From assembly GCF_900111365.1 (NCBI RefSeq), contig NZ_FOGZ01000013.1, forward strand, positions 1 to 64,000: DNA of 64,000 nucleotides, given 5' to 3'. The notes under the pieces are model-generated. The model did not search any database. It saw only the letters and a program-made list of their open reading frames with translations, and was not told the origin of the DNA. How positions within the stretch are numbered: position 1 is the stretch's first letter; each line of letters opens with the position of its first letter. Below are positions 1 through 64,000 of the stretch, in pieces. This DNA comes from Propionibacterium cyclohexanicum (GTDB lineage: Bacteria > Actinomycetota > Actinomycetes > Propionibacteriales > Propionibacteriaceae). Both the position numbers and the translations under genes were made by a program.

Positions 1-2
1 CC

Positions 3-92
3 CTGGGCTTCCGCAACCTCACCAACTACATCGCCAGAAGCCTGCTCGAGACAGGCGGATTCAGACCCCAACTACACCCTCGATTGGGATGA
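3..92 (+). pseudogene. 3' tail of a transposase, probably ISL3 family
   Basis: The third frame is open from the window edge and ends at a TGA after 29 codons. It reads LGFRNLTNYIARSLL followed by ETGGFRP, which resembles the extreme C-terminus of actinobacterial ISL3-type transposases (a GFRN..NY..R.LL pattern). Only the tail is visible, so I cannot tell whether the gene is intact to the left or is a remnant. No terminal inverted repeat could be identified between the stop and the next gene at 236, so the element boundary is undefined. It could also be a chance open frame, but the match to the family ending is fairly specific. Confidence 0.45.
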
Positions 93-235
93 GCCGATTT
101 CCTTTGAATGCAGTTGTTGCCATGCCTCTTGGTCTACGGCCTGCAGCGCCCCAATGACAGCATTTCGGCCAGCGGCTTAGCCCGGAATATCCACAGGCAT
201 TCACCCCGCACGACGACACCCCGTAACCTCATGGC

Positions 236-1162
236 ATGAGTTATCCTCCGGCACCCTCGCGCAACCCAGCTGGCCTGCGCAACCCAGCTGGCTTGGCGAA
301 GGGCGCAGCCATTGCCTGCCTCGCGTACTTCGGCCTCATCCTGCTGGCGGTCGAGGCCCTCATCCTCTTCGGTGGCGCCATCATCACCAATCTGCTGCGC
401 CAGAGCGAGGAGTACATGAACTCCCCCGAGCTCTCGAGTACATCGGTGATCGCGGCGCTGGCCATCGTCGTGCTCGTCGTCTTCGCCTTCCCGATCGGCA
501 TCTCTGCGTGGATGCTCGCCGGAGCACTGAAGAAGAGCCCGGTCAATGTGCTGGTCCCGCTCATCATCTTCAGCGTCTTCACCGTCTTGTCGCTGCTCGG
601 ATCACTGGCCCGTAGCGCTGAGGGATCGGGGATCGGCGCTGGCCTGGCGGTCAACATCCCGTGGTACGTGATCCTCGTCGTTGGCTGGCTCGGATGGTCG
701 CGGCTGAACAAGGCCCGTCGGGCCTTCATTGCCGCTGCTGGCAGGCAGGGCGGCTACCAGGGCTATCCCGGCTTTTCCGGCTCCCAGGGCTATCCCGGCC
801 CAGATTCCGGGCTCACGGCGCAGGGCTATTCGCAGACCCCCGGGAGCCGATACCCCGCGCCGAGCTACCCGAGCTCGGATGCCGCGCAGCCTTCCCCGAA
901 CCCGTCCTATGCCCCAGAACCGCGCTACCAGGCTCCCGCCAATGACGCGGCGGCTCCCGGGCAGCCGGGCCAGCCCGAGCAGACCGAACCCACCCGGCGG
1001 CTCCCGCCGCCGCAGGCATGGCAGGCCCCGGAATCGTCGTGGCAGGCCCCGGAGTCGTCCTGGCAGGCCCCGGGCGCCGATGAGCCGACCATCGACCAGG
1101 GATCCCCATGGGCCCGTCCCGACGACCAGGACACGCCGGGCCCGGCCCACCGGGGCAACTAA
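236..1162 (+). CDS. Four-helix membrane protein with Pro/Gln/Tyr-rich repetitive tail
   Basis: Unrecognised 308-residue protein. Four hydrophobic segments lie at about residues 24-54, 70-98, 103-125 and 138-157. They are followed by a roughly 150-residue hydrophilic tail rich in Pro, Gly, Gln, Ser and Tyr. The tail carries GYxG-type repeats and a WQAPESS heptad repeated in tandem (21-base period starting at 1019). The N-terminus also has a tandem RNPAGL duplication (18-base period, about 256-292). The general layout, a small integral membrane module plus disordered tail, is common in actinobacterial envelope proteins of unknown function. An ATG at 231 is in another frame, so the ATG at 236 is used, although no strong ribosome-binding site precedes it. 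The gene faces the minus-strand ABC genes tail to tail, with a gap of about 29 bases. Confidence 0.7.
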   Translation: MSYPPAPSRNPAGLRNPAGLAKGAAIACLAYFGLILLAVEALILFGGAIITNLLRQSEEYMNSPELSSTSVIAALAIVVLVVFAFPIGISAWMLAGALKKSPVNVLVPLIIFSVFTVLSLLGSLARSAEGSGIGAGLAVNIPWYVILVVGWLGWSRLNKARRAFIAAAGRQGGYQGYPGFSGSQGYPGPDSGLTAQGYSQTPGSRYPAPSYPSSDAAQPSPNPSYAPEPRYQAPANDAAAPGQPGQPEQTEPTRRLPPPQAWQAPESSWQAPESSWQAPGADEPTIDQGSPWARPDDQDTPGPAHRGN

Positions 1163-1191
1163 CCGGCCACTGCGGCAGGTGGCAGGATCAC

Positions 1192-3144
1192 TCAGCTGCT
1201 GGTCCAGGCGCGCCACAGCCGTGCATACTCACCGTCGAGCGCCATGAGTTCGGAGTGCGAACCCAGTTCCACGATCTTCCCGTCGTTGACCACCGCGATA
1301 CGGTCGGCGTCGTGGGCGGTGTGCAGCCGGTGCGCAATGGCGACCACGGTGCGGTCCTCCAGAAGCACCGAGAGCGAGCCCTCCACATCGCGGGCGGTAT
1401 GCGGATCGATGAGGCTGGTGGCCTCGTCGAGAACCAGGGTGTGTGGATCGGCGATGACCAGCCTGGCCAGTGCGATCTGCTGAGCCTGAGCTGGGGTCAG
1501 CGACTGGCGCCCCGGTCCGACAACCGTCTGCAGACCCTGCGGGAAGGCGCTGACCCAGCCATCGGCATCCACCGTGCGCAGAGCCTGCCAGACCTGTTCG
1601 TCGGTGGCGGAGTCCTCGCGGGCCAGCACGATGTTGTCGCGGATCGTTCCCACGAAGACGTGATGCTCCTGGGTGACCAGGGCCACCTGGGTGCGCAGCA
1701 CGGGCAGTGGAAGGTGCATGACGTCAACGCCTCCCACCTCCACGACACCCCCGCGAGGACGGTTGATGCCGGCCAGCAGCCGTCCCAGCGTCGACTTGCC
1801 CGAGCCGGAGGGCCCGACGACCGCCAAGCGCTCGCCCGGCACCAGATCCAGGCTCACACCGTGCAGGACATCGCGTCCCTCGCGATAGGCGAAGGTGAGC
1901 TCCCGTGCACGCATGTGCGCGTCCGCCGGCTTCTCGTCGGTGCTCCTGCGATCGGGCTCAACCGAGGCGATACCAAGCAGCCGCGTGGTGCCGGCGATCC
2001 CCACCTGCAACTCGTTGAGAGTGGCGATGAACCTGTTGAGCGGCGACACCATCTGCTGCAGATAGAGCGTGGCGGCGGTGATCTGGCCCAGGCTCACCCA
2101 ACCACCCGACAGACCCACGGCGCCGAGCACGATGACCAGCACCAGGGGCAGCTGGTAGGACAGATCGGTCGGCACGAACATGAGATTTCGCAGACTCATC
2201 GTGTAGCGCTCGCGCTGCCCGGCCACGGCCAGGTCGTCGTCGGTCAGCGCGACGCGCTGGCCCTGCAGACCCAGCGCCTCCACCGTGCGAGCGCCCTCCA
2301 CGGTCTCGGTCAGCGAGGTGTTCACCGCAGCGTAGGAATTGCCCTCGGCGATGTAGCCCTTGGGGGCGTCGCGCAGATAGCGGCGCAGCGTCCACCCCAT
2401 GAGGGCGAAGGTGCCCACGAGCGGCAAGGTCAGCACCCAGGAATTCAGCACCATGCCGACCACGCTGAGCGAAACGGTGACCGCGGCGATGACGAAATTG
2501 GGCAGCGCCCACCGCACCGAGGAGGCCATCATCGAGACATCGCGGGTGACCCGGGTCACGAGATCGCCGGTGGATGCCGACTCGACCCGCCCCAGGGGCA
2601 ATCGGAGGATCGTTCGGATGACGAACTCGCGCGCCTCGGCGAGCATCGACTGCCCGAAGACCGCCGAGGTGGCTCGCGCCCCGAGGTTGAGCACGGCCTG
2701 CATCACTACGACGCCCAACACGCCCAGCGCCGCACTGTCGACGACCCGGCCCACGCCCGGGCCACCGCCCTGCACCTCGTCGACCAGCCGACCCAGCAGG
2801 CGCGGAACGAACAGACCAGCGACGGCCGCCCCGATATTGGCAACGAGCAGAGTCGCAGCCAGCACGCGCCGCTGTGAGACGAGATGGCCGATGAACCTCA
2901 AGACCGCGCCATCGGAGGCCACCGGCAGTCCTCTGTCCGGGTTCCGGCTGCTCTCGTAGATCTGCTCGGCCGTCCGGCGGCGCACCCGGTGGCGGGCGCG
3001 CATCTCGGCCGCGCGGCGCCTGGGATCGCCACGGTGCGTGGCGATCAGTTCGGCGGGGACCCCGGAGACCGCCTTCCTGGTTGGCGACCAGGACGCGGCC
3101 GCCCGCATCCGGACCTCCTCCTCGGCGGCACTCAGTTCACTCAC
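1192..3144 (-). CDS. ABC exporter half-transporter with functional-looking nucleotide site
   Basis: A 650-residue permease-ATPase fusion, the second gene of a two-gene ABC exporter operon. An exporter-type membrane domain (about residues 90-400) precedes the nucleotide-binding domain. Walker A (GPSGSGKST, about 448), Walker B with catalytic Glu (TLVLDEATS, about 575) and the H-loop His (AIAHRL, about 604) are all intact. The ABC signature, however, reads SLTPAQAQQ instead of LSGGQ (about 550). This is exactly complementary to the upstream partner, which keeps the signature but has lost Walker A. The start is a GTG at 3144 that overlaps the partner's stop as GTGA, with GGAGGG just upstream. 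A longer frame extends to 3270 but lies inside the partner gene. The substrate is unknown; lipids, peptides and drugs are all possible for this family. Confidence 0.85.
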   Translation of the reverse strand: MSELSAAEEEVRMRAAASWSPTRKAVSGVPAELIATHRGDPRRRAAEMRARHRVRRRTAEQIYESSRNPDRGLPVASDGAVLRFIGHLVSQRRVLAATLLVANIGAAVAGLFVPRLLGRLVDEVQGGGPGVGRVVDSAALGVLGVVVMQAVLNLGARATSAVFGQSMLAEAREFVIRTILRLPLGRVESASTGDLVTRVTRDVSMMASSVRWALPNFVIAAVTVSLSVVGMVLNSWVLTLPLVGTFALMGWTLRRYLRDAPKGYIAEGNSYAAVNTSLTETVEGARTVEALGLQGQRVALTDDDLAVAGQRERYTMSLRNLMFVPTDLSYQLPLVLVIVLGAVGLSGGWVSLGQITAATLYLQQMVSPLNRFIATLNELQVGIAGTTRLLGIASVEPDRRSTDEKPADAHMRARELTFAYREGRDVLHGVSLDLVPGERLAVVGPSGSGKSTLGRLLAGINRPRGGVVEVGGVDVMHLPLPVLRTQVALVTQEHHVFVGTIRDNIVLAREDSATDEQVWQALRTVDADGWVSAFPQGLQTVVGPGRQSLTPAQAQQIALARLVIADPHTLVLDEATSLIDPHTARDVEGSLSVLLEDRTVVAIAHRLHTAHDADRIAVVNDGKIVELGSHSELMALDGEYARLWRAWTSS

Positions 3145-5036
3145 GATCCCTCCCCTCTCACGACGACAGCCCGGTACCCCGGCTCCCGCTCCATCAGCTC
3201 CCGGTGCGTGCCAGCGGCGCCGACCCGGCCGTCGTGCAGCCACACCACCCGGTCGGCGAACCTCAGCCACAGCGGCGAGACGGTTGTGAGGACCGTCGTG
3301 CGCCCCTTGCGGTACTCGCTGAGGCGCTCGGCGATGCGGGCCTCAGTATGGGCATCGACGGCACTGGTGGGTTCCACGAGCACGAGCACCGCCGGGTCGG
3401 CTAGCAGCGCCCGGGCCAGGACGAGCCTTTGGCGCTGGCCTCCTGAGACTCCCGAGCCCCGCTCGTCGATCCGGCTGGCCCAGCCCTGCGGCAGGGCGTC
3501 GAGGATGTCATATCCGCTCACCGCCCACAGGGCACGCTCCACCTGCTCACGGGTGGCCAGGGCGTGCGGGTCGAGGACACCTTGCAGGGGCCCGCTGAAG
3601 ACCTGTGCCGCCGCATCGCTCACGAGGACCTCGCGACGCAGCACGTGCAGCGGGATTCGCGACAGGTCAATGCCGCCGAGGCTCACCCCCCAGCGTTCCT
3701 CGGCGACCTGCTCGTCGCGACGCGAGATCGCCGCCCGTTCGGCGGCGCGACGCTCCCGCGCTCGGGCGATCTGTTGGCGACCGTCCAGGTCGTTGTCCTC
3801 CTCGAGCCCATGCACCGGCGCCGTGTCGGCCGGCAGATAGCGCCCGAGCCGGTCGGCGAGTGCAGCCGACTCGTCGGGGTGCTCGCACACGATGACCGTG
3901 AGTTCCCCGGCGCGCGCTTCGAACCCGCTGCGCTCGTCGACGATGTCAGCGCGCGCGGCGTCGACCTCCATCGGATCGGCCGGTTCCCGCCAGGGTGGCG
4001 TCTGGCGCAGCAGCCCGATCGTCTTGCGGGCGGCCACGAGCGCCTGGACGGACTTGAGGGCCAGCTCGAAGACGGTCTGCATGGGCTGCACGAGGAAGGT
4101 GGCGTAGCCGAAGAAGCTGATGAGCGCACCCGGGCTCAGCCGGCCGTCGATCATCTGATGGGCACCGAGCCAGGTAAGCAATACGAGCAGACCGCCCGAC
4201 ATGAGCACGCTCACCGAGTCGATCGCGGCGAACCAGACACCCGCCTGCACACCCGCGGCGCGCACCCGCTGGGACTGCCTGGCGTAGTTCTCGCCGAAGG
4301 TGCGCTCACCGCCGATGCCGCGCAGCACCCGAAGCCCCGCCACGATGTCGGTGGCCTGCCCGGTGAGGATCGAGCTGCGTTCGCGCTCCACTCGCTGGGC
4401 ACGCTGCTGGGGTGCCAGCAACGGCGAGGCCAGCGCCACCATCGCCGGGGCGGCGACCAGCACGACCACACCGAGTTGGGGCGAGACGCTCAGCACCATG
4501 AGGGCGACGACGACGAACGAGACGAGCGCGGCGATCGCCCGGCCGACACACTCCGCGAACATACCGAAGGTGTCGGTGTCCGAGGTGGCGATGGCGAGCA
4601 TCTCACCGGTGGGGATGCGCCGCGTGATGACGTGCCCCATCTGGGCCACCTTGCGAGCCACCAGACCGGTGGTCCGGTACATCACCGACAGCCACTGCGC
4701 CACGCCGGATGTCTGAGCGGCCCGGTTGCACAGCACCCCGACGACGATGAGCCCCGTGAGCCCGGCGGCCCAGCCGAGAGCGGCGCCGAGATCGTGGGCG
4801 AGGATGCCCTCGTCCACGGCCTTGCCGAGGAACCACGGGCTCAATGCGCCAGGCAACAGCCCGAGCAGTCCCAGGCCGGCGCTCAGCGATACCAGGCCGC
4901 GCTCCGCCCACAGCGACCAACACAAGAAGCGCAGCCCGCTCGAGGTGACCGGCTCATCACGAGCGGGTCCGGTGTCGGCGTCACGGGGGCGCTCCGCATG
5001 GGTATAGGCGCGCACGGGGGGTGGGAAAGTCTGCAT
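3141..5036 (-). CDS. ABC exporter half-transporter with degenerate nucleotide-binding site
   Basis: A 631-residue permease-ATPase fusion and the first gene of the exporter pair. The membrane domain spans about residues 35-340. In the nucleotide-binding domain the place of Walker A (about residue 382) reads IVCEHPDESAAL, with no P-loop Gly/Lys. The segment that follows carries an Arg/Glu-rich insertion of about 35 residues. The signature VSGGQRQRL (about 530) is intact, but Walker B has Val in place of Asp (LVLVEPTS, about 552), and the H-loop His is replaced by Ser (TTVSPLW, about 585). This subunit should therefore supply only the signature half of the single catalytic site. Heterodimeric exporters with one degenerate site are well known, but complete loss of Walker A is extreme. 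The ATG at 5036 has no clear ribosome-binding site. Confidence 0.85.
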   Translation of the reverse strand: MQTFPPPVRAYTHAERPRDADTGPARDEPVTSSGLRFLCWSLWAERGLVSLSAGLGLLGLLPGALSPWFLGKAVDEGILAHDLGAALGWAAGLTGLIVVGVLCNRAAQTSGVAQWLSVMYRTTGLVARKVAQMGHVITRRIPTGEMLAIATSDTDTFGMFAECVGRAIAALVSFVVVALMVLSVSPQLGVVVLVAAPAMVALASPLLAPQQRAQRVERERSSILTGQATDIVAGLRVLRGIGGERTFGENYARQSQRVRAAGVQAGVWFAAIDSVSVLMSGGLLVLLTWLGAHQMIDGRLSPGALISFFGYATFLVQPMQTVFELALKSVQALVAARKTIGLLRQTPPWREPADPMEVDAARADIVDERSGFEARAGELTVIVCEHPDESAALADRLGRYLPADTAPVHGLEEDNDLDGRQQIARARERRAAERAAISRRDEQVAEERWGVSLGGIDLSRIPLHVLRREVLVSDAAAQVFSGPLQGVLDPHALATREQVERALWAVSGYDILDALPQGWASRIDERGSGVSGGQRQRLVLARALLADPAVLVLVEPTSAVDAHTEARIAERLSEYRKGRTTVLTTVSPLWLRFADRVVWLHDGRVGAAGTHRELMEREPGYRAVVVRGEGS

Positions 5037-5179
5037 GGCCCGACAACTCTACGGCCTACCCCCACCCTCGCGCCGTGCACCCGCAGGCGAGCCTCCTCGC
5101 ACCGCTGGTCGGCACCGGGCGGGTGCCGCATGAAGTTCACTCTTGGCCATGACGTCATCTGCATGTCACCCGCAGCTGG

Positions 5180-5191
5180 CAAGCTGGGCTC
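5180..5191 (+). promoter_or_regulatory. Candidate -10 element for leaderless HAD phosphatase transcript
   Basis: CAAGCT at 5180-5185 is followed by exactly 6 bases and then the ATG at 5192. No purine-rich ribosome-binding site is present. The same arrangement recurs at many starts in this window. Confidence 0.35.
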
Positions 5192-6013
5192 ATGACATGG
5201 CTTCCGCAGATGGTCGCGCTCGACATCGATGGAACCCTGGTGGACCACTCCGGCGTCCTGCCGGCCCGGGTGGGCGACGCCGTCGCGCAGGCCGTTGGCG
5301 CAGGTGCCGTGGTGGTGCTCGCCACCGGACGGGCCTTCCTCGACGCCAAGCCGGTCATCGACCACCTGGCGCTGCCGCCGGGGCCCCACCTGGCCTCCAA
5401 TGGCGCCGTCGTCGTCGAGCACCCACCCACCACGATCACCCATGTGACCACCTTCGATCCCACCGATGTGATCCACCGCGTGCACGAGCTGGCACCCGCC
5501 GCCTGCATCGCTGTCGAGGACGTCGGGCGCGGTTTCCGCCTGAACAAGCTGTTTCCCCGCGACGAGCTGCACGGCCGGATGCGCATCGAGTCCATCGAGC
5601 GGCTCTGCGCCAAGCCTGCCACCCGGGTGATCGTGCGCGACCCCGACAGCCAGGAGCAGGACTTCTTGCGGCTGGCGGACCAGCTGGGCATGCACGGCGT
5701 GAGCTACTCCGTGGGATGGTCCGCCTGGCTGGACATCGCCCCCGAGGGGGTCAACAAGGCCACCGGACTGGCTCGCGTCAGTGCCGCTGCGGGGATCGAC
5801 CCCGCCGACGTGCTCGCCATCGGCGATGGCCGCAATGACCTGGAGATGTTGCGCTGGGCCGGCCGGGGCGTGGCGATGGGCGACGCGAGCTGGGAGGTGC
5901 GCGAGGCCGCCGACGACGTCACCGCGAACTTCGACGACGATGGCACCGCCCTCGAGCTGGAGCGCTGGTTCTCCTTCGGCAGCCGCGGCGTCAGCCGGCT
6001 GCGCAGCGCCTGA
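5192..6013 (+). CDS. HAD-superfamily (Cof-type) phosphatase
   Basis: A 273-residue haloacid dehalogenase-fold hydrolase of the Cof/YidA type, expected to dephosphorylate sugar phosphates or related cytosolic metabolites. Motif I is ALDIDGTL near the N-terminus (Asp nucleophile and acid/base Asp). Motif II is VLATGR, motif III is the Lys of GVNKATGL, and motif IV is IGDGRNDLEML. The middle region (about residues 80-190) is the C2-type cap that sets specificity, which cannot be read by eye. The length is normal for the family. It is monocistronic between the divergent ABC operon and the PTS gene. The start has a -10-like hexamer 6 bases upstream rather than a ribosome-binding site, suggesting a leaderless message. 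Confidence 0.88.
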   Translation: MTWLPQMVALDIDGTLVDHSGVLPARVGDAVAQAVGAGAVVVLATGRAFLDAKPVIDHLALPPGPHLASNGAVVVEHPPTTITHVTTFDPTDVIHRVHELAPAACIAVEDVGRGFRLNKLFPRDELHGRMRIESIERLCAKPATRVIVRDPDSQEQDFLRLADQLGMHGVSYSVGWSAWLDIAPEGVNKATGLARVSAAAGIDPADVLAIGDGRNDLEMLRWAGRGVAMGDASWEVREAADDVTANFDDDGTALELERWFSFGSRGVSRLRSA

Positions 6014-6095
6014 GCTGCTCCGCCCAGGGGGGCATTCCCCCCGGATTCGCCCCGGATTCTGCTATTTGCTGCCTCGCTACCTAGCATGGCTGTGA

Positions 6096-8219
<2,124 letters not shown>

Positions 8220-8236
8220 CGCACCGTCCACCTGAC

Positions 8237-8280
8237 GCGCCGGCCACGCCGGTCATTGACATGACCGGCGTGGCCGGCGC
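8237..8280. terminator. Perfect 20-bp hairpin, bidirectional terminator
   Basis: Bases 8237-8256 and 8261-8280 are exact reverse complements around the 4-base loop TGAC. The hairpin lies between the converging ends of the PTS gene (stop at 8219) and the GPP34 gene (stop at 8288). No T-run follows on either side, so it may act as a stem-dependent terminator or a 3'-end stabiliser for both messages. Confidence 0.75.
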
Positions 8281-8287
8281 GGCCTGG

Positions 8288-8965
8288 TCAGTAGCTCACC
8301 CCGATGGTGGAGGTCTGCGCCATATATGCGGCCTGCTGGGCGAATGCTCGCCGGAGCCCCTCGCCTGGCCAGCGGCCCTCGGCGATCTCGTGGCCGCGGC
8401 GCAGCTGGTCACGGGTGAGGCCCGGGAAGGCCTGCGACAGAGCATGCCCGGCGTCGAGCAGGGCGATGAGCACCCCGGTGTCCTCGTCCGGTTCGGCGCC
8501 GTTGAACACACTCATGAGGCGACCGCGCAGCTCCACCTCGGGTACCCCATCGGCCTGCGGGTAGCGGGTCCGCGGGATGATGCCGAGCAGCCGGTCACGA
8601 CGGGTCGTCAGCACGCCCGAGCCAACCAGGCGCTCCACGACGTGCTCACGCAGCGACCGAGCGGTGTGCGGCTGCTTTCCGAACGGACTGGCCAGGGCCG
8701 CAATTGCCTGGTCGCAGGTCTTGCCCAGACAGCGGTGGACGATCTCCTCGTGCAGCTCATCTCGCGCTGCCCTGTGCCCGGCGCACAGGAAGGGCAGGCC
8801 CTCCCGACTGCTGTCGAACGCGAGCACGTCATCGCGCACGAGACAGGCCAGTTCCGCGGCGGCCACCGTGAAATCGACCGTCGTGAGATCCTGACGAAAT
8901 CCCCCCTTGTCGTCGTCGAGCACGAGCAATACGTACTCGGCGGCGAGATCCACTGAATTCGACAT
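8288..8965 (-). CDS. GPP34 (GOLPH3/Vps74-like) family protein
   Basis: A 225-residue cytosolic protein of the GPP34 family. The eukaryotic members, GOLPH3 and Vps74, bind phosphoinositides at the Golgi. The family is frequent in actinobacteria, where its role is not established. Visible family features are the N-terminal AAEYVLLVLDDDKGGF, a helical core with LACLVRDDVL, and VPEVELRGRLMSVF in the second half. There are no membrane segments or signal peptide. The ATG at 8965 was chosen because GGGG lies at ribosome-binding distance; an in-frame ATG at 8983 lacks one. It stands alone between serS, on the same strand about 120 bases upstream, and the converging PTS gene. Confidence 0.75.
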   Translation of the reverse strand: MSNSVDLAAEYVLLVLDDDKGGFRQDLTTVDFTVAAAELACLVRDDVLAFDSSREGLPFLCAGHRAARDELHEEIVHRCLGKTCDQAIAALASPFGKQPHTARSLREHVVERLVGSGVLTTRRDRLLGIIPRTRYPQADGVPEVELRGRLMSVFNGAEPDEDTGVLIALLDAGHALSQAFPGLTRDQLRRGHEIAEGRWPGEGLRRAFAQQAAYMAQTSTIGVSY

Positions 8966-9087
8966 GTCAACCCCTTTGTCCATGTCCGTGATGTCACTTC
9001 AAGTATGGCTCGCCTCAGCCAACGACATCGGGCATTCGACAGGGGGTTGACGAGGGACGTTCGTCACTTGTCGAGGCGGCGCAGCAC

Positions 9088-10368
9088 TCAGCGGGTGGTG
9101 CGCGGATGGAATACCTCGACGCCGCCGATGTAGGGCCGCAACACCTCGGGCACCACGACGGAGCCGTCCGCCTGCTGATAGTTCTCCAGGATCATGACGA
9201 TCATCCGCGTCATGGCGCACAGGGTGCCGTTGAGAGTGGCCAGCGGACGCACCTGCTTGCCCTCGCGCACCCGGATATTGAGCCGGCGGGCCTGGAACTG
9301 CGTGCAGTTCGAGGTGGAGGTGATCTCTCGATATCTGCCCTGCGAGGGAACCCAGCCGTAGCAGTCGTACTTGCGCGCCGCGGACAGCCCCAGATCGCCC
9401 GATGCCACATCGAGCACCTCGAAGGGAATACCGAGAGCCGAGATGAACTCCTTCTCGTGGGCCAGCAGCCTCTGGTGCTCGGCAACGGCGTCCTCCGGGC
9501 GGCAGTAGACGAACATCTCGAACTTGTCGAACCAGTGCACCCGGAAGATCCCGCGGGTGTCCTTGCCGTAGCTGCCCGCCTCCCGGCGATAGGCGGGGCT
9601 GAACCCGGTGTAGCGCAGCGGAAGCTCGCTCGCCTCGAGGATCTCGTCGCTGTGATAGGCCGCCAGCGGCACCTCAGCCGTCCCGACGAGGTACTGGTCA
9701 TCGCGCTCGAGGTAGTACACGTCGTCGGCCGCCTGGCCGAGGAAGCCCGTGCCCTCCATCGCCGAGGGGTTGACCAACGCCGGGGGGATCATCGGCTCCA
9801 GACCCCACTCCAGCGCCTTGTGAAGGGCGAACTGGGTGAGCGCGAACTCCAGCAGGGCACCAGGGCCCTTGAGGAAGTAGAAGCGGCTTCCCGAGACCTT
9901 TGCGCCGCGCTCCATGTCGATGGCGCCCAGCGCCTCTCCGAGTTCGAGGTGGTCCTTGACGGCGATCCCCTCCGCCGCGAAATCCCGGGGCGTACCCACC
10001 GTTTCGATCACATAGAGATCGTCCTCGCCGCCGGCCGGGACGTCCTCGAAGACGATATTGCCGAGCTTCTTGACGACCGCCGTATAGGCCTCGTCGGCCT
10101 CGTCGGCCCGGGCCTGCAGTTCCTTGACCTCGGCGGCGAGCTGCTTGGTGCGTGCCAACAGTTCGGTCCGCTCGTCCCCGGATGCCTTCGAGATCCGGGC
10201 GCCGAGCGACTTCTGCTCGGCGCGGGCCGTCTCGAAGGCACTGATGGCCGATCGGCGCGCCTCGTCGGCAGCCAGTGCCTCGTCGACAACCTCAACGGAC
10301 TCACCGCGAGCCTGCTGGGAGCGCCTGACACGGTCGGGATCGGTACGCAACAGCTTGGGGTCGATCAT
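9088..10368 (-). CDS. serS: Seryl-tRNA synthetase
   Basis: A 426-residue class II aminoacyl-tRNA synthetase that charges tRNA-Ser (and tRNA-Sec where present). The N-terminal [18 protein letters not shown] leads into the long antiparallel coiled coil (about residues 25-105) that contacts the tRNA long variable arm. Motif 2 ([14 protein letters not shown]) and motif 3 near the C-terminus ([18 protein letters not shown]) are intact, and the length is standard. The frame stays open far upstream of 10368, but that part is antisense to the next genes and is not SerRS sequence. The ATG at 10368 is preceded by TAACCT and 7 bases with no ribosome-binding site, suggesting a leaderless message that diverges from the neighbouring kinase gene. 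Confidence 0.97.
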
Positions 10369-10381
10369 GGGCCCTAGGTTA
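10369..10381 (-). promoter_or_regulatory. Candidate -10 element of leaderless serS
   Basis: On the minus strand TAACCT (10381-10376) is followed by 7 bases and the serS ATG. The same TAACCT-N7-ATG arrangement occurs before the TetR gene at 29187. Confidence 0.45.
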
Positions 10382-10427
10382 CCGTTGGGCGCGCCGCGGA
10401 TTCGCGCCCCTTGTCCCGGCCTGCTGC

Positions 10428-10440
10428 GACAATGGCCACC
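10428..10440 (+). promoter_or_regulatory. Candidate -10 element of the PAP2/DAGK gene
   Basis: GACAAT at 10428-10433 lies 7 bases before the ATG at 10441, back to back with the serS element about 50 bases away. It partly overlaps an alternative in-frame ATG at 10432. Confidence 0.35.
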
Positions 10441-12033
10441 ATGACCACCAGACCCTTCAGCCGCTTCAATCTGTGGCTTCTCGTCTGGTTCACCTGCGCA
10501 TATCTCGTGTGGACGGTGCTGACTCTGCGGGCCGGGCTGTTCGCCGCGATAGATGCCTCGAGCGACACGGCGCGCCTGCAGCCCGACTCCCCGGCCGCCC
10601 AGATCGCCGCCGCCTTCACCCTCGTGAGCCATCCCCTGGTGCTGTGCGTGGGGCTCATGGCGCTGGGCATCTGGGCCTGGCGCGGCAAGCTGCGTCATCT
10701 GGCGACTGCCTCGATAGCCTCGGGCCTGCTCAGCTGGGGGGCGGCGGTGCTCGTGGCGAACAGTGTGCAACGCCCCCGGCCGCCCTCGCCGCTGTCGACG
10801 GCCCTGACCTATTCCGGCTATGCCTATCCGGACGCCCATATGGCGGTAGTCACGGCTGCTGCCGCGGTGGTCATCACGACCATCACCACGACGCGTCGCC
10901 CCCCGATCGCCATGCTGGTGGCTCGGCTCAGTGCGCTGGCGTTCATCGTGGCGAGCGGGCTGGCCCAGTGGTCGATGAACGAGGCGCGGATCAGCGATCT
11001 GGTGGGCGGGATGCTGCTGGGCGGGACGGTCGTCACAGCTGTCCTGTTCGTGGCCAGGGTGCGTATGCTTCCTGTGATGACGATCAGGCGCCAGGCCAGC
11101 ACGAACCGGCCCCACGGCGGATTGTGCGCCGTCATCTACAATCCCCACCGGATGGCCGACGAGATGGTCTTCCGCCGCCAGATCGCCAACGAACTGGCAG
11201 GTGAGCACTGGGAGGCGCCGCTGTGGCTCCCCACCACTCCTGACGACGCCGGGCAGGGCATGGTGGCCACCGCGCTGTCGCGCGGGGCGGATCTGGTGAT
11301 CGGCGCCGGTGGCGACGGCACCATCCGCGTCATCGCACAGAGCCTGGCCGGAAGCGGGGTGCCCTTCGGCATCGTGCCGTCGGGCACCGGCAATCTGTTG
11401 GCCAAGAATCTCGGCATCCCCCTCGACCGGGAGGATGCCATCCGGGTGGCGGTGAAGGGCAGGCCACGAGCCATCGATTTGGTGAAACTCGTCGTGGACG
11501 GGCGATCCGAGGCTGCGATGCGCTTCGGCGTGATGGCCGGGATCGGTTTCGACGCCCGTCTCATGAGCCGCACCAACGAATCGCTGAAACGCCTCGTGGG
11601 AAGCGCCGCCTATGTGGTCTCCGCAGTACCGGAACTGCTCGTCTCGCCCCACCGGGTGGAGATCACCGTTGACGGTGTCCGCCAGGTGAGGCGCAAGGCC
11701 GTGCTCACCGTCATGGGCAATGTCGCCTCGATCGGCGGGGGCCTGGAACTGATGCCCGACGCCGATCCCACCGACGGGCGGATGGAAATGGTGATCGGCT
11801 CGCCCACCGGGCTGTTCGCCTGGGCGCGGACCGCACTGCAGGTGATCACGCGCGGCCGGGCAGGCAACTCGCTCGAGCAGTACACCGGCCAGCAGATGAG
11901 CGTCCGGGTGGACGAGCCGATGCCCTATGAACTGGACGGCGACACGGTGGGCGAGGGATGTCTCTTCGAGGCCGAGGTCGACCCGGGAGCCCTGGTCGTC
12001 ATGGCGCCTCTCAGTTCCGCAAGCCACTCCTGA
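10441..12033 (+). CDS. PAP2-like membrane domain fused to diacylglycerol kinase-type lipid kinase
   Basis: A 530-residue two-domain protein. Residues 1 to about 205 hold several membrane segments and resemble a PAP2 lipid phosphatase. RPRPP stands for the first motif and YPDAHM for the PSGH motif. The third motif (normally SR...H...D) reads SMNEARISD and has lost its His, so phosphatase activity is doubtful. From about residue 225 a diacylglycerol kinase catalytic domain follows, with GGDGT at about 290, [15 protein letters not shown] and [11 protein letters not shown]. It probably phosphorylates a membrane lipid such as diacylglycerol or undecaprenol. The start is uncertain (ATG at 10432 or 10441; upstream TTG at 10411). 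The 3' end overlaps the end of pheA on the other strand by 109 bases. Confidence 0.85.
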
Positions 12034-12911
12034 GCGTTCCGGTAGTCGGCATTCTTGCCGCCGGCACGCACGGTCGGCGGCTTGGCGTCGGCCCGCGGAT
12101 AGCTGCCCAGGAAGATGACGTGCTTGCAGATCCGCTTGAGACCGAGCAGGGTCTCGGCCATCCGCGCATCCTCCAGATGCCCCTCGGCGTCGATACTGAA
12201 GCTGTAGCTGCCCAATGTGGTGCGCGTCGGGCGCGATTCGATGCGGCACAGGTTCACGCCGCGCACGGCGAATTGCTGGAGGATCGCCAGCAGCGCCCCC
12301 GGCTCGTCGTGACGCAGGTAGACGACCATGCTCGTCTTGTCGGCACCGGTCTGGGCAGGCAGCTCACCTGGGCGGGAGACCAGGACGAAACGGGTCACCG
12401 CCTCGGCGTTGTCGGCGATGTCATGGGCCAGCACCTCGAGCCCGTAGTGCCTGCTCGCCACCGGGGCGCACACCGCGGCGTCGAAACCCGAGCTGGGATC
12501 GGAGACGGTCTTGGCCGCAGCGGCTGTGGACCCGCGCTCGACCACCTGGGCGCGGGGAATGGTGGTGGCGAGCCAGTGGCGCACCTGGGCTGCGGCATGG
12601 GGATGCGTGATGACGCGACGCACCTGGCCCAGCTCGGTGCCGGGACGGGCCGCGAGATCGAAGCTCACGGGAATGAGCACCTCGCGGACGATCCGAAGGG
12701 GCGCCAGTTCGAGATCGCCGAGAGCATCGAGGGACGCGGAGACCCCGCCCTCCACCGAGTTCTCCAGGGGAACCATGGACGCTTCCACCGCGCCCTCGCG
12801 CACCGCATCGAGTGCCGCCCCGATCGAGGCAAAGGAGCGGGCCGGTTCCCTGCTGAGGGTGAGCAGGGCCTGGTGCGTGAACGTCCCCTCGGGACCGAAA
12901 TAGCCGAACAT
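11925..12911 (-). CDS. pheA: Prephenate dehydratase
   Basis: A 328-residue enzyme converting prephenate to phenylpyruvate in phenylalanine synthesis. The catalytic domain runs from [16 protein letters not shown] to about residue 180, with [12 protein letters not shown] and the catalytic Thr of AVTRFVLV. A regulatory ACT domain (about 195-275) carries [16 protein letters not shown] and the ESRPTR motif that binds phenylalanine, predicting feedback inhibition. There is no chorismate mutase domain, as is usual in actinobacteria. About 30 C-terminal residues, rich in Ser, Thr and Pro, extend past the ACT domain and are read antisense to the end of the lipid kinase gene. The ATG follows TAGGCT by 6 bases, suggesting a leaderless message. 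Confidence 0.95.
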
Positions 12912-12923
12912 GGATCGAGCCTA
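12912..12923 (-). promoter_or_regulatory. Candidate -10 element of leaderless pheA
   Basis: TAGGCT (12923-12918 on the minus strand) precedes the pheA ATG by exactly 6 bases with no ribosome-binding site. The identical hexamer and spacing occur before the gene at 22928. Confidence 0.45.
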
Positions 12924-12965
12924 TTGGTTCGGGTCGGCCCGGGGCATCGCGTCCCTGCCCGCACC

Positions 12966-13054
12966 GTGTGCGACCGCAAGCGCGGGGACATCGCCGTGCG
13001 CGACCGCAAGCGCGGGGACATCGCGGAGTCCGACCCCGAACACGGCGTCCATGC
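12966..13054. repeat. Three 30-bp tandem repeats between divergent genes
   Basis: The unit starting at 12966 recurs at 12996, with 28 of 29 bases matching, and again as a degenerate copy at 13026, in exact 30-base register. The first two copies share a 24-base identical core (12971-12994 and 13001-13024). The array fills most of the space between the divergent starts of pheA and the gene at 13070. It may be a slippage duplication or iterated binding sites. Confidence 0.75.
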
Positions 13055-13057
13055 TGG

Positions 13058-13069
13058 CACAATCGTGGC
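13058..13069 (+). promoter_or_regulatory. Candidate -10 element of the gene at 13070
   Basis: CACAAT at 13058-13063 is followed by 6 bases and the ATG. No ribosome-binding site is present. Confidence 0.35.
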
Positions 13070-13576
13070 ATGTCCCTGCCAGCCGGCCACGATCCCTCCG
13101 AGGGCATCCCCAGCCGTCCTCCCAGCAGTCCCCCGGGCGCCCACCCCTCGCACGGCTCGGCCGGGGCTGCCGGCGATGGCGAGAGACATCCGGCGTTCGG
13201 CCACCCAGCCGCTGGCCACCCCCTCGACGAGCGGCGGGATGCGCAGGCTGCCCTCGACTCCTATCTCGAGATGGGGCCGCAATGGCAGAAGGAGGTGGTC
13301 GACTCGTTCATGACCAGGGTGGACGCCGTGACGGCGCAGCGCTGGCAGGAGAGCGAGTATGTGCGTCAGCAACGCATCATTGGCGAGCGGGCCGCCGAGA
13401 AGGCCAGGACCCGTGAGCTGGTTCTCACCCTGGTCTTCGCCATACCGCTCACCGGAATAGCCTCCACCGCAGGGTTGCTCGGAATGATCGTCTGCTGGGC
13501 CGGCATCGCGGCAGTGCTGTTCGCCATTCACTCGCCCTCCCGCGAGCAGCACCGCCCACGCGAGCTGGGGCACTGA
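13070..13576 (+). CDS. Small two-helix membrane protein of unknown function
   Basis: Unrecognised 168-residue protein. The first 60 residues are Pro/Gly/Ser/His-rich and probably disordered. A helical segment follows, with LDSYLEMGPQWQKEVVDSF and a charged stretch (about residues 75-118). It leads into two adjoining hydrophobic segments (ELVLTLVFAIPLTGIAS, LLGMIVCWAGIAAVLF) that form a membrane hairpin near the C-terminus. The start was set at 13070 because the sequence upstream in this frame is the 30-bp tandem repeat array and a -10-like hexamer sits 6 bases before this ATG. It converges with fpg and has no evident operon partners. Confidence 0.6.
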   Translation: MSLPAGHDPSEGIPSRPPSSPPGAHPSHGSAGAAGDGERHPAFGHPAAGHPLDERRDAQAALDSYLEMGPQWQKEVVDSFMTRVDAVTAQRWQESEYVRQQRIIGERAAEKARTRELVLTLVFAIPLTGIASTAGLLGMIVCWAGIAAVLFAIHSPSREQHRPRELGH

Positions 13577-13587
13577 GCGGCCTCGGC

Positions 13588-14451
13588 TCAGGTGAGCAGT
13601 CGGCTCATCCTGCGATCGGCGAGCACCCTGTCGCCCGTCTGACAGTGCGGGCAGTACTGCAATGAGGAGTCGGCGAAACTGACCTCGGCAATCGGCGTCG
13701 CACAGACCGGGCACGGTTCGCCGGTGCGGCCATGGATACGCAGGGTCGCCCGCTTGCCGGCCTTGAGCTTGTCCGGGCTCTGGTCCCGCGCGCTGGCGAG
13801 TGCCTCGAGCAGGACTTCGCGGATCGCCCGGTACAGGTCCTCGCACCTGCGGCCATCGAGACTGGCGGCCGGCGTGAACGGGCCCAGCCGCGCGGCGTGC
13901 AGAATCTCGTCGCTGTAGGCATTGCCGATGCCGGCGATCACCCCCTGATTGCGCAGCACACCCTTGAGCTGTGCCCGGCCCGCAGAGCTCAGGAGTCCGG
14001 CAAGCACAGCGAGGGTGAACTGGGGACTGAGCGGATCGATGCCCAGCGCGGCCACGCCGGGGACCTGCTGGGGGGACTCGACGATGTATGCCGCGAGCCG
14101 ATGCTGGGTGCCGGCCTCGATGAGGTCGAAGCCCGCGCCGCTGTCCACCCCGATGCGCACCGCGAGGTGGCCCGCTCGGCCCCGGGGTCGGCGCGTGGGG
14201 CGCTGCTCATGCCAGACCAGCCAGCCTGCCCGTGCCAGATGGAAAACCAGGTGCAGGGGAGGCACGGCGACGTCGACGAACTTCCCGTGCCGCACGACCG
14301 CACCGATCGGGTGCCCGATCAGGTCCGCGGGGTCGTGCTCGAAGGTCTTGAGGGCGCTGATGGACACCACCTCGGCGTGGGTGAGCGTGGTGCCCGCCAG
14401 CTGTTTCCCCAGGAAGCGCGCAAGTGCCTCAACCTGTGGCAGCTCAGGCAT
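13588..14451 (-). CDS. Formamidopyrimidine-DNA glycosylase / endonuclease VIII-like repair enzyme
   Basis: A 287-residue Fpg/Nei-family glycosylase-lyase that removes oxidised bases in base-excision repair. The mature N-terminus PELPQVEAL supplies the catalytic Pro2 and Glu3, and Lys57 sits in RHGKFVDV. The helix-two-turn-helix region contains GIGNAYSDEILHAARL. A C-terminal zinc finger has four Cys (CPVC and CPHC about 20 residues apart). The start at the MPELP methionine is dictated by the chemistry, because the N-terminal Pro is the nucleophile. The gene overlaps the end of aat by 8 bases, so the two are probably co-transcribed. Whether it is Fpg proper or an actinobacterial Nei-like paralogue cannot be decided by eye. 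Confidence 0.9.
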   Translation of the reverse strand: MPELPQVEALARFLGKQLAGTTLTHAEVVSISALKTFEHDPADLIGHPIGAVVRHGKFVDVAVPPLHLVFHLARAGWLVWHEQRPTRRPRGRAGHLAVRIGVDSGAGFDLIEAGTQHRLAAYIVESPQQVPGVAALGIDPLSPQFTLAVLAGLLSSAGRAQLKGVLRNQGVIAGIGNAYSDEILHAARLGPFTPAASLDGRRCEDLYRAIREVLLEALASARDQSPDKLKAGKRATLRIHGRTGEPCPVCATPIAEVSFADSSLQYCPHCQTGDRVLADRRMSRLLT

Positions 14452-15169
14452 CGTGAGCCTCGGGCGGCCAGTGCCCATATCCACGCCGTCGGGTGTCGAC
14501 TTCGCGAGGCCAGTCCAGGTCGGGGGCGTCCAGGGCATCGCCGAGCATCTCCAGATAGCGCTCGCGGGAGATCTCGGTGGCCCCCATGCTGGCCAGATGG
14601 GGGGTGAGCCACTGCACGTCGAGCAGCGGGCTGCGGGTTCCGTCGCCGACAAGCTCGGACATCAGGCGCACGAGCGCCACCTTCGAGGCGTCGCGGCCAT
14701 GGCGTGGGTCGTGGAACATGGACTCCCCGGCGAACAGGCCGCCGAGCGCAACGCCGTACAGCCCGCCGACCAGGCGCCCGGCGGCGTCCCAGGTCTCGAC
14801 GCTGTGTGCCTGCCCCTGCTCGAACAAGGTGGTGTACACCGCGGTGATCTGCTCGTCGATCCAGCCACCGGGACGCCGCGGATCGGCACAGGCCGCGATG
14901 ACCCGTTCGAAGGCGGTGTCGATGGTGGTCGCGTAGCGCTTGGCCGTCTTGCGAAGGCTGCGCCGCACAGCCAGCTCGCCGGCTCGGATGATGCCGCGGC
15001 GCAGCGGTGACCACCAGCACATGCCCTGGTAGCCGGACTCGTGCAAGGGCATGGGGAACAGCCCCGAGGTATAGCCCGCCAGCGTGATGTCGACATCGAG
15101 AGTGCTGCTGAAGCCGATCAGGTCCTGGTCCGGCCACCCTTCGACGGGACCGAAGGCGTGATCGATCAT
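14444..15169 (-). CDS. aat: Leucyl/phenylalanyl-tRNA-protein transferase
   Basis: A 241-residue enzyme of the N-degron pathway. It transfers Leu or Phe from tRNA to the N-terminal Arg or Lys of proteins, marking them for ClpS/ClpAP-type degradation. Family signatures are GLFPMPLHESG, WWSPLRRGII and AGESMFHDPRHGRDASK, and the length is normal. The gene heads a two-gene unit with the glycosylase gene (8-base overlap). The ATG at 15169 is preceded by CAGACT and 6 bases and lacks a convincing ribosome-binding site, consistent with a leaderless start. Confidence 0.93.
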   Translation of the reverse strand: MIDHAFGPVEGWPDQDLIGFSSTLDVDITLAGYTSGLFPMPLHESGYQGMCWWSPLRRGIIRAGELAVRRSLRKTAKRYATTIDTAFERVIAACADPRRPGGWIDEQITAVYTTLFEQGQAHSVETWDAAGRLVGGLYGVALGGLFAGESMFHDPRHGRDASKVALVRLMSELVGDGTRSPLLDVQWLTPHLASMGATEISRERYLEMLGDALDAPDLDWPREVDTRRRGYGHWPPEAHDA

Positions 15170-15255
15170 GACTCCAGTCTGGCACCGCGCGCAGAGAGCT
15201 CACAGATGAGGTCTGCGAGGTGGGGGCCCGGAAACCCCCGGACCTGAGGGGCCGC

Positions 15256-15288
15256 GGACATCAGGAAGCCCAGGACATCAGGAAGCCC
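15256..15288. repeat. Tandem duplication of a 16-base unit
   Basis: GGACATCAGGAAGCCC occurs at 15256-15271 and again at 15273-15288. The second copy forms part of the left arm of the adjoining hairpin. Confidence 0.7.
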
Positions 15289-15311
15289 CGCAGCGTGCGC
15301 TGCGGGGCTTC
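15282..15311 (-). terminator. 13-bp hairpin downstream of rpf
   Basis: Arms 15282-15294 and 15299-15311 are perfect reverse complements around a 4-base loop (GTGC). It lies about 40 bases past the stop of the minus-strand rpf gene. No T-run follows. Confidence 0.65.
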
Positions 15312-15351
15312 GGTGAGAAGTGGGGAACCGGGCCGGAAGGCCCGGCTGCGA

Positions 15352-16026
<675 letters not shown>

Positions 16027-16062
16027 TCAGTTGAGCTGCACGGGGGACCACGTCACCCCTTG

Positions 16063-16080
16063 TCACAGCCGATTCTGTGA
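16063..16080. promoter_or_regulatory. Perfect 6-6-6 dyad upstream of rpf
   Basis: TCACAG, 6 bases, then CTGTGA form an exact palindrome about 90 bases upstream of the rpf start. The half-sites are in the opposite order from a Crp/GlxR box (TGTGA...TCACA), so I do not call it a Crp site. An unknown repressor site or a small hairpin is possible. Confidence 0.3.
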
Positions 16081-16149
16081 AATCTTGACAGTTCTCACCC
16101 ATGTCTCACCAAACGGACACCCTGCTCGACGGCCCTACGGCGGCCCAGC

Positions 16150-17436
16150 TCAGCGTTCCTCGATCGGGCGCCAGCTGCGCCCCACCTCCCCGGTGTAGAT
16201 CTGGCGAGGCCGGTAGATGCGGGTCTTCGGGTTGTTGTGGATCTCGCGCCAGTTGGCGATCCAGCCGGGCATCCGCCCGATGGCGAACATCACCGTGAAC
16301 ATGTTCAGCGGGATGCCCAGGGCACGCAGGATGATCCCCGAGTAGAAGTCCACGTTCGGGTACAGCCGTCGCTCGATGAAGTAGTCATCCGCCAGCGCCA
16401 CCTCGGCAAGCTCCTGGGCCAGCTCGAGCAGCGGGTCGACGACGTCGAGAGCTGCCAGCAGGTCTTCGGCGGCCTGCTTCAGGATGCGCGCGCGCGGATC
16501 GACGCTGCGGTAGACCCGGTGGCCGAAGCCCATCAACCGCACGGAGCTGCTCCGATCCTTGACCGTGCGCACGAAGTCCTCGGGACTGATCTTCTCGCGG
16601 CGCATGTGCTGGAGCATCTGGATCACGCCGGTGTTGGCACCGCCATGGCGTGAGCCCCACAGCGCCACCACCCCGGCCGAGCAGGCGGCGTAGAGATTCG
16701 CCTCGCCCGAGGCCACCATCCGCACCGTCGAGGTGGAGCAGTTCTGCTCGTGGTCGGCGTGCAGCAGCCAGAACAGGTCGAGCGCCTTGACCATCTCCGG
16801 CTTGAGCTCGTACTCGTGATAGGGCACCGAGAACATCATGTGCAAGAAGTTCTCGGCGTAGAGGAGATCGCTGCGCGGATAGATGAGCGGCTGGCCGATC
16901 GAGGTCTTGTAGGAGCCCGCGGCGATGGTGCGCACCTTGCTCATGAGGTTGGCCGCGTACTTCTCGAAGGTCGCATCGTCACCCGGATCGATCTTGGGAC
17001 GGTCGTGGGCCGATAGGGCATTGATCATTGCCGAGAGAATCGCCATCGGGTGGGCACGCTCGGGGAAGGCCGCATAGTGCCGGCGCATAGTGGTGTGCAG
17101 TGCCGCGTTGTCGGTGAGCAGCTCGCTGAAAACATCGCGCTCGGATTCGCTGGGCAGATGCCCGTAGATGATGAGGAAGGCGGTCTCGATGAAGTCCGAG
17201 TGCTCAGCCAGCTCCTCGATCGGGATCCCGCGGTGACACAGGATTCCCTTCTCGCCGTCGATGTAGGTGATTGCCGAACGACAGGAACCGGTGTTGCAAT
17301 AGCCCTCGTCGAGGGTGATGAGATCTGCGTCACGGCGCAGGGAACTGATGTCGATCGCCCGGTCGCCATTGGCTCCCTCCACGATCGGCAATTCGTAGAT
17401 CTTTCCGTCCACCTGCAAGCTCGCGGTTTGGCCCAT
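16150..17436 (-). CDS. gltA: Citrate synthase, type II-like
   Basis: A 428-residue citrate synthase catalysing condensation of acetyl-CoA with oxaloacetate at the entry to the TCA cycle. The sequence follows the GltA pattern: an N-terminal beta-domain with SCRSAITYIDGEKGILCHRG, then HADHEQNCSTSTVR (His about 225), WGSRHGGAN (His about 263), GFGHRVYRSVDPRA, and the catalytic Asp of NVDFYSG (about 365). Length and the N-terminal domain match the larger NADH-sensitive type, although sensitivity itself cannot be read. The ATG at 17436 has GAGGAG about 10 bases upstream. It diverges from the EcsC gene across roughly 215 bases that hold no gene. Confidence 0.96.
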   Translation of the reverse strand: MGQTASLQVDGKIYELPIVEGANGDRAIDISSLRRDADLITLDEGYCNTGSCRSAITYIDGEKGILCHRGIPIEELAEHSDFIETAFLIIYGHLPSESERDVFSELLTDNAALHTTMRRHYAAFPERAHPMAILSAMINALSAHDRPKIDPGDDATFEKYAANLMSKVRTIAAGSYKTSIGQPLIYPRSDLLYAENFLHMMFSVPYHEYELKPEMVKALDLFWLLHADHEQNCSTSTVRMVASGEANLYAACSAGVVALWGSRHGGANTGVIQMLQHMRREKISPEDFVRTVKDRSSSVRLMGFGHRVYRSVDPRARILKQAAEDLLAALDVVDPLLELAQELAEVALADDYFIERRLYPNVDFYSGIILRALGIPLNMFTVMFAIGRMPGWIANWREIHNNPKTRIYRPRQIYTGEVGRSWRPIEER

Positions 17437-17652
17437 CACAAATCTCCTCACTACAGCGCAGCCGTGCATTTGCCGGGCGCGGGACGCACGAAACGGGCCC
17501 GCGGGGGTATTCGCCCCTCATTGTCGTGCCTCCGCCCGGCAGGCAGGGCCATTTTTCACATGGCGGCGCGCCCCTCAGGGGGCACTCCGGGTGGCCGGCA
17601 TGGGAGGTCGAGCGGGTGGGCGGCTACCTTTGAAGCACCGACAGGAGGTTCT

Positions 17653-18375
17653 ATGTCCTTCTTCAAGAAATCCACCATCGGTTCCATTGGGAGTGCCGTC
17701 GTGTCCATAGCCCCTGCCATCGCACCGGGACCCGCAGCCGCCGCGCTGCGCAGGCTCGCCGATCTGGCGATTGACGGTGTGAGCTTCCTGCCCGGTGCCC
17801 GCCACGCAGCCGGCAGGACGCTCGAGAACAAGACCGGGGACGTCGAGGCGGCCATCTGGTCCCTGGTGCGCAGCCATACCGCCCTCGCTGGGGCACAGGG
17901 CTTCGTCACCAATCTGGGAGGGCTCGTCACGACGGTCATCGCGGTGCCCGCCAATCTCGCCGGCGTTGCCGTGCTACAGACCCGTCTCGTCGCATCCATC
18001 GCCCATCTGCGCGGCTACGACCTGGACGATCTGCGGGTGCGCGAGGCGATCTGGATGACCCTGCTCGGCCGGCGTGCAGTGGAGGATCTGGTGGGCAGCG
18101 GGAAGCTGCCCAGTACCCCCCAGGGAGTGGCCACCGCACCGGTCTCGGACGCCCATCTCGAACAGCAGATCGCCGAGCAGGTGCTGGCCAGCCTGCTGGC
18201 CCGCACCAGTGGGAAGCAGACGGTGGCCATCGTCGGCAAGCGGATCCCGGTGATCGGTGGCGGCGTGGGCCTGGCCACCGACTCGTGGACCACCTTCGCC
18301 GTCGCCGACTATGCCCGTCACCAGTTCGTGGCGCGCCGGCCCAGCCAGGCGGCCGGCCAGCCCCACGGCGAATGA
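17653..18375 (+). CDS. EcsC-family protein
   Basis: A 240-residue protein of the EcsC family, named after the third gene of the Bacillus ecs locus; its biochemical role is unknown. It contains moderately hydrophobic helices, including GFVTNLGGLVTTVIAVPANLAGVAVLQTRLVASIAHLRGYD, which is the typical family core, and a Gly-rich segment near residue 205 (VIGGGVGLATDS). It is probably membrane-associated. The ATG follows a textbook AGGAGG, unlike the leaderless starts around it. It is a single gene between divergent gltA and convergent alr. Confidence 0.72.
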   Translation: MSFFKKSTIGSIGSAVVSIAPAIAPGPAAAALRRLADLAIDGVSFLPGARHAAGRTLENKTGDVEAAIWSLVRSHTALAGAQGFVTNLGGLVTTVIAVPANLAGVAVLQTRLVASIAHLRGYDLDDLRVREAIWMTLLGRRAVEDLVGSGKLPSTPQGVATAPVSDAHLEQQIAEQVLASLLARTSGKQTVAIVGKRIPVIGGGVGLATDSWTTFAVADYARHQFVARRPSQAAGQPHGE

Positions 18376-18415
18376 TCCCCAGCTCGCCCGCACACCGACG
18401 AGACGCCGCCCGCCC

Positions 18416-19570
18416 TCAGCGCGCGGCGGCGTCCACATAGTGGCGCCTCACCCGCGGGGGGATCACACTGGTCACCTCGTAGTTGATGGTGCCGGCCAGA
18501 CCAGCCAGCTCATCGCACCCGATGAACTCGTCACCGTCGCGTCCCATGACCGTAACCCGATCGCCGCGGTGCACTCCGTGCTCGGCTGACTCACCCAGGT
18601 CGAGCATGGTCTGGTCCATGCACACCCGCCCGGCCACCGGGAAGCTCCGGCCGTTGATGAGCATCCGTCCGCGGTTGGAGTTGAGCCGGTTGAAGCCGTC
18701 GGCATAGCCCACCGGGACGGTCGCGATCCAGCGGTCGGTGGGCGCGCTCCAGGTACGTCCATAGCCCACTGTGTCACCGGCACCGATCCGCTTGACCATG
18801 CTGACTCGCGAGCTCATGGTCATCGCCGGGCGCAGCGCGATGGTGCGCGGGGTGGCGGGATCGGGGTACAGGCCGTAGAGGACGATGCCGGGGCGCACCA
18901 TGGTGAGCCCACCGAGGTCATGGCTCATGGCCGCAGCCGAGCTGGCGCCGTGCACGAGGGGCACTGGGGCAAGGCCCCGGGCAGCACGGTCTTCCTGGAC
19001 CGCTGCGACAGTGCTCCTGAACAATGCCAGCTGCTGCTCGGTGAACTCGCGGCCGGCAGGGGTGTCGGAGACCGGAAGATGGGTGAACAGGCCTTCGAGC
19101 TCGAGCCCGGCCTCCTCGATCCGGCGGGCGAGCTCCACCGTCTGAAAGGGCTCGCAGCCGATCCGGCGCATGCCGGTGTCGATGGCCAGATGAACCCGAG
19201 TGCGTTGCCTGGCGCCGGGGCGGCCTGCGGCGGCGGCGAGTTCGGCCAGCGACTGCGCGTCGACCACCGGCAGCCTCAGGTGCGCATCGAGTGCGGCTGG
19301 GAGTTCCTCGGGGAAGGCATGCGAGAGCTTGAGGATCGGCAGCCCGATGCCTGCCTCGCGCAAGGCGATGGCCTCGGGAACGGTGGCGACGCCCAGCCAG
19401 TCCACCAGGCCCTCACGGTCGAACAGCCGGGCAATCTCGACGGCACCATGGCCATAGCCATCCGCCTTCACGGCCGCCAGCACCAGGCGATGCCCCACCC
19501 TCGTGCGGATCGCCCGGGCGTTGTGCCGGATGGCGTCGAGATCGATCGTGAGATGGGTGGCGTACAACAT
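18416..19570 (-). CDS. alr: Alanine racemase
   Basis: A 384-residue PLP enzyme interconverting L- and D-alanine for peptidoglycan synthesis. The fold-III barrel begins THLTIDLDAIRHN, with the PLP Lys35 in AAVKADGYGHGA. The second catalytic base is the Tyr of TVGYGRTWSAP (about residue 268), in the C-terminal beta-domain. CMDQTMLDLG and NYEVTSVIPPRVRR close the family pattern. A longer frame reaches 19615, but the enzyme begins at the ATG at 19570. This start shows AATGAT 6 bases upstream and no good ribosome-binding site. Confidence 0.95.
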   Translation of the reverse strand: MLYATHLTIDLDAIRHNARAIRTRVGHRLVLAAVKADGYGHGAVEIARLFDREGLVDWLGVATVPEAIALREAGIGLPILKLSHAFPEELPAALDAHLRLPVVDAQSLAELAAAAGRPGARQRTRVHLAIDTGMRRIGCEPFQTVELARRIEEAGLELEGLFTHLPVSDTPAGREFTEQQLALFRSTVAAVQEDRAARGLAPVPLVHGASSAAAMSHDLGGLTMVRPGIVLYGLYPDPATPRTIALRPAMTMSSRVSMVKRIGAGDTVGYGRTWSAPTDRWIATVPVGYADGFNRLNSNRGRMLINGRSFPVAGRVCMDQTMLDLGESAEHGVHRGDRVTVMGRDGDEFIGCDELAGLAGTINYEVTSVIPPRVRRHYVDAAAR

Positions 19571-19643
19571 GGCCTCATCATTCCACCGCGATTTCACCAT
19601 GCGAGCCCGCGCCATGCCGCCGCCCGGAAGGTCGTCGTCAGGC

Positions 19644-20273
19644 TCAGCGGCTCACCCACTGCGCCCGCGAGGATCTGTGCGCGATCACCAGATAGCGGTA
19701 CTGGACGAACAGCCCGAGCAGCGCCAATCCGATCGCCAGCACCCACCAGAAGCCGGTCAGCCCCACCTGGGGATCGCGCACCGAAAGCTCCGCCAGCACC
19801 AGGTTCTTGGTGAGCAGACGCACTCCGAACACCGCCAGCTCGGCCCCGGCGAGCGAGGTGGCGAGGACGATGACCATTCCGGGCAGATCGACGACGATGG
19901 CGAGCATCACCAGCACCACGGCGACGAGCAAGCCGGTGCCGTGCACCAGCCAGCCGGTGGTGACGCCCAGGCCGGCGAGCAGCAGGGTGGTCATGGCATA
20001 GCCGAGCGCGGCGAGCCCCACGGTGACACCCACCCGGTAGAAGGTGAAGGCCAGCGCCCCGAGCACGAGCCCTGCGAGGACGGCCCCGATCCAGCCGCGG
20101 ATGTCAGCCAGGTAACTCGTGCCGGTCTGGGAGGCCACGAGCGTCGCTCCGAGCACGAAGCCCACGAAGGCACCGAACAGGCTGATCGTCAGTCTCATCG
20201 TCGGATAGCCCCGCAGGACCAGGAGGGCGCCGATGACCAGCGCGAGTATCGCGACGACGACATCCTTGGTCAT
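19644..20273 (-). CDS. Multi-helix membrane protein, DUF4203-like
   Basis: A 209-residue integral membrane protein with about seven hydrophobic segments and very short loops. The first begins VVVAILALVIGALLVLRGY and the last is WWVLAIGLALLGLFVQYRY, and the C-terminus is basic. The repeated Gly-rich helices resemble DUF4203 (TM7SF3-like) bacterial proteins; function unknown. AGGAG precedes the ATG at 20273. It lies on the same strand as alr, with a 73-base gap, and as mug, with an 118-base gap, so co-transcription is possible but not shown. Confidence 0.65.
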   Translation of the reverse strand: MTKDVVVAILALVIGALLVLRGYPTMRLTISLFGAFVGFVLGATLVASQTGTSYLADIRGWIGAVLAGLVLGALAFTFYRVGVTVGLAALGYAMTTLLLAGLGVTTGWLVHGTGLLVAVVLVMLAIVVDLPGMVIVLATSLAGAELAVFGVRLLTKNLVLAELSVRDPQVGLTGFWWVLAIGLALLGLFVQYRYLVIAHRSSRAQWVSR

Positions 20274-20391
20274 GTCCGCTCCTGCGATGAGTTCATCCTC
20301 GGCTCAGGTCCGCCGGGGTGGGCCGGCGAACGGCCACGGTGACCGAGCCACGACCATTATCGCGTCCGCACTCGGTGCGGCCGGCCCGCGG

Positions 20392-20994
20392 TCACAGTGA
20401 GCCGACCGGACGCCGGACGATTCCCGCCGCATCGGCTGCCTCGCCATAGGCATGTGCGAGGCTCGCGACCGTCTCGTGGGCATTGAGCCCGCTTGGATTG
20501 GGCAGCACGAACAGTCGGCTGGCACCCGAGCCGTCATACCAGGACAGTGACTCGGGCTGCTCGCCCACTGCAGCATGGGGCCGGCCGAAGCCCTGCCGGT
20601 AGGCGGTCACGCCGAGGACCGCAACGACCTTCGGGTGGTGCCCGGATACGAGCCGGGCGAGCGATTCCGCCCCGGCTCGCAGCTGTGCCCGGCTCAGCTC
20701 GTCGGCGCGGACGCTGGCCTGGGGCACGAGATTGGTGATGCCCACGCCCGTCCGGTCGAACTCGGCCTGGGCCTGCGGCGTCCATCCGGACGAGACATCG
20801 ATGGCCCGCGAGATGATGCCCGCCGCCGCCAGGGCCGGATAGAAGCGATTGCCCGGCCGGGCGAAGTGCGCGCCGACTGCCGCGGAGAGCAGGCTGGGAT
20901 TGATGCCCACCAGCAGCAGCCGCAGCGGATCCGGCAGCACATCGGGCACCATCGCGCCGCGGAAGCTCTCGAGTTCGGCTCGCGTGAAGCGCAT
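20392..20994 (-). CDS. mug: G/T(U)-mismatch-specific DNA glycosylase
   Basis: A 200-residue uracil-DNA glycosylase superfamily enzyme of the Mug/TDG branch, removing U or T opposite G after cytosine deamination. Motif 1 is VGINPSLLSAAVGAHFARPGNRFYPAL, with the Asn that positions water (GINP). The C-terminal motif is LPNPSGLNAHE, where the Mug branch has Asn-Pro-Ser-Gly. The length is slightly above the E. coli enzyme. It starts 4 bases after the argF stop on the same strand, so the two are probably translated from one message despite unrelated roles. Confidence 0.9.
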   Translation of the reverse strand: MRFTRAELESFRGAMVPDVLPDPLRLLLVGINPSLLSAAVGAHFARPGNRFYPALAAAGIISRAIDVSSGWTPQAQAEFDRTGVGITNLVPQASVRADELSRAQLRAGAESLARLVSGHHPKVVAVLGVTAYRQGFGRPHAAVGEQPESLSWYDGSGASRLFVLPNPSGLNAHETVASLAHAYGEAADAAGIVRRPVGSL

Positions 20995-20998
20995 CGGC

Positions 20999-22003
20999 TC
21001 AGTGCCGGGCGCCCAGGGTGGCGACCATGACGGCCTTGATGGTGTGCATCCTGTTCTCGGCCTCGTCGAAGATCACCTGGGCGTTGGCCTCGAAGACCTC
21101 GTCGGTGATCTCCAGGGCCGTCATTCCGGTGGACTGGTGGATCTCGCGTCCGATGGCGGTGCCCAGGTCATGGAAGGCCGGCAGGCAGTGCAGCACCTTC
21201 ACCTGCGGATTCCCGGTACGGGCAAGCAGCCTGGCGTTGACCTGGTAGTCCCGCAGCGCCTCGATACGCTCTGCCCAGACCTGCTTGGACTCGCCCATCG
21301 ACACCCAGACATCGGTGGAGACGAAGTCGGCGCCCTCGACCGCGTCGAGGGAGTCGGTGACGGTGATCTTCGCGCCGGTCTCCGCCGCGATCTGCTGGGC
21401 CGTCTGGCGCACCGGCTCGGAGCACTGCAGAGAGGATGGAGCGACGATGCGCACATCCATGCCCGACAGGGCCGATGCCACCAGCGTGGAGTTTCCTTCG
21501 TTGAAACGGGCATCGCCGACATAGGCGATCGACAACTCCGACAGTGGGCGCTCGGAGTGCTCGCGCATGGTCAGCTGGTCCGCGAGCATCTGGGTGGGGT
21601 GCCACTCGTCGGTCAGCCCGTTCCAGACCGGCACGTGGGCGTAGGCGGCCAGTTCCTCGACGCGGTCCTGGCCGAAGCCGCGATATTCGATGCCGTCGAA
21701 CATCCGTCCCAATACCCGGGCGGTGTCCTTCACCGACTCCTTGTGACCGAGCTGGGAGCCGGCGGGGTCGAGATAGGTCACGTGCGCGCCCTGGTCGTGG
21801 GCGCCCACCTCGAAGGCGCAGCGGGTGCGCGTAGAGGTCTTCTCGAAGATCAGCGCGATATTGCGTCCCAGAAGGCTGGGACGCTCGGTGCCGGCCCGCT
21901 TGGCGGCCTTCAGCTCGCTCGCCAGGTCGAGCAGCCCCGCCCACTCCTGCGGCGTGAAATCGGCTTCCTTGAGGAAGCTGCGGCCACCCAGATCAATCGT
22001 CAT
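20999..22003 (-). CDS. argF: Ornithine carbamoyltransferase
   Basis: A 334-residue enzyme joining carbamoyl phosphate and ornithine to citrulline. The carbamoyl-phosphate loop [11 protein letters not shown], the HPTQ motif ([11 protein letters not shown]) and the ornithine motif HCLPAFHD are all present. The C-terminal helix carries [22 protein letters not shown]. The start at 22003 has GGAGG about 7 bases upstream; an ATG four codons earlier would place the ribosome-binding site inside the coding region. No other arginine or arginine-deiminase genes are adjacent, so the biosynthetic versus catabolic role (argF versus arcB) is open. Confidence 0.93.
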
Positions 22004-22061
22004 GAAATCCTCCATTGCAGGCAAGAACGCCAGCCTATCGGCAGCGCACCGCAACAACTGG

Positions 22062-22073
22062 CAGGCTTGGACC
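22062..22073 (+). promoter_or_regulatory. Candidate -10 element of the gene at 22074
   Basis: CAGGCT at 22062-22067 is followed by 6 bases and an ATG. The identical CAGGCT-N6-ATG occurs at 25832. Confidence 0.4.
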
Positions 22074-22445
22074 ATGCTGTGGCGAATAGTGGTCAATGCC
22101 CTGGCGGTTGCCGCCGCGAGCTGGCTGTTGCCGGGGATCACCCTGCGCGCCTCCGATCCGGTGGTCCAGCAGGGGTTCACTCTTGTCGTCGTGGCCCTGG
22201 TGCTCGGTGCGCTCAACGCGTTCGTCAAGCCGATCCTGACCTTCTTCGGCTCCTGCCTCATCATCATGACCCTGGGCATTTTCCTCTGGGTGATCAATGC
22301 CGTCCTGCTCATGGCCACCAGTTCGATCTGCTCGGCGCTCGGCGTGGGCTGGCAGGTCAGGGACTGGAACAGCGCGTTCGGCGGCGCGCTCATCATCTCT
22401 GTGGTCGCCATGGTGCTTGGACGCAACTACGGACGATCCCGGTGA
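22074..22445 (+). CDS. Phage holin family 4-type (PF04020-like) membrane protein
   Basis: A 123-residue membrane protein with about four hydrophobic segments. It is similar in layout to the family named phage holin 4, which in most bacteria is a chromosomal membrane protein of unknown role rather than a lysis protein. The characteristic core [34 protein letters not shown] is present. The frame continues upstream, but that part lies antisense within argF. The ATG at 22074 has a -10-like hexamer 6 bases before it. Its stop overlaps the next GTG start (GTGA), so it is translationally coupled to the tyrosine phosphatase. Confidence 0.75.
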
Positions 22446-22918
22446 GCGGTCGCATCGGCCCCCGGGTGCTGTTCGTCTGCCTGGGAAATATCTGCCGCTC
22501 GACGATGGCCCAGCAGGTGGTGGGCACCGAGCTGGAGCGGGCAGGGGTGGCCGCAAGGGTTGATTCGGCGGGGCTCAGCAGGGAGGAAGCGGGCAATCCC
22601 CTCGATCCCCGGGCCGCACGCTGCCTGCGCTCCCACGGCTATCCGGTCGGCAGCCACCGGGCCCGGCAGGTGGGCCGCGACGATCTGGATGCCGAACTGA
22701 TCATCGCGATGGAGGCCGGCCAGCTCGACGAGCTGATCGCCCTGGGCGCCGATCCGGCACGCTGCCATCTGCTCACCGATTTCATCGAGGGCCGCCAGGG
22801 CACCGACACGCCCGACCCCTGGTACGGCGGCGCGGCCGAATTCGAGAGCACCTTCGCCACGATCCGTGCCGCCAGTGCACGAATCGTCACTGCTGTGCGC
22901 GAAGTTGCCCATAGGTAG
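22442..22918 (+). CDS. Low-molecular-weight protein tyrosine phosphatase
   Basis: A 158-residue phosphatase. The P-loop CLGNICRS (Cys13, Arg19, Ser20) near the N-terminus and the general-acid Asp of DPWYGG (about residue 125) are intact. Substrates are likely phosphotyrosine proteins, or possibly low-molecular-weight phosphate esters. It is the second gene of a coupled pair with the membrane protein upstream (start GTG within GTGA). No bacterial tyrosine kinase is adjacent. Confidence 0.9.
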   Translation: MSGRIGPRVLFVCLGNICRSTMAQQVVGTELERAGVAARVDSAGLSREEAGNPLDPRAARCLRSHGYPVGSHRARQVGRDDLDAELIIAMEAGQLDELIALGADPARCHLLTDFIEGRQGTDTPDPWYGGAAEFESTFATIRAASARIVTAVREVAHR

Positions 22919-22927
22919 GCTGGACCC
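22916..22927 (+). promoter_or_regulatory. Candidate -10 element of the S51 peptidase gene
   Basis: TAGGCT at 22916-22921 overlaps the stop region of the upstream gene and precedes the ATG at 22928 by exactly 6 bases, the same as at pheA. Confidence 0.45.
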
Positions 22928-23680
22928 ATGGCTCTCTATCTCGTGGGAGGCGGCCCCTCACAGGCGACGGGGCCGGTCATCGACCGATTCGTGGAGGCTG
23001 CGCGCCAGCGTGGCCCGAGGGTTGCGATCGCCATCCTCGGGGCGCAGTCGGAGGCGGGGCGCTATCTCGACATGTATGCCGACCCGATCCTCGCCCGCTG
23101 GCCGCAGGCACTCATCGAACCGATCTGGCTCGTGGACGAGGACGAGGGTGCAGTCGACTGGCCGGCGAAGCCCGAGGAACTGGGCGGATTGATCATCGCC
23201 GGGGGCTGGACCCCCGGCTATCTGGACGCGCTCACCCCCTATCGCGAGACGATCTCGCGGCTCGTGCGTGGCGGCCTGGCCTATCTCGGGTTCAGCGCGG
23301 GTGCGCAGGTGGTCGCCAAGCGCGCCATCGCCAGCGGCTGGCAGTGGCGCGGGCGGGCCGTGGGGCCGGAGGTGGCCGGCGAGGGAAGCACCGAGCTGAC
23401 CGTGCGCGAGGGCCTGGGCCTGGTCGGCCCCTCGATCGACGTGCACACCAACACCCAGCACCTTCTCGAACGGGCCATCGCCACCGTGCTGGCCGGACAT
23501 GCCACGTCTGCCGTCGCGATCGACGAGGACACCGCACTCGTCGTCGACACCTCCAGCGGCGATACCGAGGTCGTGGGGGCCGGTGCCGTGCACTGGCTCA
23601 ATCGCGACGGCAACGAGGTCCGGGTCCGTGTTTCGGTCAGCGGCGGCACGCCGGCGTCCCCCCTCGGCGCCGCTGGGTGA
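22928..23680 (+). CDS. Peptidase S51 / cyanophycinase-like Ser hydrolase
   Basis: A 250-residue class I glutamine-amidotransferase-like fold protein of peptidase family S51 (dipeptidase E / cyanophycinase). The nucleophile is Ser123 in the elbow LGFSAGAQV. Glycine-rich strands are MALYLVGGGPSQATG at the start and GGLIIAGGWTPGYLDAL before the elbow. AIDEDTALVVD near the C-terminus matches cyanophycinase-type proteins. Likely substrates are aspartyl- or isoaspartyl-peptides; no cyanophycin synthetase is nearby. No signal peptide is seen. It lies between the phosphatase and the two-component system on the same strand but appears to have its own leaderless promoter. Confidence 0.8.
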   Translation: MALYLVGGGPSQATGPVIDRFVEAARQRGPRVAIAILGAQSEAGRYLDMYADPILARWPQALIEPIWLVDEDEGAVDWPAKPEELGGLIIAGGWTPGYLDALTPYRETISRLVRGGLAYLGFSAGAQVVAKRAIASGWQWRGRAVGPEVAGEGSTELTVREGLGLVGPSIDVHTNTQHLLERAIATVLAGHATSAVAIDEDTALVVDTSSGDTEVVGAGAVHWLNRDGNEVRVRVSVSGGTPASPLGAAG

Positions 23681-23692
23681 CAAGCTATGACT
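23681..23692 (+). promoter_or_regulatory. Candidate -10 element setting the response regulator start
   Basis: CAAGCT at 23681-23686 is followed by ATGACT and then an ATG at 23693. The 6-base spacing favours the second of two in-frame ATGs (23687 and 23693). Confidence 0.35.
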
Positions 23693-24379
23693 ATGCAGAT
23701 CCTGGTGGTTGACGACGACCAAGCCGTACGCGACTCCCTCGTGCGCTCCCTGCACTACAGCGGCTACGAGGTGGAGACGGCCGACGACGGGCTGGCAGCA
23801 CTCGCAAAGCTGTCCACGACGCGCCCTGACGCCGTCGTGATGGACGTCATGATGCCACGGCTCGATGGCCTGGAGACCACGAAGATGCTGCGCTCCAACG
23901 GCAACGACGTGCCAATCCTCATCCTCACTGCCCGCGACGCGGTCGGCGACCGCGTGGACGGGCTGGACGCCGGGGCCGATGACTATCTGGTCAAGCCATT
24001 CAGCCTCGAGGAGCTGCTGGCCCGACTGCGGGCCCTGACCCGCCGTCAGCATCCCGAGCCGGAACAGAGCAATGAACGGCTGGTCTTCGCAGATCTCAGC
24101 CTCGACCCGCAGACCCGCGAGGTGATCCGAGGCGAGCGCCACATCAGCCTGACCCGAACCGAATTCGCGCTGCTGCAGACCTTCATGGCGCATCCTCGCC
24201 GGGTGCTCGAACGGGGCTGGCTGCTCAATGAAGTCTGGGGATTCGACTTCCCCACCACCGCGAACTCACTCGAGGTCTACATCGGCTATCTGCGCCGCAA
24301 GACCGAGCAGAACAACGAACCACGTCTCATTCACACCGTGCGCGGCGTCGGCTATGTGCTGCGCGAATCCGCACCGTGA
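23693..24379 (+). CDS. OmpR/PhoB-family response regulator, MprA-like
   Basis: A 228-residue response regulator. The receiver domain (about residues 1-115) has the acidic pair in VVDDD, the phospho-acceptor Asp51 in [12 protein letters not shown], and the conserved Lys of LVKPFS. The winged-helix DNA-binding domain (about 130-225) contains [16 protein letters not shown] and [11 protein letters not shown], ending GVGYVLRES. Overall it reads like mycobacterial MprA. It overlaps the sensor kinase start by 4 bases (GTGA), so the pair is translated together. The start at 23693 is preferred because of the -10-like hexamer and the usual MxILVVDDD beginning. Confidence 0.92.
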
Positions 24380-25800
24380 TCGATGTGTGGCGCCGCCTCC
24401 TTGCTCTGCGGCCGGCCCACAGCCTTCAGGAGCGCTTGGCCAGCCTCGCCGCTGCCGTCATCGCTCTGGCCGTGCTCGTGGTGGGCGTCACCGCCTACTA
24501 CGCCACCCGGGCCTCGCTGTACAACGAGGTCGACGACGAGCTGGTGGATGTCGCCGGGTACATGGTTGGTCCCATCGCATCCGACATCTCGGGCATGGGC
24601 GGCCTCAACAGTTCGGCGCTGCGGGCTGCGAATGTGAACATCGTGCTGGTCAAAGCCGACCACAGCATTGTGCGCATGCAGGACGCGCCGGTGTCCATCC
24701 AGCCCGGGGCCGCCGAGATCGCGGTCGCCCGGCTGGGTTTCGGCAAGTCCACCCGCACCGTCACGCTCGGCCCCGGCAACGAGCCATACCGCCTTGTGGC
24801 CGTGCCCTTGGAGAGCGAGGACAATGGTTCCTACGCGCTGGTGCTGGCACGCCCGCTCGGGCCGCTCATGGAGACGCTCGGTCAGCTGCGGGCCATCATG
24901 ATCGCGCTGGGCGTCACCTTCATCGTCATCGGTGCAGCCGCCGGCCACCGGCTTGGCAGTGCCGTGATGCGCCCGCTGCGGCAGCTCTCCGACGCTGTGG
25001 CCCATGTCACCGAGACCGACGACCTGGCGCCGATCGGTTCCACCCGCCCCGACGAGCTGGGTGACCTCTCCCGAAGCTTCGACACGATGATGCACTCACT
25101 GGCCTCCAGCAGGCACCGTCAGCAACGCCTCATCGCCGATGCCGGCCACGAGCTGCGCACTCCCCTCACGTCGATGCGCACCAATGTGGAACTGCTCGTG
25201 GCCGACGAGAAGACCGGGATGCTCCCCTCGGGCGCCCGGGCGGAGATCCTGGGGGATGTTGCCGACCAGCTGGGCGAGTTCAGCTCACTGGTCGGCGATC
25301 TGGTGCAGCTGAGCCGCGACGACGTCGTGACCCCCAGTCTCGAGCCCCTGGACTTCGCCAACGTCGTGAACCAGGCCGTGACGCGGGCCAAGAGACGAGG
25401 GAACGGACTCGAGTTCGACGTGGTCACCCAGCCGTACTATGTGGTCGGTGAGCCGGACACCCTGGAGCGGGCGGTGACGAATCTGCTGGACAACGCCGTG
25501 AAGTTCAGCCCTGAGCACGGCACTGTGCACGTGCGGCTCGTGGCCGGCACCCTGACCGTCTCCGACGAGGGACCGGGCATCGCCGAAGAAGACCTGCCGC
25601 ACATCTTCGACCGCTTCTTCCGCTCGAACAAGGCCCGCAACACTCCTGGAACCGGGCTGGGACTGTCGATCGTCGCGCACACCATCCAGGCCCACGGGGG
25701 GCAGGTCAGTGCCGGGAACGTGCCGGGCGCAGGGGCGCTGTTCACGGTGACGCTGCCGCCGGCCCCGCCTGGAGCTCTCGACGAGGGCGGGTACAGCTAG
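24376..25800 (+). CDS. Sensor histidine kinase, MprB-like
   Basis: A 474-residue membrane histidine kinase paired with the regulator upstream. A short cytosolic N-terminus is followed by a first membrane helix (about residues 24-44), an extracytoplasmic sensor domain to about 170, and a second helix (about 175-195). A HAMP linker comes next, then the phosphorylated His258 in [13 protein letters not shown]. The ATPase domain has the N-box [14 protein letters not shown], the G1 box [21 protein letters not shown] and G2 GTGLGLSIV. The signal is unknown; MprB in mycobacteria answers envelope stress. The GTG start overlaps the regulator stop. Confidence 0.92.
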
Positions 25801-25831
25801 CCTGCTGTTCCCGGATCACCTGCGGACACAC

Positions 25832-25933
25832 CAGGCTTCAGCCATGCTCATCCTCGTCACCATCCTGTTCGGCCCAGTCATCGCTGCCCTGGCACAGCCC
25901 ATCCTCGGGCACCACGGCACGCGCGCCGAGTAG
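25832..25933 (+). pseudogene. Truncated 29-codon membrane ORF with intact -10 element
   Basis: CAGGCT at 25832-25837 lies 6 bases before the ATG at 25844. It is followed by a short frame of hydrophobic character (MLILVTILFGPVIAALAQPI) ending in TAG at 25931. The beginning resembles the first helix of MnhA/NuoL-type antiporter subunits, with a Pro in the helix and a following LG. Only 13 bases separate its stop from the stop of the converging CHAD gene, so the rest of such a gene is missing. It is either a remnant or a genuine 29-residue membrane peptide; the homology is a weak guess. Confidence 0.3.
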
Positions 25934-25946
25934 GTGGTGGCGATCT

Positions 25947-26798
25947 TCAACGCCTGGCTGCCCAGAACCGCCCCGTGTCGATGATCTCCTGCCGCAAGGC
26001 CCCGGCCCGGCCGAGGTCGACCTTGGGCACGCGGCTCCCGACAAGATCGCAGCCGGCGTCCTGGACGATCCGGCGAGCAGTCGCGGCATCGTTCGCGGCT
26101 CCCAGCAGGTCCTGGAACTCCTTGAACGCCTCGACGGTCGCTGTGGCGCTCTGCGCCTGCGCGGGGTACAGGTCCGCGCTCACCTCACAGGCGTAGCGCA
26201 GCTTCTTGGCCCGAATGCGCACCCGGTGCAGGTCGTGCGGGTTCAGCTTCGTCATCTCCGAGGATGACACCAGCCACCGGTCGCACCACCGGTCGAGGCG
26301 GCGGCTCGCGAACGATGTGGCCGCCGCATCCGAGCGCCCCCTGCCCGGGTGATAGCGCGCCGAGGTCCGCACTAGGTCCAGGGGGCGGCGCCAAGCCCTG
26401 GTGGCCAGCTGCTCACCGATCTCCTCGGACAGTGCATCGCGGCGGCGCTCGAGCACCTCCCGCAGCGTGTCCGCCTCGTCGTCGCGCACCGGTGCAAGGC
26501 CGTCGCGCAGGTGCTCGAGAAAGACGTCGATGTCGCGCAGCTGCCCCAGATCGAGCGCCTGCTCACGGATCTCGGCCCGGGCCAGCGCCACCTTCTCGCC
26601 GAGCAGGGGATCGAAGAAGGAGAGCACTGCGCGCAGCCTGCGCAGCGAGACCCTCAAGTCGTGTACCGGTTCGACGCCTGGCCGGTCCAGACATTCGGCA
26701 CTGCGCTGGTTGACGGTGTCAAGGAGCTCCGCGACGGTGCGCGCCGCGAACTGCCCGGCGCTGCGTGGCGCACAGCGGTCTGGTTTCGCGTCGGCCAT
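25947..26798 (-). CDS. CHAD-domain protein
   Basis: A 283-residue all-helical CHAD-domain protein. CHAD proteins carry conserved His and basic residues and bind inorganic polyphosphate granules. Here the two pseudo-symmetric halves show VHDLRVSLRRLRAVLSFF (about residue 45) and PHDLHRVRIRAKKLRYACE (about 195). There is no CYTH triphosphatase domain attached or adjacent. No signal peptide or membrane helix is visible. The ATG at 26798 begins MADAKPDRC; the frame stays open to 26897 but has no better start. Confidence 0.88.
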   Translation of the reverse strand: MADAKPDRCAPRSAGQFAARTVAELLDTVNQRSAECLDRPGVEPVHDLRVSLRRLRAVLSFFDPLLGEKVALARAEIREQALDLGQLRDIDVFLEHLRDGLAPVRDDEADTLREVLERRRDALSEEIGEQLATRAWRRPLDLVRTSARYHPGRGRSDAAATSFASRRLDRWCDRWLVSSSEMTKLNPHDLHRVRIRAKKLRYACEVSADLYPAQAQSATATVEAFKEFQDLLGAANDAATARRIVQDAGCDLVGSRVPKVDLGRAGALRQEIIDTGRFWAARR

Positions 26799-26847
26799 GT
26801 GTCCAGTGAAGCGCACCGGTGGCCCGTCCGTCAGCAGCCGCCACGCG

Positions 26848-27000
26848 CTATGAGGGTCGATTGCGCAGCGCCCCGGCGACTGCTGCCGACAGCACACTCA
26901 CAATGGCCAGCAGGGCCAGCGCCGGGAGACCCTCACCTCGGCCACCGCGGCGCTTGCCACGGCGGGCACGCGTCTGCTCGGGCACGAATCTGAACGCCAT
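26848..27000 (-). CDS. Small basic single-helix membrane protein
   Basis: A 50-residue protein with a strongly basic N-terminal half (TRARRGKRRGGRG) followed by one membrane helix (LPALALLAIVSVLSAAVAGAL). The ATG at 27000 has GAAAGG at ribosome-binding distance. The basic-then-hydrophobic layout implies N-in orientation. Function is unknown. It lies 49 bases upstream of the CHAD gene on the same strand and may share its transcript. Confidence 0.5.
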   Translation of the reverse strand: MAFRFVPEQTRARRGKRRGGRGEGLPALALLAIVSVLSAAVAGALRNRPS

Positions 27001-27329
27001 CGCAGCACCTTTCTCGCCATCCGTCGTCGACCTCGCACAGGCTAGCGCGCTGAACCGCGCAGTGCCTGGACGGGCTGTCATAGTTCGAGGATCCCTCGAT
27101 CGCGGTGCCAACCCACTGCCCGACGGTCTGGTGGCCCGCGCGGCCCGCCAGATCACGGCTGCCTCGCGATGCCATCGCTGTGTGGCGGGAAGGATCCGGC
27201 GATGGGCGCCAGGGCGGGCGGCCCCCTGGGCGCGAGTACCGGCGACGAGCCGGTCGCTGCTGGCGCGCCCGAGGGGTCGTCAAGGGTGCTTCGAGCCAAG
27301 CAATGCCCCCATCCAGTACAGTCTGGCTC
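27001..27329. other. Non-coding gap before the PTS EIIA gene
   Basis: About 330 GC-rich bases between divergent genes. I see no frame with protein-like composition and no tRNA. The right end carries TACAGT at 27317-27322, 7 bases before the EIIA ATG, as a likely -10 element. Confidence 0.5.
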
Positions 27330-27728
27330 ATGGACGACGGCAGGTCAGGGGCGCCAGCAGGCGCATCGTCACAACCTGACAACCCCACGTCCGAACTCTC
27401 GACCTTCTCATTCCGGATCATTGCCCTTGCCGGCGAGGCCCACAGCCTGGCAGTGCAGTCGATCCGGGCGTCACAGCACAGTGATTTCGCCGAGGCGGGC
27501 ACCCTGCTGGAACGCGCCGAAGCACGTCTCACAGACTGTCATGAGGTACAGACCGAGGCGCTCACCGCCCATGCACGCGGTGAGCAGCTTCCCGTTGACA
27601 TCCTGCTGATCCATGCCCAAGATCATCTGTCGATGGCGAGCACGATGATCGAGGACGCCCAGGTTTTCCTCGACATCTACCGCCGTTTGGCGACCAGCCC
27701 AGCCAATCCCATCCCTCTGGAGGAATGA
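27330..27728 (+). CDS. PTS EIIA, lactose/cellobiose family
   Basis: A 132-residue EIIA of the Lac (lactose/N,N'-diacetylchitobiose) PTS family, a three-helix trimer that passes phosphate from HPr to EIIB. The active-site motif LLIHAQDHL places the phospho-His at 95 and the conserved Asp at 98. The preceding helix FAEAGTLLERAEARLTDCHEVQTE is typical. About 22 N-terminal residues are an extra disordered extension. The EIIB gene follows at once. No EIIC permease gene lies in the neighbourhood, which is unusual. Confidence 0.88.
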   Translation: MDDGRSGAPAGASSQPDNPTSELSTFSFRIIALAGEAHSLAVQSIRASQHSDFAEAGTLLERAEARLTDCHEVQTEALTAHARGEQLPVDILLIHAQDHLSMASTMIEDAQVFLDIYRRLATSPANPIPLEE

Positions 27729-27730
27729 CC

Positions 27731-28045
27731 ATGCTCAAGATCAAACTGTTTTGCGCCGCCGGAATCTCGACCGCGATGGTGGTGCGCAGCCTGCGGGAGG
27801 CAGCCGAGAAGCGCGGCGCCGATGTGCAGATCGAGTCCGGCCCGGTGAGCGCCCTCGACCACGAAGACAAGGGCGACATCGATGTGGCCCTCCTCGGCCC
27901 GCAGATCGCCTATGAGCTCGACCACGCTCGGGAGGTTCTCGAACCCAAGGGCATCAAGGTGGCTGCCATCCCGATGACTGACTACGGTTTGGTGCGTGGC
28001 GATGCCATCCTCGAACTGGCACTCGGCCTCACCCAGTCCGCATGA
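27731..28045 (+). CDS. PTS EIIB, lactose/cellobiose family
   Basis: A 104-residue EIIB with the phosphorylated Cys8 in LFCAAGISTAMVV, followed by DVALLGPQIAYEL, both typical of ChbB/CelA-type proteins. It accepts phosphate from the adjacent EIIA and would normally pass it to a sugar in EIIC. The start at 27731 is favoured because GGAGG lies 8-9 bases upstream; the ATG at 27725, which overlaps the EIIA stop, is too close to that site. Coding is complete and the length is standard. Confidence 0.9.
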   Translation: MLKIKLFCAAGISTAMVVRSLREAAEKRGADVQIESGPVSALDHEDKGDIDVALLGPQIAYELDHAREVLEPKGIKVAAIPMTDYGLVRGDAILELALGLTQSA

Positions 28046-28179
28046 GCTGTTCCTGATCGGTGTCGTGCGCCGGGTCGGCTCACACGAGAGTTCACCCGGT
28101 GCACACGGCCCGTTTGCCCCTACCTTCCTTTCTCGTGATCTTCACCGTGCACTGTGTGCGATGTACCCGATCAGATGGG

Positions 28180-28521
28180 ATGACGAGGATGATCATCGAA
28201 CAGCGACGCTATGAACTGCAGCCTGGCGAGGCTGCCGGTTTCGAGCGGGCCTGGTCAGCCGCCCGCGAAACCCTCAACAACTCGGGGCACTGCGAGCAGT
28301 ACGGCGTGCTGCGCAACCTCGACTCCGCCAATTCCTACGATGTGCAGATCCAGTGGGATTCACTGTCCGGGCTGGTCGCCGGATTCGCCTGCGGCCCCCA
28401 CTATGCGCGCTTCCAGGAACTGGTGGGGCCCTATGACAACCGCATCGTCTCCCAGGTGCGTTCCGCACCCGTCATCGCCAACAGGCGCCGCGGCTGGGAC
28501 GAGGAACTGATCGGCGCCTGA
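28180..28521 (+). CDS. ABM-fold (antibiotic biosynthesis monooxygenase-like) protein
   Basis: A 113-residue single-domain protein with the ferredoxin-like pattern of the ABM/NIPSNAP group. An N-terminal strand IIEQRRYEL precedes a helix, then GVLRNLDSANSYDVQIQWDSLSGLVAGF and HYARFQELVGPYDNRIV. Members include heme-degrading, quinone-forming and stress-related enzymes, so the function cannot be named. The start is either ATG 28180 or ATG 28189. It converges with the TetR gene (15 bases between stops). Confidence 0.65.
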   Translation: MTRMIIEQRRYELQPGEAAGFERAWSAARETLNNSGHCEQYGVLRNLDSANSYDVQIQWDSLSGLVAGFACGPHYARFQELVGPYDNRIVSQVRSAPVIANRRRGWDEELIGA

Positions 28522-28536
28522 GATCCGGCAGCTGGC

Positions 28537-29187
28537 TCAGCGCCGGGCGAACTCTACGGCCGCGTCGGGGACTCCGTTGAGGCGCAAGCCCAGGCAGCCC
28601 ATTGTGTCGGCAACGGTCTGCACAGGACCCGAGAAGAGGTAGGCGTTCTCGGCAAGCTGGCAGCACAACCGCCCGAGTTGCCGGGCCTCAATGGCGAATG
28701 TCACCTCGGTTCGAGCCAACAGCAGCTCGCAGACCTCGGAGTAAATGCCCTCGAGCACGGCGTGCTCCTCGACAAACTCCGGATAGTTGCCGCTCCAGAC
28801 TTCGGGCAGGGCATAGAGTGCGCCCACCTGCCGCCCCGCACTCCTCAAAATGCGCGTGTCCTCGGCGATCAACCGATACAGAACGACGGCCGCGTCCTGC
28901 CCACCGCGGAGGGCGACGCGCCAGGACTTGGCCATCTCAAGGCTTGGGCGAACTGTTTCGGCGAGCAACGTTCGCAAGATATCGTCCTTGCCGGAAAAGT
29001 AGTAGTAGAGCGTTGCCTGGCGCATACCGGCTATCTCGGCGATGGCCCTCGTCGAGGTGCCGCCGAATCCCTGGCGGACGAACAGACTGGCGGCAGCTCG
29101 GAGGATGTCCTCTTTTGGGTCCGCTGTTGCGTCCTCGCGAGGGACGGCGCGGGGACGTCCTACCGGATTACTGGAGTGTTGTGGCAT
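28537..29187 (-). CDS. TetR-family regulator of the guanidine/urea operon
   Basis: A 216-residue repressor with an N-terminal helix-turn-helix (TSTRAIAEIAGMRQATLYYYF, about residues 42-65) and a ligand domain behind it. The 26-residue N-terminal lead is basic and disordered. It is the last gene of the minus-strand operon, 32 bases after allophanate hydrolase. It also has its own TAACCT-N7-ATG leaderless arrangement, so it could be made both from the operon and independently. Its ligand is unknown; guanidine, urea or a pathway intermediate are natural guesses from context. Confidence 0.85.
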   Translation of the reverse strand: MPQHSSNPVGRPRAVPREDATADPKEDILRAAASLFVRQGFGGTSTRAIAEIAGMRQATLYYYFSGKDDILRTLLAETVRPSLEMAKSWRVALRGGQDAAVVLYRLIAEDTRILRSAGRQVGALYALPEVWSGNYPEFVEEHAVLEGIYSEVCELLLARTEVTFAIEARQLGRLCCQLAENAYLFSGPVQTVADTMGCLGLRLNGVPDAAVEFARR

Positions 29188-29200
29188 CTAGGCCAGGTTA
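29188..29200 (-). promoter_or_regulatory. Candidate internal -10 element for the TetR gene
   Basis: TAACCT (29200-29195 on the minus strand) precedes the TetR ATG by 7 bases, the same hexamer and spacing as serS. It falls in the 32-base gap after the allophanate hydrolase stop. Confidence 0.4.
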
Positions 29201-29219
29201 TCTGCCTCACCCCGCCAGC

Positions 29220-30905
29220 TCATACTGTGGCATCGCCTCCCACCCAGGTACGCCAGCCCCCAGACCCGCTGATGTCCACGCCAAGGGCCGTAGCGGGTGC
29301 CGTACAGAGAAAGCCGATGGCCGAATCGCCGCCGGCCAGCTGGATCGCACCGAGCGTCATTGGCGCCGGCAAACCTGTGAGGAAGCCGCCCAAGGCGCCA
29401 ATGGGCAACTGCCACAGCTCCCCTTCGACACTGACCCCTTGTCCAGGATCCGCCGCAACAAGACCTGGACGAGCAGGTTCACCGGCGAGAAGACGCAGGC
29501 GATAAGCCGGGGCGGTGTGGATCGGCCCCAAGAAATCGGCTCCAGCCGCAACGAGCTCGTGATTGAGCGGCTGCCCGAGGCGATGGAGGCCAAAGACCAC
29601 GAGACGGACCGGCTGGCGGTCGCGGAACCGAGCGAGCTCGGCCAGCTTCCGGTCCTCGAGAGCTCGCCCCGTGAGCATGACACCGAAGGGAAGCCCCGCC
29701 ACGGTTCCGGCCGGGAAAGCCAAGGCACACATGCCCATGAGGTTCGCGAAGTTGGTAAAGCGTCCGAGTCGGGCGTTCTGGGCCACAGGCTCGTTCTCCA
29801 CCTGCTCAATCGTAGGATGTCCGACGGTGGTGGGCGTAAGCAGGGCGTCGAATGGCTCGAGCAGGGCAAGCGCTTGCCGGGTAAGGTCAGCCAGTCGCGA
29901 CTGATCGTCGAACAGTTGTGACGCGCGGTGTTGCTTCCCTGCGAGAATGATGCCCGAGACCGTCGAGTCGAGACCTCGGCCGATGTCCTGCTGGTGCTCC
30001 TCGATGAAGGTGCCCACAGCCGAATACCGCTCGGCCACGAAGGAGCTCCCGTAGAGCATCTCGGCAGCCTCGAGCATTGGGCTGATGTCCACTCGTTCGA
30101 TCTGTGCGCCGCTGGCGCGATACCCGGCGACAACCCCTTCGAAGGCCTCTTCCCATCCCGCCGCGAGTTCTCCAAGAGCGCGTCTGGTCGGCACGGCCAG
30201 TCGGGGACGAGCCGCCAACGCCGACTCCGGTCGACCATCTGCGGCAGAGTCGTCCGCCGCGTCGAGACCTTGGGCCACTTCGACGGCACGCCGCGCCGCA
30301 CTCAGCTCGCGAGCGAAGACCGTCACGCAATCGATGCTGCGACAGGCTGGCACCACGCCGTCCACTGGGATGAGTCCTGGCGTCGGCTTGATGCCGACGA
30401 TGCCATTGAGAGCTGCGGGAACCCGACCGGAACCAGCGGTGTCGGTGCCTAGGGCCAGATCGGCGATTCCGAGCGCGACCGCAACTGCCGAGCCCGAACT
30501 CGATCCCCCCGAGATCCGATCGGTGTCCCAGGCATTGCGGACCGGACCATAGGGGGAGCGCGTACCCACCAGACCTGTGGCGAACTGATCGAGGTTGGTC
30601 TTGCCGAGGATGATCGCGCCCTGAGCGCGCAGCCTGGCCACCACCATTGCATCCTCCTGGGGCAGGTACGCAAAGCCCGGGCAACCGGCTGTCGTGGGCA
30701 TCCCCTTCACATCGATGTTGTCCTTGACGGCAACCACGCTCCCGGCGAGGGGCAGGCAAACCCCCGCGCTACACAGCTCGTCCACCCGATCGGCCTGGGC
30801 AAGCAATTCATCGCGCTCCGCCAAGTGAATCCAGATTTCGGGACGATCGACCTCACGCATCCGGGAGAACGAGGCCTCCACTCGCGCCCTGGCGCTGCCA
30901 CTCAT
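29220..30905 (-). CDS. Allophanate hydrolase
   Basis: A 561-residue amidase-signature enzyme hydrolysing allophanate to ammonia and CO2 (AtzF/DUR1,2-type). The Ser-Ser-Lys triad is visible: Lys61 in VAVKDNIDVKG, the Ser-rich SGGSSSGS at 132-139, and the nucleophile Ser159 in GTDTAGSGR. After about residue 440 a second domain follows (LVVFGLHRLGQPLNHELVAAG...), matching the C-terminal domain of allophanate hydrolases that catalyses the following decarboxylation step. Its ATG overlaps the carboxylase stop by 4 bases (ATGA), so the two are translationally coupled. It is final in the chain from guanidine or urea to ammonia. Confidence 0.92.
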   Translation of the reverse strand: MSGSARARVEASFSRMREVDRPEIWIHLAERDELLAQADRVDELCSAGVCLPLAGSVVAVKDNIDVKGMPTTAGCPGFAYLPQEDAMVVARLRAQGAIILGKTNLDQFATGLVGTRSPYGPVRNAWDTDRISGGSSSGSAVAVALGIADLALGTDTAGSGRVPAALNGIVGIKPTPGLIPVDGVVPACRSIDCVTVFARELSAARRAVEVAQGLDAADDSAADGRPESALAARPRLAVPTRRALGELAAGWEEAFEGVVAGYRASGAQIERVDISPMLEAAEMLYGSSFVAERYSAVGTFIEEHQQDIGRGLDSTVSGIILAGKQHRASQLFDDQSRLADLTRQALALLEPFDALLTPTTVGHPTIEQVENEPVAQNARLGRFTNFANLMGMCALAFPAGTVAGLPFGVMLTGRALEDRKLAELARFRDRQPVRLVVFGLHRLGQPLNHELVAAGADFLGPIHTAPAYRLRLLAGEPARPGLVAADPGQGVSVEGELWQLPIGALGGFLTGLPAPMTLGAIQLAGGDSAIGFLCTAPATALGVDISGSGGWRTWVGGDATV

Positions 30906-33900
30906 GCGGCCTCCTGGATAGTCATGAGGACCTGGCCAGCCGAGACTTGTGTACCGGGTTCAACGAGCACCCGATCCACCCTCCCCGCGCAGGGCGCTGG
31001 CAGTGCGCTCTCCATCTTCATGGCCTCCAGCGAGAGAAGGTCATCTCCGCCGTCCACAAGCTGGCCCGGGCGCACGTCGATCTTCCACACATTGGCCATG
31101 AACGGCGCCCGCACCGCGGTCTGTCCCTCGGGTACGGTCTCGTCAATGACAGCTGCAACAGGCTCGAGGTCGACCCGCCTGTCGAACTCGCCGTCGGCCC
31201 GCCACCTGTCTTCCTCAGCGCGGAAGGCTCTCTGCTGGGTGGCTCGGAAGGCATCGATCGAGCCGGCGTTCTCGGCGAGAAAGGCCTGGTACTGCTTCAT
31301 GGAGAAGGTCCCCTCCTCGACCTGGAAGGTGGCTCGGCCGGCTTCTGTTTGGGCTCGCAGATCAAGCAGTTCCGTCGCCGACACCGGGTACCACCGAATG
31401 CGATCAAAGAAACGCAATGCCCAAGGATGTTCCTCGAACATCCCGCTGTGGCGATATCTGTTCCACACCTGCGTCGTGCGACCAATGAACTGGTACCCCC
31501 CGGGTCCCTCCATCCCGTAGATGCACAGATAGGCGCCACCGATGCCCACCGCGTTCTCTGGTGTCCAGGTCCTCGCGGGGTTGTATTTCGTAGTCACGAG
31601 CCGGTGACGTGGATCCAGCGGTGTGGCCACCGGCGCTCCCAGGTACACATCGCCCAGGCCGAGCACGAGATATGTGGCATCGAAGACGATTCGATGGACG
31701 TCATCGACGCTGTCGAGGCCATTGATCCGCCGGATGAATTCGATGTTCCAGGGGCACCAGGGTGCATCGTCACGAACACCGCTCATATAGCGACTGATTG
31801 CTGTCCGAGTCGCCGGGTCATCCCACGACAAGGGAAGATGCACGGTTCTGGAGGAGACGCTGAGTTCGTCGCTGGCCGGTATTGTGCCCTCGAGAATTCG
31901 GAGCTCTCGGGCCATGTCAGAGGCATGAAATCGCGACGAGTCGGTGTGGATCTGAAGTGAGCGGATGCCTGGTGTCACGTCGATCACGCCTGGCAGGTCT
32001 GCCTCGGCTACCCGCTCCATGAGCGCATGAACACGCATCCGCAGTGCAATGTCGAGGACCTGGGGACCATATTCCACGAGCACGTTGTCATCGCCATCGC
32101 GCCGGTAGGTGACCTCAGGTCGGCCCCCTTCGGCGGGAATCCGGCCGAGTACTCCATCATCGTCGTCTCGGTCACCGGCTGGCACCGTACGGTCAGCAGG
32201 ATCGAGCCTGGCAGCACGGTGCTCTGCAACACGCACGAAGCGGACAGTGTCGTCGGGACGAAGCTGCCCCAGCTTCCACAGATCACTGCTCGCGACCACT
32301 GCCGGGCAGACGAATCCGCCCAGACTCGGACCATCCGGACCAAGGATGATGGGCGTGTCGCCCGTGAAATCGAGTGCCCCCACCGCATAGGGCGTGTCAT
32401 GGATATTGGAAGGATGCAGCCCGGCGTCCCCCCCGTCGGGACGCCCCCAACTGGGCCTTGGGCCGATCAGGCGAATCCCAGTTCGGTCGGAGTTGAAGTG
32501 CACCGTGTAATCCGACGCATACAACGTATCGATGTCGCTGCGTGTGAAGAACTCCGGCGCAGCGTGCGGGCCCTCAGTGACCGCGAGTTCCCAGTGGTGG
32601 CCGATGGCGGGGCGCGCCGCAGGTTCGATCGGCCCGGGAATAGTCCCCATGAGCGAACCCTCTGCGAAGGCCGGATGTGGTTCGGCTGAGTCGGGCGACC
32701 CCGGGCGCAGCACATCACAGGCGCGCAGGACTCGTCCGGCATGACCACCGAAACGACCCAGGACGAATGTCGATGCACTGCCGAGATAGCGGGGCACGTC
32801 AATGCCACCCCGGACAGCCAGATAGCTGCGAAGACCGGCATCCGTCGGCGAGCCGATGGACAGCGTTGTTCCCGCGGGAATCTGAAGGGGACGCCACATG
32901 GCGAGCTGTTGTTCTCCGGCACTGACCGGCACCTCGGCGCCTGTGACACACACGACAGCAGCCTCACGGAAATACAGCGTCGGACCTTCCACTGTGCACT
33001 CCAGAGCCGGGGCGCCCTCCGGATTCCCGACCGCACGGTTCGCCAGCCGGAATGAGACCTCGTCCATCGGGCCGCTCGGCGGAACACCCACCTGCCACAG
33101 CCCCAAGCGTCCGGGCCAGTCCTGGACTGTAGTGAAGGTACCCGCTGAAATCACCTCAATGCGAGGCTGTGGATCATGGGTGCTCGTCAGCGATGACGTC
33201 GAGTGAGTGACCTCCCGGAACTGCGCCGAGGCTATCAGCGCCCTCACCATCGCCAGATTGGTTACCACACCATCCACGCGCGATGCGGCAGCCGCTTCGC
33301 CGAACAGATCAATGGCGTCTTCACGCGTCGGGCCCCAGGCAATGAGCTTGGCGATCATCGGATCGTAGTGAGGGCTGACCTCACTGCCGGTCTCAACTCC
33401 GCTCTCCACCCTCACACCGGTAATGGTCGGTGACCCCTGTCCTGGGAACTGTACGTAGGTGAGCCGACCGGGGCTGGGGGCCCCATTCCGATCTGGGTCC
33501 TCCGCATAGATTCGGGCCTCCACGGCATGACCCTGGGGCTCGTGTTCCACTCCAAAGACGTTCTCCTCCAAGTCTGTCAACGACTCAGTCGAGCCAATGG
33601 CGAGCCTCAGCATGGCCCCCACCACATCGACTCCGTAGACTTCCTCAGTGACAGGATGCTCGACCTGCAGACGGGTATTCACCTCGAGGAAGAAGGCACG
33701 CTGAGCTACCGGGTCATAGACAAACTCAACGGTTCCCGCAGACCGGTAGTCCACGGAAACGGCCAAGGATCGGGCCGCTCGGTGGATCTCACGCCGCACG
33801 TCATCGGGGATCCCCGGCGCCGGGCACTCTTCGATCACCTTCTGATGGCGGCGCTGGTAGGAGCAGTCGCGGTCACCAAGCACCGCCACCCGACCCCGTC

Positions 33901-34546
33901 CATCGCCGAAGATCTGCACCTCAATGTGCCGGGCCGCCTCGACGTACTTTTCCAGGTACACGCCCCCTGTCCCAAAGCTGTGCGCTGCCTGTTCGAGCAC
34001 GGCATGGTATGTCTCGGCGACCTGGGAGAGGTCGCGGCAGATACGCATTCCGATTCCACCGCCACCATTGGTCGCTTTCACGATGACCGGGAGCCCTGTT
34101 CGAGTGGCCTCGCGGACCGCATCCTCGGCCGAGTGCAACAGGCCGGAACCCGGTAACAAGGCGACCCCGGCCGCTCGCGCGAGCTGGCGTGCGGAGTGCT
34201 TGTCCCCGAAGCCACGGATCTGGGCGGGGCCGGGCCCCACGAAAACCAGACCGGCCCGCTCGACCTGCTCGGCGAACTCTGCGTTCTCGGAGAGGAAGCC
34301 ATAGCCGGGGTGGACAAGAGTGGCACCGGTCTGGGCAGCCGCAGCCAGAATGGCCTCGTGATTGAGATAGGACTGCGCCGCTGAAGCTGGACCGATCCGC
34401 ACCGCCTCATCGGCCTCACGGACGAATTGGGCGCCGCAATCCGCATCCGAGTAGACCGCAACGGTGTCGACACCGAGTGCACGTGCGGCGCGGATAATGC
34501 GACGGCTGATCTCGCCGCGGTTGGCAATGAGAACCTTCTGCATCAT
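30902..34546 (-). CDS. Biotin-dependent urea/guanidine carboxylase
   Basis: A 1214-residue single-chain carboxylase. The biotin carboxylase domain (about residues 1-450) has KATNGGGGIGMRI for ATP and FFLEVNTRLQVEHPVTEE. The carboxyltransferase region consists of KipA/AHS2 (about 470-780, FTTVQDWPGRLGLWQVGVPPSGPMDE) and KipI/AHS1 (about 815-1030). The C-terminal biotinyl domain has biotin on Lys1177 in EAMKME. It is annotated in most genomes as urea carboxylase, but copies encoded beside two DUF1989 proteins have been shown in other bacteria to be guanidine carboxylases, so guanidine is the better guess. GAGG lies upstream of the tandem ATGs (34546 and 34543). Confidence 0.9.
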   Translation of the reverse strand: MMQKVLIANRGEISRRIIRAARALGVDTVAVYSDADCGAQFVREADEAVRIGPASAAQSYLNHEAILAAAAQTGATLVHPGYGFLSENAEFAEQVERAGLVFVGPGPAQIRGFGDKHSARQLARAAGVALLPGSGLLHSAEDAVREATRTGLPVIVKATNGGGGIGMRICRDLSQVAETYHAVLEQAAHSFGTGGVYLEKYVEAARHIEVQIFGDGRGRVAVLGDRDCSYQRRHQKVIEECPAPGIPDDVRREIHRAARSLAVSVDYRSAGTVEFVYDPVAQRAFFLEVNTRLQVEHPVTEEVYGVDVVGAMLRLAIGSTESLTDLEENVFGVEHEPQGHAVEARIYAEDPDRNGAPSPGRLTYVQFPGQGSPTITGVRVESGVETGSEVSPHYDPMIAKLIAWGPTREDAIDLFGEAAAASRVDGVVTNLAMVRALIASAQFREVTHSTSSLTSTHDPQPRIEVISAGTFTTVQDWPGRLGLWQVGVPPSGPMDEVSFRLANRAVGNPEGAPALECTVEGPTLYFREAAVVCVTGAEVPVSAGEQQLAMWRPLQIPAGTTLSIGSPTDAGLRSYLAVRGGIDVPRYLGSASTFVLGRFGGHAGRVLRACDVLRPGSPDSAEPHPAFAEGSLMGTIPGPIEPAARPAIGHHWELAVTEGPHAAPEFFTRSDIDTLYASDYTVHFNSDRTGIRLIGPRPSWGRPDGGDAGLHPSNIHDTPYAVGALDFTGDTPIILGPDGPSLGGFVCPAVVASSDLWKLGQLRPDDTVRFVRVAEHRAARLDPADRTVPAGDRDDDDGVLGRIPAEGGRPEVTYRRDGDDNVLVEYGPQVLDIALRMRVHALMERVAEADLPGVIDVTPGIRSLQIHTDSSRFHASDMARELRILEGTIPASDELSVSSRTVHLPLSWDDPATRTAISRYMSGVRDDAPWCPWNIEFIRRINGLDSVDDVHRIVFDATYLVLGLGDVYLGAPVATPLDPRHRLVTTKYNPARTWTPENAVGIGGAYLCIYGMEGPGGYQFIGRTTQVWNRYRHSGMFEEHPWALRFFDRIRWYPVSATELLDLRAQTEAGRATFQVEEGTFSMKQYQAFLAENAGSIDAFRATQQRAFRAEEDRWRADGEFDRRVDLEPVAAVIDETVPEGQTAVRAPFMANVWKIDVRPGQLVDGGDDLLSLEAMKMESALPAPCAGRVDRVLVEPGTQVSAGQVLMTIQEAA

Positions 34547-34553
34547 CTATTCC

Positions 34554-35252
34554 TCAACGCCTGGGACCTGGACGCGTAACGATCATACGCAAGGGAGTGC
34601 AGTTGAAGTCATTGCACGGATTGTTCATCTGAGGGCAATTGGAGATCAGTACCAGAGCCCGCAGATCGGCGCGCAATGCGACCCTTTTACCTGGTGCCGA
34701 GATCCCGTCGACGATCCCCAGCACGCCGTCTTGATCAACTGGCACGTTCATAAACCAGTTGAGATTGGATACGAGATCACGGGCATCCATCCCGTACTTT
34801 CGCGCCTCATTGAGGAAGTTCTCCCGGCAGCCGTGCTGGTACATCGTGTGATGTCCGTAGCGAAGTGTGTTCGACTCCTTGCCGCATGCACCGCCGAGAG
34901 TGTCTTGACGGTCGATCTCATTGCCGATGACAGTCATCATCGCGCGCCCTCGGTTCGAACGCAGCACGGTGCCCGTATCGACGTAGGCATTGTGCTGCCA
35001 GGTCAGCGTGTCGGGAACGCTGTAGCGTTCGGCGGTGTCATCGCCGTTGAAAACCAAACAGTCTGCTGACTGGTTACCTCCAACATCGACGATGGTGAGA
35101 ACGTCTCCTGGCTCGACGACACCAGACCATGGATCACGCGGTGCGACGATTTCGTCGAGCAGAATCTGTCCAGGGACCAGCGGTGCACCAAAGTCGAGAG
35201 GCGAGTCCGGCATGTAGACCGGGCGTTCTGGAACTGTTGTCGTGATACTCAT
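34554..35252 (-). CDS. DUF1989 protein, probable carboxyguanidine deiminase subunit (shorter)
   Basis: A 232-residue DUF1989 protein, formerly called urea carboxylase-associated protein. Homologous pairs act as a heteromeric carboxyguanidine deiminase, turning carboxyguanidine into allophanate and ammonia. Family features are GDVLTIVDVGGNQSADCLVFNGDD, HHTMYQHGCRENFL and QMNNPCNDFNCTPLRM, whose Cys and His residues are likely metal or catalytic ligands. It overlaps the longer partner gene by 4 bases and lies 7 bases ahead of the carboxylase gene. Which of the two pathway names (CgdA or CgdB) applies is not certain from sequence alone. Confidence 0.85.
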   Translation of the reverse strand: MSITTTVPERPVYMPDSPLDFGAPLVPGQILLDEIVAPRDPWSGVVEPGDVLTIVDVGGNQSADCLVFNGDDTAERYSVPDTLTWQHNAYVDTGTVLRSNRGRAMMTVIGNEIDRQDTLGGACGKESNTLRYGHHTMYQHGCRENFLNEARKYGMDARDLVSNLNWFMNVPVDQDGVLGIVDGISAPGKRVALRADLRALVLISNCPQMNNPCNDFNCTPLRMIVTRPGPRR

Positions 35253-36100
35253 GCGATCCCCTGTGCAGCGAGATAGTCGAGGGTATTGAGATAGGCCCGA
35301 TGGGCTTCAGGTGCAGCCGTGAACTGGGAATCAGCCGGGCCGGTCGGGTGGCCGCGCCATGCGTCGACGCGCAGCGGCCCGACAATGTAATCGCTGCGAG
35401 GGTCGAGAGGATGCGGAACATTGGCGACGAGGACGATCAATGGCATCTCGGCCACGATCTCCACGTGGCACCCAGGCCCGGCGCCGCCGGTGAACTGCAG
35501 GTCACCATCGCTGGCGACGCGGACACCCTTGAAGAAAGAGATGCTCGGCGGCAGGTCGCGGACGCCCAGCCCGTGCTTGGCAGCCCCAAGCTCGAAGAGC
35601 GCTGCCCCCGCCGGCGCGGCACCGTGCGAAGCGCTGGCCGCATACTTGCTCTCGTTCCACGCTCTGGTCGAGGTACCGCACAGCGCATCGTGATGCCCTG
35701 AGCTGTCATTGCACACTGTCGCCAGCACTCTGCCCTCACCCGACAGGAGAGGGTGGCCGTCGACGAGGTATGCCTGCCACGGGATTTTCACGGTGTCAGC
35801 CACATTGAGACGTTCTATGGGCTCTATCGCATTGTAGATCAAGACATGGGCACACGCGTCGCCTTTGGCGTCGGTGAACCTAATGCGCGTGCCCCTCGCC
35901 ACCCGCTTATGTGTATAGCCTCCGGGCGCGACGGTCTCCGCCCACACCATGAGATCCGGCTCGACCCCTTCAGGTATCTCCGGCGCCTTATGGGCGGGTA
36001 GATAGGGCATATACTCCGAGCTTTCTGATTCCCGAGCACGCGCATCCTGGCGCGCGTCCAGGAGTGTCCCTGTCTTGTGCTGATCGGCTATTGCGACCAT
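35249..36100 (-). CDS. DUF1989 protein, probable carboxyguanidine deiminase subunit (longer)
   Basis: A 283-residue DUF1989 protein, the larger partner of the next gene. After a roughly 50-residue N-terminal extension, the domain shows GGYTHKRVARGTRIRFTDAKGD, DACAHVLIYNA, LCGTSTRAWNESKY and HPLDPRSDYIVGPLRV. The extension begins MVAIADQHKTGTLLDARQ. Together with the 232-residue protein it should form the deiminase that makes guanidine carboxylase useful. Its stop overlaps the partner's start (ATGA). It begins 37 bases after the permease stop, in the same operon. Confidence 0.85.
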   Translation of the reverse strand: MVAIADQHKTGTLLDARQDARARESESSEYMPYLPAHKAPEIPEGVEPDLMVWAETVAPGGYTHKRVARGTRIRFTDAKGDACAHVLIYNAIEPIERLNVADTVKIPWQAYLVDGHPLLSGEGRVLATVCNDSSGHHDALCGTSTRAWNESKYAASASHGAAPAGAALFELGAAKHGLGVRDLPPSISFFKGVRVASDGDLQFTGGAGPGCHVEIVAEMPLIVLVANVPHPLDPRSDYIVGPLRVDAWRGHPTGPADSQFTAAPEAHRAYLNTLDYLAAQGIA

Positions 36101-36137
36101 GACTGTGCTTCTTCCTCTTCGGATGGCGAGCGGCCGG

Positions 36138-37715
36138 TCAGCCCAGCCGCGCTTCGGTTAAACTCCGGGCCCGAAGGCCTAGATATCCCTTCGACCTATT
36201 CCTCTGATGAATCGCCATTCCCACGAGCAAGGTGAGGGCGACGAACAGAACTGCGCTCCACCGCAGCCACCAGGTGTTCCCAGTCAGGTCGTAGATGGCA
36301 GTACGCGGCCACATCAGGTTGATGATCATGAAGATCTGGTAGCCGACAGCCGCCGCATTGACCCCCAAGCCCCATCGCCCCAAGGTGAAGACAGGAACGC
36401 CAGTTTCGTCGAGCTGGTCAGGGAACCCGATGTGCCTGCGGCGCAGCCGACAGATGAGCAGGGGACCGGTCACGCCGAGATAGGCCATGTACAACATCGC
36501 GATACACAGACTGGACAGTGCCGTGAAGATAGCGCTCTGGTTGAAGTTCACCAAGAGCACCAGTGCCGCTCCCACGCCCACCGAGATCGCCGCGGGTATT
36601 GGCGTACCTGTGCGCGGAGAGACTCTGGCGAAGAACTGGTGAAAGGGCAGCATGCCTTCACGAGACATCGAGAAGACCATCCGCGAGCAGGATGTTTGGC
36701 AAGCCAATGTGCAGGCGAAAACAGCCACCGCAACCGCACAGAGCAGAATGCGCCCGCCCAGTCCACCAAAGGAACTGGTGAGGACCCACGCCAGCCCGTA
36801 CTTGGACAGGTTCCCGTCGGTAAGGCTCGGTGCAGCCATGAGTGCCGCCATGATGAGTAGGGCCCCGCCGATGCCGGACAAGCACAGTGCCCGCAGGATT
36901 GTGCGCGGGGTGGTCCGCCGGGGTGCAGTCGTTTCCTCCGAAAGCTCTCCGGCGGAGTCAAAGCCGACCATGACATAGGCCGCCATGAGTGAGGAGGCAA
37001 GGAAGGCCGAGATGTAGCTGGCGGAATCGCCGGTATATCCCTGGCGGGTCATGATGACACCGACGCCACGCTCACGGTGAGTGAACAGGGCGACAACAAT
37101 GGCGACGACGCCGATGAGCTCGATCGTCACACCAAGACTGGTGAGCGAAGCCATCAGCCGCACTCCGATGACGTTGACGAGTGTCGTTATGACGAGCAGA
37201 CCGATGCCGAGCAGGACGGCGTTCTTGGCTCCGGTGTCAGAGGTGACAGAAGGGTCTGCAGCCTCTCCGCCGACGATCTGGAAGCCTGACCAGATCGAGG
37301 GAAGGACTGCCTGCAGAGCGATCGCCGCAACGGCCACCGTGATGACTTGCCCTATCACCATCACCCATCCCGTGAACCAACCGGCAACTGGACCTGCGAG
37401 CCTGCTGGACCACTGAAAGATCGCGCCGCTGATGGGGAATCTGGCTGACATGACCGCGAAATTGAGCGCCACCAGGAGCTGGCCACCGAAGACGATCGGC
37501 CAGGTCCAGAAGAAGGCGGCGCCGCCGAACGAGAAGCCCAGCGCGAAGAGCTGGAAGACGGTCGTGAGTATGGAGACGAAGGAGAAGCCGGCCGCGAATG
37601 ATGCGAAGGAGCCCACCTTGCGGTGCAGCTCTTGGTCATAACCCAGGTCCATGAGTTCCCGAGCCTCGTGCCCCCCGGACGACTCCTGGGGGATCTGCTC
37701 TGTTGTAGCAGTCAT
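36138..37715 (-). CDS. APC-superfamily permease, likely guanidine/urea-linked uptake
   Basis: A 525-residue amino acid/polyamine/organocation permease with about twelve membrane helices between residues 35 and 510. It is first in the operon, directly before the two DUF1989 genes, as in other guanidine-degradation loci, so uptake of guanidine or a precursor is inferred from context rather than from sequence. Recognisable segments are GAIFQWSSRLAGPVAGWFTGWVM in the second to third helix and VGFDSAGELSEETTAPRRTTPRTI, the conserved loop of this branch. AAAGG lies about 9 bases upstream of the ATG. Confidence 0.88.
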   Translation of the reverse strand: MTATTEQIPQESSGGHEARELMDLGYDQELHRKVGSFASFAAGFSFVSILTTVFQLFALGFSFGGAAFFWTWPIVFGGQLLVALNFAVMSARFPISGAIFQWSSRLAGPVAGWFTGWVMVIGQVITVAVAAIALQAVLPSIWSGFQIVGGEAADPSVTSDTGAKNAVLLGIGLLVITTLVNVIGVRLMASLTSLGVTIELIGVVAIVVALFTHRERGVGVIMTRQGYTGDSASYISAFLASSLMAAYVMVGFDSAGELSEETTAPRRTTPRTILRALCLSGIGGALLIMAALMAAPSLTDGNLSKYGLAWVLTSSFGGLGGRILLCAVAVAVFACTLACQTSCSRMVFSMSREGMLPFHQFFARVSPRTGTPIPAAISVGVGAALVLLVNFNQSAIFTALSSLCIAMLYMAYLGVTGPLLICRLRRRHIGFPDQLDETGVPVFTLGRWGLGVNAAAVGYQIFMIINLMWPRTAIYDLTGNTWWLRWSAVLFVALTLLVGMAIHQRNRSKGYLGLRARSLTEARLG

Positions 37716-37893
37716 TCCGATTGCCTTTCACCTTGTCCTCGCGCCGACACCGACAGTTGAGAGTCAACCCGCGATGCCTTTCAATCGAATGACAGAAATG
37801 TTCCAGTCATGTGAAACCAGATCCGGCAAGCGCAGCACATCTTCCACGAGAGGATGACTCTGGCTGCCGGGAGCACCTCGCTACCCTGGATGG
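37716..37893. promoter_or_regulatory. Divergent promoter region, guanidine operon and malQ
   Basis: 178 bases. On the plus strand TACCCT (37882-37887) lies 6 bases before the malQ GTG, which fits a leaderless start. On the minus strand I searched by eye for the guanidine-I, -II and -III riboswitch consensus upstream of the permease and found none. The minus-strand leader is about 150 bases or less and contains no obvious hairpin pair with ACGR loops. Confidence 0.4.
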
Positions 37894-39816
37894 GTGACGT
37901 CCTTGCACCGAGTGCCCGGAAACCGGCCGGACATGTCCTGGGCGATCGACGGCGGCAGCCAGGAACGCGTGGTCCGCGCACGGCTGCTGGCCCAGTTGAC
38001 GCCCTTGGGAGTCGTGGGCAGCTATACCAACGCCGCCGGCGAGATCATCGATGTGCCCACGGCCACCCTGGCGCTGGCTGCCAAGAACTTCGATCCGAGC
38101 GCTGCGGCGGCCGAGCCGCTGGTGTGCACTCCCGGGCACTTCCACCCCCGGATCTTCGGCACACTGCAGTGCGAGGACGGCCATGAAGTCCTCGTGAACG
38201 GCACGGTGGATCAGCCTGGCTACCACGTCCTGCACGATGAAGAAGGCGTGCGCCACCTCGTCATCTGCACACCGCCCAATCTGCGCACCCCCAAACGCGG
38301 CTGGGGCTGGCAGGTGCAGCTCTATGCCGCCCGCACCAGCCAGTCCTGGGGGATCGGCGACTTCCGCGATCTCGCGACACTGTGCCGACTGGCCAGCGAC
38401 CAGGGTGCCGACTGCGTGCAGGTGTCCCCCGTCCATGCGGTGGCGCCAGTGAGCAATCCCCAGGACTCGCCCTATTCTCCGGCCAGCCGGCATTTCCTCA
38501 ACCTCTTGCACGTCGCCCCCGGGGAGGCGCCCGGCGCCGAACGCGTCGACCTGTGCGAGCTGTCTGCTCGGGGCCGACAGCTCAATGACCAGCGGCTCAT
38601 CCATCGCGGCCAGGTGTGGCAGCTCAAGAAGCAGGCCCTCGAGAAGATCTGGTGGGCCAACCGGCACGAATCCAATGCTGAGCTGCGCAGCTACTGCGCT
38701 CGCCGGGGCAACTCCCTTCGGACCTTCGCGGTCTGGTGCTCGATCGCCGAGGCGATGGACACCGCCGACTGGCGCAGCTGGCCGGCCGAGTTGCACCGTC
38801 CCGACAGCCCGGCGGTGCAGCGCTTCACCCGCGAGCACATCGACAGGGTGCTCTTCTACACCTGGTGCCAGTGGGTCGCGGAGCAGCAATACGCCCGGGC
38901 CTGTTCATCCGGAGTAGAGGTCATCGCCGATCTCGCGGTGGGCTTCGACTTCGACTCGGAGGAGGCATGGGCCTACCAGGACAGCTTGTCCTTCGATTTC
39001 GAGATCGGCTGCCCGCCCGACATCCACAATCCGGAAGGCCAGCATTGGGGCCTGCCGCCCTTCCAGCCCCAGCGCCTGGCCAGCAGCGATTTCGCACCGT
39101 TCATCGCGATGGTCCGCCAGGCATTGCGGCATGCCACCGCGCTGCGGGTGGATCACGCGATGCAGATGTGGCGGCTGTTCTGGGTTCCGGTGCACGGTGA
39201 GCCCGCCCAGGGCACCTATGTCAACTATCCGGTGGACGCTCTGCTGGCGATCCTGCGCCTGGAGGCCAGCCGCGCCAATGCCTGGATAGTCGGGGAGGAC
39301 ATGGGGACGGTGCCCAGCGGAGTCCGGCGCAGCATGCGCGACATCGGGATGCTCGCGAACCGCTCGGCCTCGCGGGTGAGCCCGGCCGAGTTCCCCGTGC
39401 TGTGCGTGGGCACCTCCGCCACCCACGACCAGGCAACGCTGGCCGGCCTGCTCACCGGTTTCGACAGCGAACAGTTGCGCCGGGTCGGCAAGGAGGCCGA
39501 CTGGGGTGAGGTGGAGCATTCCCGCCGGGTGCTCGACGACTTGTCGGGCATCGATCCACACAAGCCACCCCACGAACTGACGAGCGACGAGTTGGGCCGC
39601 GCCGTGCTGAGACGCCATCAACGCCTCGCCGACTCCCCGAGTCTCGTCGTGCTCGCCTCGCTCGACGATGCCGCCCTGGTACGGGCCCGCCCGAACATCC
39701 CGGGCACGGTCGGTGACTATCCCAACTGGTGCATCGCGCTACCCGAACCGGTGGACGAGATCATGGCCGGCTCGCTGGCAGGCGAGTTCGCCGCGACGCT
39801 CAACGCGCGCCGCTGA
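37894..39816 (+). CDS. malQ: 4-alpha-glucanotransferase (amylomaltase)
   Basis: A 640-residue GH77 enzyme that disproportionates maltodextrins in glycogen and maltose metabolism. An N-terminal actinobacterial extension of about 140 residues precedes the catalytic barrel (from GWGWQVQLYAARTSQSWGIGD). The nucleophile Asp at about 420 is in LRVDHAMQMWRLFW, the acid/base Glu at about 467 in VGEDMGTVP, and the third acidic residue at about 511 in SATHDQATLAGL. The start is a GTG at 37894, set by the -10-like TACCCT 6 bases upstream. It stands alone. Confidence 0.93.
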   Translation: MTSLHRVPGNRPDMSWAIDGGSQERVVRARLLAQLTPLGVVGSYTNAAGEIIDVPTATLALAAKNFDPSAAAAEPLVCTPGHFHPRIFGTLQCEDGHEVLVNGTVDQPGYHVLHDEEGVRHLVICTPPNLRTPKRGWGWQVQLYAARTSQSWGIGDFRDLATLCRLASDQGADCVQVSPVHAVAPVSNPQDSPYSPASRHFLNLLHVAPGEAPGAERVDLCELSARGRQLNDQRLIHRGQVWQLKKQALEKIWWANRHESNAELRSYCARRGNSLRTFAVWCSIAEAMDTADWRSWPAELHRPDSPAVQRFTREHIDRVLFYTWCQWVAEQQYARACSSGVEVIADLAVGFDFDSEEAWAYQDSLSFDFEIGCPPDIHNPEGQHWGLPPFQPQRLASSDFAPFIAMVRQALRHATALRVDHAMQMWRLFWVPVHGEPAQGTYVNYPVDALLAILRLEASRANAWIVGEDMGTVPSGVRRSMRDIGMLANRSASRVSPAEFPVLCVGTSATHDQATLAGLLTGFDSEQLRRVGKEADWGEVEHSRRVLDDLSGIDPHKPPHELTSDELGRAVLRRHQRLADSPSLVVLASLDDAALVRARPNIPGTVGDYPNWCIALPEPVDEIMAGSLAGEFAATLNARR

Positions 39817-39864
39817 CCGCGCCCCAAGCCTGGGGCAGGGCCAGGGGCCATGGCCGATCCGGAT

Positions 39865-40659
39865 TCAGCCGGCCAAGGGCTCTGCTGGGCTGAGAATCAC
39901 CCGCACCCTGGCGAGCACGCCACGGATGATCCGTGAAACCTGCATCTGGGAGACACCCAGCCGCTCACCGATCTCCCGCTGGCTGCACTCCTCCTGGAAA
40001 CGCCACTCCAGCACCTGACGTTCCCGTGGCGACAGCTGGGCCAGGGCCAGGCGCAGGTCGTGGTGTTCCACGAGCCGTTCGGCAAGGTCCTCGTCGCACG
40101 ACAGAGTGCTTGCCATGCTCGGCCCCTCGTCGTCGGCCGAATTCGCATCGAGCGACACCGGCCGGAAACTCGCCGACGCGGTGAGGCACTCCGCGACGCG
40201 GGACTGGTCGACGCTCAGCCGCTCCGCGAGCTCGCGGGCACTCACCTGCGAGCCCGAATGCTGCTCGACCTGCTCGCGCGTGCTCACCACGCGCGCCCGC
40301 AGTTCCTGGATCTGGCGCGGAGGACGGACCACCCAGCAGTGGTCGCGGAAGTGGCGTTTGAGCTCACCGGTGATCGTCGGGACGGCGAAGGCGCCGAAGG
40401 GAATGCCCTCGGACGGCCGGAACCGCCGGATGGCCAGCAGCAGCGCAGTGCGGGCCACCTGGATGAGGTCCTCCCGCTCGACGCCGCGGCCGAAATAGCG
40501 CGAGGCCAGCGCATCGGCCAGGGGCAGATTGACGGTGACGAGTTCAGCGATGACGGGCTCGCGGCTACTCTCGTCACTTTCCCTCAGCCGAGCGAAAAGT
40601 CGCGCGGTGAGTTCTTCTCGATGGGACACAGCAGTGGACGGTGCAACACCACGTGACAT
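39865..40659 (-). CDS. RNA polymerase sigma factor, SigB/SigF stress type
   Basis: A 264-residue group 3 sigma factor. Region 2 shows GVEREDLIQVARTALLLAIRRF followed by GIPFGAFAVPTITGELKRHFRD, the typical SigB/SigF sequence for -10 recognition. Region 3 lies around residues 130-180 and region 4 ends with SQREIGERLGVSQMQVSRIIRGVLARVR. AGGAG lies 5 bases before the ATG at 40659. The usual anti-sigma and anti-anti-sigma genes (RsbW and RsbV types) are not adjacent, so its control must lie elsewhere. The neighbouring dehydrogenase and Gsp39-like SDR are plausible regulon members. Confidence 0.9.
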   Translation of the reverse strand: MSRGVAPSTAVSHREELTARLFARLRESDESSREPVIAELVTVNLPLADALASRYFGRGVEREDLIQVARTALLLAIRRFRPSEGIPFGAFAVPTITGELKRHFRDHCWVVRPPRQIQELRARVVSTREQVEQHSGSQVSARELAERLSVDQSRVAECLTASASFRPVSLDANSADDEGPSMASTLSCDEDLAERLVEHHDLRLALAQLSPRERQVLEWRFQEECSQREIGERLGVSQMQVSRIIRGVLARVRVILSPAEPLAG

Positions 40660-41030
40660 TGTCGCTCCTGTGCGAAAAAGCCAAGGTTCGGCACGTGGTT
40701 TGAACCGCCTTGACTCTGCCAGACTGCCATTGAAAGGCCTCCACCACAAGGGGTGCGTTAACACTGCCCGCGCAGCTGCGGACAAAGCGCTCCGCACTTC
40801 TTGCGCAGTTGCGCCTGGTACGCCGCTTATGCGGAGAGCCTGGGGGGGGCGGGTGTTTCGCTCCTGGCGAGCAGGGCTATTGGTCTCCATATTGATGCAC
40901 CCATGACATCGGTGCAGCCGAACCGCATCCAGACCCGCATCCGCACACCGAGCTCCAGAAACTCCGACGGCAGAAGTCCACGGGCCCAGTCGAGGCCGGA
41001 CTCGACAGGGCCCGTGACAGGAAGGAAGAA
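40660..41030. other. Intergenic region between sigma factor and dehydrogenase
   Basis: 371 bases with no protein-like frame. It must hold the divergent promoters for the sigma factor and the dehydrogenase. The only specific element noticed is the GTTT...GGGCTAT pair listed separately. A ribosome-binding site (GGAAGGA) lies at the right end before the ATG at 41031. Confidence 0.5.
40855..40880 (+). promoter_or_regulatory. Possible SigB/SigF-type promoter
   Basis: GTTT at 40855-40858, a 15-base spacer and GGGCTAT at 40874-40880 approximate the GTTT-N15-GGGTAT consensus of actinobacterial SigB/SigF factors. It is oriented towards the dehydrogenase gene about 150 bases downstream. The -10 has one extra base relative to the consensus. 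Confidence 0.3.
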
Positions 41031-42212
41031 ATGCGCGCACTCACCTGGCAGGGCACGGCCGAGGTCAGGGTCATCGAGACTCCAGACCCGGTCATCGAAC
41101 GCCCCGACGACATCATCGTGAAGGTCACCTCCACCGCGATCTGTGGCTCCGACCTCCACCTCTATGCCCCGCTGACCCCCTTCATGACCCCCGGGGACGT
41201 GCTGGGCCACGAGTTCATGGGCACCGTCGAACAGATCGGTCCCGAGGTCAGCGCCGTTGCTCCCGGCGACAGGGTGGTCGTGCCCTTCACCATCTCCTGC
41301 GGACACTGCTTCATGTGCACGCACGGCCTGCAGTCCCAGTGCGAGACGACACAGGTCCGCGAATTCGGCACCGGCGCCGCGCTCTTCGGCTACACGAAGC
41401 TCTACGGTCGAGTGCCCGGGGGCCAAGCGGAATATGTGCGAGTGCCGTACGCCAACTACGGGCCGATCAAGGTCCCTCAGGACGGGCCGGACGAGCGATG
41501 GCTTTACCTCTCCGACATCCTGCCCACCGCCTGGCAAGGCGTGAAGTACGCGGAGCTCGAGGCCGGCGAGACGCTGGCCGTCGTCGGGCTCGGCCCGGTG
41601 GGCCAACTCGTCGCCCGCAGTGCCCGACTTCTGGGGGCCGGCCGCGTCCTCGGCATCGACCGTGTCCCTGCACGTCTCGAAAAGGCCCGCCGAGCAGGCG
41701 TGGAGACCCTCGACGCCTCACAGCTGGACGACGTGCCAGGGGCGGTCCGCGAGCTGACCTCCGGGCGCGGCGCGGACCGCGTGGTGGAGGCGGTGGGCAT
41801 GGAGGCGCACGGCTCGCCCCTGGCGCAGGCTCTGACCACGGCGGCGACCGCCCTGCCGCGCCGACTCGGCGAAACCCTGAGCAGCGCCGCCAGCATCGAC
41901 CGGCTGGCGGCGCTGCGCACCGCACTGGAGTGCGTCCGCCGCGGCGGGACCGTCTCGGTGATCGGTGTCTACGGCGGAGCGACCGACCCGTTCAACATGA
42001 GGCAGCTGTTCGACAGGCAGATCTCCATCAGGATGGGTCAGGCCAATGTGCGTCGCTGGTCCGACGAGCTGCTGGGGCGGCTGAGCCACGAGGACGCCTT
42101 CGGCGTGGAGCAGCTGGCCACCCACCACCTGAGCCTCGATGAGGCCCCGCACGGCTATGAGCTGTTCCGAACCAAGCAGGACGGCTGTCTCAAGGTCGTG
42201 CTGAAACCCTGA
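41031..42212 (+). CDS. Zinc-dependent alcohol dehydrogenase (formaldehyde dehydrogenase-like)
   Basis: A 393-residue medium-chain dehydrogenase. Catalytic zinc ligands are Cys38 (STAICGSDLHLY) and His60-Glu61 (GHEF). The structural zinc site has Cys90, Cys93, Cys96 and Cys104. The Rossmann motif is VVGLGPVGQLVA. The length and the segment inserted after the nucleotide fold resemble glutathione-independent formaldehyde dehydrogenase-like enzymes, which oxidise small aldehydes or alcohols with NAD; the true substrate is unknown. GGAAGGA lies before the ATG. Followed after 36 bases by a stress-type SDR on the same strand. Confidence 0.88.
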   Translation: MRALTWQGTAEVRVIETPDPVIERPDDIIVKVTSTAICGSDLHLYAPLTPFMTPGDVLGHEFMGTVEQIGPEVSAVAPGDRVVVPFTISCGHCFMCTHGLQSQCETTQVREFGTGAALFGYTKLYGRVPGGQAEYVRVPYANYGPIKVPQDGPDERWLYLSDILPTAWQGVKYAELEAGETLAVVGLGPVGQLVARSARLLGAGRVLGIDRVPARLEKARRAGVETLDASQLDDVPGAVRELTSGRGADRVVEAVGMEAHGSPLAQALTTAATALPRRLGETLSSAASIDRLAALRTALECVRRGGTVSVIGVYGGATDPFNMRQLFDRQISIRMGQANVRRWSDELLGRLSHEDAFGVEQLATHHLSLDEAPHGYELFRTKQDGCLKVVLKP

Positions 42213-42248
42213 ACGGTGGTTGCGCCCGCCGCTGGGTAGTGCTTCACC

Positions 42249-43127
42249 ATGAATCAGCACGAGGACAGGCAGCAGGGCTTCCCGGCCCAGCAACAGCAAC
42301 CACCGGGGCTGACCGACCAGATGCGTCCCCGCCCAGATCATGGAGAAGAGTCCTACCGAGGCAGCGGCAAGCTCACCGGGCGCCGGGCGCTGATCACCGG
42401 GGGCGATTCCGGAATCGGCCGGGCAGTGGCCATCGCCTTCGCCAGGGAGGGCGCCGACGTGGCAATCGGCTGCCTGCCGGCCGAGCAGGAGGATGCCGAA
42501 CAGACCGCGAGCTGGGTGCGCCGCGCCGGGCGCGAGGCGGTGATCCTGCCTGGCGATCTCGTCGACGCCGAGACCTGCACGCGCCTGGTCGAGGACACGG
42601 TGAGCGCGCTGGGCGGGCTGGACATTGTCGTGAACAACGCCGGCTTTCATCTCACAAGAGACGGCGCCGGCACCCTTGAGGGGCTGGACCCCGAGGTGGT
42701 GGACCGGGTACTGCGCACCAACATCTGGGCAACCCTATGGGTCATCCGGGCTGCGCTGCCCCATCTCGAGCGGGGCTCGGTCATCATCAACACGAGTTCG
42801 ATCCAGGCATACCAGCCGGCGGGCGTGCTGCTCGACTATGCCGCGACGAAGGCTGCCATCAACTCGATCACCGTCAATCTCGCCGAGCACCTCGGGCCAC
42901 GGGGCATCCGGGTGAACGCCGTGGCACCGGGGCCGATCTGGACGCCGCTGCAACCGGCCACCCGCGGCCCCGAGGAGATCGCCGAGTTCGGTTCCGGCAC
43001 CCCGCTGGGCCGGGCTGGTCAGCCCGCCGAGGTGGCACCCGCCTTCGTCTTCCTGGCCTCGCAGTCCACGGCCAGCTACGTCTCGGGCTCCATTGTTGGG
43101 GTGACCGGGGGGAAAGGCACGCTGTGA
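42249..43127 (+). CDS. Gsp39-type short-chain dehydrogenase
   Basis: A 292-residue NAD(P)-dependent SDR with a 45-residue Gln/Pro-rich N-terminal lead (HEDRQQGFPAQQQQPPG...DHGEESYRGSGKL). That lead is typical of the Bacillus general stress protein 39 / YdaD group. The cofactor motif is ITGGDSGIGRAVA, NNAG is present, and the active site is the Ser of INTSSIQAY with YAATK. Substrate unknown; members are linked to SigB-type stress responses. A paralogue with the same lead lies at 58111-59007, so the two bracket the heptose cluster. Probably co-transcribed with the dehydrogenase upstream. Confidence 0.88.
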   Translation: MNQHEDRQQGFPAQQQQPPGLTDQMRPRPDHGEESYRGSGKLTGRRALITGGDSGIGRAVAIAFAREGADVAIGCLPAEQEDAEQTASWVRRAGREAVILPGDLVDAETCTRLVEDTVSALGGLDIVVNNAGFHLTRDGAGTLEGLDPEVVDRVLRTNIWATLWVIRAALPHLERGSVIINTSSIQAYQPAGVLLDYAATKAAINSITVNLAEHLGPRGIRVNAVAPGPIWTPLQPATRGPEEIAEFGSGTPLGRAGQPAEVAPAFVFLASQSTASYVSGSIVGVTGGKGTL

Positions 43128-43161
43128 ACCGTCTGTCACGCTCGGCCGAGGACCGGACTGC

Positions 43162-43353
43162 TCAGCTTGCGGTGTTGCCCACGTAGCGCACCGGCGCCTC
43201 GAGGAAAGCGGTGCGGCACTCGGGGCTGCACAGCCGGTAGGACTGGGCGTCGTGCTCCGCGGTGATGTCGGCGCCCTCGGGGATCTCGCGCCCGCACACC
43301 GGGCATCGGCCCTCGACAGTGTCGACGAGCGCGTTGTCCACCGTCTCGCTCAT
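43162..43353 (-). CDS. YHS/TRASH-like metal-binding mini-protein
   Basis: A 63-residue protein with CPVCGREI and, 25 residues later, YRLCSPECRTAFLEAPVRYV. This fits a YHS/TRASH-type zinc or copper site. Such small domains act as metal carriers or sensors. AAAGG lies upstream of the ATG. It lies 34 bases from the end of the converging SDR gene and has no metal-transport neighbour to hint at a partner. Confidence 0.7.
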   Translation of the reverse strand: MSETVDNALVDTVEGRCPVCGREIPEGADITAEHDAQSYRLCSPECRTAFLEAPVRYVGNTAS

Positions 43354-43498
43354 GGTGCCTGCCTTTCGATCACCGAGCCGCTCCCCTGCCCGGTGGGCGG
43401 GCTGCGGACTCGCATCGGTTGGCTACTGGTTACCCCGGCACGCCTGTGTCAATCGGAGTGCCGGGGGCGGCGGTGCGCGACGCGGCTCGGACGGTGGC

Positions 43499-44593
43499 TC
43501 AGATGCTCTCCGGGTCGATCCCCTGCTCGACGACCCGGCGCGCCACCTCGCGAAGCTTGATGTTGCGGTTCTGGCTGGCCTGACGGAGCCGCTCGAATGC
43601 GGCGGCCGTTCCGATCCGGTAGCGCTCGACGAGGATACCGACGGCCTGGCCCACCAGCCGGTGGCTCTCGATTGCCTGTCCGAGATTCGCCTCGCGGTGA
43701 GCGGACATCTGCTCGGCGAGGACTCGGTCGACTGCCAGCGCGAAGGCCTGGGCAAGCAGGTCGGCGACGATCATCTCGTCGGGGCGGATGCGGCGAGGGC
43801 GCGGGAACTGCACCCAGACACGGCAGACCGACTTGGCGCTGTTGGGGACCAGCAGGATGCCGGGACGGGCATGGGTGGCATCGGCATTGCGCACCCCGAC
43901 CAGTCCCTCGCGAATCGACTCGGGCAGGTCGGCCAGATCGACGACCGTGCCGTCCCGCAGGGCCACCGGCTGCTCCTCGCCGATGTTCAGCTGGACGGTA
44001 CTGCCACCATCGAAGAGCACCCCGAAGCCGTGTTCGGCAACGCCGAGGACGGTGTCGATGTCCGCTGCTGCCACCAGATCGGTGCTGATCTGAGCCGCCC
44101 ACGCCCTGCGTTGACGGGCGTCCCGCTCCCGGGTGACATCGCGCATCAGGGCCAGCACCCTCGCCTCGCCGGTCTGTGGGTGGGCGGCGTGGAAGACATC
44201 GATCTCGACCCAGACCTTCTTGCGCTCCGTCGTGAAGAACAGGAGCTCACCACCGGTCTTCGTGCCGCTCAGGGCCTCGGCGAGGAAGCTCTCATTGCGG
44301 GCACGTGCCGTCGCGTCCTCGGCCTCGGTGGGCCACCACGGGTAGGGCGGCTGCCACGGACCATCGGCGAGGTCATATCCCACCATGTCCGTGAAGGACT
44401 GGTTGGCTTCCACCACGGTGCCGCCGCGCGTGAGGACGAGCAGCCCCTCTCGCATCACCCGGGACATGACCCAGAACCAGGCAACATTGACGCCGGTGTC
44501 CTCCTGGAGATTCGGATGCGCATCGACGAGCGAGGTCTGGTCCCCGATGCGAGGCTCCGGTAGGTCATCGTCAGTCGCTTGCCGCATGGTCAT
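43499..44593 (-). CDS. PAS-GAF-like-ANTAR regulator
   Basis: A 364-residue cytosolic regulator. A PAS domain (about residues 40-155, MREGLLVLTRGGTVVEANQSF and MVGYDL) is followed by a middle sensory region. At the end an ANTAR domain (about 305-360) has AIESHRLVGQAVGILVERY and AAFERLRQASQNRNIKLREVARRVV. ANTAR domains bind paired hairpins in RNA and prevent termination, so this may be a signal-responsive antiterminator; its RNA targets are not evident here. The start at 44593 (ATGACCATG) is a choice among nearby ATGs. No histidine kinase lies beside it. Confidence 0.85.
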   Translation of the reverse strand: MTMRQATDDDLPEPRIGDQTSLVDAHPNLQEDTGVNVAWFWVMSRVMREGLLVLTRGGTVVEANQSFTDMVGYDLADGPWQPPYPWWPTEAEDATARARNESFLAEALSGTKTGGELLFFTTERKKVWVEIDVFHAAHPQTGEARVLALMRDVTRERDARQRRAWAAQISTDLVAAADIDTVLGVAEHGFGVLFDGGSTVQLNIGEEQPVALRDGTVVDLADLPESIREGLVGVRNADATHARPGILLVPNSAKSVCRVWVQFPRPRRIRPDEMIVADLLAQAFALAVDRVLAEQMSAHREANLGQAIESHRLVGQAVGILVERYRIGTAAAFERLRQASQNRNIKLREVARRVVEQGIDPESI

Positions 44594-44739
44594 GGCATGT
44601 CCGCCCGTCCGTCCGTGGCCCATGCCCGGGGAGGTGACTGATCGGGCGGGTCGATGGCCACATCGTATAGCCGGGTCGCGGCGGGTATCCATGGGCCCGG
44701 CCCCCACTCGAGGACCTCGCTTCCCCTGCGCCAGGGCCC

Positions 44740-45681
44740 TCACAGGACCCCGATGCCGAGCTCGGCCACAGCAGCGAGCACCTGTGAGGGCCGCACCGCC
44801 ACGAGCGCCGGATCGGGCTCGGGCGAGTCGACCTCGCCGCGCCGCTGCGATTCGTCGGTGAGCACCCGATGCGGCCCCGGTGGCGGCCCCCACCGGGAGG
44901 CCGGGGCAGGTCCGAACAGCACCACCGACGGCCGCCGGTAGGCGCTGGCCAGGTGTGCGACCCCGGTGTCCGCGCTCACGACGAGGAGGCTGCCCGCCAC
45001 CAGGCCGGCCAACGCCGAGAGGTCGAGACGCCCGGCGAGCACCTCACCGGGCGGCAGGCCGGCGAGCCGGGCCACTTCGAGAGCCCGCGGACGCTCAGCG
45101 GCGTCACCGGTGATCACCACCCGGTGTCCCGCCCGCGCAAGCGCCCCAGCAACCTGCCCGAAGTGCCCCACCGGCCACAGCCGGCTGGCACTGCCGGCCC
45201 CGGGGTGCACTACGACCGCCCCGGGCACGACCAGGGATGCTGGGACATCCAGATCGACCTCCAGCGGATTCGCCTCGATGCCGTACCAGCCCAGCAGGCT
45301 CGTCCATCGTTCCCGTTCGTGCATCTGCTCCACCCATGCGGGCCCGTCCCAGGACGATCCGGCCGCCCGGCAGAGGTACCCGATTCGCCTTCGCGGCGCA
45401 AGCGCATCGAGCCGCTCATGGCTTTGGGGGCCCGCACCGTGCAGATTCACCGCGACATCGACAATGCCCGGCTCCAGCGGCACGGGCACCTCGAGCCCGA
45501 CCATGTCGAGCAGCTCGACACCCCCGATGAGCTCCACGATCGGGGCCAGCCAGGCCGGCGCCGCCAGCCGGAGCCGGTGTTCGGGGAAGGCACGGCCCAG
45601 CGCATGCAACGCCGGTACGGCGACGAGCAGGTCACCCAGCTTGAGAGCTCGCAGGACGAGCATCTGCGGTTGTCCAGCCAT
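44740..45681 (-). CDS. GT9 heptosyltransferase-like glycosyltransferase (first copy)
   Basis: A 313-residue GT-B fold protein of glycosyltransferase family 9, which in Gram-negatives transfers heptose from ADP-heptose to LPS core. The start LVLRALKLGDLLVAVPALHAL is the hallmark N-terminus. VVVHPGAGSASRLWP and the nucleotide-site VSADTGVAHLASAYRRPSVVLFGP are typical. AGGA precedes the ATG at 45681. It diverges from gmhB across 63 bases, with the rest of the heptose genes on the other strand. The acceptor is unknown, since this genome should have no LPS. Confidence 0.85.
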   Translation of the reverse strand: MAGQPQMLVLRALKLGDLLVAVPALHALGRAFPEHRLRLAAPAWLAPIVELIGGVELLDMVGLEVPVPLEPGIVDVAVNLHGAGPQSHERLDALAPRRRIGYLCRAAGSSWDGPAWVEQMHERERWTSLLGWYGIEANPLEVDLDVPASLVVPGAVVVHPGAGSASRLWPVGHFGQVAGALARAGHRVVITGDAAERPRALEVARLAGLPPGEVLAGRLDLSALAGLVAGSLLVVSADTGVAHLASAYRRPSVVLFGPAPASRWGPPPGPHRVLTDESQRRGEVDSPEPDPALVAVRPSQVLAAVAELGIGVL

Positions 45682-45744
45682 CCGGATCCTGTCCCTCCTC
45701 GACTGCGGCAGTTTCGCCCAGACCGCCCCGGGTACTCCCAGCAT

Positions 45745-46359
45745 GTGCCCAACACGCCCCTTGACCCCCTACCCCGCGCCGTGCTGTTCGATCGCGACGG
45801 CACGCTGGTGGTCGACACGCCCTACAACGGCGACCCCGCTCGGGTCCGACCGATGGCCGGTTCCGCAGTGGCGCTGAGCAGGATCCGCACGAGCGGCATC
45901 CCGGTCGGTCTCATCTCCAACCAGTCGGGGGTCGGGCGTGGGCTCATCACCACCGGGCAGCTCCAGGCCGTCACCGAGCGGGTGAATGCCCTGCTGGGGC
46001 CCTTCGCGGTGATCCTCAACTGCCCCCACCGGCCCGAGGACGGCTGCCTGTGCCGCAAGCCCGCCCCCGGCATGGTCATCGAGGCATGCCAGCAGCTGGG
46101 AGTGAGCCCACAGGAGACACTCGTCGTAGGCGACATCGGCTCCGACATGGCGGCGGCGCAGGCCGCCGGTGCCCAGGGCGTGCTCGTCCCCAACCGAGTC
46201 ACCCGCTATGAGGAGGTGCTCGCTGCACCCCGGGTCGCCCGCTCCCTGCTCGAGGTGGCCGAGCTCGTGTGCAATCCTCGGGTAGCTCACCGCGACGCAC
46301 GCGAGGAGCCGACGCGAGACCGGCCTGCTGCCGCGCGCACAGCAAAGGTACGGCCGTGA
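45745..46359 (+). CDS. gmhB: D-glycero-D-manno-heptose 1,7-bisphosphate phosphatase
   Basis: A 204-residue HAD phosphatase of the GmhB/histidinol-phosphatase type. Asp16 and Asp18 are in LFDRDGTLV, motif II is ISNQSG, and a zinc loop CPHRPEDGCLCRKPAPGM is diagnostic for this group. Motif IV is VVGDIGSDMAAAQAAG. It would remove the 7-phosphate between the kinase and adenylyltransferase steps of ADP-heptose synthesis. The start is a GTG at 45745, because no ATG in frame fits the domain. It is the first gene of a tightly overlapping plus-strand operon. Confidence 0.88.
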   Translation: MPNTPLDPLPRAVLFDRDGTLVVDTPYNGDPARVRPMAGSAVALSRIRTSGIPVGLISNQSGVGRGLITTGQLQAVTERVNALLGPFAVILNCPHRPEDGCLCRKPAPGMVIEACQQLGVSPQETLVVGDIGSDMAAAQAAGAQGVLVPNRVTRYEEVLAAPRVARSLLEVAELVCNPRVAHRDAREEPTRDRPAAARTAKVRP

Positions 46360-47417
46360 ACAGGGTCCTCGTCGCACGTCTCGACTCGCTCGGCGATGTC
46401 CTGCTCGCCGGTCCCGCGGTGCGGGCGGTGGCGGCTCGTCACCGGGTGACCATGCTGTGCTCACAGCAAGGCGCCCCCGCTGCGGGCCTGCTGCCCGGCG
46501 TCGCGCAGGTGCTCACCTGGCAGTGCCCGTGGATCGTGAACCCCTCCCCCGCGGTCAGGGCAGAGGATCTGGAGGACCTCGTGACCCGGATCGGGTCCCA
46601 CCGCTTCGACGAGGCAGTCATCCTCACCTCCTTCCACCAGTCGCCCCTGCCGCTGGCGCTCGCGCTGCGCCTTGCCGGTGTCCCCCGGGTCACCGGTGCC
46701 TCGGTCGACTACGCGGGAAGCCTGCTCGACATCCGGCTGCGACCCGGCGAGGACTTCCCCGAGGACGAGCCCGAGCCCGTTCGGGCCCTCACCATCGCTG
46801 CGGCGGCAGGCCATCGGCTACCTCCCGACGACGAGGGGCACTTGGCGGTGCGACCGACGGCCGAGCCCGCGCGGTGGGTCGGCGAGGGGCACTATGTCGT
46901 CGTCCACCCCGGCGCCAGCGCCGCGGCCCGTACCTGGCCTGCGCAGAACCATGGCGAGCTGGTGAGCCTGCTGGCCGCCGAAGGCCGCAAGGTGGTGGTC
47001 ACCGGCGGCCCGGGGGAGACCTCACTCACTGCATCGGTGGCCGGGAGGGCGGGTCTGGACCTGGGCGGCCGGCTCGACCTCCCGCAACTCGCCGCCGTGC
47101 TTGCCGGCGCCGACGCGGTGGTGGTCGGCAATACCGGTCCGGCGCACCTGGCTGCAGCGGTGGGGACCCCTGTGGTGAGCCTCTTCTCCCCGGTCGTGCC
47201 TGCGGTTCGCTGGGCACCCTATGGCGTGCCCGTCGAGCTGCTCGGCGACCAGGACGCGCCCTGCCGCGGTTCGCGCGCCCGCGAATGCCCCATTCCGGGC
47301 CACCCCTGCCTCAGCGAGGTCACCGCACACCAGGCGCTCGCGGCAGTGCACCGGCTCATCGGACCGGGCCCTCGGTCACCGATGACAGATCCAGATTCCC
47401 TGGCAGGTGCACGATGA
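46356..47417 (+). CDS. GT9 heptosyltransferase-like glycosyltransferase (second copy)
   Basis: A 353-residue GT9 enzyme with RVLVARLDSLGDVLLAGPAVRAV, VVVHPGASAAARTWP and VVGNTGPAHLAAAVGTPVVSLF. The GTG start overlaps the gmhB stop (GTGA) and has AAAGG upstream. The C-terminal part holds three Cys (CRGSRARECPIPGHPC). This matches GT9 proteins outside the LPS-forming phyla, where similar Cys-containing tails occur. It is expected to add heptose to a cell-envelope glycan or lipid. Its stop overlaps the next glycosyltransferase start. Confidence 0.85.
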   Translation: MNRVLVARLDSLGDVLLAGPAVRAVAARHRVTMLCSQQGAPAAGLLPGVAQVLTWQCPWIVNPSPAVRAEDLEDLVTRIGSHRFDEAVILTSFHQSPLPLALALRLAGVPRVTGASVDYAGSLLDIRLRPGEDFPEDEPEPVRALTIAAAAGHRLPPDDEGHLAVRPTAEPARWVGEGHYVVVHPGASAAARTWPAQNHGELVSLLAAEGRKVVVTGGPGETSLTASVAGRAGLDLGGRLDLPQLAAVLAGADAVVVGNTGPAHLAAAVGTPVVSLFSPVVPAVRWAPYGVPVELLGDQDAPCRGSRARECPIPGHPCLSEVTAHQALAAVHRLIGPGPRSPMTDPDSLAGAR

Positions 47418-48484
47418 GGATCCTGGTCTGGCATGTGCACGGTGGCTGGATGAACTCCTTCGTCCGGGGCCGCCACGAGTACCTCCTGCCCACGCTACCC
47501 GAAGGCGGCCCGTGGGGCTTGGGACGCGGCGGGCGTGACTGGCCGGCCAGCGCCCGCGAGTGCGCCCCGGGCCAGCTGCGCGAGGAGGATCTCGATGCGG
47601 TCGTGCTGCAGCGCCCCGAGGAGATCGCCCAGTGCCAGCGCCTCACCGGCCGCACGCCGGGCCGTGACCTGCCGGCGATCTACCTGGAGCACAACACGCC
47701 GAAGGGCCAGGTGCCGAGCAGCGTCCACCCCCTCGCCGACCAGGCCACCATCCCGATCGCGCACGTCACGCACTTCAACGAGCTGTTCTGGGACAACGGC
47801 CGCGCCCCGACGAGGGTCATCGAGCACGGCATCGTCGACCCCGGCGAGCAGTACACCGGTGAGCGCGCCTGCCAGTCGGTGGTGGTCAACGAGCCGGTCC
47901 GGCGCGGGAGGGTGACCGGCACCGACCTGCTGGCCCATTTCGCCCAACAGGCGCCGCTGGAGGTCTACGGGATGGGCACGGGCGCACTGAACGGCCTGGC
48001 TGGCCTGGGACCTGAGCGGGCCCACATCTGCGGAGACCTGCCCACGGCCGAACTGCATGCCCAGCTGGCCCGCACCCGGCTATACCTGCACCCGGTGCGC
48101 TGGACCTCGCTCGGGCTGTCCCTGCTGGAGGCCATGCATCTCGCGATGCCCGTAGTGGTGCTGGCGACCACCGAAGCGGTACGGGCCGTCCCCGCGGAGG
48201 CCGGCGCGATCTCCACCGATGTCGCCGAGCTCGCCCGCGCCGTGCGGATCCTCATCGCTGACCCTGAGGAGGCTCGACGACGAGGGCGCGTCGCTCGGGC
48301 AGCAGCCCTGTCCCGCTACGGGCTGGCCCGTTTCCTCGACGACTGGGACGAGCTGCTCAGCTCGGTGGTGTCGCAGCACCACAGCCACCGGACACGCCGC
48401 CAGCCGCAGGTGCATCAGCCCTCATCACGCGAAGACGGCGCCCGCAGCACGGCGCCTCGCAGCACGGAAGGGAGTTCACGATGA
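47414..48484 (+). CDS. Glycosyltransferase, GT4-like, in heptose cluster
   Basis: A 356-residue cytosolic glycosyltransferase. The N-terminus MRILVWHVHGGWMNSFVRG and the C-terminal segment LHPVRWTSLGLSLLEAMHLAMPVVVLAT fit a GT-B retaining enzyme of the GT4 type. A middle domain is shorter than usual. The last 35 residues are basic and disordered. The ATG overlaps the preceding stop and the stop overlaps the following ATG (ATGA twice), so it is embedded in the operon. Donor and acceptor are unknown. Confidence 0.78.
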   Translation: MRILVWHVHGGWMNSFVRGRHEYLLPTLPEGGPWGLGRGGRDWPASARECAPGQLREEDLDAVVLQRPEEIAQCQRLTGRTPGRDLPAIYLEHNTPKGQVPSSVHPLADQATIPIAHVTHFNELFWDNGRAPTRVIEHGIVDPGEQYTGERACQSVVVNEPVRRGRVTGTDLLAHFAQQAPLEVYGMGTGALNGLAGLGPERAHICGDLPTAELHAQLARTRLYLHPVRWTSLGLSLLEAMHLAMPVVVLATTEAVRAVPAEAGAISTDVAELARAVRILIADPEEARRRGRVARAAALSRYGLARFLDDWDELLSSVVSQHHSHRTRRQPQVHQPSSREDGARSTAPRSTEGSSR

Positions 48485-49752
48485 GAATCGCCATGGTCTC
48501 GGAGCATGCCAGCCCGCTTGCCGTGATCGGAGGAGTGGACGCCGGCGGCCAGAATGTCCATGTCGCCGAGCTGTCCGCCGCCCTGGGGCGGCGAGGTCAT
48601 CACGTGGTGGTCTACACCCGCCGTGACGATCCGACCCTGCCGGACCGGGTGGTTTTCGCGCCCGGCGTCGAGGTCGTGCACGTGGCTGCCGGCCCGGCGC
48701 TTCCGCTGCCGAAGGATCTCCTGTACCCCCACATGGATGCGCTCGCCCGTGGTCTGGCGTCCCAGTGGCGCGCAGAGCCTCCCGATGTCGTGCACGGGCA
48801 TTTCTGGATGTCGGGTGTCGCGGCCCTGCAGGCGGTACGGCTGGCCCAGACGCCGGATCGCCGTCCGCCCGTGGTGCAGACCTTCCACGCCCTGGGGACG
48901 GTGAAGCGTCGCCACCAGGGCCCGGCAGACACCAGCCCGCCGGAGCGCGCCATGCTCGAACCGCGGCTGGCCCGCGAGGTGGACCGGATCATTGCCACCT
49001 GTCCCGACGAGGTCCGCGAGTTGCGGGCCATGGGAGCCAGGCCCCGGCGCATCTCGGTGGCGCCCTGCGGGGTGGACCTCGGCCACTTCCGGGCCGAGGG
49101 CCCGTCCGAGCCCACTGGCGGCAGACGCCGGATCGCCGTGGTCGGACGTCTGGTGGCGCGCAAGGGTATCGACCTGGTGATCGCTGCCCTGCACGAGCTG
49201 GCCGCCGAGGGGATCGGCGATGTCGACCTCCACATCATCGGCGGGAGCAGCGTCGCTGCGGGGCTGGAGGCCGATCCGGAGGCCGGGCGACTGGCGCGGG
49301 AAGCCGTGGAGCTCGGGGTCGCCGATCAGGTGATCTTCCGAGGTCAGCTGCCCCGCGAGGAGATGCCGCAGGTCTTGCGCAGCTGCGCGGCGGTGGTCTG
49401 CGCCCCCTGGTACGAGCCCTTCGGGATCGTGCCCCTCGAGGCGATGGCCTGCGGCATACCGGTCGTCGTGAGCGCTGTCGGTGGCCTGCAGGATTCAGTC
49501 GTCGATGGTGTGACCGGCCTGCACGTTCGCCCGCGGGACCACCGCGCGCTCGCTGCGGCAATCCGCCGCATCCTCGATGATCCTTCCCTGGCCACACGGA
49601 TGGGGCGTGCCGGGCGGCACCGGGTGGAAAAGCACTACTCCTGGAACACCGTGGCCGAGCTGACCGAGCAGGCCTACCTGAGCTGTGTGGCCCAGCTTGG
49701 CGCCAGGCGCGCGAACGCTCCGCTGACGGCCCTCCTGGCGGTGGAGCCATGA
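48481..49752 (+). CDS. Glycosyltransferase family 4
   Basis: A 423-residue GT4 enzyme, well conserved. The N-terminal donor-acceptor region is MRIAMVSEHASPLAVIGGVDAGGQNVHVAEL, resembling MshA/sucrose-synthase-like transferases. VVHGHFWMSG is present. The C-terminal domain has VGRLVARKGID and EPFGIVPLEAMACGIPVV, with the catalytic E-X7-E pair. GGGAG lies upstream of the ATG. It is embedded in the heptose operon. It may build the glycan that the heptosyltransferases extend; no specific sugar can be assigned by eye. Confidence 0.9.
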   Translation: MRIAMVSEHASPLAVIGGVDAGGQNVHVAELSAALGRRGHHVVVYTRRDDPTLPDRVVFAPGVEVVHVAAGPALPLPKDLLYPHMDALARGLASQWRAEPPDVVHGHFWMSGVAALQAVRLAQTPDRRPPVVQTFHALGTVKRRHQGPADTSPPERAMLEPRLAREVDRIIATCPDEVRELRAMGARPRRISVAPCGVDLGHFRAEGPSEPTGGRRRIAVVGRLVARKGIDLVIAALHELAAEGIGDVDLHIIGGSSVAAGLEADPEAGRLAREAVELGVADQVIFRGQLPREEMPQVLRSCAAVVCAPWYEPFGIVPLEAMACGIPVVVSAVGGLQDSVVDGVTGLHVRPRDHRALAAAIRRILDDPSLATRMGRAGRHRVEKHYSWNTVAELTEQAYLSCVAQLGARRANAPLTALLAVEP

Positions 49753-50456
49753 CCATCCGTCCCATGGCGCCCCGGCGTCGCACCGGAAGTTTCGCGCCAC
49801 CGCCTCCCGCTCCCGCCAAGCCGGCCGAACTCGAGCTGGGCTGCCTGGTGGATGCCCATCTCGACGCGCACGTGCTCGCCGCGTCCTCGCTTCGTGCATC
49901 CTCGGGGCTGCTGGCGCGCTGGGGTGAGGTGCTGGCCGATCGGCTCCTCGCCGGGCACCGGCTGCTTGCCGCAGGCAATGGCGGCTCGGCGGCCGAGGCC
50001 CAGCATCTCACCGCCGAGCTGGTCGGGCGTTTCGACGGCGAGCGGAGGGCCTTCTCGGCGATCTCGCTGCACGCCGAGAGCTCGGCGCTCACGGCGATCT
50101 CCAACGACTACGGATATGACGATGTCTTCGCGCGCCAGGTGCAGGCGCACGGCCGCCCCGGCGACATCCTCATGCTCTTCAGCACGAGCGGTCGCAGCGT
50201 CAACCTGCTGCGCGCCGCGCAGGCCGGGCGCCAGGCGCGGCTCACCAGCTGGGCTCTGACCGGAAGCTCACCCAATCCCCTGGCGCACCTGGCCGATGAG
50301 ACCCTTGCTGTCGATGGGCCCGCGGCGAGCGCGCAGGAATGCCATCTCATTGCGCTGCACGCGCTGTGCCGGGCCTTCGACGCCCGGGTGGCCTGGCATG
50401 CGGCAGGGCAGGGGCCCGGACAAACCCGTCCGGTGCGGCGAGGAGATCGGGCATGA
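49749..50456 (+). CDS. gmhA: GmhA-like sedoheptulose 7-phosphate isomerase
   Basis: A 235-residue SIS-domain protein. LLAAGNGGSAAEAQHLTAELVGRF is the signature of GmhA, which isomerises sedoheptulose 7-phosphate to D-glycero-D-manno-heptose 7-phosphate. ISNDYGYDDVFARQV and LMLFSTSGRSVNLL complete the family pattern. About 35 Pro-rich N-terminal residues precede the normal start of the domain. It supplies the first step of ADP-heptose synthesis from the pentose phosphate pathway. It overlaps its neighbours by 4 bases on both sides. Confidence 0.87.
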   Translation: MTIRPMAPRRRTGSFAPPPPAPAKPAELELGCLVDAHLDAHVLAASSLRASSGLLARWGEVLADRLLAGHRLLAAGNGGSAAEAQHLTAELVGRFDGERRAFSAISLHAESSALTAISNDYGYDDVFARQVQAHGRPGDILMLFSTSGRSVNLLRAAQAGRQARLTSWALTGSSPNPLAHLADETLAVDGPAASAQECHLIALHALCRAFDARVAWHAAGQGPGQTRPVRRGDRA

Positions 50457-51895
50457 GGATCGTCGTCGTAGGCGATGTCCTGCTGGATCGCGATATCGGC
50501 GGTCCCTCCACCCGGCAGTGCCCGGATGCCCCCGCGCCGGTCATCGACGTGGCGCACTGCCTCGTGCGGGCAGGCGGGGCCGGGCTGACCGCACGGCTGC
50601 TGGCCCTTGATGGGCACTCCACCACACTGGTCACGGCGCTGTCCGACGACGAGGCCTCCCGGGAGCTGCGCAGCTGCCTGTCCGGGCTGACACTCGTCGC
50701 CGGCGGATCGAACGCGCCGACCCCTGTGAAGACCCGGGTGCTGCACTCGGGCCGCGTCCTCGCCCGGCTCGACGAGGGCTGCCAGCCCACGTCGCCCCCG
50801 GTGGTCACCGCCGAGATGATCGACGCCCTGGCCGCTGCCGACGCGATCCTCGTCAGCGACTACGGGCGCGGGCTGAGCGCCGATCCCGGACTGCGGGCAG
50901 CGCTGGCGCACCAGGCCCGCCGGGTGCCGCTCGTGTGGGACCCCCACCCGCGCGGCGCCGAGCCTGTCGCGGGAGCAGCGGCGGTGACACCGAACCTGCG
51001 CGAGGCCCTCGGGGCTGCGGGTACTGATCTGGGGCCCGACGCGAACATCGGCGCGGTGGCCGCCGCGTTGAGACAGCGCTGGCGCTGCCAGGCTCTCGTC
51101 GTGACGCTCGGGGACGCCGGCGCATGGCTCGACTCCGGGCCGGACGACGGCCGGGCCCTGGCGGCGGTCCCGCTGGACGGGGTGGACACCTGCGGCGCCG
51201 GGGACCGGTTCGCCTCCCGGCTCGCTGCAGGCCTGGCCGAGGCCGGCCGCGGGCACAGACCCGCAGCCCAGCCGGGCATCGTCGATGCGGTGAGCGAGGC
51301 CATCGCCGCGACCGGGAGCTTCCTCCGGGCCGGCGGGGTGGCCGCCCTGCCGGCCCCGCCAACACCCCGCTGGACGCCACCGGGCGCATCATCCCTGCGC
51401 GCTCCGGCGCCGCAGCGGGCCGGCCGCGCACGCGAACTGGTGAGCCGGCTTCACGCGACCGGCGGCACCGTGGTGGCCACCGGCGGCTGCTTCGACCTGC
51501 TTCACGCAGGACATCTGCGGACCCTGCGCGCCGCCCGCGCGCAAGGCGATGCGCTGATCGTCTGCCTCAACTCCGATCGGTCGGTGCGGGCCCTCAAGGG
51601 CCCCCAGCGCCCGCTGATGGGTCAGGAGGAGCGCGCGGAGCTGCTCGAAGCGCTGGACTGCGTCGACGCCGTCGTCGTCTTCGACGAGGACACCCCCGTT
51701 CAGGTGCTCACCGAGCTGCGGCCGGACGTCTGGGTCAAGGGCGGGGACTACGTCGTCGAGCTGCTTCCCGAATACGAGCTCGTCACCGGCTGGGGCGGTC
51801 GCTGCGCGACAGTGCCCTTCCACCCCGGCCACTCGACGTCCTCGCTCGTCACGGCGCTGGAGCGGATCGGACCGGACGCCGCGGTGCCCGGCTGA
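50453..51895 (+). CDS. hldE: HldE-like bifunctional heptose kinase/nucleotidyltransferase
   Basis: A 480-residue two-domain enzyme. The PfkB/ribokinase-type kinase (residues 1 to about 300) begins RIVVVGDVLLDRDIGGPSTR and has the catalytic DTCGAGDRF. The nucleotidyltransferase (about 345-480) carries GGCFDLLHAGHLRTL with the HAGH motif, LNSDRSVRALKGP, VKGGDY and GHSTSSLV. In Gram-negatives HldE phosphorylates heptose 7-phosphate at C1 and later joins AMP. The kinase half is less conserved than in the paralogue at 52992-55379: the usual Gly-Gly-Ala-Asn of the substrate loop reads GGAGLTA. Last gene of the overlapping plus-strand run. Confidence 0.88.
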   Translation: MRIVVVGDVLLDRDIGGPSTRQCPDAPAPVIDVAHCLVRAGGAGLTARLLALDGHSTTLVTALSDDEASRELRSCLSGLTLVAGGSNAPTPVKTRVLHSGRVLARLDEGCQPTSPPVVTAEMIDALAAADAILVSDYGRGLSADPGLRAALAHQARRVPLVWDPHPRGAEPVAGAAAVTPNLREALGAAGTDLGPDANIGAVAAALRQRWRCQALVVTLGDAGAWLDSGPDDGRALAAVPLDGVDTCGAGDRFASRLAAGLAEAGRGHRPAAQPGIVDAVSEAIAATGSFLRAGGVAALPAPPTPRWTPPGASSLRAPAPQRAGRARELVSRLHATGGTVVATGGCFDLLHAGHLRTLRAARAQGDALIVCLNSDRSVRALKGPQRPLMGQEERAELLEALDCVDAVVVFDEDTPVQVLTELRPDVWVKGGDYVVELLPEYELVTGWGGRCATVPFHPGHSTSSLVTALERIGPDAAVPG

Positions 51896-51963
51896 GCCGA
51901 GGCACGGGGATTTCATCCCATGAGAGGCACCAAGACCTCATCCCATCACTCGAGGAGACACAC

Positions 51964-52701
51964 ATGACCACAGTGCACGCCGAAGAATTCACCGATACCG
52001 CGCCCTCCGCCACCCGCAGCCCCGGTCGCGTCCTTGTCACCGGCGGGGCATCGGGGCTGGGGGCCGCCGTGGTGGCCGCCGTCGCCGGGGCGGGCGGGAC
52101 TCCCGTGGCCCTCGATCTGGCGCCGGGCCCCGGCACATCCGCCACCTGGAATCAGGTTGACGTCACCGACCGGGTGGCCGTCGAGGATGCCGTGACGCAG
52201 GCCGCCGAGCGGCTCGGCGGACTCGACGCTGTCGTCACAGCGGCGGGCATCGACCGGTGCGGCCGGCTGCTGGACGTGCCCGCCCAGCAGTGGGAGCACG
52301 TCGTCCAGGTGAATCTCTTCGGCACCGTGAACACGGTGCGGGCCGCGCTGCCCCACCTGCTGGCCACCCACGGCCGGGTCGTCACGGTCGCCTCGACGCT
52401 GGCGCTTCGCGGGGTCTCCGACGCAACCGCCTACTGCGCCTCGAAGTTCGCCGTGCTCGGTTTCAGCCAGGCACTCACCGCCGAAACCGCCGGGCAGGTG
52501 GGTGTCACCACGCTCATCCCAGGCGGCATGGACACGCACTTCTTCGACGGGCGCACCGAACAGTACCGCCCCACCGACAACTCGCAGCTCAATGACCCGG
52601 CCAGGGTGGCGCAGGCCGTGCTCTTCGCGCTGTCCCAGCCACGCGGCTGCGAGATCCGCCAGCTGTTCATCGCCCACGAGAACGAGCCCTCCTGGCCCTG
52701 A
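51964..52701 (+). CDS. Classical short-chain dehydrogenase in heptose cluster
   Basis: A 245-residue SDR with VTGGASGLGAAV, a shortened Asp loop, the catalytic Ser in VASTLALRG and YCASK. It is a classical single-domain SDR, not the roughly 310-residue extended type of the heptose 6-epimerase HldD. It may reduce or oxidise a sugar intermediate or lipid in the pathway. CGAGGAG lies before the ATG. A 68-base gap separates it from hldE, so it may belong to the same transcript. Confidence 0.82.
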   Translation: MTTVHAEEFTDTAPSATRSPGRVLVTGGASGLGAAVVAAVAGAGGTPVALDLAPGPGTSATWNQVDVTDRVAVEDAVTQAAERLGGLDAVVTAAGIDRCGRLLDVPAQQWEHVVQVNLFGTVNTVRAALPHLLATHGRVVTVASTLALRGVSDATAYCASKFAVLGFSQALTAETAGQVGVTTLIPGGMDTHFFDGRTEQYRPTDNSQLNDPARVAQAVLFALSQPRGCEIRQLFIAHENEPSWP

Positions 52702-52735
52702 GCCAGGGCGCCGGCGAAGACCAGGAGGGCGGCAG

Positions 52736-52915
52736 TCACTTCCGGCGGGCCGGGGCCCGATCCTCGGGTCCGGCCTGCTCCTCGTCCGCCTCGCCCGCCG
52801 CGCGCCTGGCCTTCTCCACCGGCTCCTCGTCCGGGCCCGCCGCTCCTGAGACCACGCTCCTGGCCCTGTTCACGGCGTCCTTGGCGGTGTCCTTGGCCTT
52901 CTCGACGATCCCCAT
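52736..52915 (-). CDS. Small charged amphipathic protein (CsbD/antitoxin-like)
   Basis: A 59-residue very hydrophilic protein, MGIVEKAKDTAKDAVNRARS followed by Glu/Asp/Arg-rich sequence, which suggests one amphipathic helix and a disordered tail. The N-terminus resembles small stress proteins such as CsbD, and also MT0933-like antitoxins, but neither match is secure. GGAAGGG lies upstream of the ATG at 52915. It lies between the ends of the converging SDR gene and the start region of nothing else, 76 bases after the trifunctional sugar gene on the same strand. Confidence 0.55.
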   Translation of the reverse strand: MGIVEKAKDTAKDAVNRARSVVSGAAGPDEEPVEKARRAAGEADEEQAGPEDRAPARRK

Positions 52916-52991
52916 GATCAGTTTCCCTTCCGCGATCGATCCCCCGGCCGGGCCGGCCGCCAGGATGTCCTTCTCGGGCCTGTGCACGTGC

Positions 52992-55379
52992 TCACGCATC
53001 GGCTCGCCGCCCCAGCTCAGCGCGATCGGTACGCGGCAGTCCGCGCCCCGGGCGCTCGAACAGCGTCCTGGCGTCCACCCGACGCTCATCAACCGTCGTG
53101 CGCGACTCCAGGTGGACGGCGCCGGAGGGCACGATGCCCGCGCCACCCCTGATCGCCATGACACGCCACTGGGCCAGGACGTCCTCGCCGCTGTGGTCCG
53201 GCGGCAGGTCCTGCCAGAATCCGAAACCGCCGGCCTCGACGAGCACCGCCCGGTCGTACAGGACGCATCCGCCCACCCAGGCCACCCGGTAGGTCGCCGC
53301 CGCGCCGGGCGGGAGCCCGAGCCGTACGGCAAGGTGGGCGAGATTGGCGGCGTTGTGCAGCGGCCAGCGTCGCTCCACCTGGCTGCCCAGCCCGGCCTCC
53401 TCGGGCTCGACCGGGCCCTCCCACAATTCGAATTCCTCCTCCTGCACCGGGCGGGCATCGCCCAGATAGGACAGCCCCTGGACGGCCTCCCCGACGAAGC
53501 CCGCGCCGCTGTCCCGAAGGACCCGGCACATCACCTCGAGCTGGCCCGGCTCGAGCCAGACGTCGTCGTCGAGGAAGAGCACCTGGCGCGCCTCGGGCGC
53601 ACCTCGCAGGGAGAGCTCGAGCAGGTGGGCGCGCTGCTGGGCCATGCCGCGTCGAGGCATGTTGCGGTCCAGCACGACCGGATGGCCCTGGGCACGCAGC
53701 ACCCGCAGCATCGCTGCCGCGGCCGGATGCTGCCAGTCGGGGCTCTGCGCGCTCTGGTCGCTGATCACCACGCGGAATCCTGGCCGATCCTGGCCGGCCA
53801 GGCCAGCCAGGGTCACGGCCAGCTCGGCGGGACGCTCGCAGGTGGGCACCAGCACGTCAAGCTGACCGCCGCTCAGACCCCTCGCACCGGTGGCCGCCCA
53901 CTCCCCGGCCGTGCGCCGCTGGATCGGGCGGGGTCCGGGGCGACGCATTCGCTCGATCATGGCGCTGGTGGAGTGCCCAGCGGTATATCCCACCATCCGC
54001 ACCTGGCCGCCGGCATCGTGCACGGCGCTGACCTCGGGTCCGAGCATCGACTCGGCGTAGTCGCCGCCCTTCACATAGACATCGGGGCGGATCGCCTCGA
54101 TGAGTGCCACCGGGGTGTCCTCCTCGAAGCCTGCCACCAGATCGACCGAGGCCAGGGCCGTCAGCATCGCCGCCCGGTCCTCGAATCCGTTCACGGGCCG
54201 GCCCGGGCCCTTGAGCCGGCGCACCGAGTCGTCGGAGTTCAGCCCTACGACCAGCAGATCACCCAGGCCCCGGGCCTGCTCGAGATAGCCGACATGGCCG
54301 CGGTGCAGGATGTCGAAGCAGCCGTTGGTGAAGACGATGCGCCGGCCAGCTGCCCGCTCCCGGGCGATCCGCGCGGCGATCCGGCGCCGATCCCACAGCA
54401 CCGCGCTGGCCCGCATCGACTCCGCGTCACAGGTTGCGGTCCCGGGCCGACTCGTCACCACATCGGCTGCCGCCTGGGCGAAGTCGACGGCTGCCCGCAC
54501 TGGGGCCTCGACAGCGAGGGCGAGGACCAGAGCGGCGTCGAAGCTGTCGCCGGCGCCCACCGCGTCGGTATCCGGTGCGGGCCGGGCGTGGGTACGGTGC
54601 AGCTCCTGGTCGCGGGTCATGGCCACTGCTCCGTCGCGGTCCAAGGTGAGCACCACCATGGCTGCGCCGCAGGCGTCGACCAGCTCCTCGCGCCGGGCCC
54701 GGGCCAGATCGGCCCGGTCCTGTGCACCGGCCGGCTCATCGGCCAGCAGCCTGCAGCACTCCTGCCAGTTGGGCGTCACGAGATCTGGCGAGAGCTCGCG
54801 CCAGGCCGCCAGCTCGTGGGCGTCCACGGCGAGCAGACGGGGACGCGGGCCGCGGCCAAGGGCGCCGCGAATGGCCGACGCGGCCCCGAGCCCGTAGTCG
54901 CAGACGAGCACGCTGAGCTGCGGGTCGCCGAGTATGCCAGACACCCGTTCGGCCAGCTCGTCGCCGAGCGAGTCGGCGGGCGGTCCGCCGGTCCCCTCGT
55001 CCACCCGCGCCAGGATGACCCCCTGGGAGGAGATCCGGGTCTTGCGCGCCGTCGTGGCGCCGGGCTGGCGCAGTATCGCAGCGGTGCCGACACCCGCCTG
55101 GTCGAGCAGGCCGACGAGCCGGCGCCCGGCCTCGTCCTCGCCGACCACCCCACACAGCTCGACGCGCGCCCCCAGCGCGGCGAGCGCGACCGCGGTGTTG
55201 CCCGCCCCTCCGGGGAAGCACTGGCGAGCCTGGGCGCGGACCACCGGCACCGGGGCCTCGCGGGACAGCGCCGTGCTGGGGCCCGACCACCACTCGTCCA
55301 AGATCACATCGCCGCAGACCAGTACTCGCGGGCGCCGGTCTGCGATCCGCTCAAGAATCCGTGTCAGCTCATCCCTCAT
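52992..55379 (-). CDS. Three-domain sugar kinase - nucleotidyltransferase - GT2 glycosyltransferase
   Basis: A 795-residue fusion. The HldE-like kinase (about residues 1-320) has VLVCGDVILDEWWSGPSTALSREAPVPVV, FPGGAGNTAVALAALGA and DAVGAGDSF. The nucleotidyltransferase (about 345-490) has NGCFDILHRGHVGYL, LNSDDSVRRLKGPGRP, VKGGDY and GHSTS. A GT2-type glycosyltransferase (about 503-795) then starts LDVLVPTCERPAELAVTL, with a metal-binding FLDDD at about 601 and WVGGCVLYDRAVLVEAGGF. All three domains keep their key motifs. It could make a nucleotide-activated heptose and use it directly. The start at 55379 overlaps the aldehyde dehydrogenase stop by 11 bases. Confidence 0.87.
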   Translation of the reverse strand: MRDELTRILERIADRRPRVLVCGDVILDEWWSGPSTALSREAPVPVVRAQARQCFPGGAGNTAVALAALGARVELCGVVGEDEAGRRLVGLLDQAGVGTAAILRQPGATTARKTRISSQGVILARVDEGTGGPPADSLGDELAERVSGILGDPQLSVLVCDYGLGAASAIRGALGRGPRPRLLAVDAHELAAWRELSPDLVTPNWQECCRLLADEPAGAQDRADLARARREELVDACGAAMVVLTLDRDGAVAMTRDQELHRTHARPAPDTDAVGAGDSFDAALVLALAVEAPVRAAVDFAQAAADVVTSRPGTATCDAESMRASAVLWDRRRIAARIARERAAGRRIVFTNGCFDILHRGHVGYLEQARGLGDLLVVGLNSDDSVRRLKGPGRPVNGFEDRAAMLTALASVDLVAGFEEDTPVALIEAIRPDVYVKGGDYAESMLGPEVSAVHDAGGQVRMVGYTAGHSTSAMIERMRRPGPRPIQRRTAGEWAATGARGLSGGQLDVLVPTCERPAELAVTLAGLAGQDRPGFRVVISDQSAQSPDWQHPAAAAMLRVLRAQGHPVVLDRNMPRRGMAQQRAHLLELSLRGAPEARQVLFLDDDVWLEPGQLEVMCRVLRDSGAGFVGEAVQGLSYLGDARPVQEEEFELWEGPVEPEEAGLGSQVERRWPLHNAANLAHLAVRLGLPPGAAATYRVAWVGGCVLYDRAVLVEAGGFGFWQDLPPDHSGEDVLAQWRVMAIRGGAGIVPSGAVHLESRTTVDERRVDARTLFERPGRGLPRTDRAELGRRADA

Positions 55380-56811
55380 CGCCGACGCCTCCCGGGGCCG
55401 CGACGCCGGGGATGCGGGCCGGCGCAATGTGGACGACCTTCACGACGGTCATCTCGTCGAGCAATCCGGGACCGTAGCCACAGCCGTTTCCGCTGGCCCC
55501 TCGGGGGGTCGCCGACCCGCCGGGCGCACCTCCGAAGACCTCGTTGATCTTGACGGTGCCCACGCACAGCTCTTCGACGGCCCGCTGGGCATGGGCGAGA
55601 TCGGGCGTGAGCACGGTCGCCGCGAGGCCGTAACGGTCCTGGCTGGCCAGGGCGAGGCCCTCCTCGAAACTGCCGACGACCTGGATCGGCGCGATCGGCC
55701 CGAAGGTCTCCTCGCGGGTGAGCTCCATGTCGGGGCGGCAATCCGTGATCACCGTCGCCGGGTAGTGGAAGCCCGGCCCCTGCCCGATCTCGCCGCCGAC
55801 GAGGATCCGTGCCCCGGCCCGGGCTGCCGCATCCACCTGGGCGTGCACCCTCTCGCGCAGTGCCCCGTCCACGAGCGGGCCGAGCTCACCGGATTCGTTG
55901 ATCTGCTCAGCCTGGTGCACCAGGGCGTCGACCACCGGCCCGGCCACCGACTCATGCACGTAGACCCGCTCCACCGAGGTGCAGACCTGCCCGCTGTTGG
56001 CGAAGGCGCCCAGCGCGATCTGGGCCGCGGCCCACTGCGGGTCGACGCCTGCATCGACGACAAGGGGGTCGTTGCCGCCGTTCTCGAGCACGAGGTGGAC
56101 GCCGCTGTCCGCGGTCAGCCGCTGGATCTTGCGTCCGGTCGAGCTCGAGCCGATGTGGGCGACCACTCCGACGAGCGGGTGGGAGACCAGGGCGGCGCCG
56201 AGGGCCGGGCCCCCGGTCAGGGTCTGTACGACCCCCTCGGGCAGGCACTCGGTGAGGATCCGGCCGAACTCGCGGCCCAGCCGCGGGCAGTGCTCGCTCG
56301 GCTTGAGGATGAGGCAGTTCCCGGTGACCAGCGCCGCGGCCGCCAGCTCGCAGGCGACTGCCACCGGGTCGTTCCAGGGTGTCAGGGCCACTGCGACCCC
56401 GCGCGGCTCGCGGCGGCTGTAGTCGCTGCAATAGGCCTGCCCGGCCAGCCGGGTGCCGCCGTGCATGGTGCCCAGGACGGCGGTGCTGCGCAGTGTCGCT
56501 ACCCCGGCCCTGATGCCGTCAATCGCCTCACCGGTGGGCCGCCCGGTCTCGCGCGTGTTGATCTCGGCCAGCTGTGCAGCCCGCGCCTCCAGCAGGCCGG
56601 CCGCCTCGGTCAGCCTGGACGACCTATCCGCGGCAGCGGTACGTGCCCAGCCGGGCTGGGCACGCCAGGCTCGCCGGATCGCCTCGTTCGCAGTCTCGGG
56701 CGTGTCGACGGCCACGGTGTCCACCACGCTCCCGTCACGCGGATCGACGACGGTGAGCACGCCCTCCTCGGGGATCGTCGCGTCGTGCTCGGTGAAAGTG
56801 GGTACGGACAT
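55369..56811 (-). CDS. Aldehyde dehydrogenase family protein
   Basis: A 480-residue NAD(P)-dependent aldehyde dehydrogenase with TPWNDPVAVACELAAAALVTGN and KPSE for cofactor binding. The catalytic Glu is in LENGGNDP, a slightly altered form of ELGG, and the catalytic Cys in SGQVCTSVERV. EETFGPIAPI completes the signature. It is translationally coupled to the sugar fusion gene downstream (11-base overlap) and preceded by GGAGG. A role in converting a sugar aldehyde is inferred only from context. Confidence 0.88.
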   Translation of the reverse strand: MSVPTFTEHDATIPEEGVLTVVDPRDGSVVDTVAVDTPETANEAIRRAWRAQPGWARTAAADRSSRLTEAAGLLEARAAQLAEINTRETGRPTGEAIDGIRAGVATLRSTAVLGTMHGGTRLAGQAYCSDYSRREPRGVAVALTPWNDPVAVACELAAAALVTGNCLILKPSEHCPRLGREFGRILTECLPEGVVQTLTGGPALGAALVSHPLVGVVAHIGSSSTGRKIQRLTADSGVHLVLENGGNDPLVVDAGVDPQWAAAQIALGAFANSGQVCTSVERVYVHESVAGPVVDALVHQAEQINESGELGPLVDGALRERVHAQVDAAARAGARILVGGEIGQGPGFHYPATVITDCRPDMELTREETFGPIAPIQVVGSFEEGLALASQDRYGLAATVLTPDLAHAQRAVEELCVGTVKINEVFGGAPGGSATPRGASGNGCGYGPGLLDEMTVVKVVHIAPARIPGVAAPGGVGDEG

Positions 56812-56925
56812 GGTGCCTCCTGCGTGTGGTCTCGTGCGTGCCACTTACCCCGGCAGCAATCGCTCACACCTGCGATGCGCCGCACCACCACCCCGCCCAC
56901 CGCCGACTCCCGGAGCCTGATCCCC

Positions 56926-58035
56926 ATGGATGCTGCCGAACCCTTCACCGATGTGCACCGCATCGTCGTCCTGCGCGCAGGCGGGCTGGGGGATCTGCTG
57001 TTCACCGTCCCGGCTCTCCACGCCCTCCACGAGAGCTATCCGCAGGCCTCGATCGAGATCCTCGGCGCCCCAGTGGCTGCGCTGCTGGAAGGCCGGCTGC
57101 CCTTCCCGGTGACCACCCGGCGGCTGCCCCCGGTGGCCGGTGTGACAGCGCCGCCGGATCGGCCGACCGACGTGAGTGACTTCGTGGCGACGATCACGCA
57201 ACAGCCGATCGACCTGGCAGTCCAGTTGCACGGCGGCGGCCGGTTCTCGAACCCCTTCCTGCTCTCGCTCGGGGCGCGCCACACGGTGGGCTGCGCCACC
57301 GACGACGCCGACGCTCTCGAGCGGACCCTGCCCTATCGCTTCTACCAGCACGAGGTGGCGCGTGATCTCGAGGTGGTCGGCCTCGCGGGCGCGCTGACGA
57401 TGATGCGCGAACCCCGGCTCGCGCCACTCGACGAGGACCTGGCACGAGCCGACCAGGCGCTCGGCATCACGGCAGAGGGCCACTCCCCGCTGGTCGTCCT
57501 GCACCCGGGAGCGACCGATCCCCGCCGGCGCTGGCCGGTGGGCAACTTCGCCCAGCTCGCGTCCGCGCTCGCCCGCGAGGGCGCCCAGGTGGCCGTGATC
57601 GGTGACCGGAGCGAGCAGGAGCTTGCCGAGGCCGTCGTGAGGGAGGCAGAGGCCCGGGGCGGGTCGGCCGGCCGCTCCCCCGTCGTCTCGCTGGCTGGGC
57701 GCCTTGGGCTGGGCGGGCTGACCGGGCTGCTCGCCCGGGCCGATCTCGTGGTGGCCAACGACTCCGGCCCCCGCCACCTTGCCGACGCGCTGGGCACCGC
57801 GACCTGCTCGGTGTACTGGTGCGGCAATGTCATCACGGCCGGTCCGCAGACCCGACTGCGCCACCGCATCCGCATTGCCTGGGTCACCAGCTGCCCGGTG
57901 TGCGGGGTCGACGTCACCCAGGTGGGCTGGACCGCTCAACGATGCCCGCACGATCCGTCGTTCGTGGCGAGTGTTGGTGTCGACGCCGTGCTCGAGGACG
58001 CCCGGTCGCTGCTCGGCTCGGGTGTTGCCCACTGA
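56926..58035 (+). CDS. GT9 heptosyltransferase-like glycosyltransferase (third copy)
   Basis: A 369-residue GT9 enzyme with IVVLRAGGLGDLLFTVPALHAL, VVLHPGATDPRRRWP and VVANDSGPRHLADALGTATCSVYW. The C-terminal tail has Cys residues (SCPVCGVDVTQ and QRCPHD), as in other non-LPS GT9 proteins. The start may be ATG 56926, with GGAG about 10 bases upstream, or an earlier ATG at 56875. It diverges from the aldehyde dehydrogenase gene. It is the third GT9 enzyme of the cluster; together they may add successive heptose units to one acceptor or act on different ones. Confidence 0.85.
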   Translation: MDAAEPFTDVHRIVVLRAGGLGDLLFTVPALHALHESYPQASIEILGAPVAALLEGRLPFPVTTRRLPPVAGVTAPPDRPTDVSDFVATITQQPIDLAVQLHGGGRFSNPFLLSLGARHTVGCATDDADALERTLPYRFYQHEVARDLEVVGLAGALTMMREPRLAPLDEDLARADQALGITAEGHSPLVVLHPGATDPRRRWPVGNFAQLASALAREGAQVAVIGDRSEQELAEAVVREAEARGGSAGRSPVVSLAGRLGLGGLTGLLARADLVVANDSGPRHLADALGTATCSVYWCGNVITAGPQTRLRHRIRIAWVTSCPVCGVDVTQVGWTAQRCPHDPSFVASVGVDAVLEDARSLLGSGVAH

Positions 58036-58049
58036 TCGGGCCCGGATAT
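58024..58049 (+). promoter_or_regulatory. Possible SigB/SigF-type promoter of second Gsp39-like gene
   Basis: GTTG (58024-58027), a 16-base spacer and GGATAT (58044-58049) lie about 60 bases upstream of the start at 58111. It is a loose match to GTTT-N15-GGGTAT. Confidence 0.25.
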
Positions 58050-58110
58050 CGTCCCTTCACCGCCAGCCGAAACTTCGGCGCACAGGCCCGCAGTGTGCTT
58101 GCCTGGAAGC

Positions 58111-59007
58111 ATGTCCAGAAGCCAGTACACGTTCGAGAATCCAGTGACCCGCTATCCCCAGGTCGAGGCTCCCGAGGAGCAGGTGCCCGAGCCTGGCCAC
58201 GACACGCAACTGACTCCATCGGCCGACCACGGCGAGGAGACCTACCGGGGCTCCTCGCGCCTGGTGGGGCGAAAGGCCCTCATCACCGGCGGTGATTCCG
58301 GAATCGGGGCGGCGGTGGCCATCGCCTTCGCCCGCGAGGGCGCCGACGTGGCGTTCACCTATCTGCCCGAGGAGGAGGACGACGCCCAGCACGTGCGCAA
58401 CCAGGTCGAAACGGCCGGGCACAAGGCCGTGCTCATCCCGGGCGATCTTTCGCACAGCTCCTTCTGCTCCCAGGCGGTGAGCACCGCAGTACGCGAACTC
58501 GGCGGGCTCGACATCCTGGTCAACAATGCGGGCAAGCAGCTGTACTGCACCGACATCGTCGACCTGCCCGACGAGCAGTTCGAGCAGACCATGCGCACCA
58601 ATGTCTTTGCGCTGTTCCACCTCACCAAGGCCGCAGTGCCCCATCTGAGACCCGGCTCGACGATCATCAACACCACCTCGGTGCAGGCCTACCTGCCCTC
58701 CCCCATCCTGCTCGACTACGCCACCACGAAGGCCGCCATCAACGGGTTCACCAAGGCGCTCGCCGCGCAGCTTGCCCCCAAGGGCATCCGCGTCAATGCC
58801 GTGGCACCTGGTCCGATCTGGACTCCGCTGCAGCCCAGCGGCGGCCAGCCCAACGAGAAGCTGGCCCACTTCGGCTCCCAGACCCCGCTGGGACGCAGCG
58901 GCCAGCCCGCCGAACTGGCACCCGCCTATGTCTTCCTGGCCTCGCCCGAGTCGAGCTATGTGGCCGGCGAGACGCTCGCGGTGACCGGGGGAATGCCCAC
59001 CCCCTGA
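58111..59007 (+). CDS. Gsp39-type short-chain dehydrogenase (second copy)
   Basis: A 298-residue SDR with ITGGDSGIGAAVA, NNAG, INTTSVQAY and YATTKAA, and the same stress-protein-39 lead (PSADHGEETYRGSSRL) as the gene at 42249. DNA of the two genes is also similar; for example, they share an identical stretch of 18 bases within the cofactor region. The ATG at 58111 has GGAAGC close by, but a GTG at 58093 is possible. Substrate unknown. A long hairpin follows the stop. Confidence 0.88.
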   Translation: MSRSQYTFENPVTRYPQVEAPEEQVPEPGHDTQLTPSADHGEETYRGSSRLVGRKALITGGDSGIGAAVAIAFAREGADVAFTYLPEEEDDAQHVRNQVETAGHKAVLIPGDLSHSSFCSQAVSTAVRELGGLDILVNNAGKQLYCTDIVDLPDEQFEQTMRTNVFALFHLTKAAVPHLRPGSTIINTTSVQAYLPSPILLDYATTKAAINGFTKALAAQLAPKGIRVNAVAPGPIWTPLQPSGGQPNEKLAHFGSQTPLGRSGQPAELAPAYVFLASPESSYVAGETLAVTGGMPTP

Positions 59008-59097
59008 GCAGGCGAGCAGCACGCTGGCGTGTCGGCGATCCCGGCCGCGCGGCGAACCATCGCAGTCCCGATGGCGGGCCAGCGACGGACCTGACGC

Positions 59098-59132
59098 ATT
59101 GCGGGGGGAGGGCGTAAGCCCTCCCCCGCAAT
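59098..59132. terminator. Bidirectional hairpin between SDR and pntB
   Basis: Arms 59098-59113 and 59118-59132 pair over 15 bp with one bulged G around the loop GTAA. It lies between the converging ends of the SDR (stop 59007) and pntB (stop 59152). Confidence 0.75.
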
Positions 59133-59151
59133 GGCCTGTCGGGAACTCAGC

Positions 59152-60564
59152 TCACGAGGCGGGCTCCAGGGCCGGCAGCGCGGCGTTGATGGCGTCCACC
59201 GAGGCCTTCGCGTCGCCGAACAGCATCACCGTGTTCTCCTCGAAGAACAGCGGGTTCTGCACGCCGGCATAGCCGGCATTCATCGAGCGCTTGAACACGA
59301 TGACCTTCTTCGCCTCCCAGACATGGAGCACGGGCATGCCCGAGATCGGCGAGCCGGGATCCATCGCGGCCGGGTTGACGGTGTCGTTGGCGCCGATGAC
59401 AAGGGCCACGTCGGTGTCGGAGAAGTCGTCGTTGATCTCGTCCATCTCCATGACGATGTCATAGGGCACGTGCGCCTCCGCCAGCAGCACGTTCATATGA
59501 CCCGGCAGCCGTCCGGCCACCGGATGGATCCCGAAACGTACCTGTGTGCCCTGGGCCTGCAGCTTCTTCACGAGCTCGGCAACCGGGTACTGAGCCTGCG
59601 CCACGGCCATGCCATAGCCTGGGGTGATGATGACCTTCTCGGCACCTCGCAGCAGCTGCGCGGCACCGGCAGCATCCACCTCGGCGATGTCGCCCTGCGG
59701 GCCGGCCGCGGTACTGGCCGTCTCCTGCCCGAAGCCGCCCAGGATCACCGAGACGAAGGAGCGATTCATCGCCTTGCACATGATGTAGGACAGGATCGCA
59801 CCGGACGCGCCGACAAGGGCGCCGGTGACGATGAGCACGGACAGTCCCAGGCTGAATCCGCTGAACGCAGCCGCCCAGCCGGAGTAGCTGTTGAGCATCG
59901 AGATGACCACCGGCATGTCGGCACCGCCGATCGCCGCCACGAGATGGATGCCGAGCAGCAGCGCGAGCACCGTCAGGAGGATGAGCGGCAGCCAGCCGCC
60001 GCCGTTGGCGAACCAGATGCCGCAGGCGATGATCGCCACGAGGGCGCCGAGGTTGAGCCAGTTGCGTCCTGGCAGGGTGAGCGGGGCCGACTTGATCCGT
60101 CCGGAGAGCTTGCCCCAGGCCACGATCGATCCGGTGAAGGTGACGGCGCCGATGAAGATGCCGATCCACATCTCGTACATCGAGAACGCCTCGGCGTGCG
60201 GGTGCTCGAGATAGGCATTGATGCCGACGAGCACCGCGGCAGCACCGACGAAGCTGTGCAGCTGGGCGACGAGCTCGGGCATGCCGGTCATCTCGACCTT
60301 CGCCGCCTTGTACAGCCCGATGGCTGCGCCGATGACCATAGCGACTGCCATGAGCACCCAGGCGATGGTCCTGGTGTCCTGGCTGGCCATCGAGACCATC
60401 GAGGCGATGATGGCGAGCACCATGCCGAGGATGCCGAAGGCGTTGCCCCGCCGGGAGGTCTCGTGCTTGCTGAGCCCGGCCAATGCCAGGATGAACAGCA
60501 GGCCCGAGACGATGAACGTCGCATTGATGAAATTGCTGACCCGTGCCGTTTCGAGAAGCACCAT
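59152..60564 (-). CDS. pntB: NAD(P) transhydrogenase subunit beta
   Basis: A 470-residue membrane subunit of the proton-translocating nicotinamide nucleotide transhydrogenase. About nine hydrophobic segments fill residues 10-265. The NADP-binding domain follows (from about 290), with [51 protein letters not shown] and [17 protein letters not shown], which hold the NADP lid and the conserved Asp and Lys. It begins 6 bases after the pntA stop. It uses the proton-motive force to reduce NADP with NADH. The hairpin at 59098-59132 ends the operon. Confidence 0.96.
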
Positions 60565-60570
60565 CGCCGG

Positions 60571-62115
60571 TCACGCCTTCCTGAACATGTTGAGCATCCG
60601 GCGCGTCACCGAGAAGCCGCCGAAAACGTTGATGGACGCGATGAGCACGCCGAGCGCGGCGATGATCATGATCGCCGGATTGTCCTTGGGCAGCTGCAGC
60701 ATCGCCCCGACGATGATGATGCCGCTGATGGCATTGGTGACGCTCATGAGCGGGGTGTGCAGGGCGTGGGTGACATTCCAGACCACGTAGTAGCCGACGA
60801 CGACGGCCACGGCGAAGACGCTGAACAGCGAGATGAAGGATGCCGGGGCGAAGGTGAGCAGGGCGATGAGGGCGATGGCGAGCACGCCGACAACCGCGAA
60901 CGAGACGTACCAGGGCCGGGGTGGCTTGACAGCTTCCGGTTGTCTGTCCGCCACTGCCGCGGGCTTGACCGCCGGTGCCGCCGAGACCTGGATCGGTGGT
61001 GGCGGGAAGGTGATCTGGCCGTCCTTGGCCACCGTCATGTTCCGCAGCACCTCGTCGTCGAAGTCCACGACGAGCTGGCCATCCTTGCCCGGGGTGGCGA
61101 GCTTCAGCAGGTTCACCAGATTGGTGGAGTACAGCTGGCTGGCCTGGCCGGGCAGCCGGCTGGGCATGTCGGTGTATCCGATGATCGTGACCCCGTTGTC
61201 GGTGGTGTACTTCTCGCCGGGCCGGGTGAGCACGCAGTTGCCGCCGCCCAGCGCGGCGAGATCGACGATGACCGAGCCGGGCTTCATGGATGCGACCATC
61301 TCGGCGGTGATGAGCTTCGGGCTCGGACGCCCGGGGATGGCAGCGGTGGTGACGATGACATCGACCTTCGGGCACTGCTCGGCATACAGCTCGCCAGCAC
61401 GCTTGTTGTAGTCGTCGGTGGTTTGCTTGGCGTAACCGTCCGAGCTGACCGCCTGCTCGTCCCCGGCCGCCCGGACGTTCAGGAAGGTGGCGCCCATCGA
61501 CTCCACCTGCTCGGCCGTCTCGGGGCGCACATCGGTGGCGTAGACCTCTGCACCCATCGAGTTGGCCGCGCCAAGGGCGGCAAGGCCTGCCACTCCGGTG
61601 CCGATGACGAAGACCTTGGCGGGGGCGACCTTGCCGGCGGCCGTCACCTGGCCCCCGAAGGTGCGTCCATAGGCGTAGGCCGCCTCGACAATGGCGCGGT
61701 AGCCGGAGATATTGGCTGTGGAGCTCAGGGCATCCATGGACTGGGCGCGGCTGATACGCGGCACCATGTCCATGCTCATGCCGGTGACCCCGGCGCGCTG
61801 GAGGGCCTCGACGAGGCCAGGATTCTCTCGTGGGTGGAGGAAGGTGATGAGCGTCGCGCCGGCATGCATGGCGGCCAGTTCCTCCACGCTCGGCTCGTTG
61901 ACCGCCAGGACGATGTCGGCGCCCCATGCGGTGACGGTGTCGACCAGTTCTGCCCCGGCTGCCTCGTACTCGGCGTCGGGCAGCGCTGCCCGTGCTCCGG
62001 CACCACGCTCGACTGCGACCTCATAGCCCAGCTTCAGCAGCTGGGGCACGGTCTTCGGGGTGGCTGCCACCCGGCGTTCGCCAGGCAGCGATTCCCGTGG
62101 AATGCCTATTCTCAT
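60571..62115 (-). CDS. pntA: NAD(P) transhydrogenase subunit alpha
   Basis: A 514-residue single-chain alpha subunit, as in the PntA type. The NAD-binding domain (about residues 1-380) begins [20 protein letters not shown] and has [20 protein letters not shown] at about 170, and [15 protein letters not shown]. After a Pro-rich linker three to four membrane helices follow (about 415-514), ending [10 protein letters not shown]. The start is at 62115 because this is the conserved MRIGIP beginning. A TAATCT hexamer lies 7 bases upstream, so it is probably leaderless. Operon with pntB. Confidence 0.96.
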
Positions 62116-62128
62116 GGGACTGAGATTA
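62116..62128 (-). promoter_or_regulatory. Candidate -10 element of leaderless pntA
   Basis: TAATCT (62128-62123 on the minus strand) precedes the pntA ATG by 7 bases, and no ribosome-binding site is present. Confidence 0.45.
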
Positions 62129-62192
62129 CCGGTGCCTCAAGACAAAGTCGGCACCGGGACAGCCACCCATTCCCGGCCAACGACCGGCACCG

Positions 62193-62840
62193 TCATCGGG
62201 CCCCGACCTGGCCACTGTCATAGGCGTTGACCAAGGGCAGGAAGACCTCGTCGACGATCGAGTGGATGGCCTGCTCGCTCAGCGCCTGCATCGTCATGAG
62301 GATCTCGCCGTGCAGCAGATCAAAGGGCAGGTTCGCGACACGCGGCGGCAGCTCGCAGTGGAGCTCGCCACGGGCCCGCGCACGGGCCAGCGCCCCGTCC
62401 ATGCTCGGTCTAAGCCCGGCGAGCACCTGCTCGCGCATCTGTGCCGGGGTGGTGTGGATCTGCTCGAAGTACATTCCGGCGCCGGTGATGAGGAAGAACA
62501 TCTCGGCGCGCTGCTCGTTGACCTGCCTGAGGAGCTCGATGACATCGGTGCGCAGGGAGCCCGTGTCGATCTGGTGGATGGTTCGCTCGTCGATCCTGTG
62601 CCGCAGGGTCGCAATGACCAGCTCTGGCAGGCTCGACCAGCGCCGGTAGAGCACGGGCTTCGAGGTGCCAGCGCGGGCGGCCACCGAGTCATAGCTGAAG
62701 TTCTCGACCCCCTTGCCGACCAACTGCTCCCAGCCCGCATCCAGGATGGCCTTCTCCAGCGCGGCTCCCCTGCGTCGCGATCTGCGCTGGGCGGGCGGTG
62801 CCTCGGTGCGCTCATCGAGAGTGCTCTCTTTAAGGTCCAT
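62193..62840 (-). CDS. TetR-family regulator of the adjacent MFS exporter
   Basis: A 215-residue repressor. The N-terminal 25 residues are charged and disordered. The helix-turn-helix follows (YDSVAARAGTSKPVLYRRW, about residues 50-70), then a ligand-binding domain with EMFFLITGAGMYFEQI. It is divergent from the MFS gene, with the operator-like half-sites in the 92-base gap. Such pairs usually work as drug-responsive repressor and exporter; no ligand can be named. Confidence 0.9.
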   Translation of the reverse strand: MDLKESTLDERTEAPPAQRRSRRRGAALEKAILDAGWEQLVGKGVENFSYDSVAARAGTSKPVLYRRWSSLPELVIATLRHRIDERTIHQIDTGSLRTDVIELLRQVNEQRAEMFFLITGAGMYFEQIHTTPAQMREQVLAGLRPSMDGALARARARGELHCELPPRVANLPFDLLHGEILMTMQALSEQAIHSIVDEVFLPLVNAYDSGQVGAR

Positions 62841-62932
62841 TTGCGTATCTTAACGCACCGAGCTACCGTGCGTAAGAAACTGATCCGTATCTAATATTGG
62901 ACTGCTCGTCCACCTCGAACCAAGGACATACC
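62841..62932. promoter_or_regulatory. Divergent promoter with TGCGT/ACGCA operator half-sites
   Basis: Half-sites TGCGT (62842-62846), ACGCA (53-57 of the same 100) and TGCGT (62869-62873) form a 5-6-5 dyad plus an inverted pair CTTAACGCAC / GTGCGTAAG (62849-62858 and 62868-62876). A likely -10, TAATAT (62892-62897), lies 17 bases after the TGCGTA at 62869-62874, so a bound repressor would cover the -35 of the exporter gene. The MFS gene has AAGGA 8 bases before its GTG. Confidence 0.55.
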
Positions 62933-64000
62933 GTGAGCTCAGAACAATCGAAGCCGCCCCTCACCGGGACGAAGGGCATGGGCCTGCTGATCACCGCCAT
63001 CATCCTCGGCGCCATCATGCCGATCATGGACTCGACGATCGTCTCGATCGGACTCCAGACCCTCATCGGCGCCTTCCACACCACTGCCGCGACGATCCAG
63101 TGGGTGACAACCGGCTATCTCCTGGCGATGGCCGTGGCGGTGTGCGTGGTCGGCTGGGCGCAGGCCCGGTTCGGCGGACGCCGGCTGTGGCTGATGGCCC
63201 TCATCGCCTTCGTCGTGGGATCGCTCCTGTGCGCGCTGTCGTGGAACATCGCCTCCATCATCGCCTTCCGTGCCCTCCAGGGCTTCGCGGCGGGCGTGCT
63301 CATGCCGCTCATGCAGACCCTGGCCGTGCAGGAGGCGCGCCACCGCAACATCACCTCGCTGGGCAGCCTCATGAGCACGGTCTCGCTGCCGGTTGCGGTG
63401 GGCCCGATCGTCGGACCGGTGCTCGGCGGTATCGTGCTCAACTCGCTGTCGTGGCACTGGCTCTTCCTCATCAACGTGCCCTTCGGCATCGCTGCCATCG
63501 CAGTGGCAATCCCCGCCTTCCATGACGAACGCCCCGCGCAGGCCCAGCACCCCTCGCTCGACATCGTCGGTTTCCTCAGCGTCGCGGCAGGCCTGGCCGG
63601 TGTGCTGCTCGGCCTGACCAATATCGCCCGGGAGGACGGCTTCGCCCACGCCGATGTGGTGATCCCGCTCATCGTCGGTGTCGCGCTGCTGGTCTTCTTC
63701 GTGGCATGGCCACGCTCCCGCGACCCCCAGCGCACTCTCATCGACATCACCCTGCTGCGCGCCCGCTCGGTGGCATCGGCGAGTTCCGCGCTCTTCCTGG
63801 TCGGCGCGGCGATGTATGCCGCTCAGTTCCTCCTGCCGCTCTACTGGCAGGATCTGCGCGGCGAGAGTGTGCTCAACGCGGCCTTGCTGCTCGTGCCCCA
63901 GGGCGTTGGCTCCCTGCTGAGCCGGATCGTCGCAGGGCGCCTCACCGACCGCTTCGGCGGCCGCGTCATCGCGCTCACGGGCTTCCTGCTCACCGCAGCC
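62933..64000 (+). CDS. MFS drug:H+ antiporter, DHA2-like (3' end beyond window)
   Basis: The first 356 codons of a major-facilitator exporter, open to the window end. At least nine hydrophobic segments are visible. The first helix carries MDSTIVSIGL (motif D1 of the 14-helix DHA2 group), and FRALQGFAAGVLMP and PVAVGPIVGPVLGGIV (antiporter motif C) follow, then a central cytoplasmic link with LDIVGFLSVAAGLAG. The start is a GTG at 62933 with AAGGA 8 bases upstream. It is divergent from its presumed TetR repressor. Substrate unknown, probably drugs or other hydrophobic compounds. Confidence 0.9.
   Translation, partial: MSSEQSKPPLTGTKGMGLLITAIILGAIMPIMDSTIVSIGLQTLIGAFHTTAATIQWVTTGYLLAMAVAVCVVGWAQARFGGRRLWLMALIAFVVGSLLCALSWNIASIIAFRALQGFAAGVLMPLMQTLAVQEARHRNITSLGSLMSTVSLPVAVGPIVGPVLGGIVLNSLSWHWLFLINVPFGIAAIAVAIPAFHDERPAQAQHPSLDIVGFLSVAAGLAGVLLGLTNIAREDGFAHADVVIPLIVGVALLVFFVAWPRSRDPQRTLIDITLLRARSVASASSALFLVGAAMYAAQFLLPLYWQDLRGESVLNAALLLVPQGVGSLLSRIVAGRLTDRFGGRVIALTGFLLTAA

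Follow-up and report, generated by a model that had tools for sequence, protein, structure and literature searches.

The closest described relative of the locus analysed here is the cwg operon of Streptomyces coelicolor (sco6179-6190), a set of 12 genes labelled 'putative cell wall glycan' and partly sigma-E-dependent (Hong et al. 2002). The portions of the literature available to us report that cwg responds to wall antibiotics and is induced by vancomycin, in each case partly via sigma-E, that salt induces cwgA, and that cwgA is cited as a SigE target; no name for the product was found in those portions of the literature on the operon. The published sigma-E promoter is matched at 29 of 29 positions in one of our genomes (G851), upstream of the same genes and 147 bases from the first open reading frame, equal to the published spacing. 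Behind it the order is UXS-CarbT-GT-GmhB-GT9b-GTx-GT4-GmhA-HldE1-GT9a and two GT2 genes, twelve genes as in cwg, with about 0.7 kb free of gene calls between the HldE frame and the GT9a match. G851 is presumably S. coelicolor or a close relative, and its genus falls in the same class as the genome studied here.

The window, a 64,000-nucleotide stretch of the Propionibacterium cyclohexanicum genome, carries 11 genes at 44740-58035, their starts being chosen in-frame ATG or GTG codons: GmhA, GmhB, two HldE, three GT9, two GT4-type glycosyltransferases, an SDR and an ALDH. GT9a, heptosyltransferase-like, lies on the reverse strand (44740..45681; PF01075, 1.1e-20). On the forward strand there follow a GmhB-like HAD phosphatase of the heptose 1,7-bisphosphate 7-phosphatase type (45745..46359; Pfam HAD, 1.4e-14), the heptosyltransferase-like GT9b (46356..47417; PF01075, 1.7e-24), the cluster marker GTx (47414..48484; PF13692, 3.1e-10), a GT4 glycosyltransferase (48481..49752; Pfam match), a GmhA-like sedoheptulose 7-phosphate isomerase (49749..50456; Pfam SIS, 2.6e-20), HldE1, a cwg-type bifunctional kinase/nucleotidyltransferase (50453..51895; Pfam PfkB and CTP_transf), and a classical SDR oxidoreductase (51964..52701; PF00106, 4.3e-38). 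Five junctions, from GmhB through HldE1, are exact 4-base overlaps (one GTGA, four ATGA). An HldE2-GT2 fusion (52992..55379; PfkB 2.2e-31, CTP_transf_like 5.6e-19, Glycos_transf_2 9.4e-07) and an aldehyde dehydrogenase, ALDH (55369..56811; PF00171, 2.7e-109), lie on the reverse strand with frames overlapping by 11 bases, and the heptosyltransferase-like GT9c (56926..58035; PF01075, 1.7e-24) returns to the forward strand. A genome-wide search found three GT9 genes, all of them within this region.

An earlier sequence-only reading had named GmhA-, HldE- and GmhB-like genes, three GT9 genes and two more glycosyltransferases, many coupled by 4-base overlaps. Gene calls and Pfam recover every one, and the coupling is borne out by the five exact overlaps; the inventory nevertheless missed one of the two HldE and the GT2 domain, which share a 795-aa frame, as well as the SDR and the ALDH. 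In that frame HldE2 occupies residues about 1-488 and GT2 about 489-795. The fusion is seen in the window genome only and may be an assembly error joining two genes; where other loci have the pair (e.g. L142, L020 and L035), HldE2 and GT2 are encoded separately. The presence of the heptose gene set is not a matter of chance, since none of 40 control stretches, placed at pre-fixed positions in 31 of the cluster-carrying genomes, gives a hit at E 1e-10 for GmhA, HldE, GmhB, GT9 or GTx; GT4 occurs in 1/40.

The same reading took the system to be undescribed, and here it was mistaken: the cluster matches the middle of the cwg operon. The window proteins are, protein by protein, 44-60% identical to the copy behind the exact cwg promoter, GmhB-GT9-GTx-GT4-GmhA-HldE run in the same order in both, and a second GT9 is present in both. 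In cwg-type clusters this second GT9 comes after HldE1, whereas its counterpart in the window, GT9a, is divergent and upstream of GmhB; identity between the two is 49% when measured against a cwg operon genome (L227), to which GT9b shows 58% with its own counterpart. The window lacks the cwg head genes UXS, carbamoyltransferase and bGT: the carbamoyltransferase family PF16861 has no match in the whole genome, the best UXS match in the genome is only 31% and lies outside the cluster, and a search for bGT at E 1e-6 finds nothing in the window. Conversely, the window adds the SDR, ALDH, GT9c and the HldE2-GT2 fusion, whose GT2 domain, at E 1e-4, matches neither of the two GT2 genes that end the cwg operon. 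The cwg promoter has no match within 8 mismatches in 43001-59000, and no sigma-E-like [GC]AAC-N15-18-[CG]GTC was present in six scanned stretches, including 45400-45800.

The proteins at 44740-58035 miss nearly all NCBIfam equivalog cut-offs for the heptose pathway and heptosyltransferases, and the enzymes are therefore to be seen as diverged relatives. All window proteins fall below the cut-offs of the GmhA, GmhB and full-length HldE models; for rfaE_dom_II, only the HldE2 nucleotidyltransferase domain passes (189.8 vs 181.5 bits), that of HldE1 just missing at 180.4 bits. The top PDB matches are a phosphoheptose isomerase for GmhA (6.1e-37), the D,D-heptose 1,7-bisphosphate phosphatase 4pnh for GmhB, which retains the C-x-H...C-x-C stretch, and LPS heptosyltransferase 1 for GT9b (6dfe/2gt1, 5.6e-9). 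The closest NCBIfam model to GT4 is MshA, with a score far below the cut-off (229.9 vs 462.5 bits). GTx is by sequence a divergent GT4-type glycosyltransferase; its 15-row alignment spans four phyla and has 39 invariant columns.

GTx finds matches at E <=1e-40 in 40/396 sampled Actinomycetota genomes. The sequence-only reading had proposed a search for conserved synteny in actinobacterial genomes. Of 38 loci fetched with GTx as sole search key, 30 are at least 15 kb long, and among these HldE, GT9 and GT4 occur in 30/30, GmhB in 28/30, GmhA in 27/30 and all five in 26/30. The SDR, found in 27/38 loci, is usual rather than constant. In a profile search of contigs, 80 of 586 relatives were among the matches listed. 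A further comparison drew on 42 test loci; as these were selected on HldE2, TIGR02199 or GTx, its core-family rows are not independent evidence. Beyond the Actinomycetota, much the same gene set is present in Cyanobacteriota and Chloroflexota, and some of its members are found in loci of Bacteroidota and Burkholderiales. A BacA-type gene adjoins HldE2 in three related genomes (G130, G133 and G139); the BacA family is an undecaprenyl-carrier enzyme.

The two HldE enzymes of the window belong to different groups. HldE1 and the HldE of L227 fall in one 38-row clade with SH-aLRT 100 in a quick, midpoint-rooted tree, and in that tree the cwg-type HldE1 is a clade of its own, new here. HldE2 is nearer to versions in Chloroflexota and Cyanobacteriota. 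From 56 actinobacterial loci, 50 gave an HldE row (all but L181, L187, L190, L213, L214 and L215) and 38 of these an HldE1 row; the clade counts leave out five rows of a long-branched third type (L204, L205, L208, L209 and L211), which had been set aside beforehand, and two rows that were HldE2 by best hit were reassigned to HldE1 after the tree. Both window enzymes have the kinase catalytic motif GAGD and the nucleotidyltransferase catalytic motif HxGH. The Asn of GGAxN, known from the PfkB family for its role in sugar binding, is kept in HldE2, is Leu in HldE1 of the window and is replaced in 38/38 HldE1 rows, a count over diagnostic columns picked for differing and then scored on the same rows. 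The HldE1 changes comprise Asn to Leu, Tyr to Asp and Thr to Arg in the kinase, and Asn to Gly at the nucleotidyltransferase entry. Since the GGAxN Asn is replaced, the HldE1 substrate may differ from LPS heptose, and HldE1 and HldE2 probably serve different heptose substrates. Given this change and the lack of an HldD over the cut-off, D-glycero-D-manno-heptose is no more than a candidate for the sugar. The Arg of the STTR5 rule, as we read that rule in the accessible part of a commentary, occurs in 26/38 HldE1, 11/24 HldE2 and 1/25 canonical rows, and is His in both window enzymes. A bolder proposal, which we regard as tentative and rather doubtful, is that HldE1, with its rebuilt kinase pocket and changed nucleotidyltransferase entry, makes an activated sugar new to bacteria, that the window organism makes two different ones, and that the system is LPS-independent and common to Actinomycetota, Chloroflexota, Cyanobacteriota, Bacteroidota and Burkholderiales.

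The heptose gene set is imported and lies on a genomic island of about 19 kb (39817..59151), flanked by a GH77 (malQ-like) gene and by one that we call pntB-like from its sequence. Three genomes of the same genus (G001-G003) lack the island at this site, and in one of them, G003, the flanks lie about 1.3 kb apart. G+C is 0.726 in 44601-58035, against about 0.68 elsewhere in the island and 0.663-0.667 beyond it. At the left end is a sigma-70-family factor on the reverse strand (39865..41040; Sigma70_r2, r3 and r4), a possible regulator. Relatives of it accompany 7/42 cluster loci and 0/40 controls (p 0.007), and ALDH 12/42 against 2/40 (p 0.004); of such neighbours these two alone are enriched, both p values being uncorrected for 24 comparisons. 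Domain matches identify a Zn-dependent alcohol dehydrogenase (41031-42212) and a further SDR (42249-43127) on the forward strand, followed on the reverse by a PAS-ANTAR protein (43499-44593; ANTAR 1e-17, PAS_4 4.1e-09); the genes of 41031..44593 were not found at the island site in G001-G003. Burkholderia loci, a Streptomyces plasmid and the window's own neighbours first suggested a general stress island. This idea is weakened by the neighbour counts in Actinomycetota, where neither the Zn-ADH (5/42 cluster loci vs 2/40 controls) nor the YhdF-type SDR (5/42 vs 8/40) is enriched.

A glycan is a sensible reading of the product. Our main proposal, with a probability of about 0.6, is that the cwg-like island makes one or more nucleotide-activated heptoses and joins these to other sugars in an oligosaccharide or glycolipid of the cell envelope. 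All of the reactions are inferred, as are the acceptor, the placement in the envelope and any part played in envelope or osmotic stress. In favour of the proposal stand the enzyme families with their solved relatives, the match to the cwg operon, the recurrence of the gene set around GTx, the induction of cwg by vancomycin and of cwgA by salt, and the BacA-type gene beside HldE2 in related genomes; the missing sigma-E-like promoter and the missed equivalog cut-offs count against it. GmhA would convert sedoheptulose 7-phosphate to heptose 7-phosphate, an HldE kinase domain would phosphorylate C1, GmhB would take off the 7-phosphate and an HldE nucleotidyltransferase domain would activate the sugar. 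With no HldD in the genome above the cut-off (best 101.4 vs 274.6 bits), the sugar would be used directly in its D,D form, with no epimerisation step. Heptoses would be attached by GT9a, GT9b and GT9c and other sugars by GTx, GT4 and the GT2 domain, and the SDR and ALDH would modify a sugar. No flippase, polymerase or export gene is present in the window cluster, and none was recognised by eye among 12 families recurring in at least 5 of 62 loci; the envelope location is therefore not given by the DNA.

This same absence of a recognised flippase or polymerase favours a soluble oligosaccharide or glycoside, serving as a stress solute or storage sugar rather than as a wall component, as do the cytosolic look, by family, of all eleven gene products and the match of GT4 to MshA, an enzyme that acts on a soluble acceptor. 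The induction of cwgA by salt, in the sources available in part, points the same way, and so does a related set in Burkholderia multivorans/Paraburkholderia amid stress-type genes (DUF892, CsbD, Mn catalase and hemerythrin). Against this, the available sources also have cwg answering wall antibiotics partly via sigma-E, the BacA-type gene recurs in three related clusters, and the Zn-ADH and YhdF-type SDR are no commoner beside Actinomycetota clusters than in controls. GT9 enzymes, moreover, are known from membrane-anchored acceptors, and we consider a soluble product unlikely.

Hygromycin B is an actinobacterial compound derived from a heptose precursor, and heptose could similarly decorate a small molecule here. 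Septacidin, according to the accessible part of a commentary, is likewise made by actinobacteria, from NDP-heptose. A secondary-metabolite cluster is nonetheless very improbable, as the 11 genes include by family content no septacidin- or hygromycin-type scaffold or tailoring gene, and no aminotransferase or resistance gene, and the set is conserved over many Actinomycetota families and other phyla. That the GT9 enzymes act on surface proteins has a precedent in the protein heptosyltransferase aah of E. coli, cited in the same partly available commentary, but no adhesin or other obvious acceptor is found among the 11 genes and, with six glycosyltransferase domains, the cluster points to a longer glycan, so that protein heptosylation too is highly unlikely.

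Among known systems, the locus shares the GmhA, HldE, GmhB and GT9 families with the LPS inner-core pathway (GmhA-HldE-GmhB-HldD-WaaC/F); unlike that pathway, its genome has neither HldD over the cut-off nor any match to LpxC, and its GT9 scores are far under the LPS equivalog cut-offs. An LPS remnant or outer-membrane lineage is rejected on the same two absences. The absence of LpxC supports the earlier view that an actinobacterium devoid of LPS here has an ADP-heptose-type pathway together with heptosyltransferase-like enzymes. Chloroflexota and Cyanobacteriota clusters hold the same families as the window, including an HldE2-like enzyme and a GT2 gene, in the order GT9-GTx-GT4-GmhA-SDR-GmhB-HldE-GT9-GT2 (L022, L020 and L023, which contain all families with all genes on one strand; partial in L035, L019, L025 and L028, with a carbamoyltransferase also in L035 and L028). 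They have one HldE and an unfused GT2, whereas the window has two HldE and a fused GT2, and its extra HldE2-GT2 half resembles clusters in Chloroflexota, Cyanobacteriota and Bacteroidota. As cwg relatives exist in several other phyla, the question of the cwg product is now testable; the heptose-pathway reading of cwg, its gene-by-gene link to clusters in other phyla and the HldE1 subfamily supply defined enzymes for assays and indicate which class of sugars to seek. Heptose in Gram-positive envelopes, if true, would bear on heptose sensing by ALPK1, a subject of the commentary available in part. The GTx distribution, the separate HldE1 clade with its replaced Asn and the ~19 kb island are new here, and the window cluster itself is, by its genes and their order, a variant of the cwg operon.

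Gene calls, with Pfam and NCBIfam placement of each product, give eleven genes on both strands at 44740-58035. A divergent GT9 gene (GT9a) is followed by a run of GmhB, GT9b, GTx (a divergent GT4-type glycosyltransferase, taken as cluster marker), GT4, GmhA and HldE1 (a kinase/nucleotidyltransferase), and then by an SDR. Beyond it, a second HldE fused to a GT2 domain (HldE2-GT2) and an aldehyde dehydrogenase (ALDH) lie on the opposite strand, followed by a third GT9 gene (GT9c). The GmhA-, HldE- and GmhB-like genes and three GT9 genes described in the sequence-only reading are therefore real, as are the 4-base overlaps, five in number and all within the GmhB-to-HldE1 run. Among solved proteins, GmhA comes closest to a phosphoheptose isomerase, GmhB to a heptose bisphosphate phosphatase and GT9b to LPS heptosyltransferase 1; in each HldE protein the two halves come closest to the putative cytidylyltransferase 5x9q and the heptose 7-phosphate kinase 4e84. 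Nearly all the heptose-related NCBIfam equivalog cut-offs are missed, so that the cluster proteins are diverged relatives, whose probable functions are assigned from family, motif and company.

The cluster is real, well conserved and widely spread. With GTx as sole search key, and only matches at E 1e-40 or better listed, 40 of 396 Actinomycetota genomes gave a match, our own included; 39 of these matches score at least 372 bits, the remaining one being partial and at a contig end. Among the 38 loci fetched, content was counted in the 30 of at least 15 kb. HldE, GT9 and GT4 are each present in all 30, GmhB in 28, GmhA in 27, and SDR and carbamoyltransferase (CarbT) in 24 each. GmhA, HldE, GmhB, GT9 and GT4 occur together in 26/30. 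GmhA, HldE, GmhB, GT9 and GTx are absent from all 40 control stretches, drawn from 31 cluster-bearing genomes. A frequent order is CarbT-bGT-GmhB-GT9b-GTx-GT4-GmhA-HldE1-SDR-GT9a, where bGT is a GT2-family protein. Within the family, 13 of 198 genomes, again counting our own, carry an HldE above the TIGR02199 cut-off. Another actinobacterial family (f21) carries a third HldE type, a long-branched clade of five rows (L204, L205, L208, L209, L211), in loci ordered GmhA-GmhB-HldE-GT9-GT9-GTx-GT4-SDR, with ALDH behind in three. At one locus (L140, genome G196) the HldE1 match is split in two pieces and the chosen ORF has only 255 aa; this copy may be interrupted.

Outside Actinomycetota, among the matches listed, seven of 80 loci with HldE, many of which are short, also have GTx; two are in Cyanobacteriota, two in Chloroflexota and three in Bacteroidota. 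In three Planctomycetota records (L062, L066, L086) a full HldE is accompanied by another HldE-like piece nearby. In the plasmid collection GTx is on 14 records, including Burkholderia, Paraburkholderia, Caballeronia and Cupriavidus. Burkholderia multivorans and Paraburkholderia (L216, L220) carry a GmhB-GT9-carbamoyltransferase-GT-GT9-GTx set amid stress-type genes; no GmhA or HldE match lies inside the 31 kb read, and the LPS pathway may supply the heptose donor there. In a linear plasmid of Streptomyces (L221), ANTAR, STAS, PP2C and CsbD genes flank a cwg-type operon. A GAF-type ORF, recognised by eye, recurs in 5/62 cluster loci (L221, L135, L194, L197, L217), and the window's PAS-ANTAR gene adjoins its cluster.

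In its own genome the cluster holds the only three GT9 matches; LpxC has none, and HldD none over cut-off (best 101.4 versus 274.6 bits). It sits in a genomic island of about 19 kb (39817-59151), flanked by a malQ-like GH77 gene and a pntB-like gene. These flanks are about 1.3 kb apart in G003, and no island gene was found at the site in any of three same-genus genomes (G001, G002 and G003; E 1e-8), which identifies the region as an island; none of the three has an HldE over the TIGR02199 cut-off anywhere. The glycan genes have a G+C of 0.726, compared with about 0.68 for the remaining island and 0.663-0.667 outside. Other cargo comprises a sigma factor, a Zn-alcohol dehydrogenase, two SDRs and the PAS-ANTAR gene. 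The site is variable in the genus (loci L278, L279, L280), since other DNA occupies it in G001 (about 17 kb) and G002 (about 9 kb); no tRNA was found in the site stretches of G001-G003. Elsewhere in the genome, a pair of sugar epimerase genes with equal scores, separated by 3.7 kb (G000:C40:71031-71801 and 74687-75457), is apparently the result of a duplication.

GmhA, the kinase, GmhB and the nucleotidyltransferase would yield an NDP-heptose without HldD, hence presumably the D,D form. The three GT9 proteins and three other transferase domains would assemble a short glycan, and oxidation or reduction of a sugar may be the task of the SDR and ALDH. That the product is soluble is the main rival explanation. 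Among 12 families recurring in at least 5 of 62 loci, no flippase or polymerase was recognised by eye, so envelope location, lipid anchoring and export are proposed mainly from the cwg literature and from GT9 roles elsewhere. A BacA-type gene, by family presumably an undecaprenyl-carrier enzyme, adjoins HldE2 in G139, G130 and G133 (L133, L135, L137; 3/42 cluster loci versus 0/40 controls) and hints at a lipid carrier in those three related clusters.

We do not equate the product of this proposed envelope pathway with LPS heptose, mainly because of residue changes in HldE1. All 38 rows of this enzyme retain the catalytic Asp and the HxGH motif. The GGAxN Asn, which contacts the sugar in PfkB kinases, is replaced there by Leu 37 times and by Met once; all 24 HldE2 and all 25 canonical rows have it. 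At the other diagnostic columns, likewise picked for being different, the position after LDR, otherwise aromatic, holds Asp in 37/38 (one gap), Thr after GAGD is Arg in 31/38, and Asn of the nucleotidyltransferase TNG is Gly in 38/38. From these changes we infer a different sugar substrate, or at any rate a different fit.

The sequence-only reading had inferred an undescribed heptose-containing wall polymer, glycolipid or glycoprotein. That this is something undescribed is not borne out: a putative operon of this kind, cwg, is already known in Streptomyces. Passages on the S. coelicolor cluster (SCO6179-6190) include in it a phosphoheptose isomerase and a bifunctional synthase/transferase (PMC5839063), report induction by vancomycin with partial sigma-E dependence, and give the sequence of the promoter, 147 bases ahead of the start codon. 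Others describe cwgE as a putative heptosyl transferase (PMC5882110) and cwgA as salt-induced (PMC13011467, 2026); the product is named in none of these passages. We located the promoter at 0-2 mismatches in 6/295 genomes of one genus, exactly only in G851 (8.63 Mb), likewise 147 bases before the first ORF. Behind it homology places UXS, CarbT, bGT, GmhB, GT9b, GTx, GT4, GmhA, HldE1 and, after about 0.7 kb of unassigned sequence, GT9a; two GT2 genes (Pfam) complete twelve. New here are the window variant, the relation across phyla and the HldE1 subfamily, none of which was met in the limited literature searched.

Across seven shared genes the G851 copy is 44-60% identical to the window proteins. 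The window's genome has no carbamoyltransferase match anywhere and UXS relatives of only 31% identity; no sigma-E-like site occurs in the stretches of the window scanned, and its GT2 domain matches neither terminal cwg GT2 gene. HldE2-GT2, ALDH and GT9c are additional. In a quick, midpoint-rooted tree HldE2 groups with cluster HldE of Chloroflexota, Cyanobacteriota and Bacteroidota (24 rows, SH-aLRT 97), separate from both canonical HldE (25 rows, 100) and HldE1 (38 rows, 100). Taken together, these sequence features make the window cluster a variant that resembles cwg but is distinct from the operon proper.
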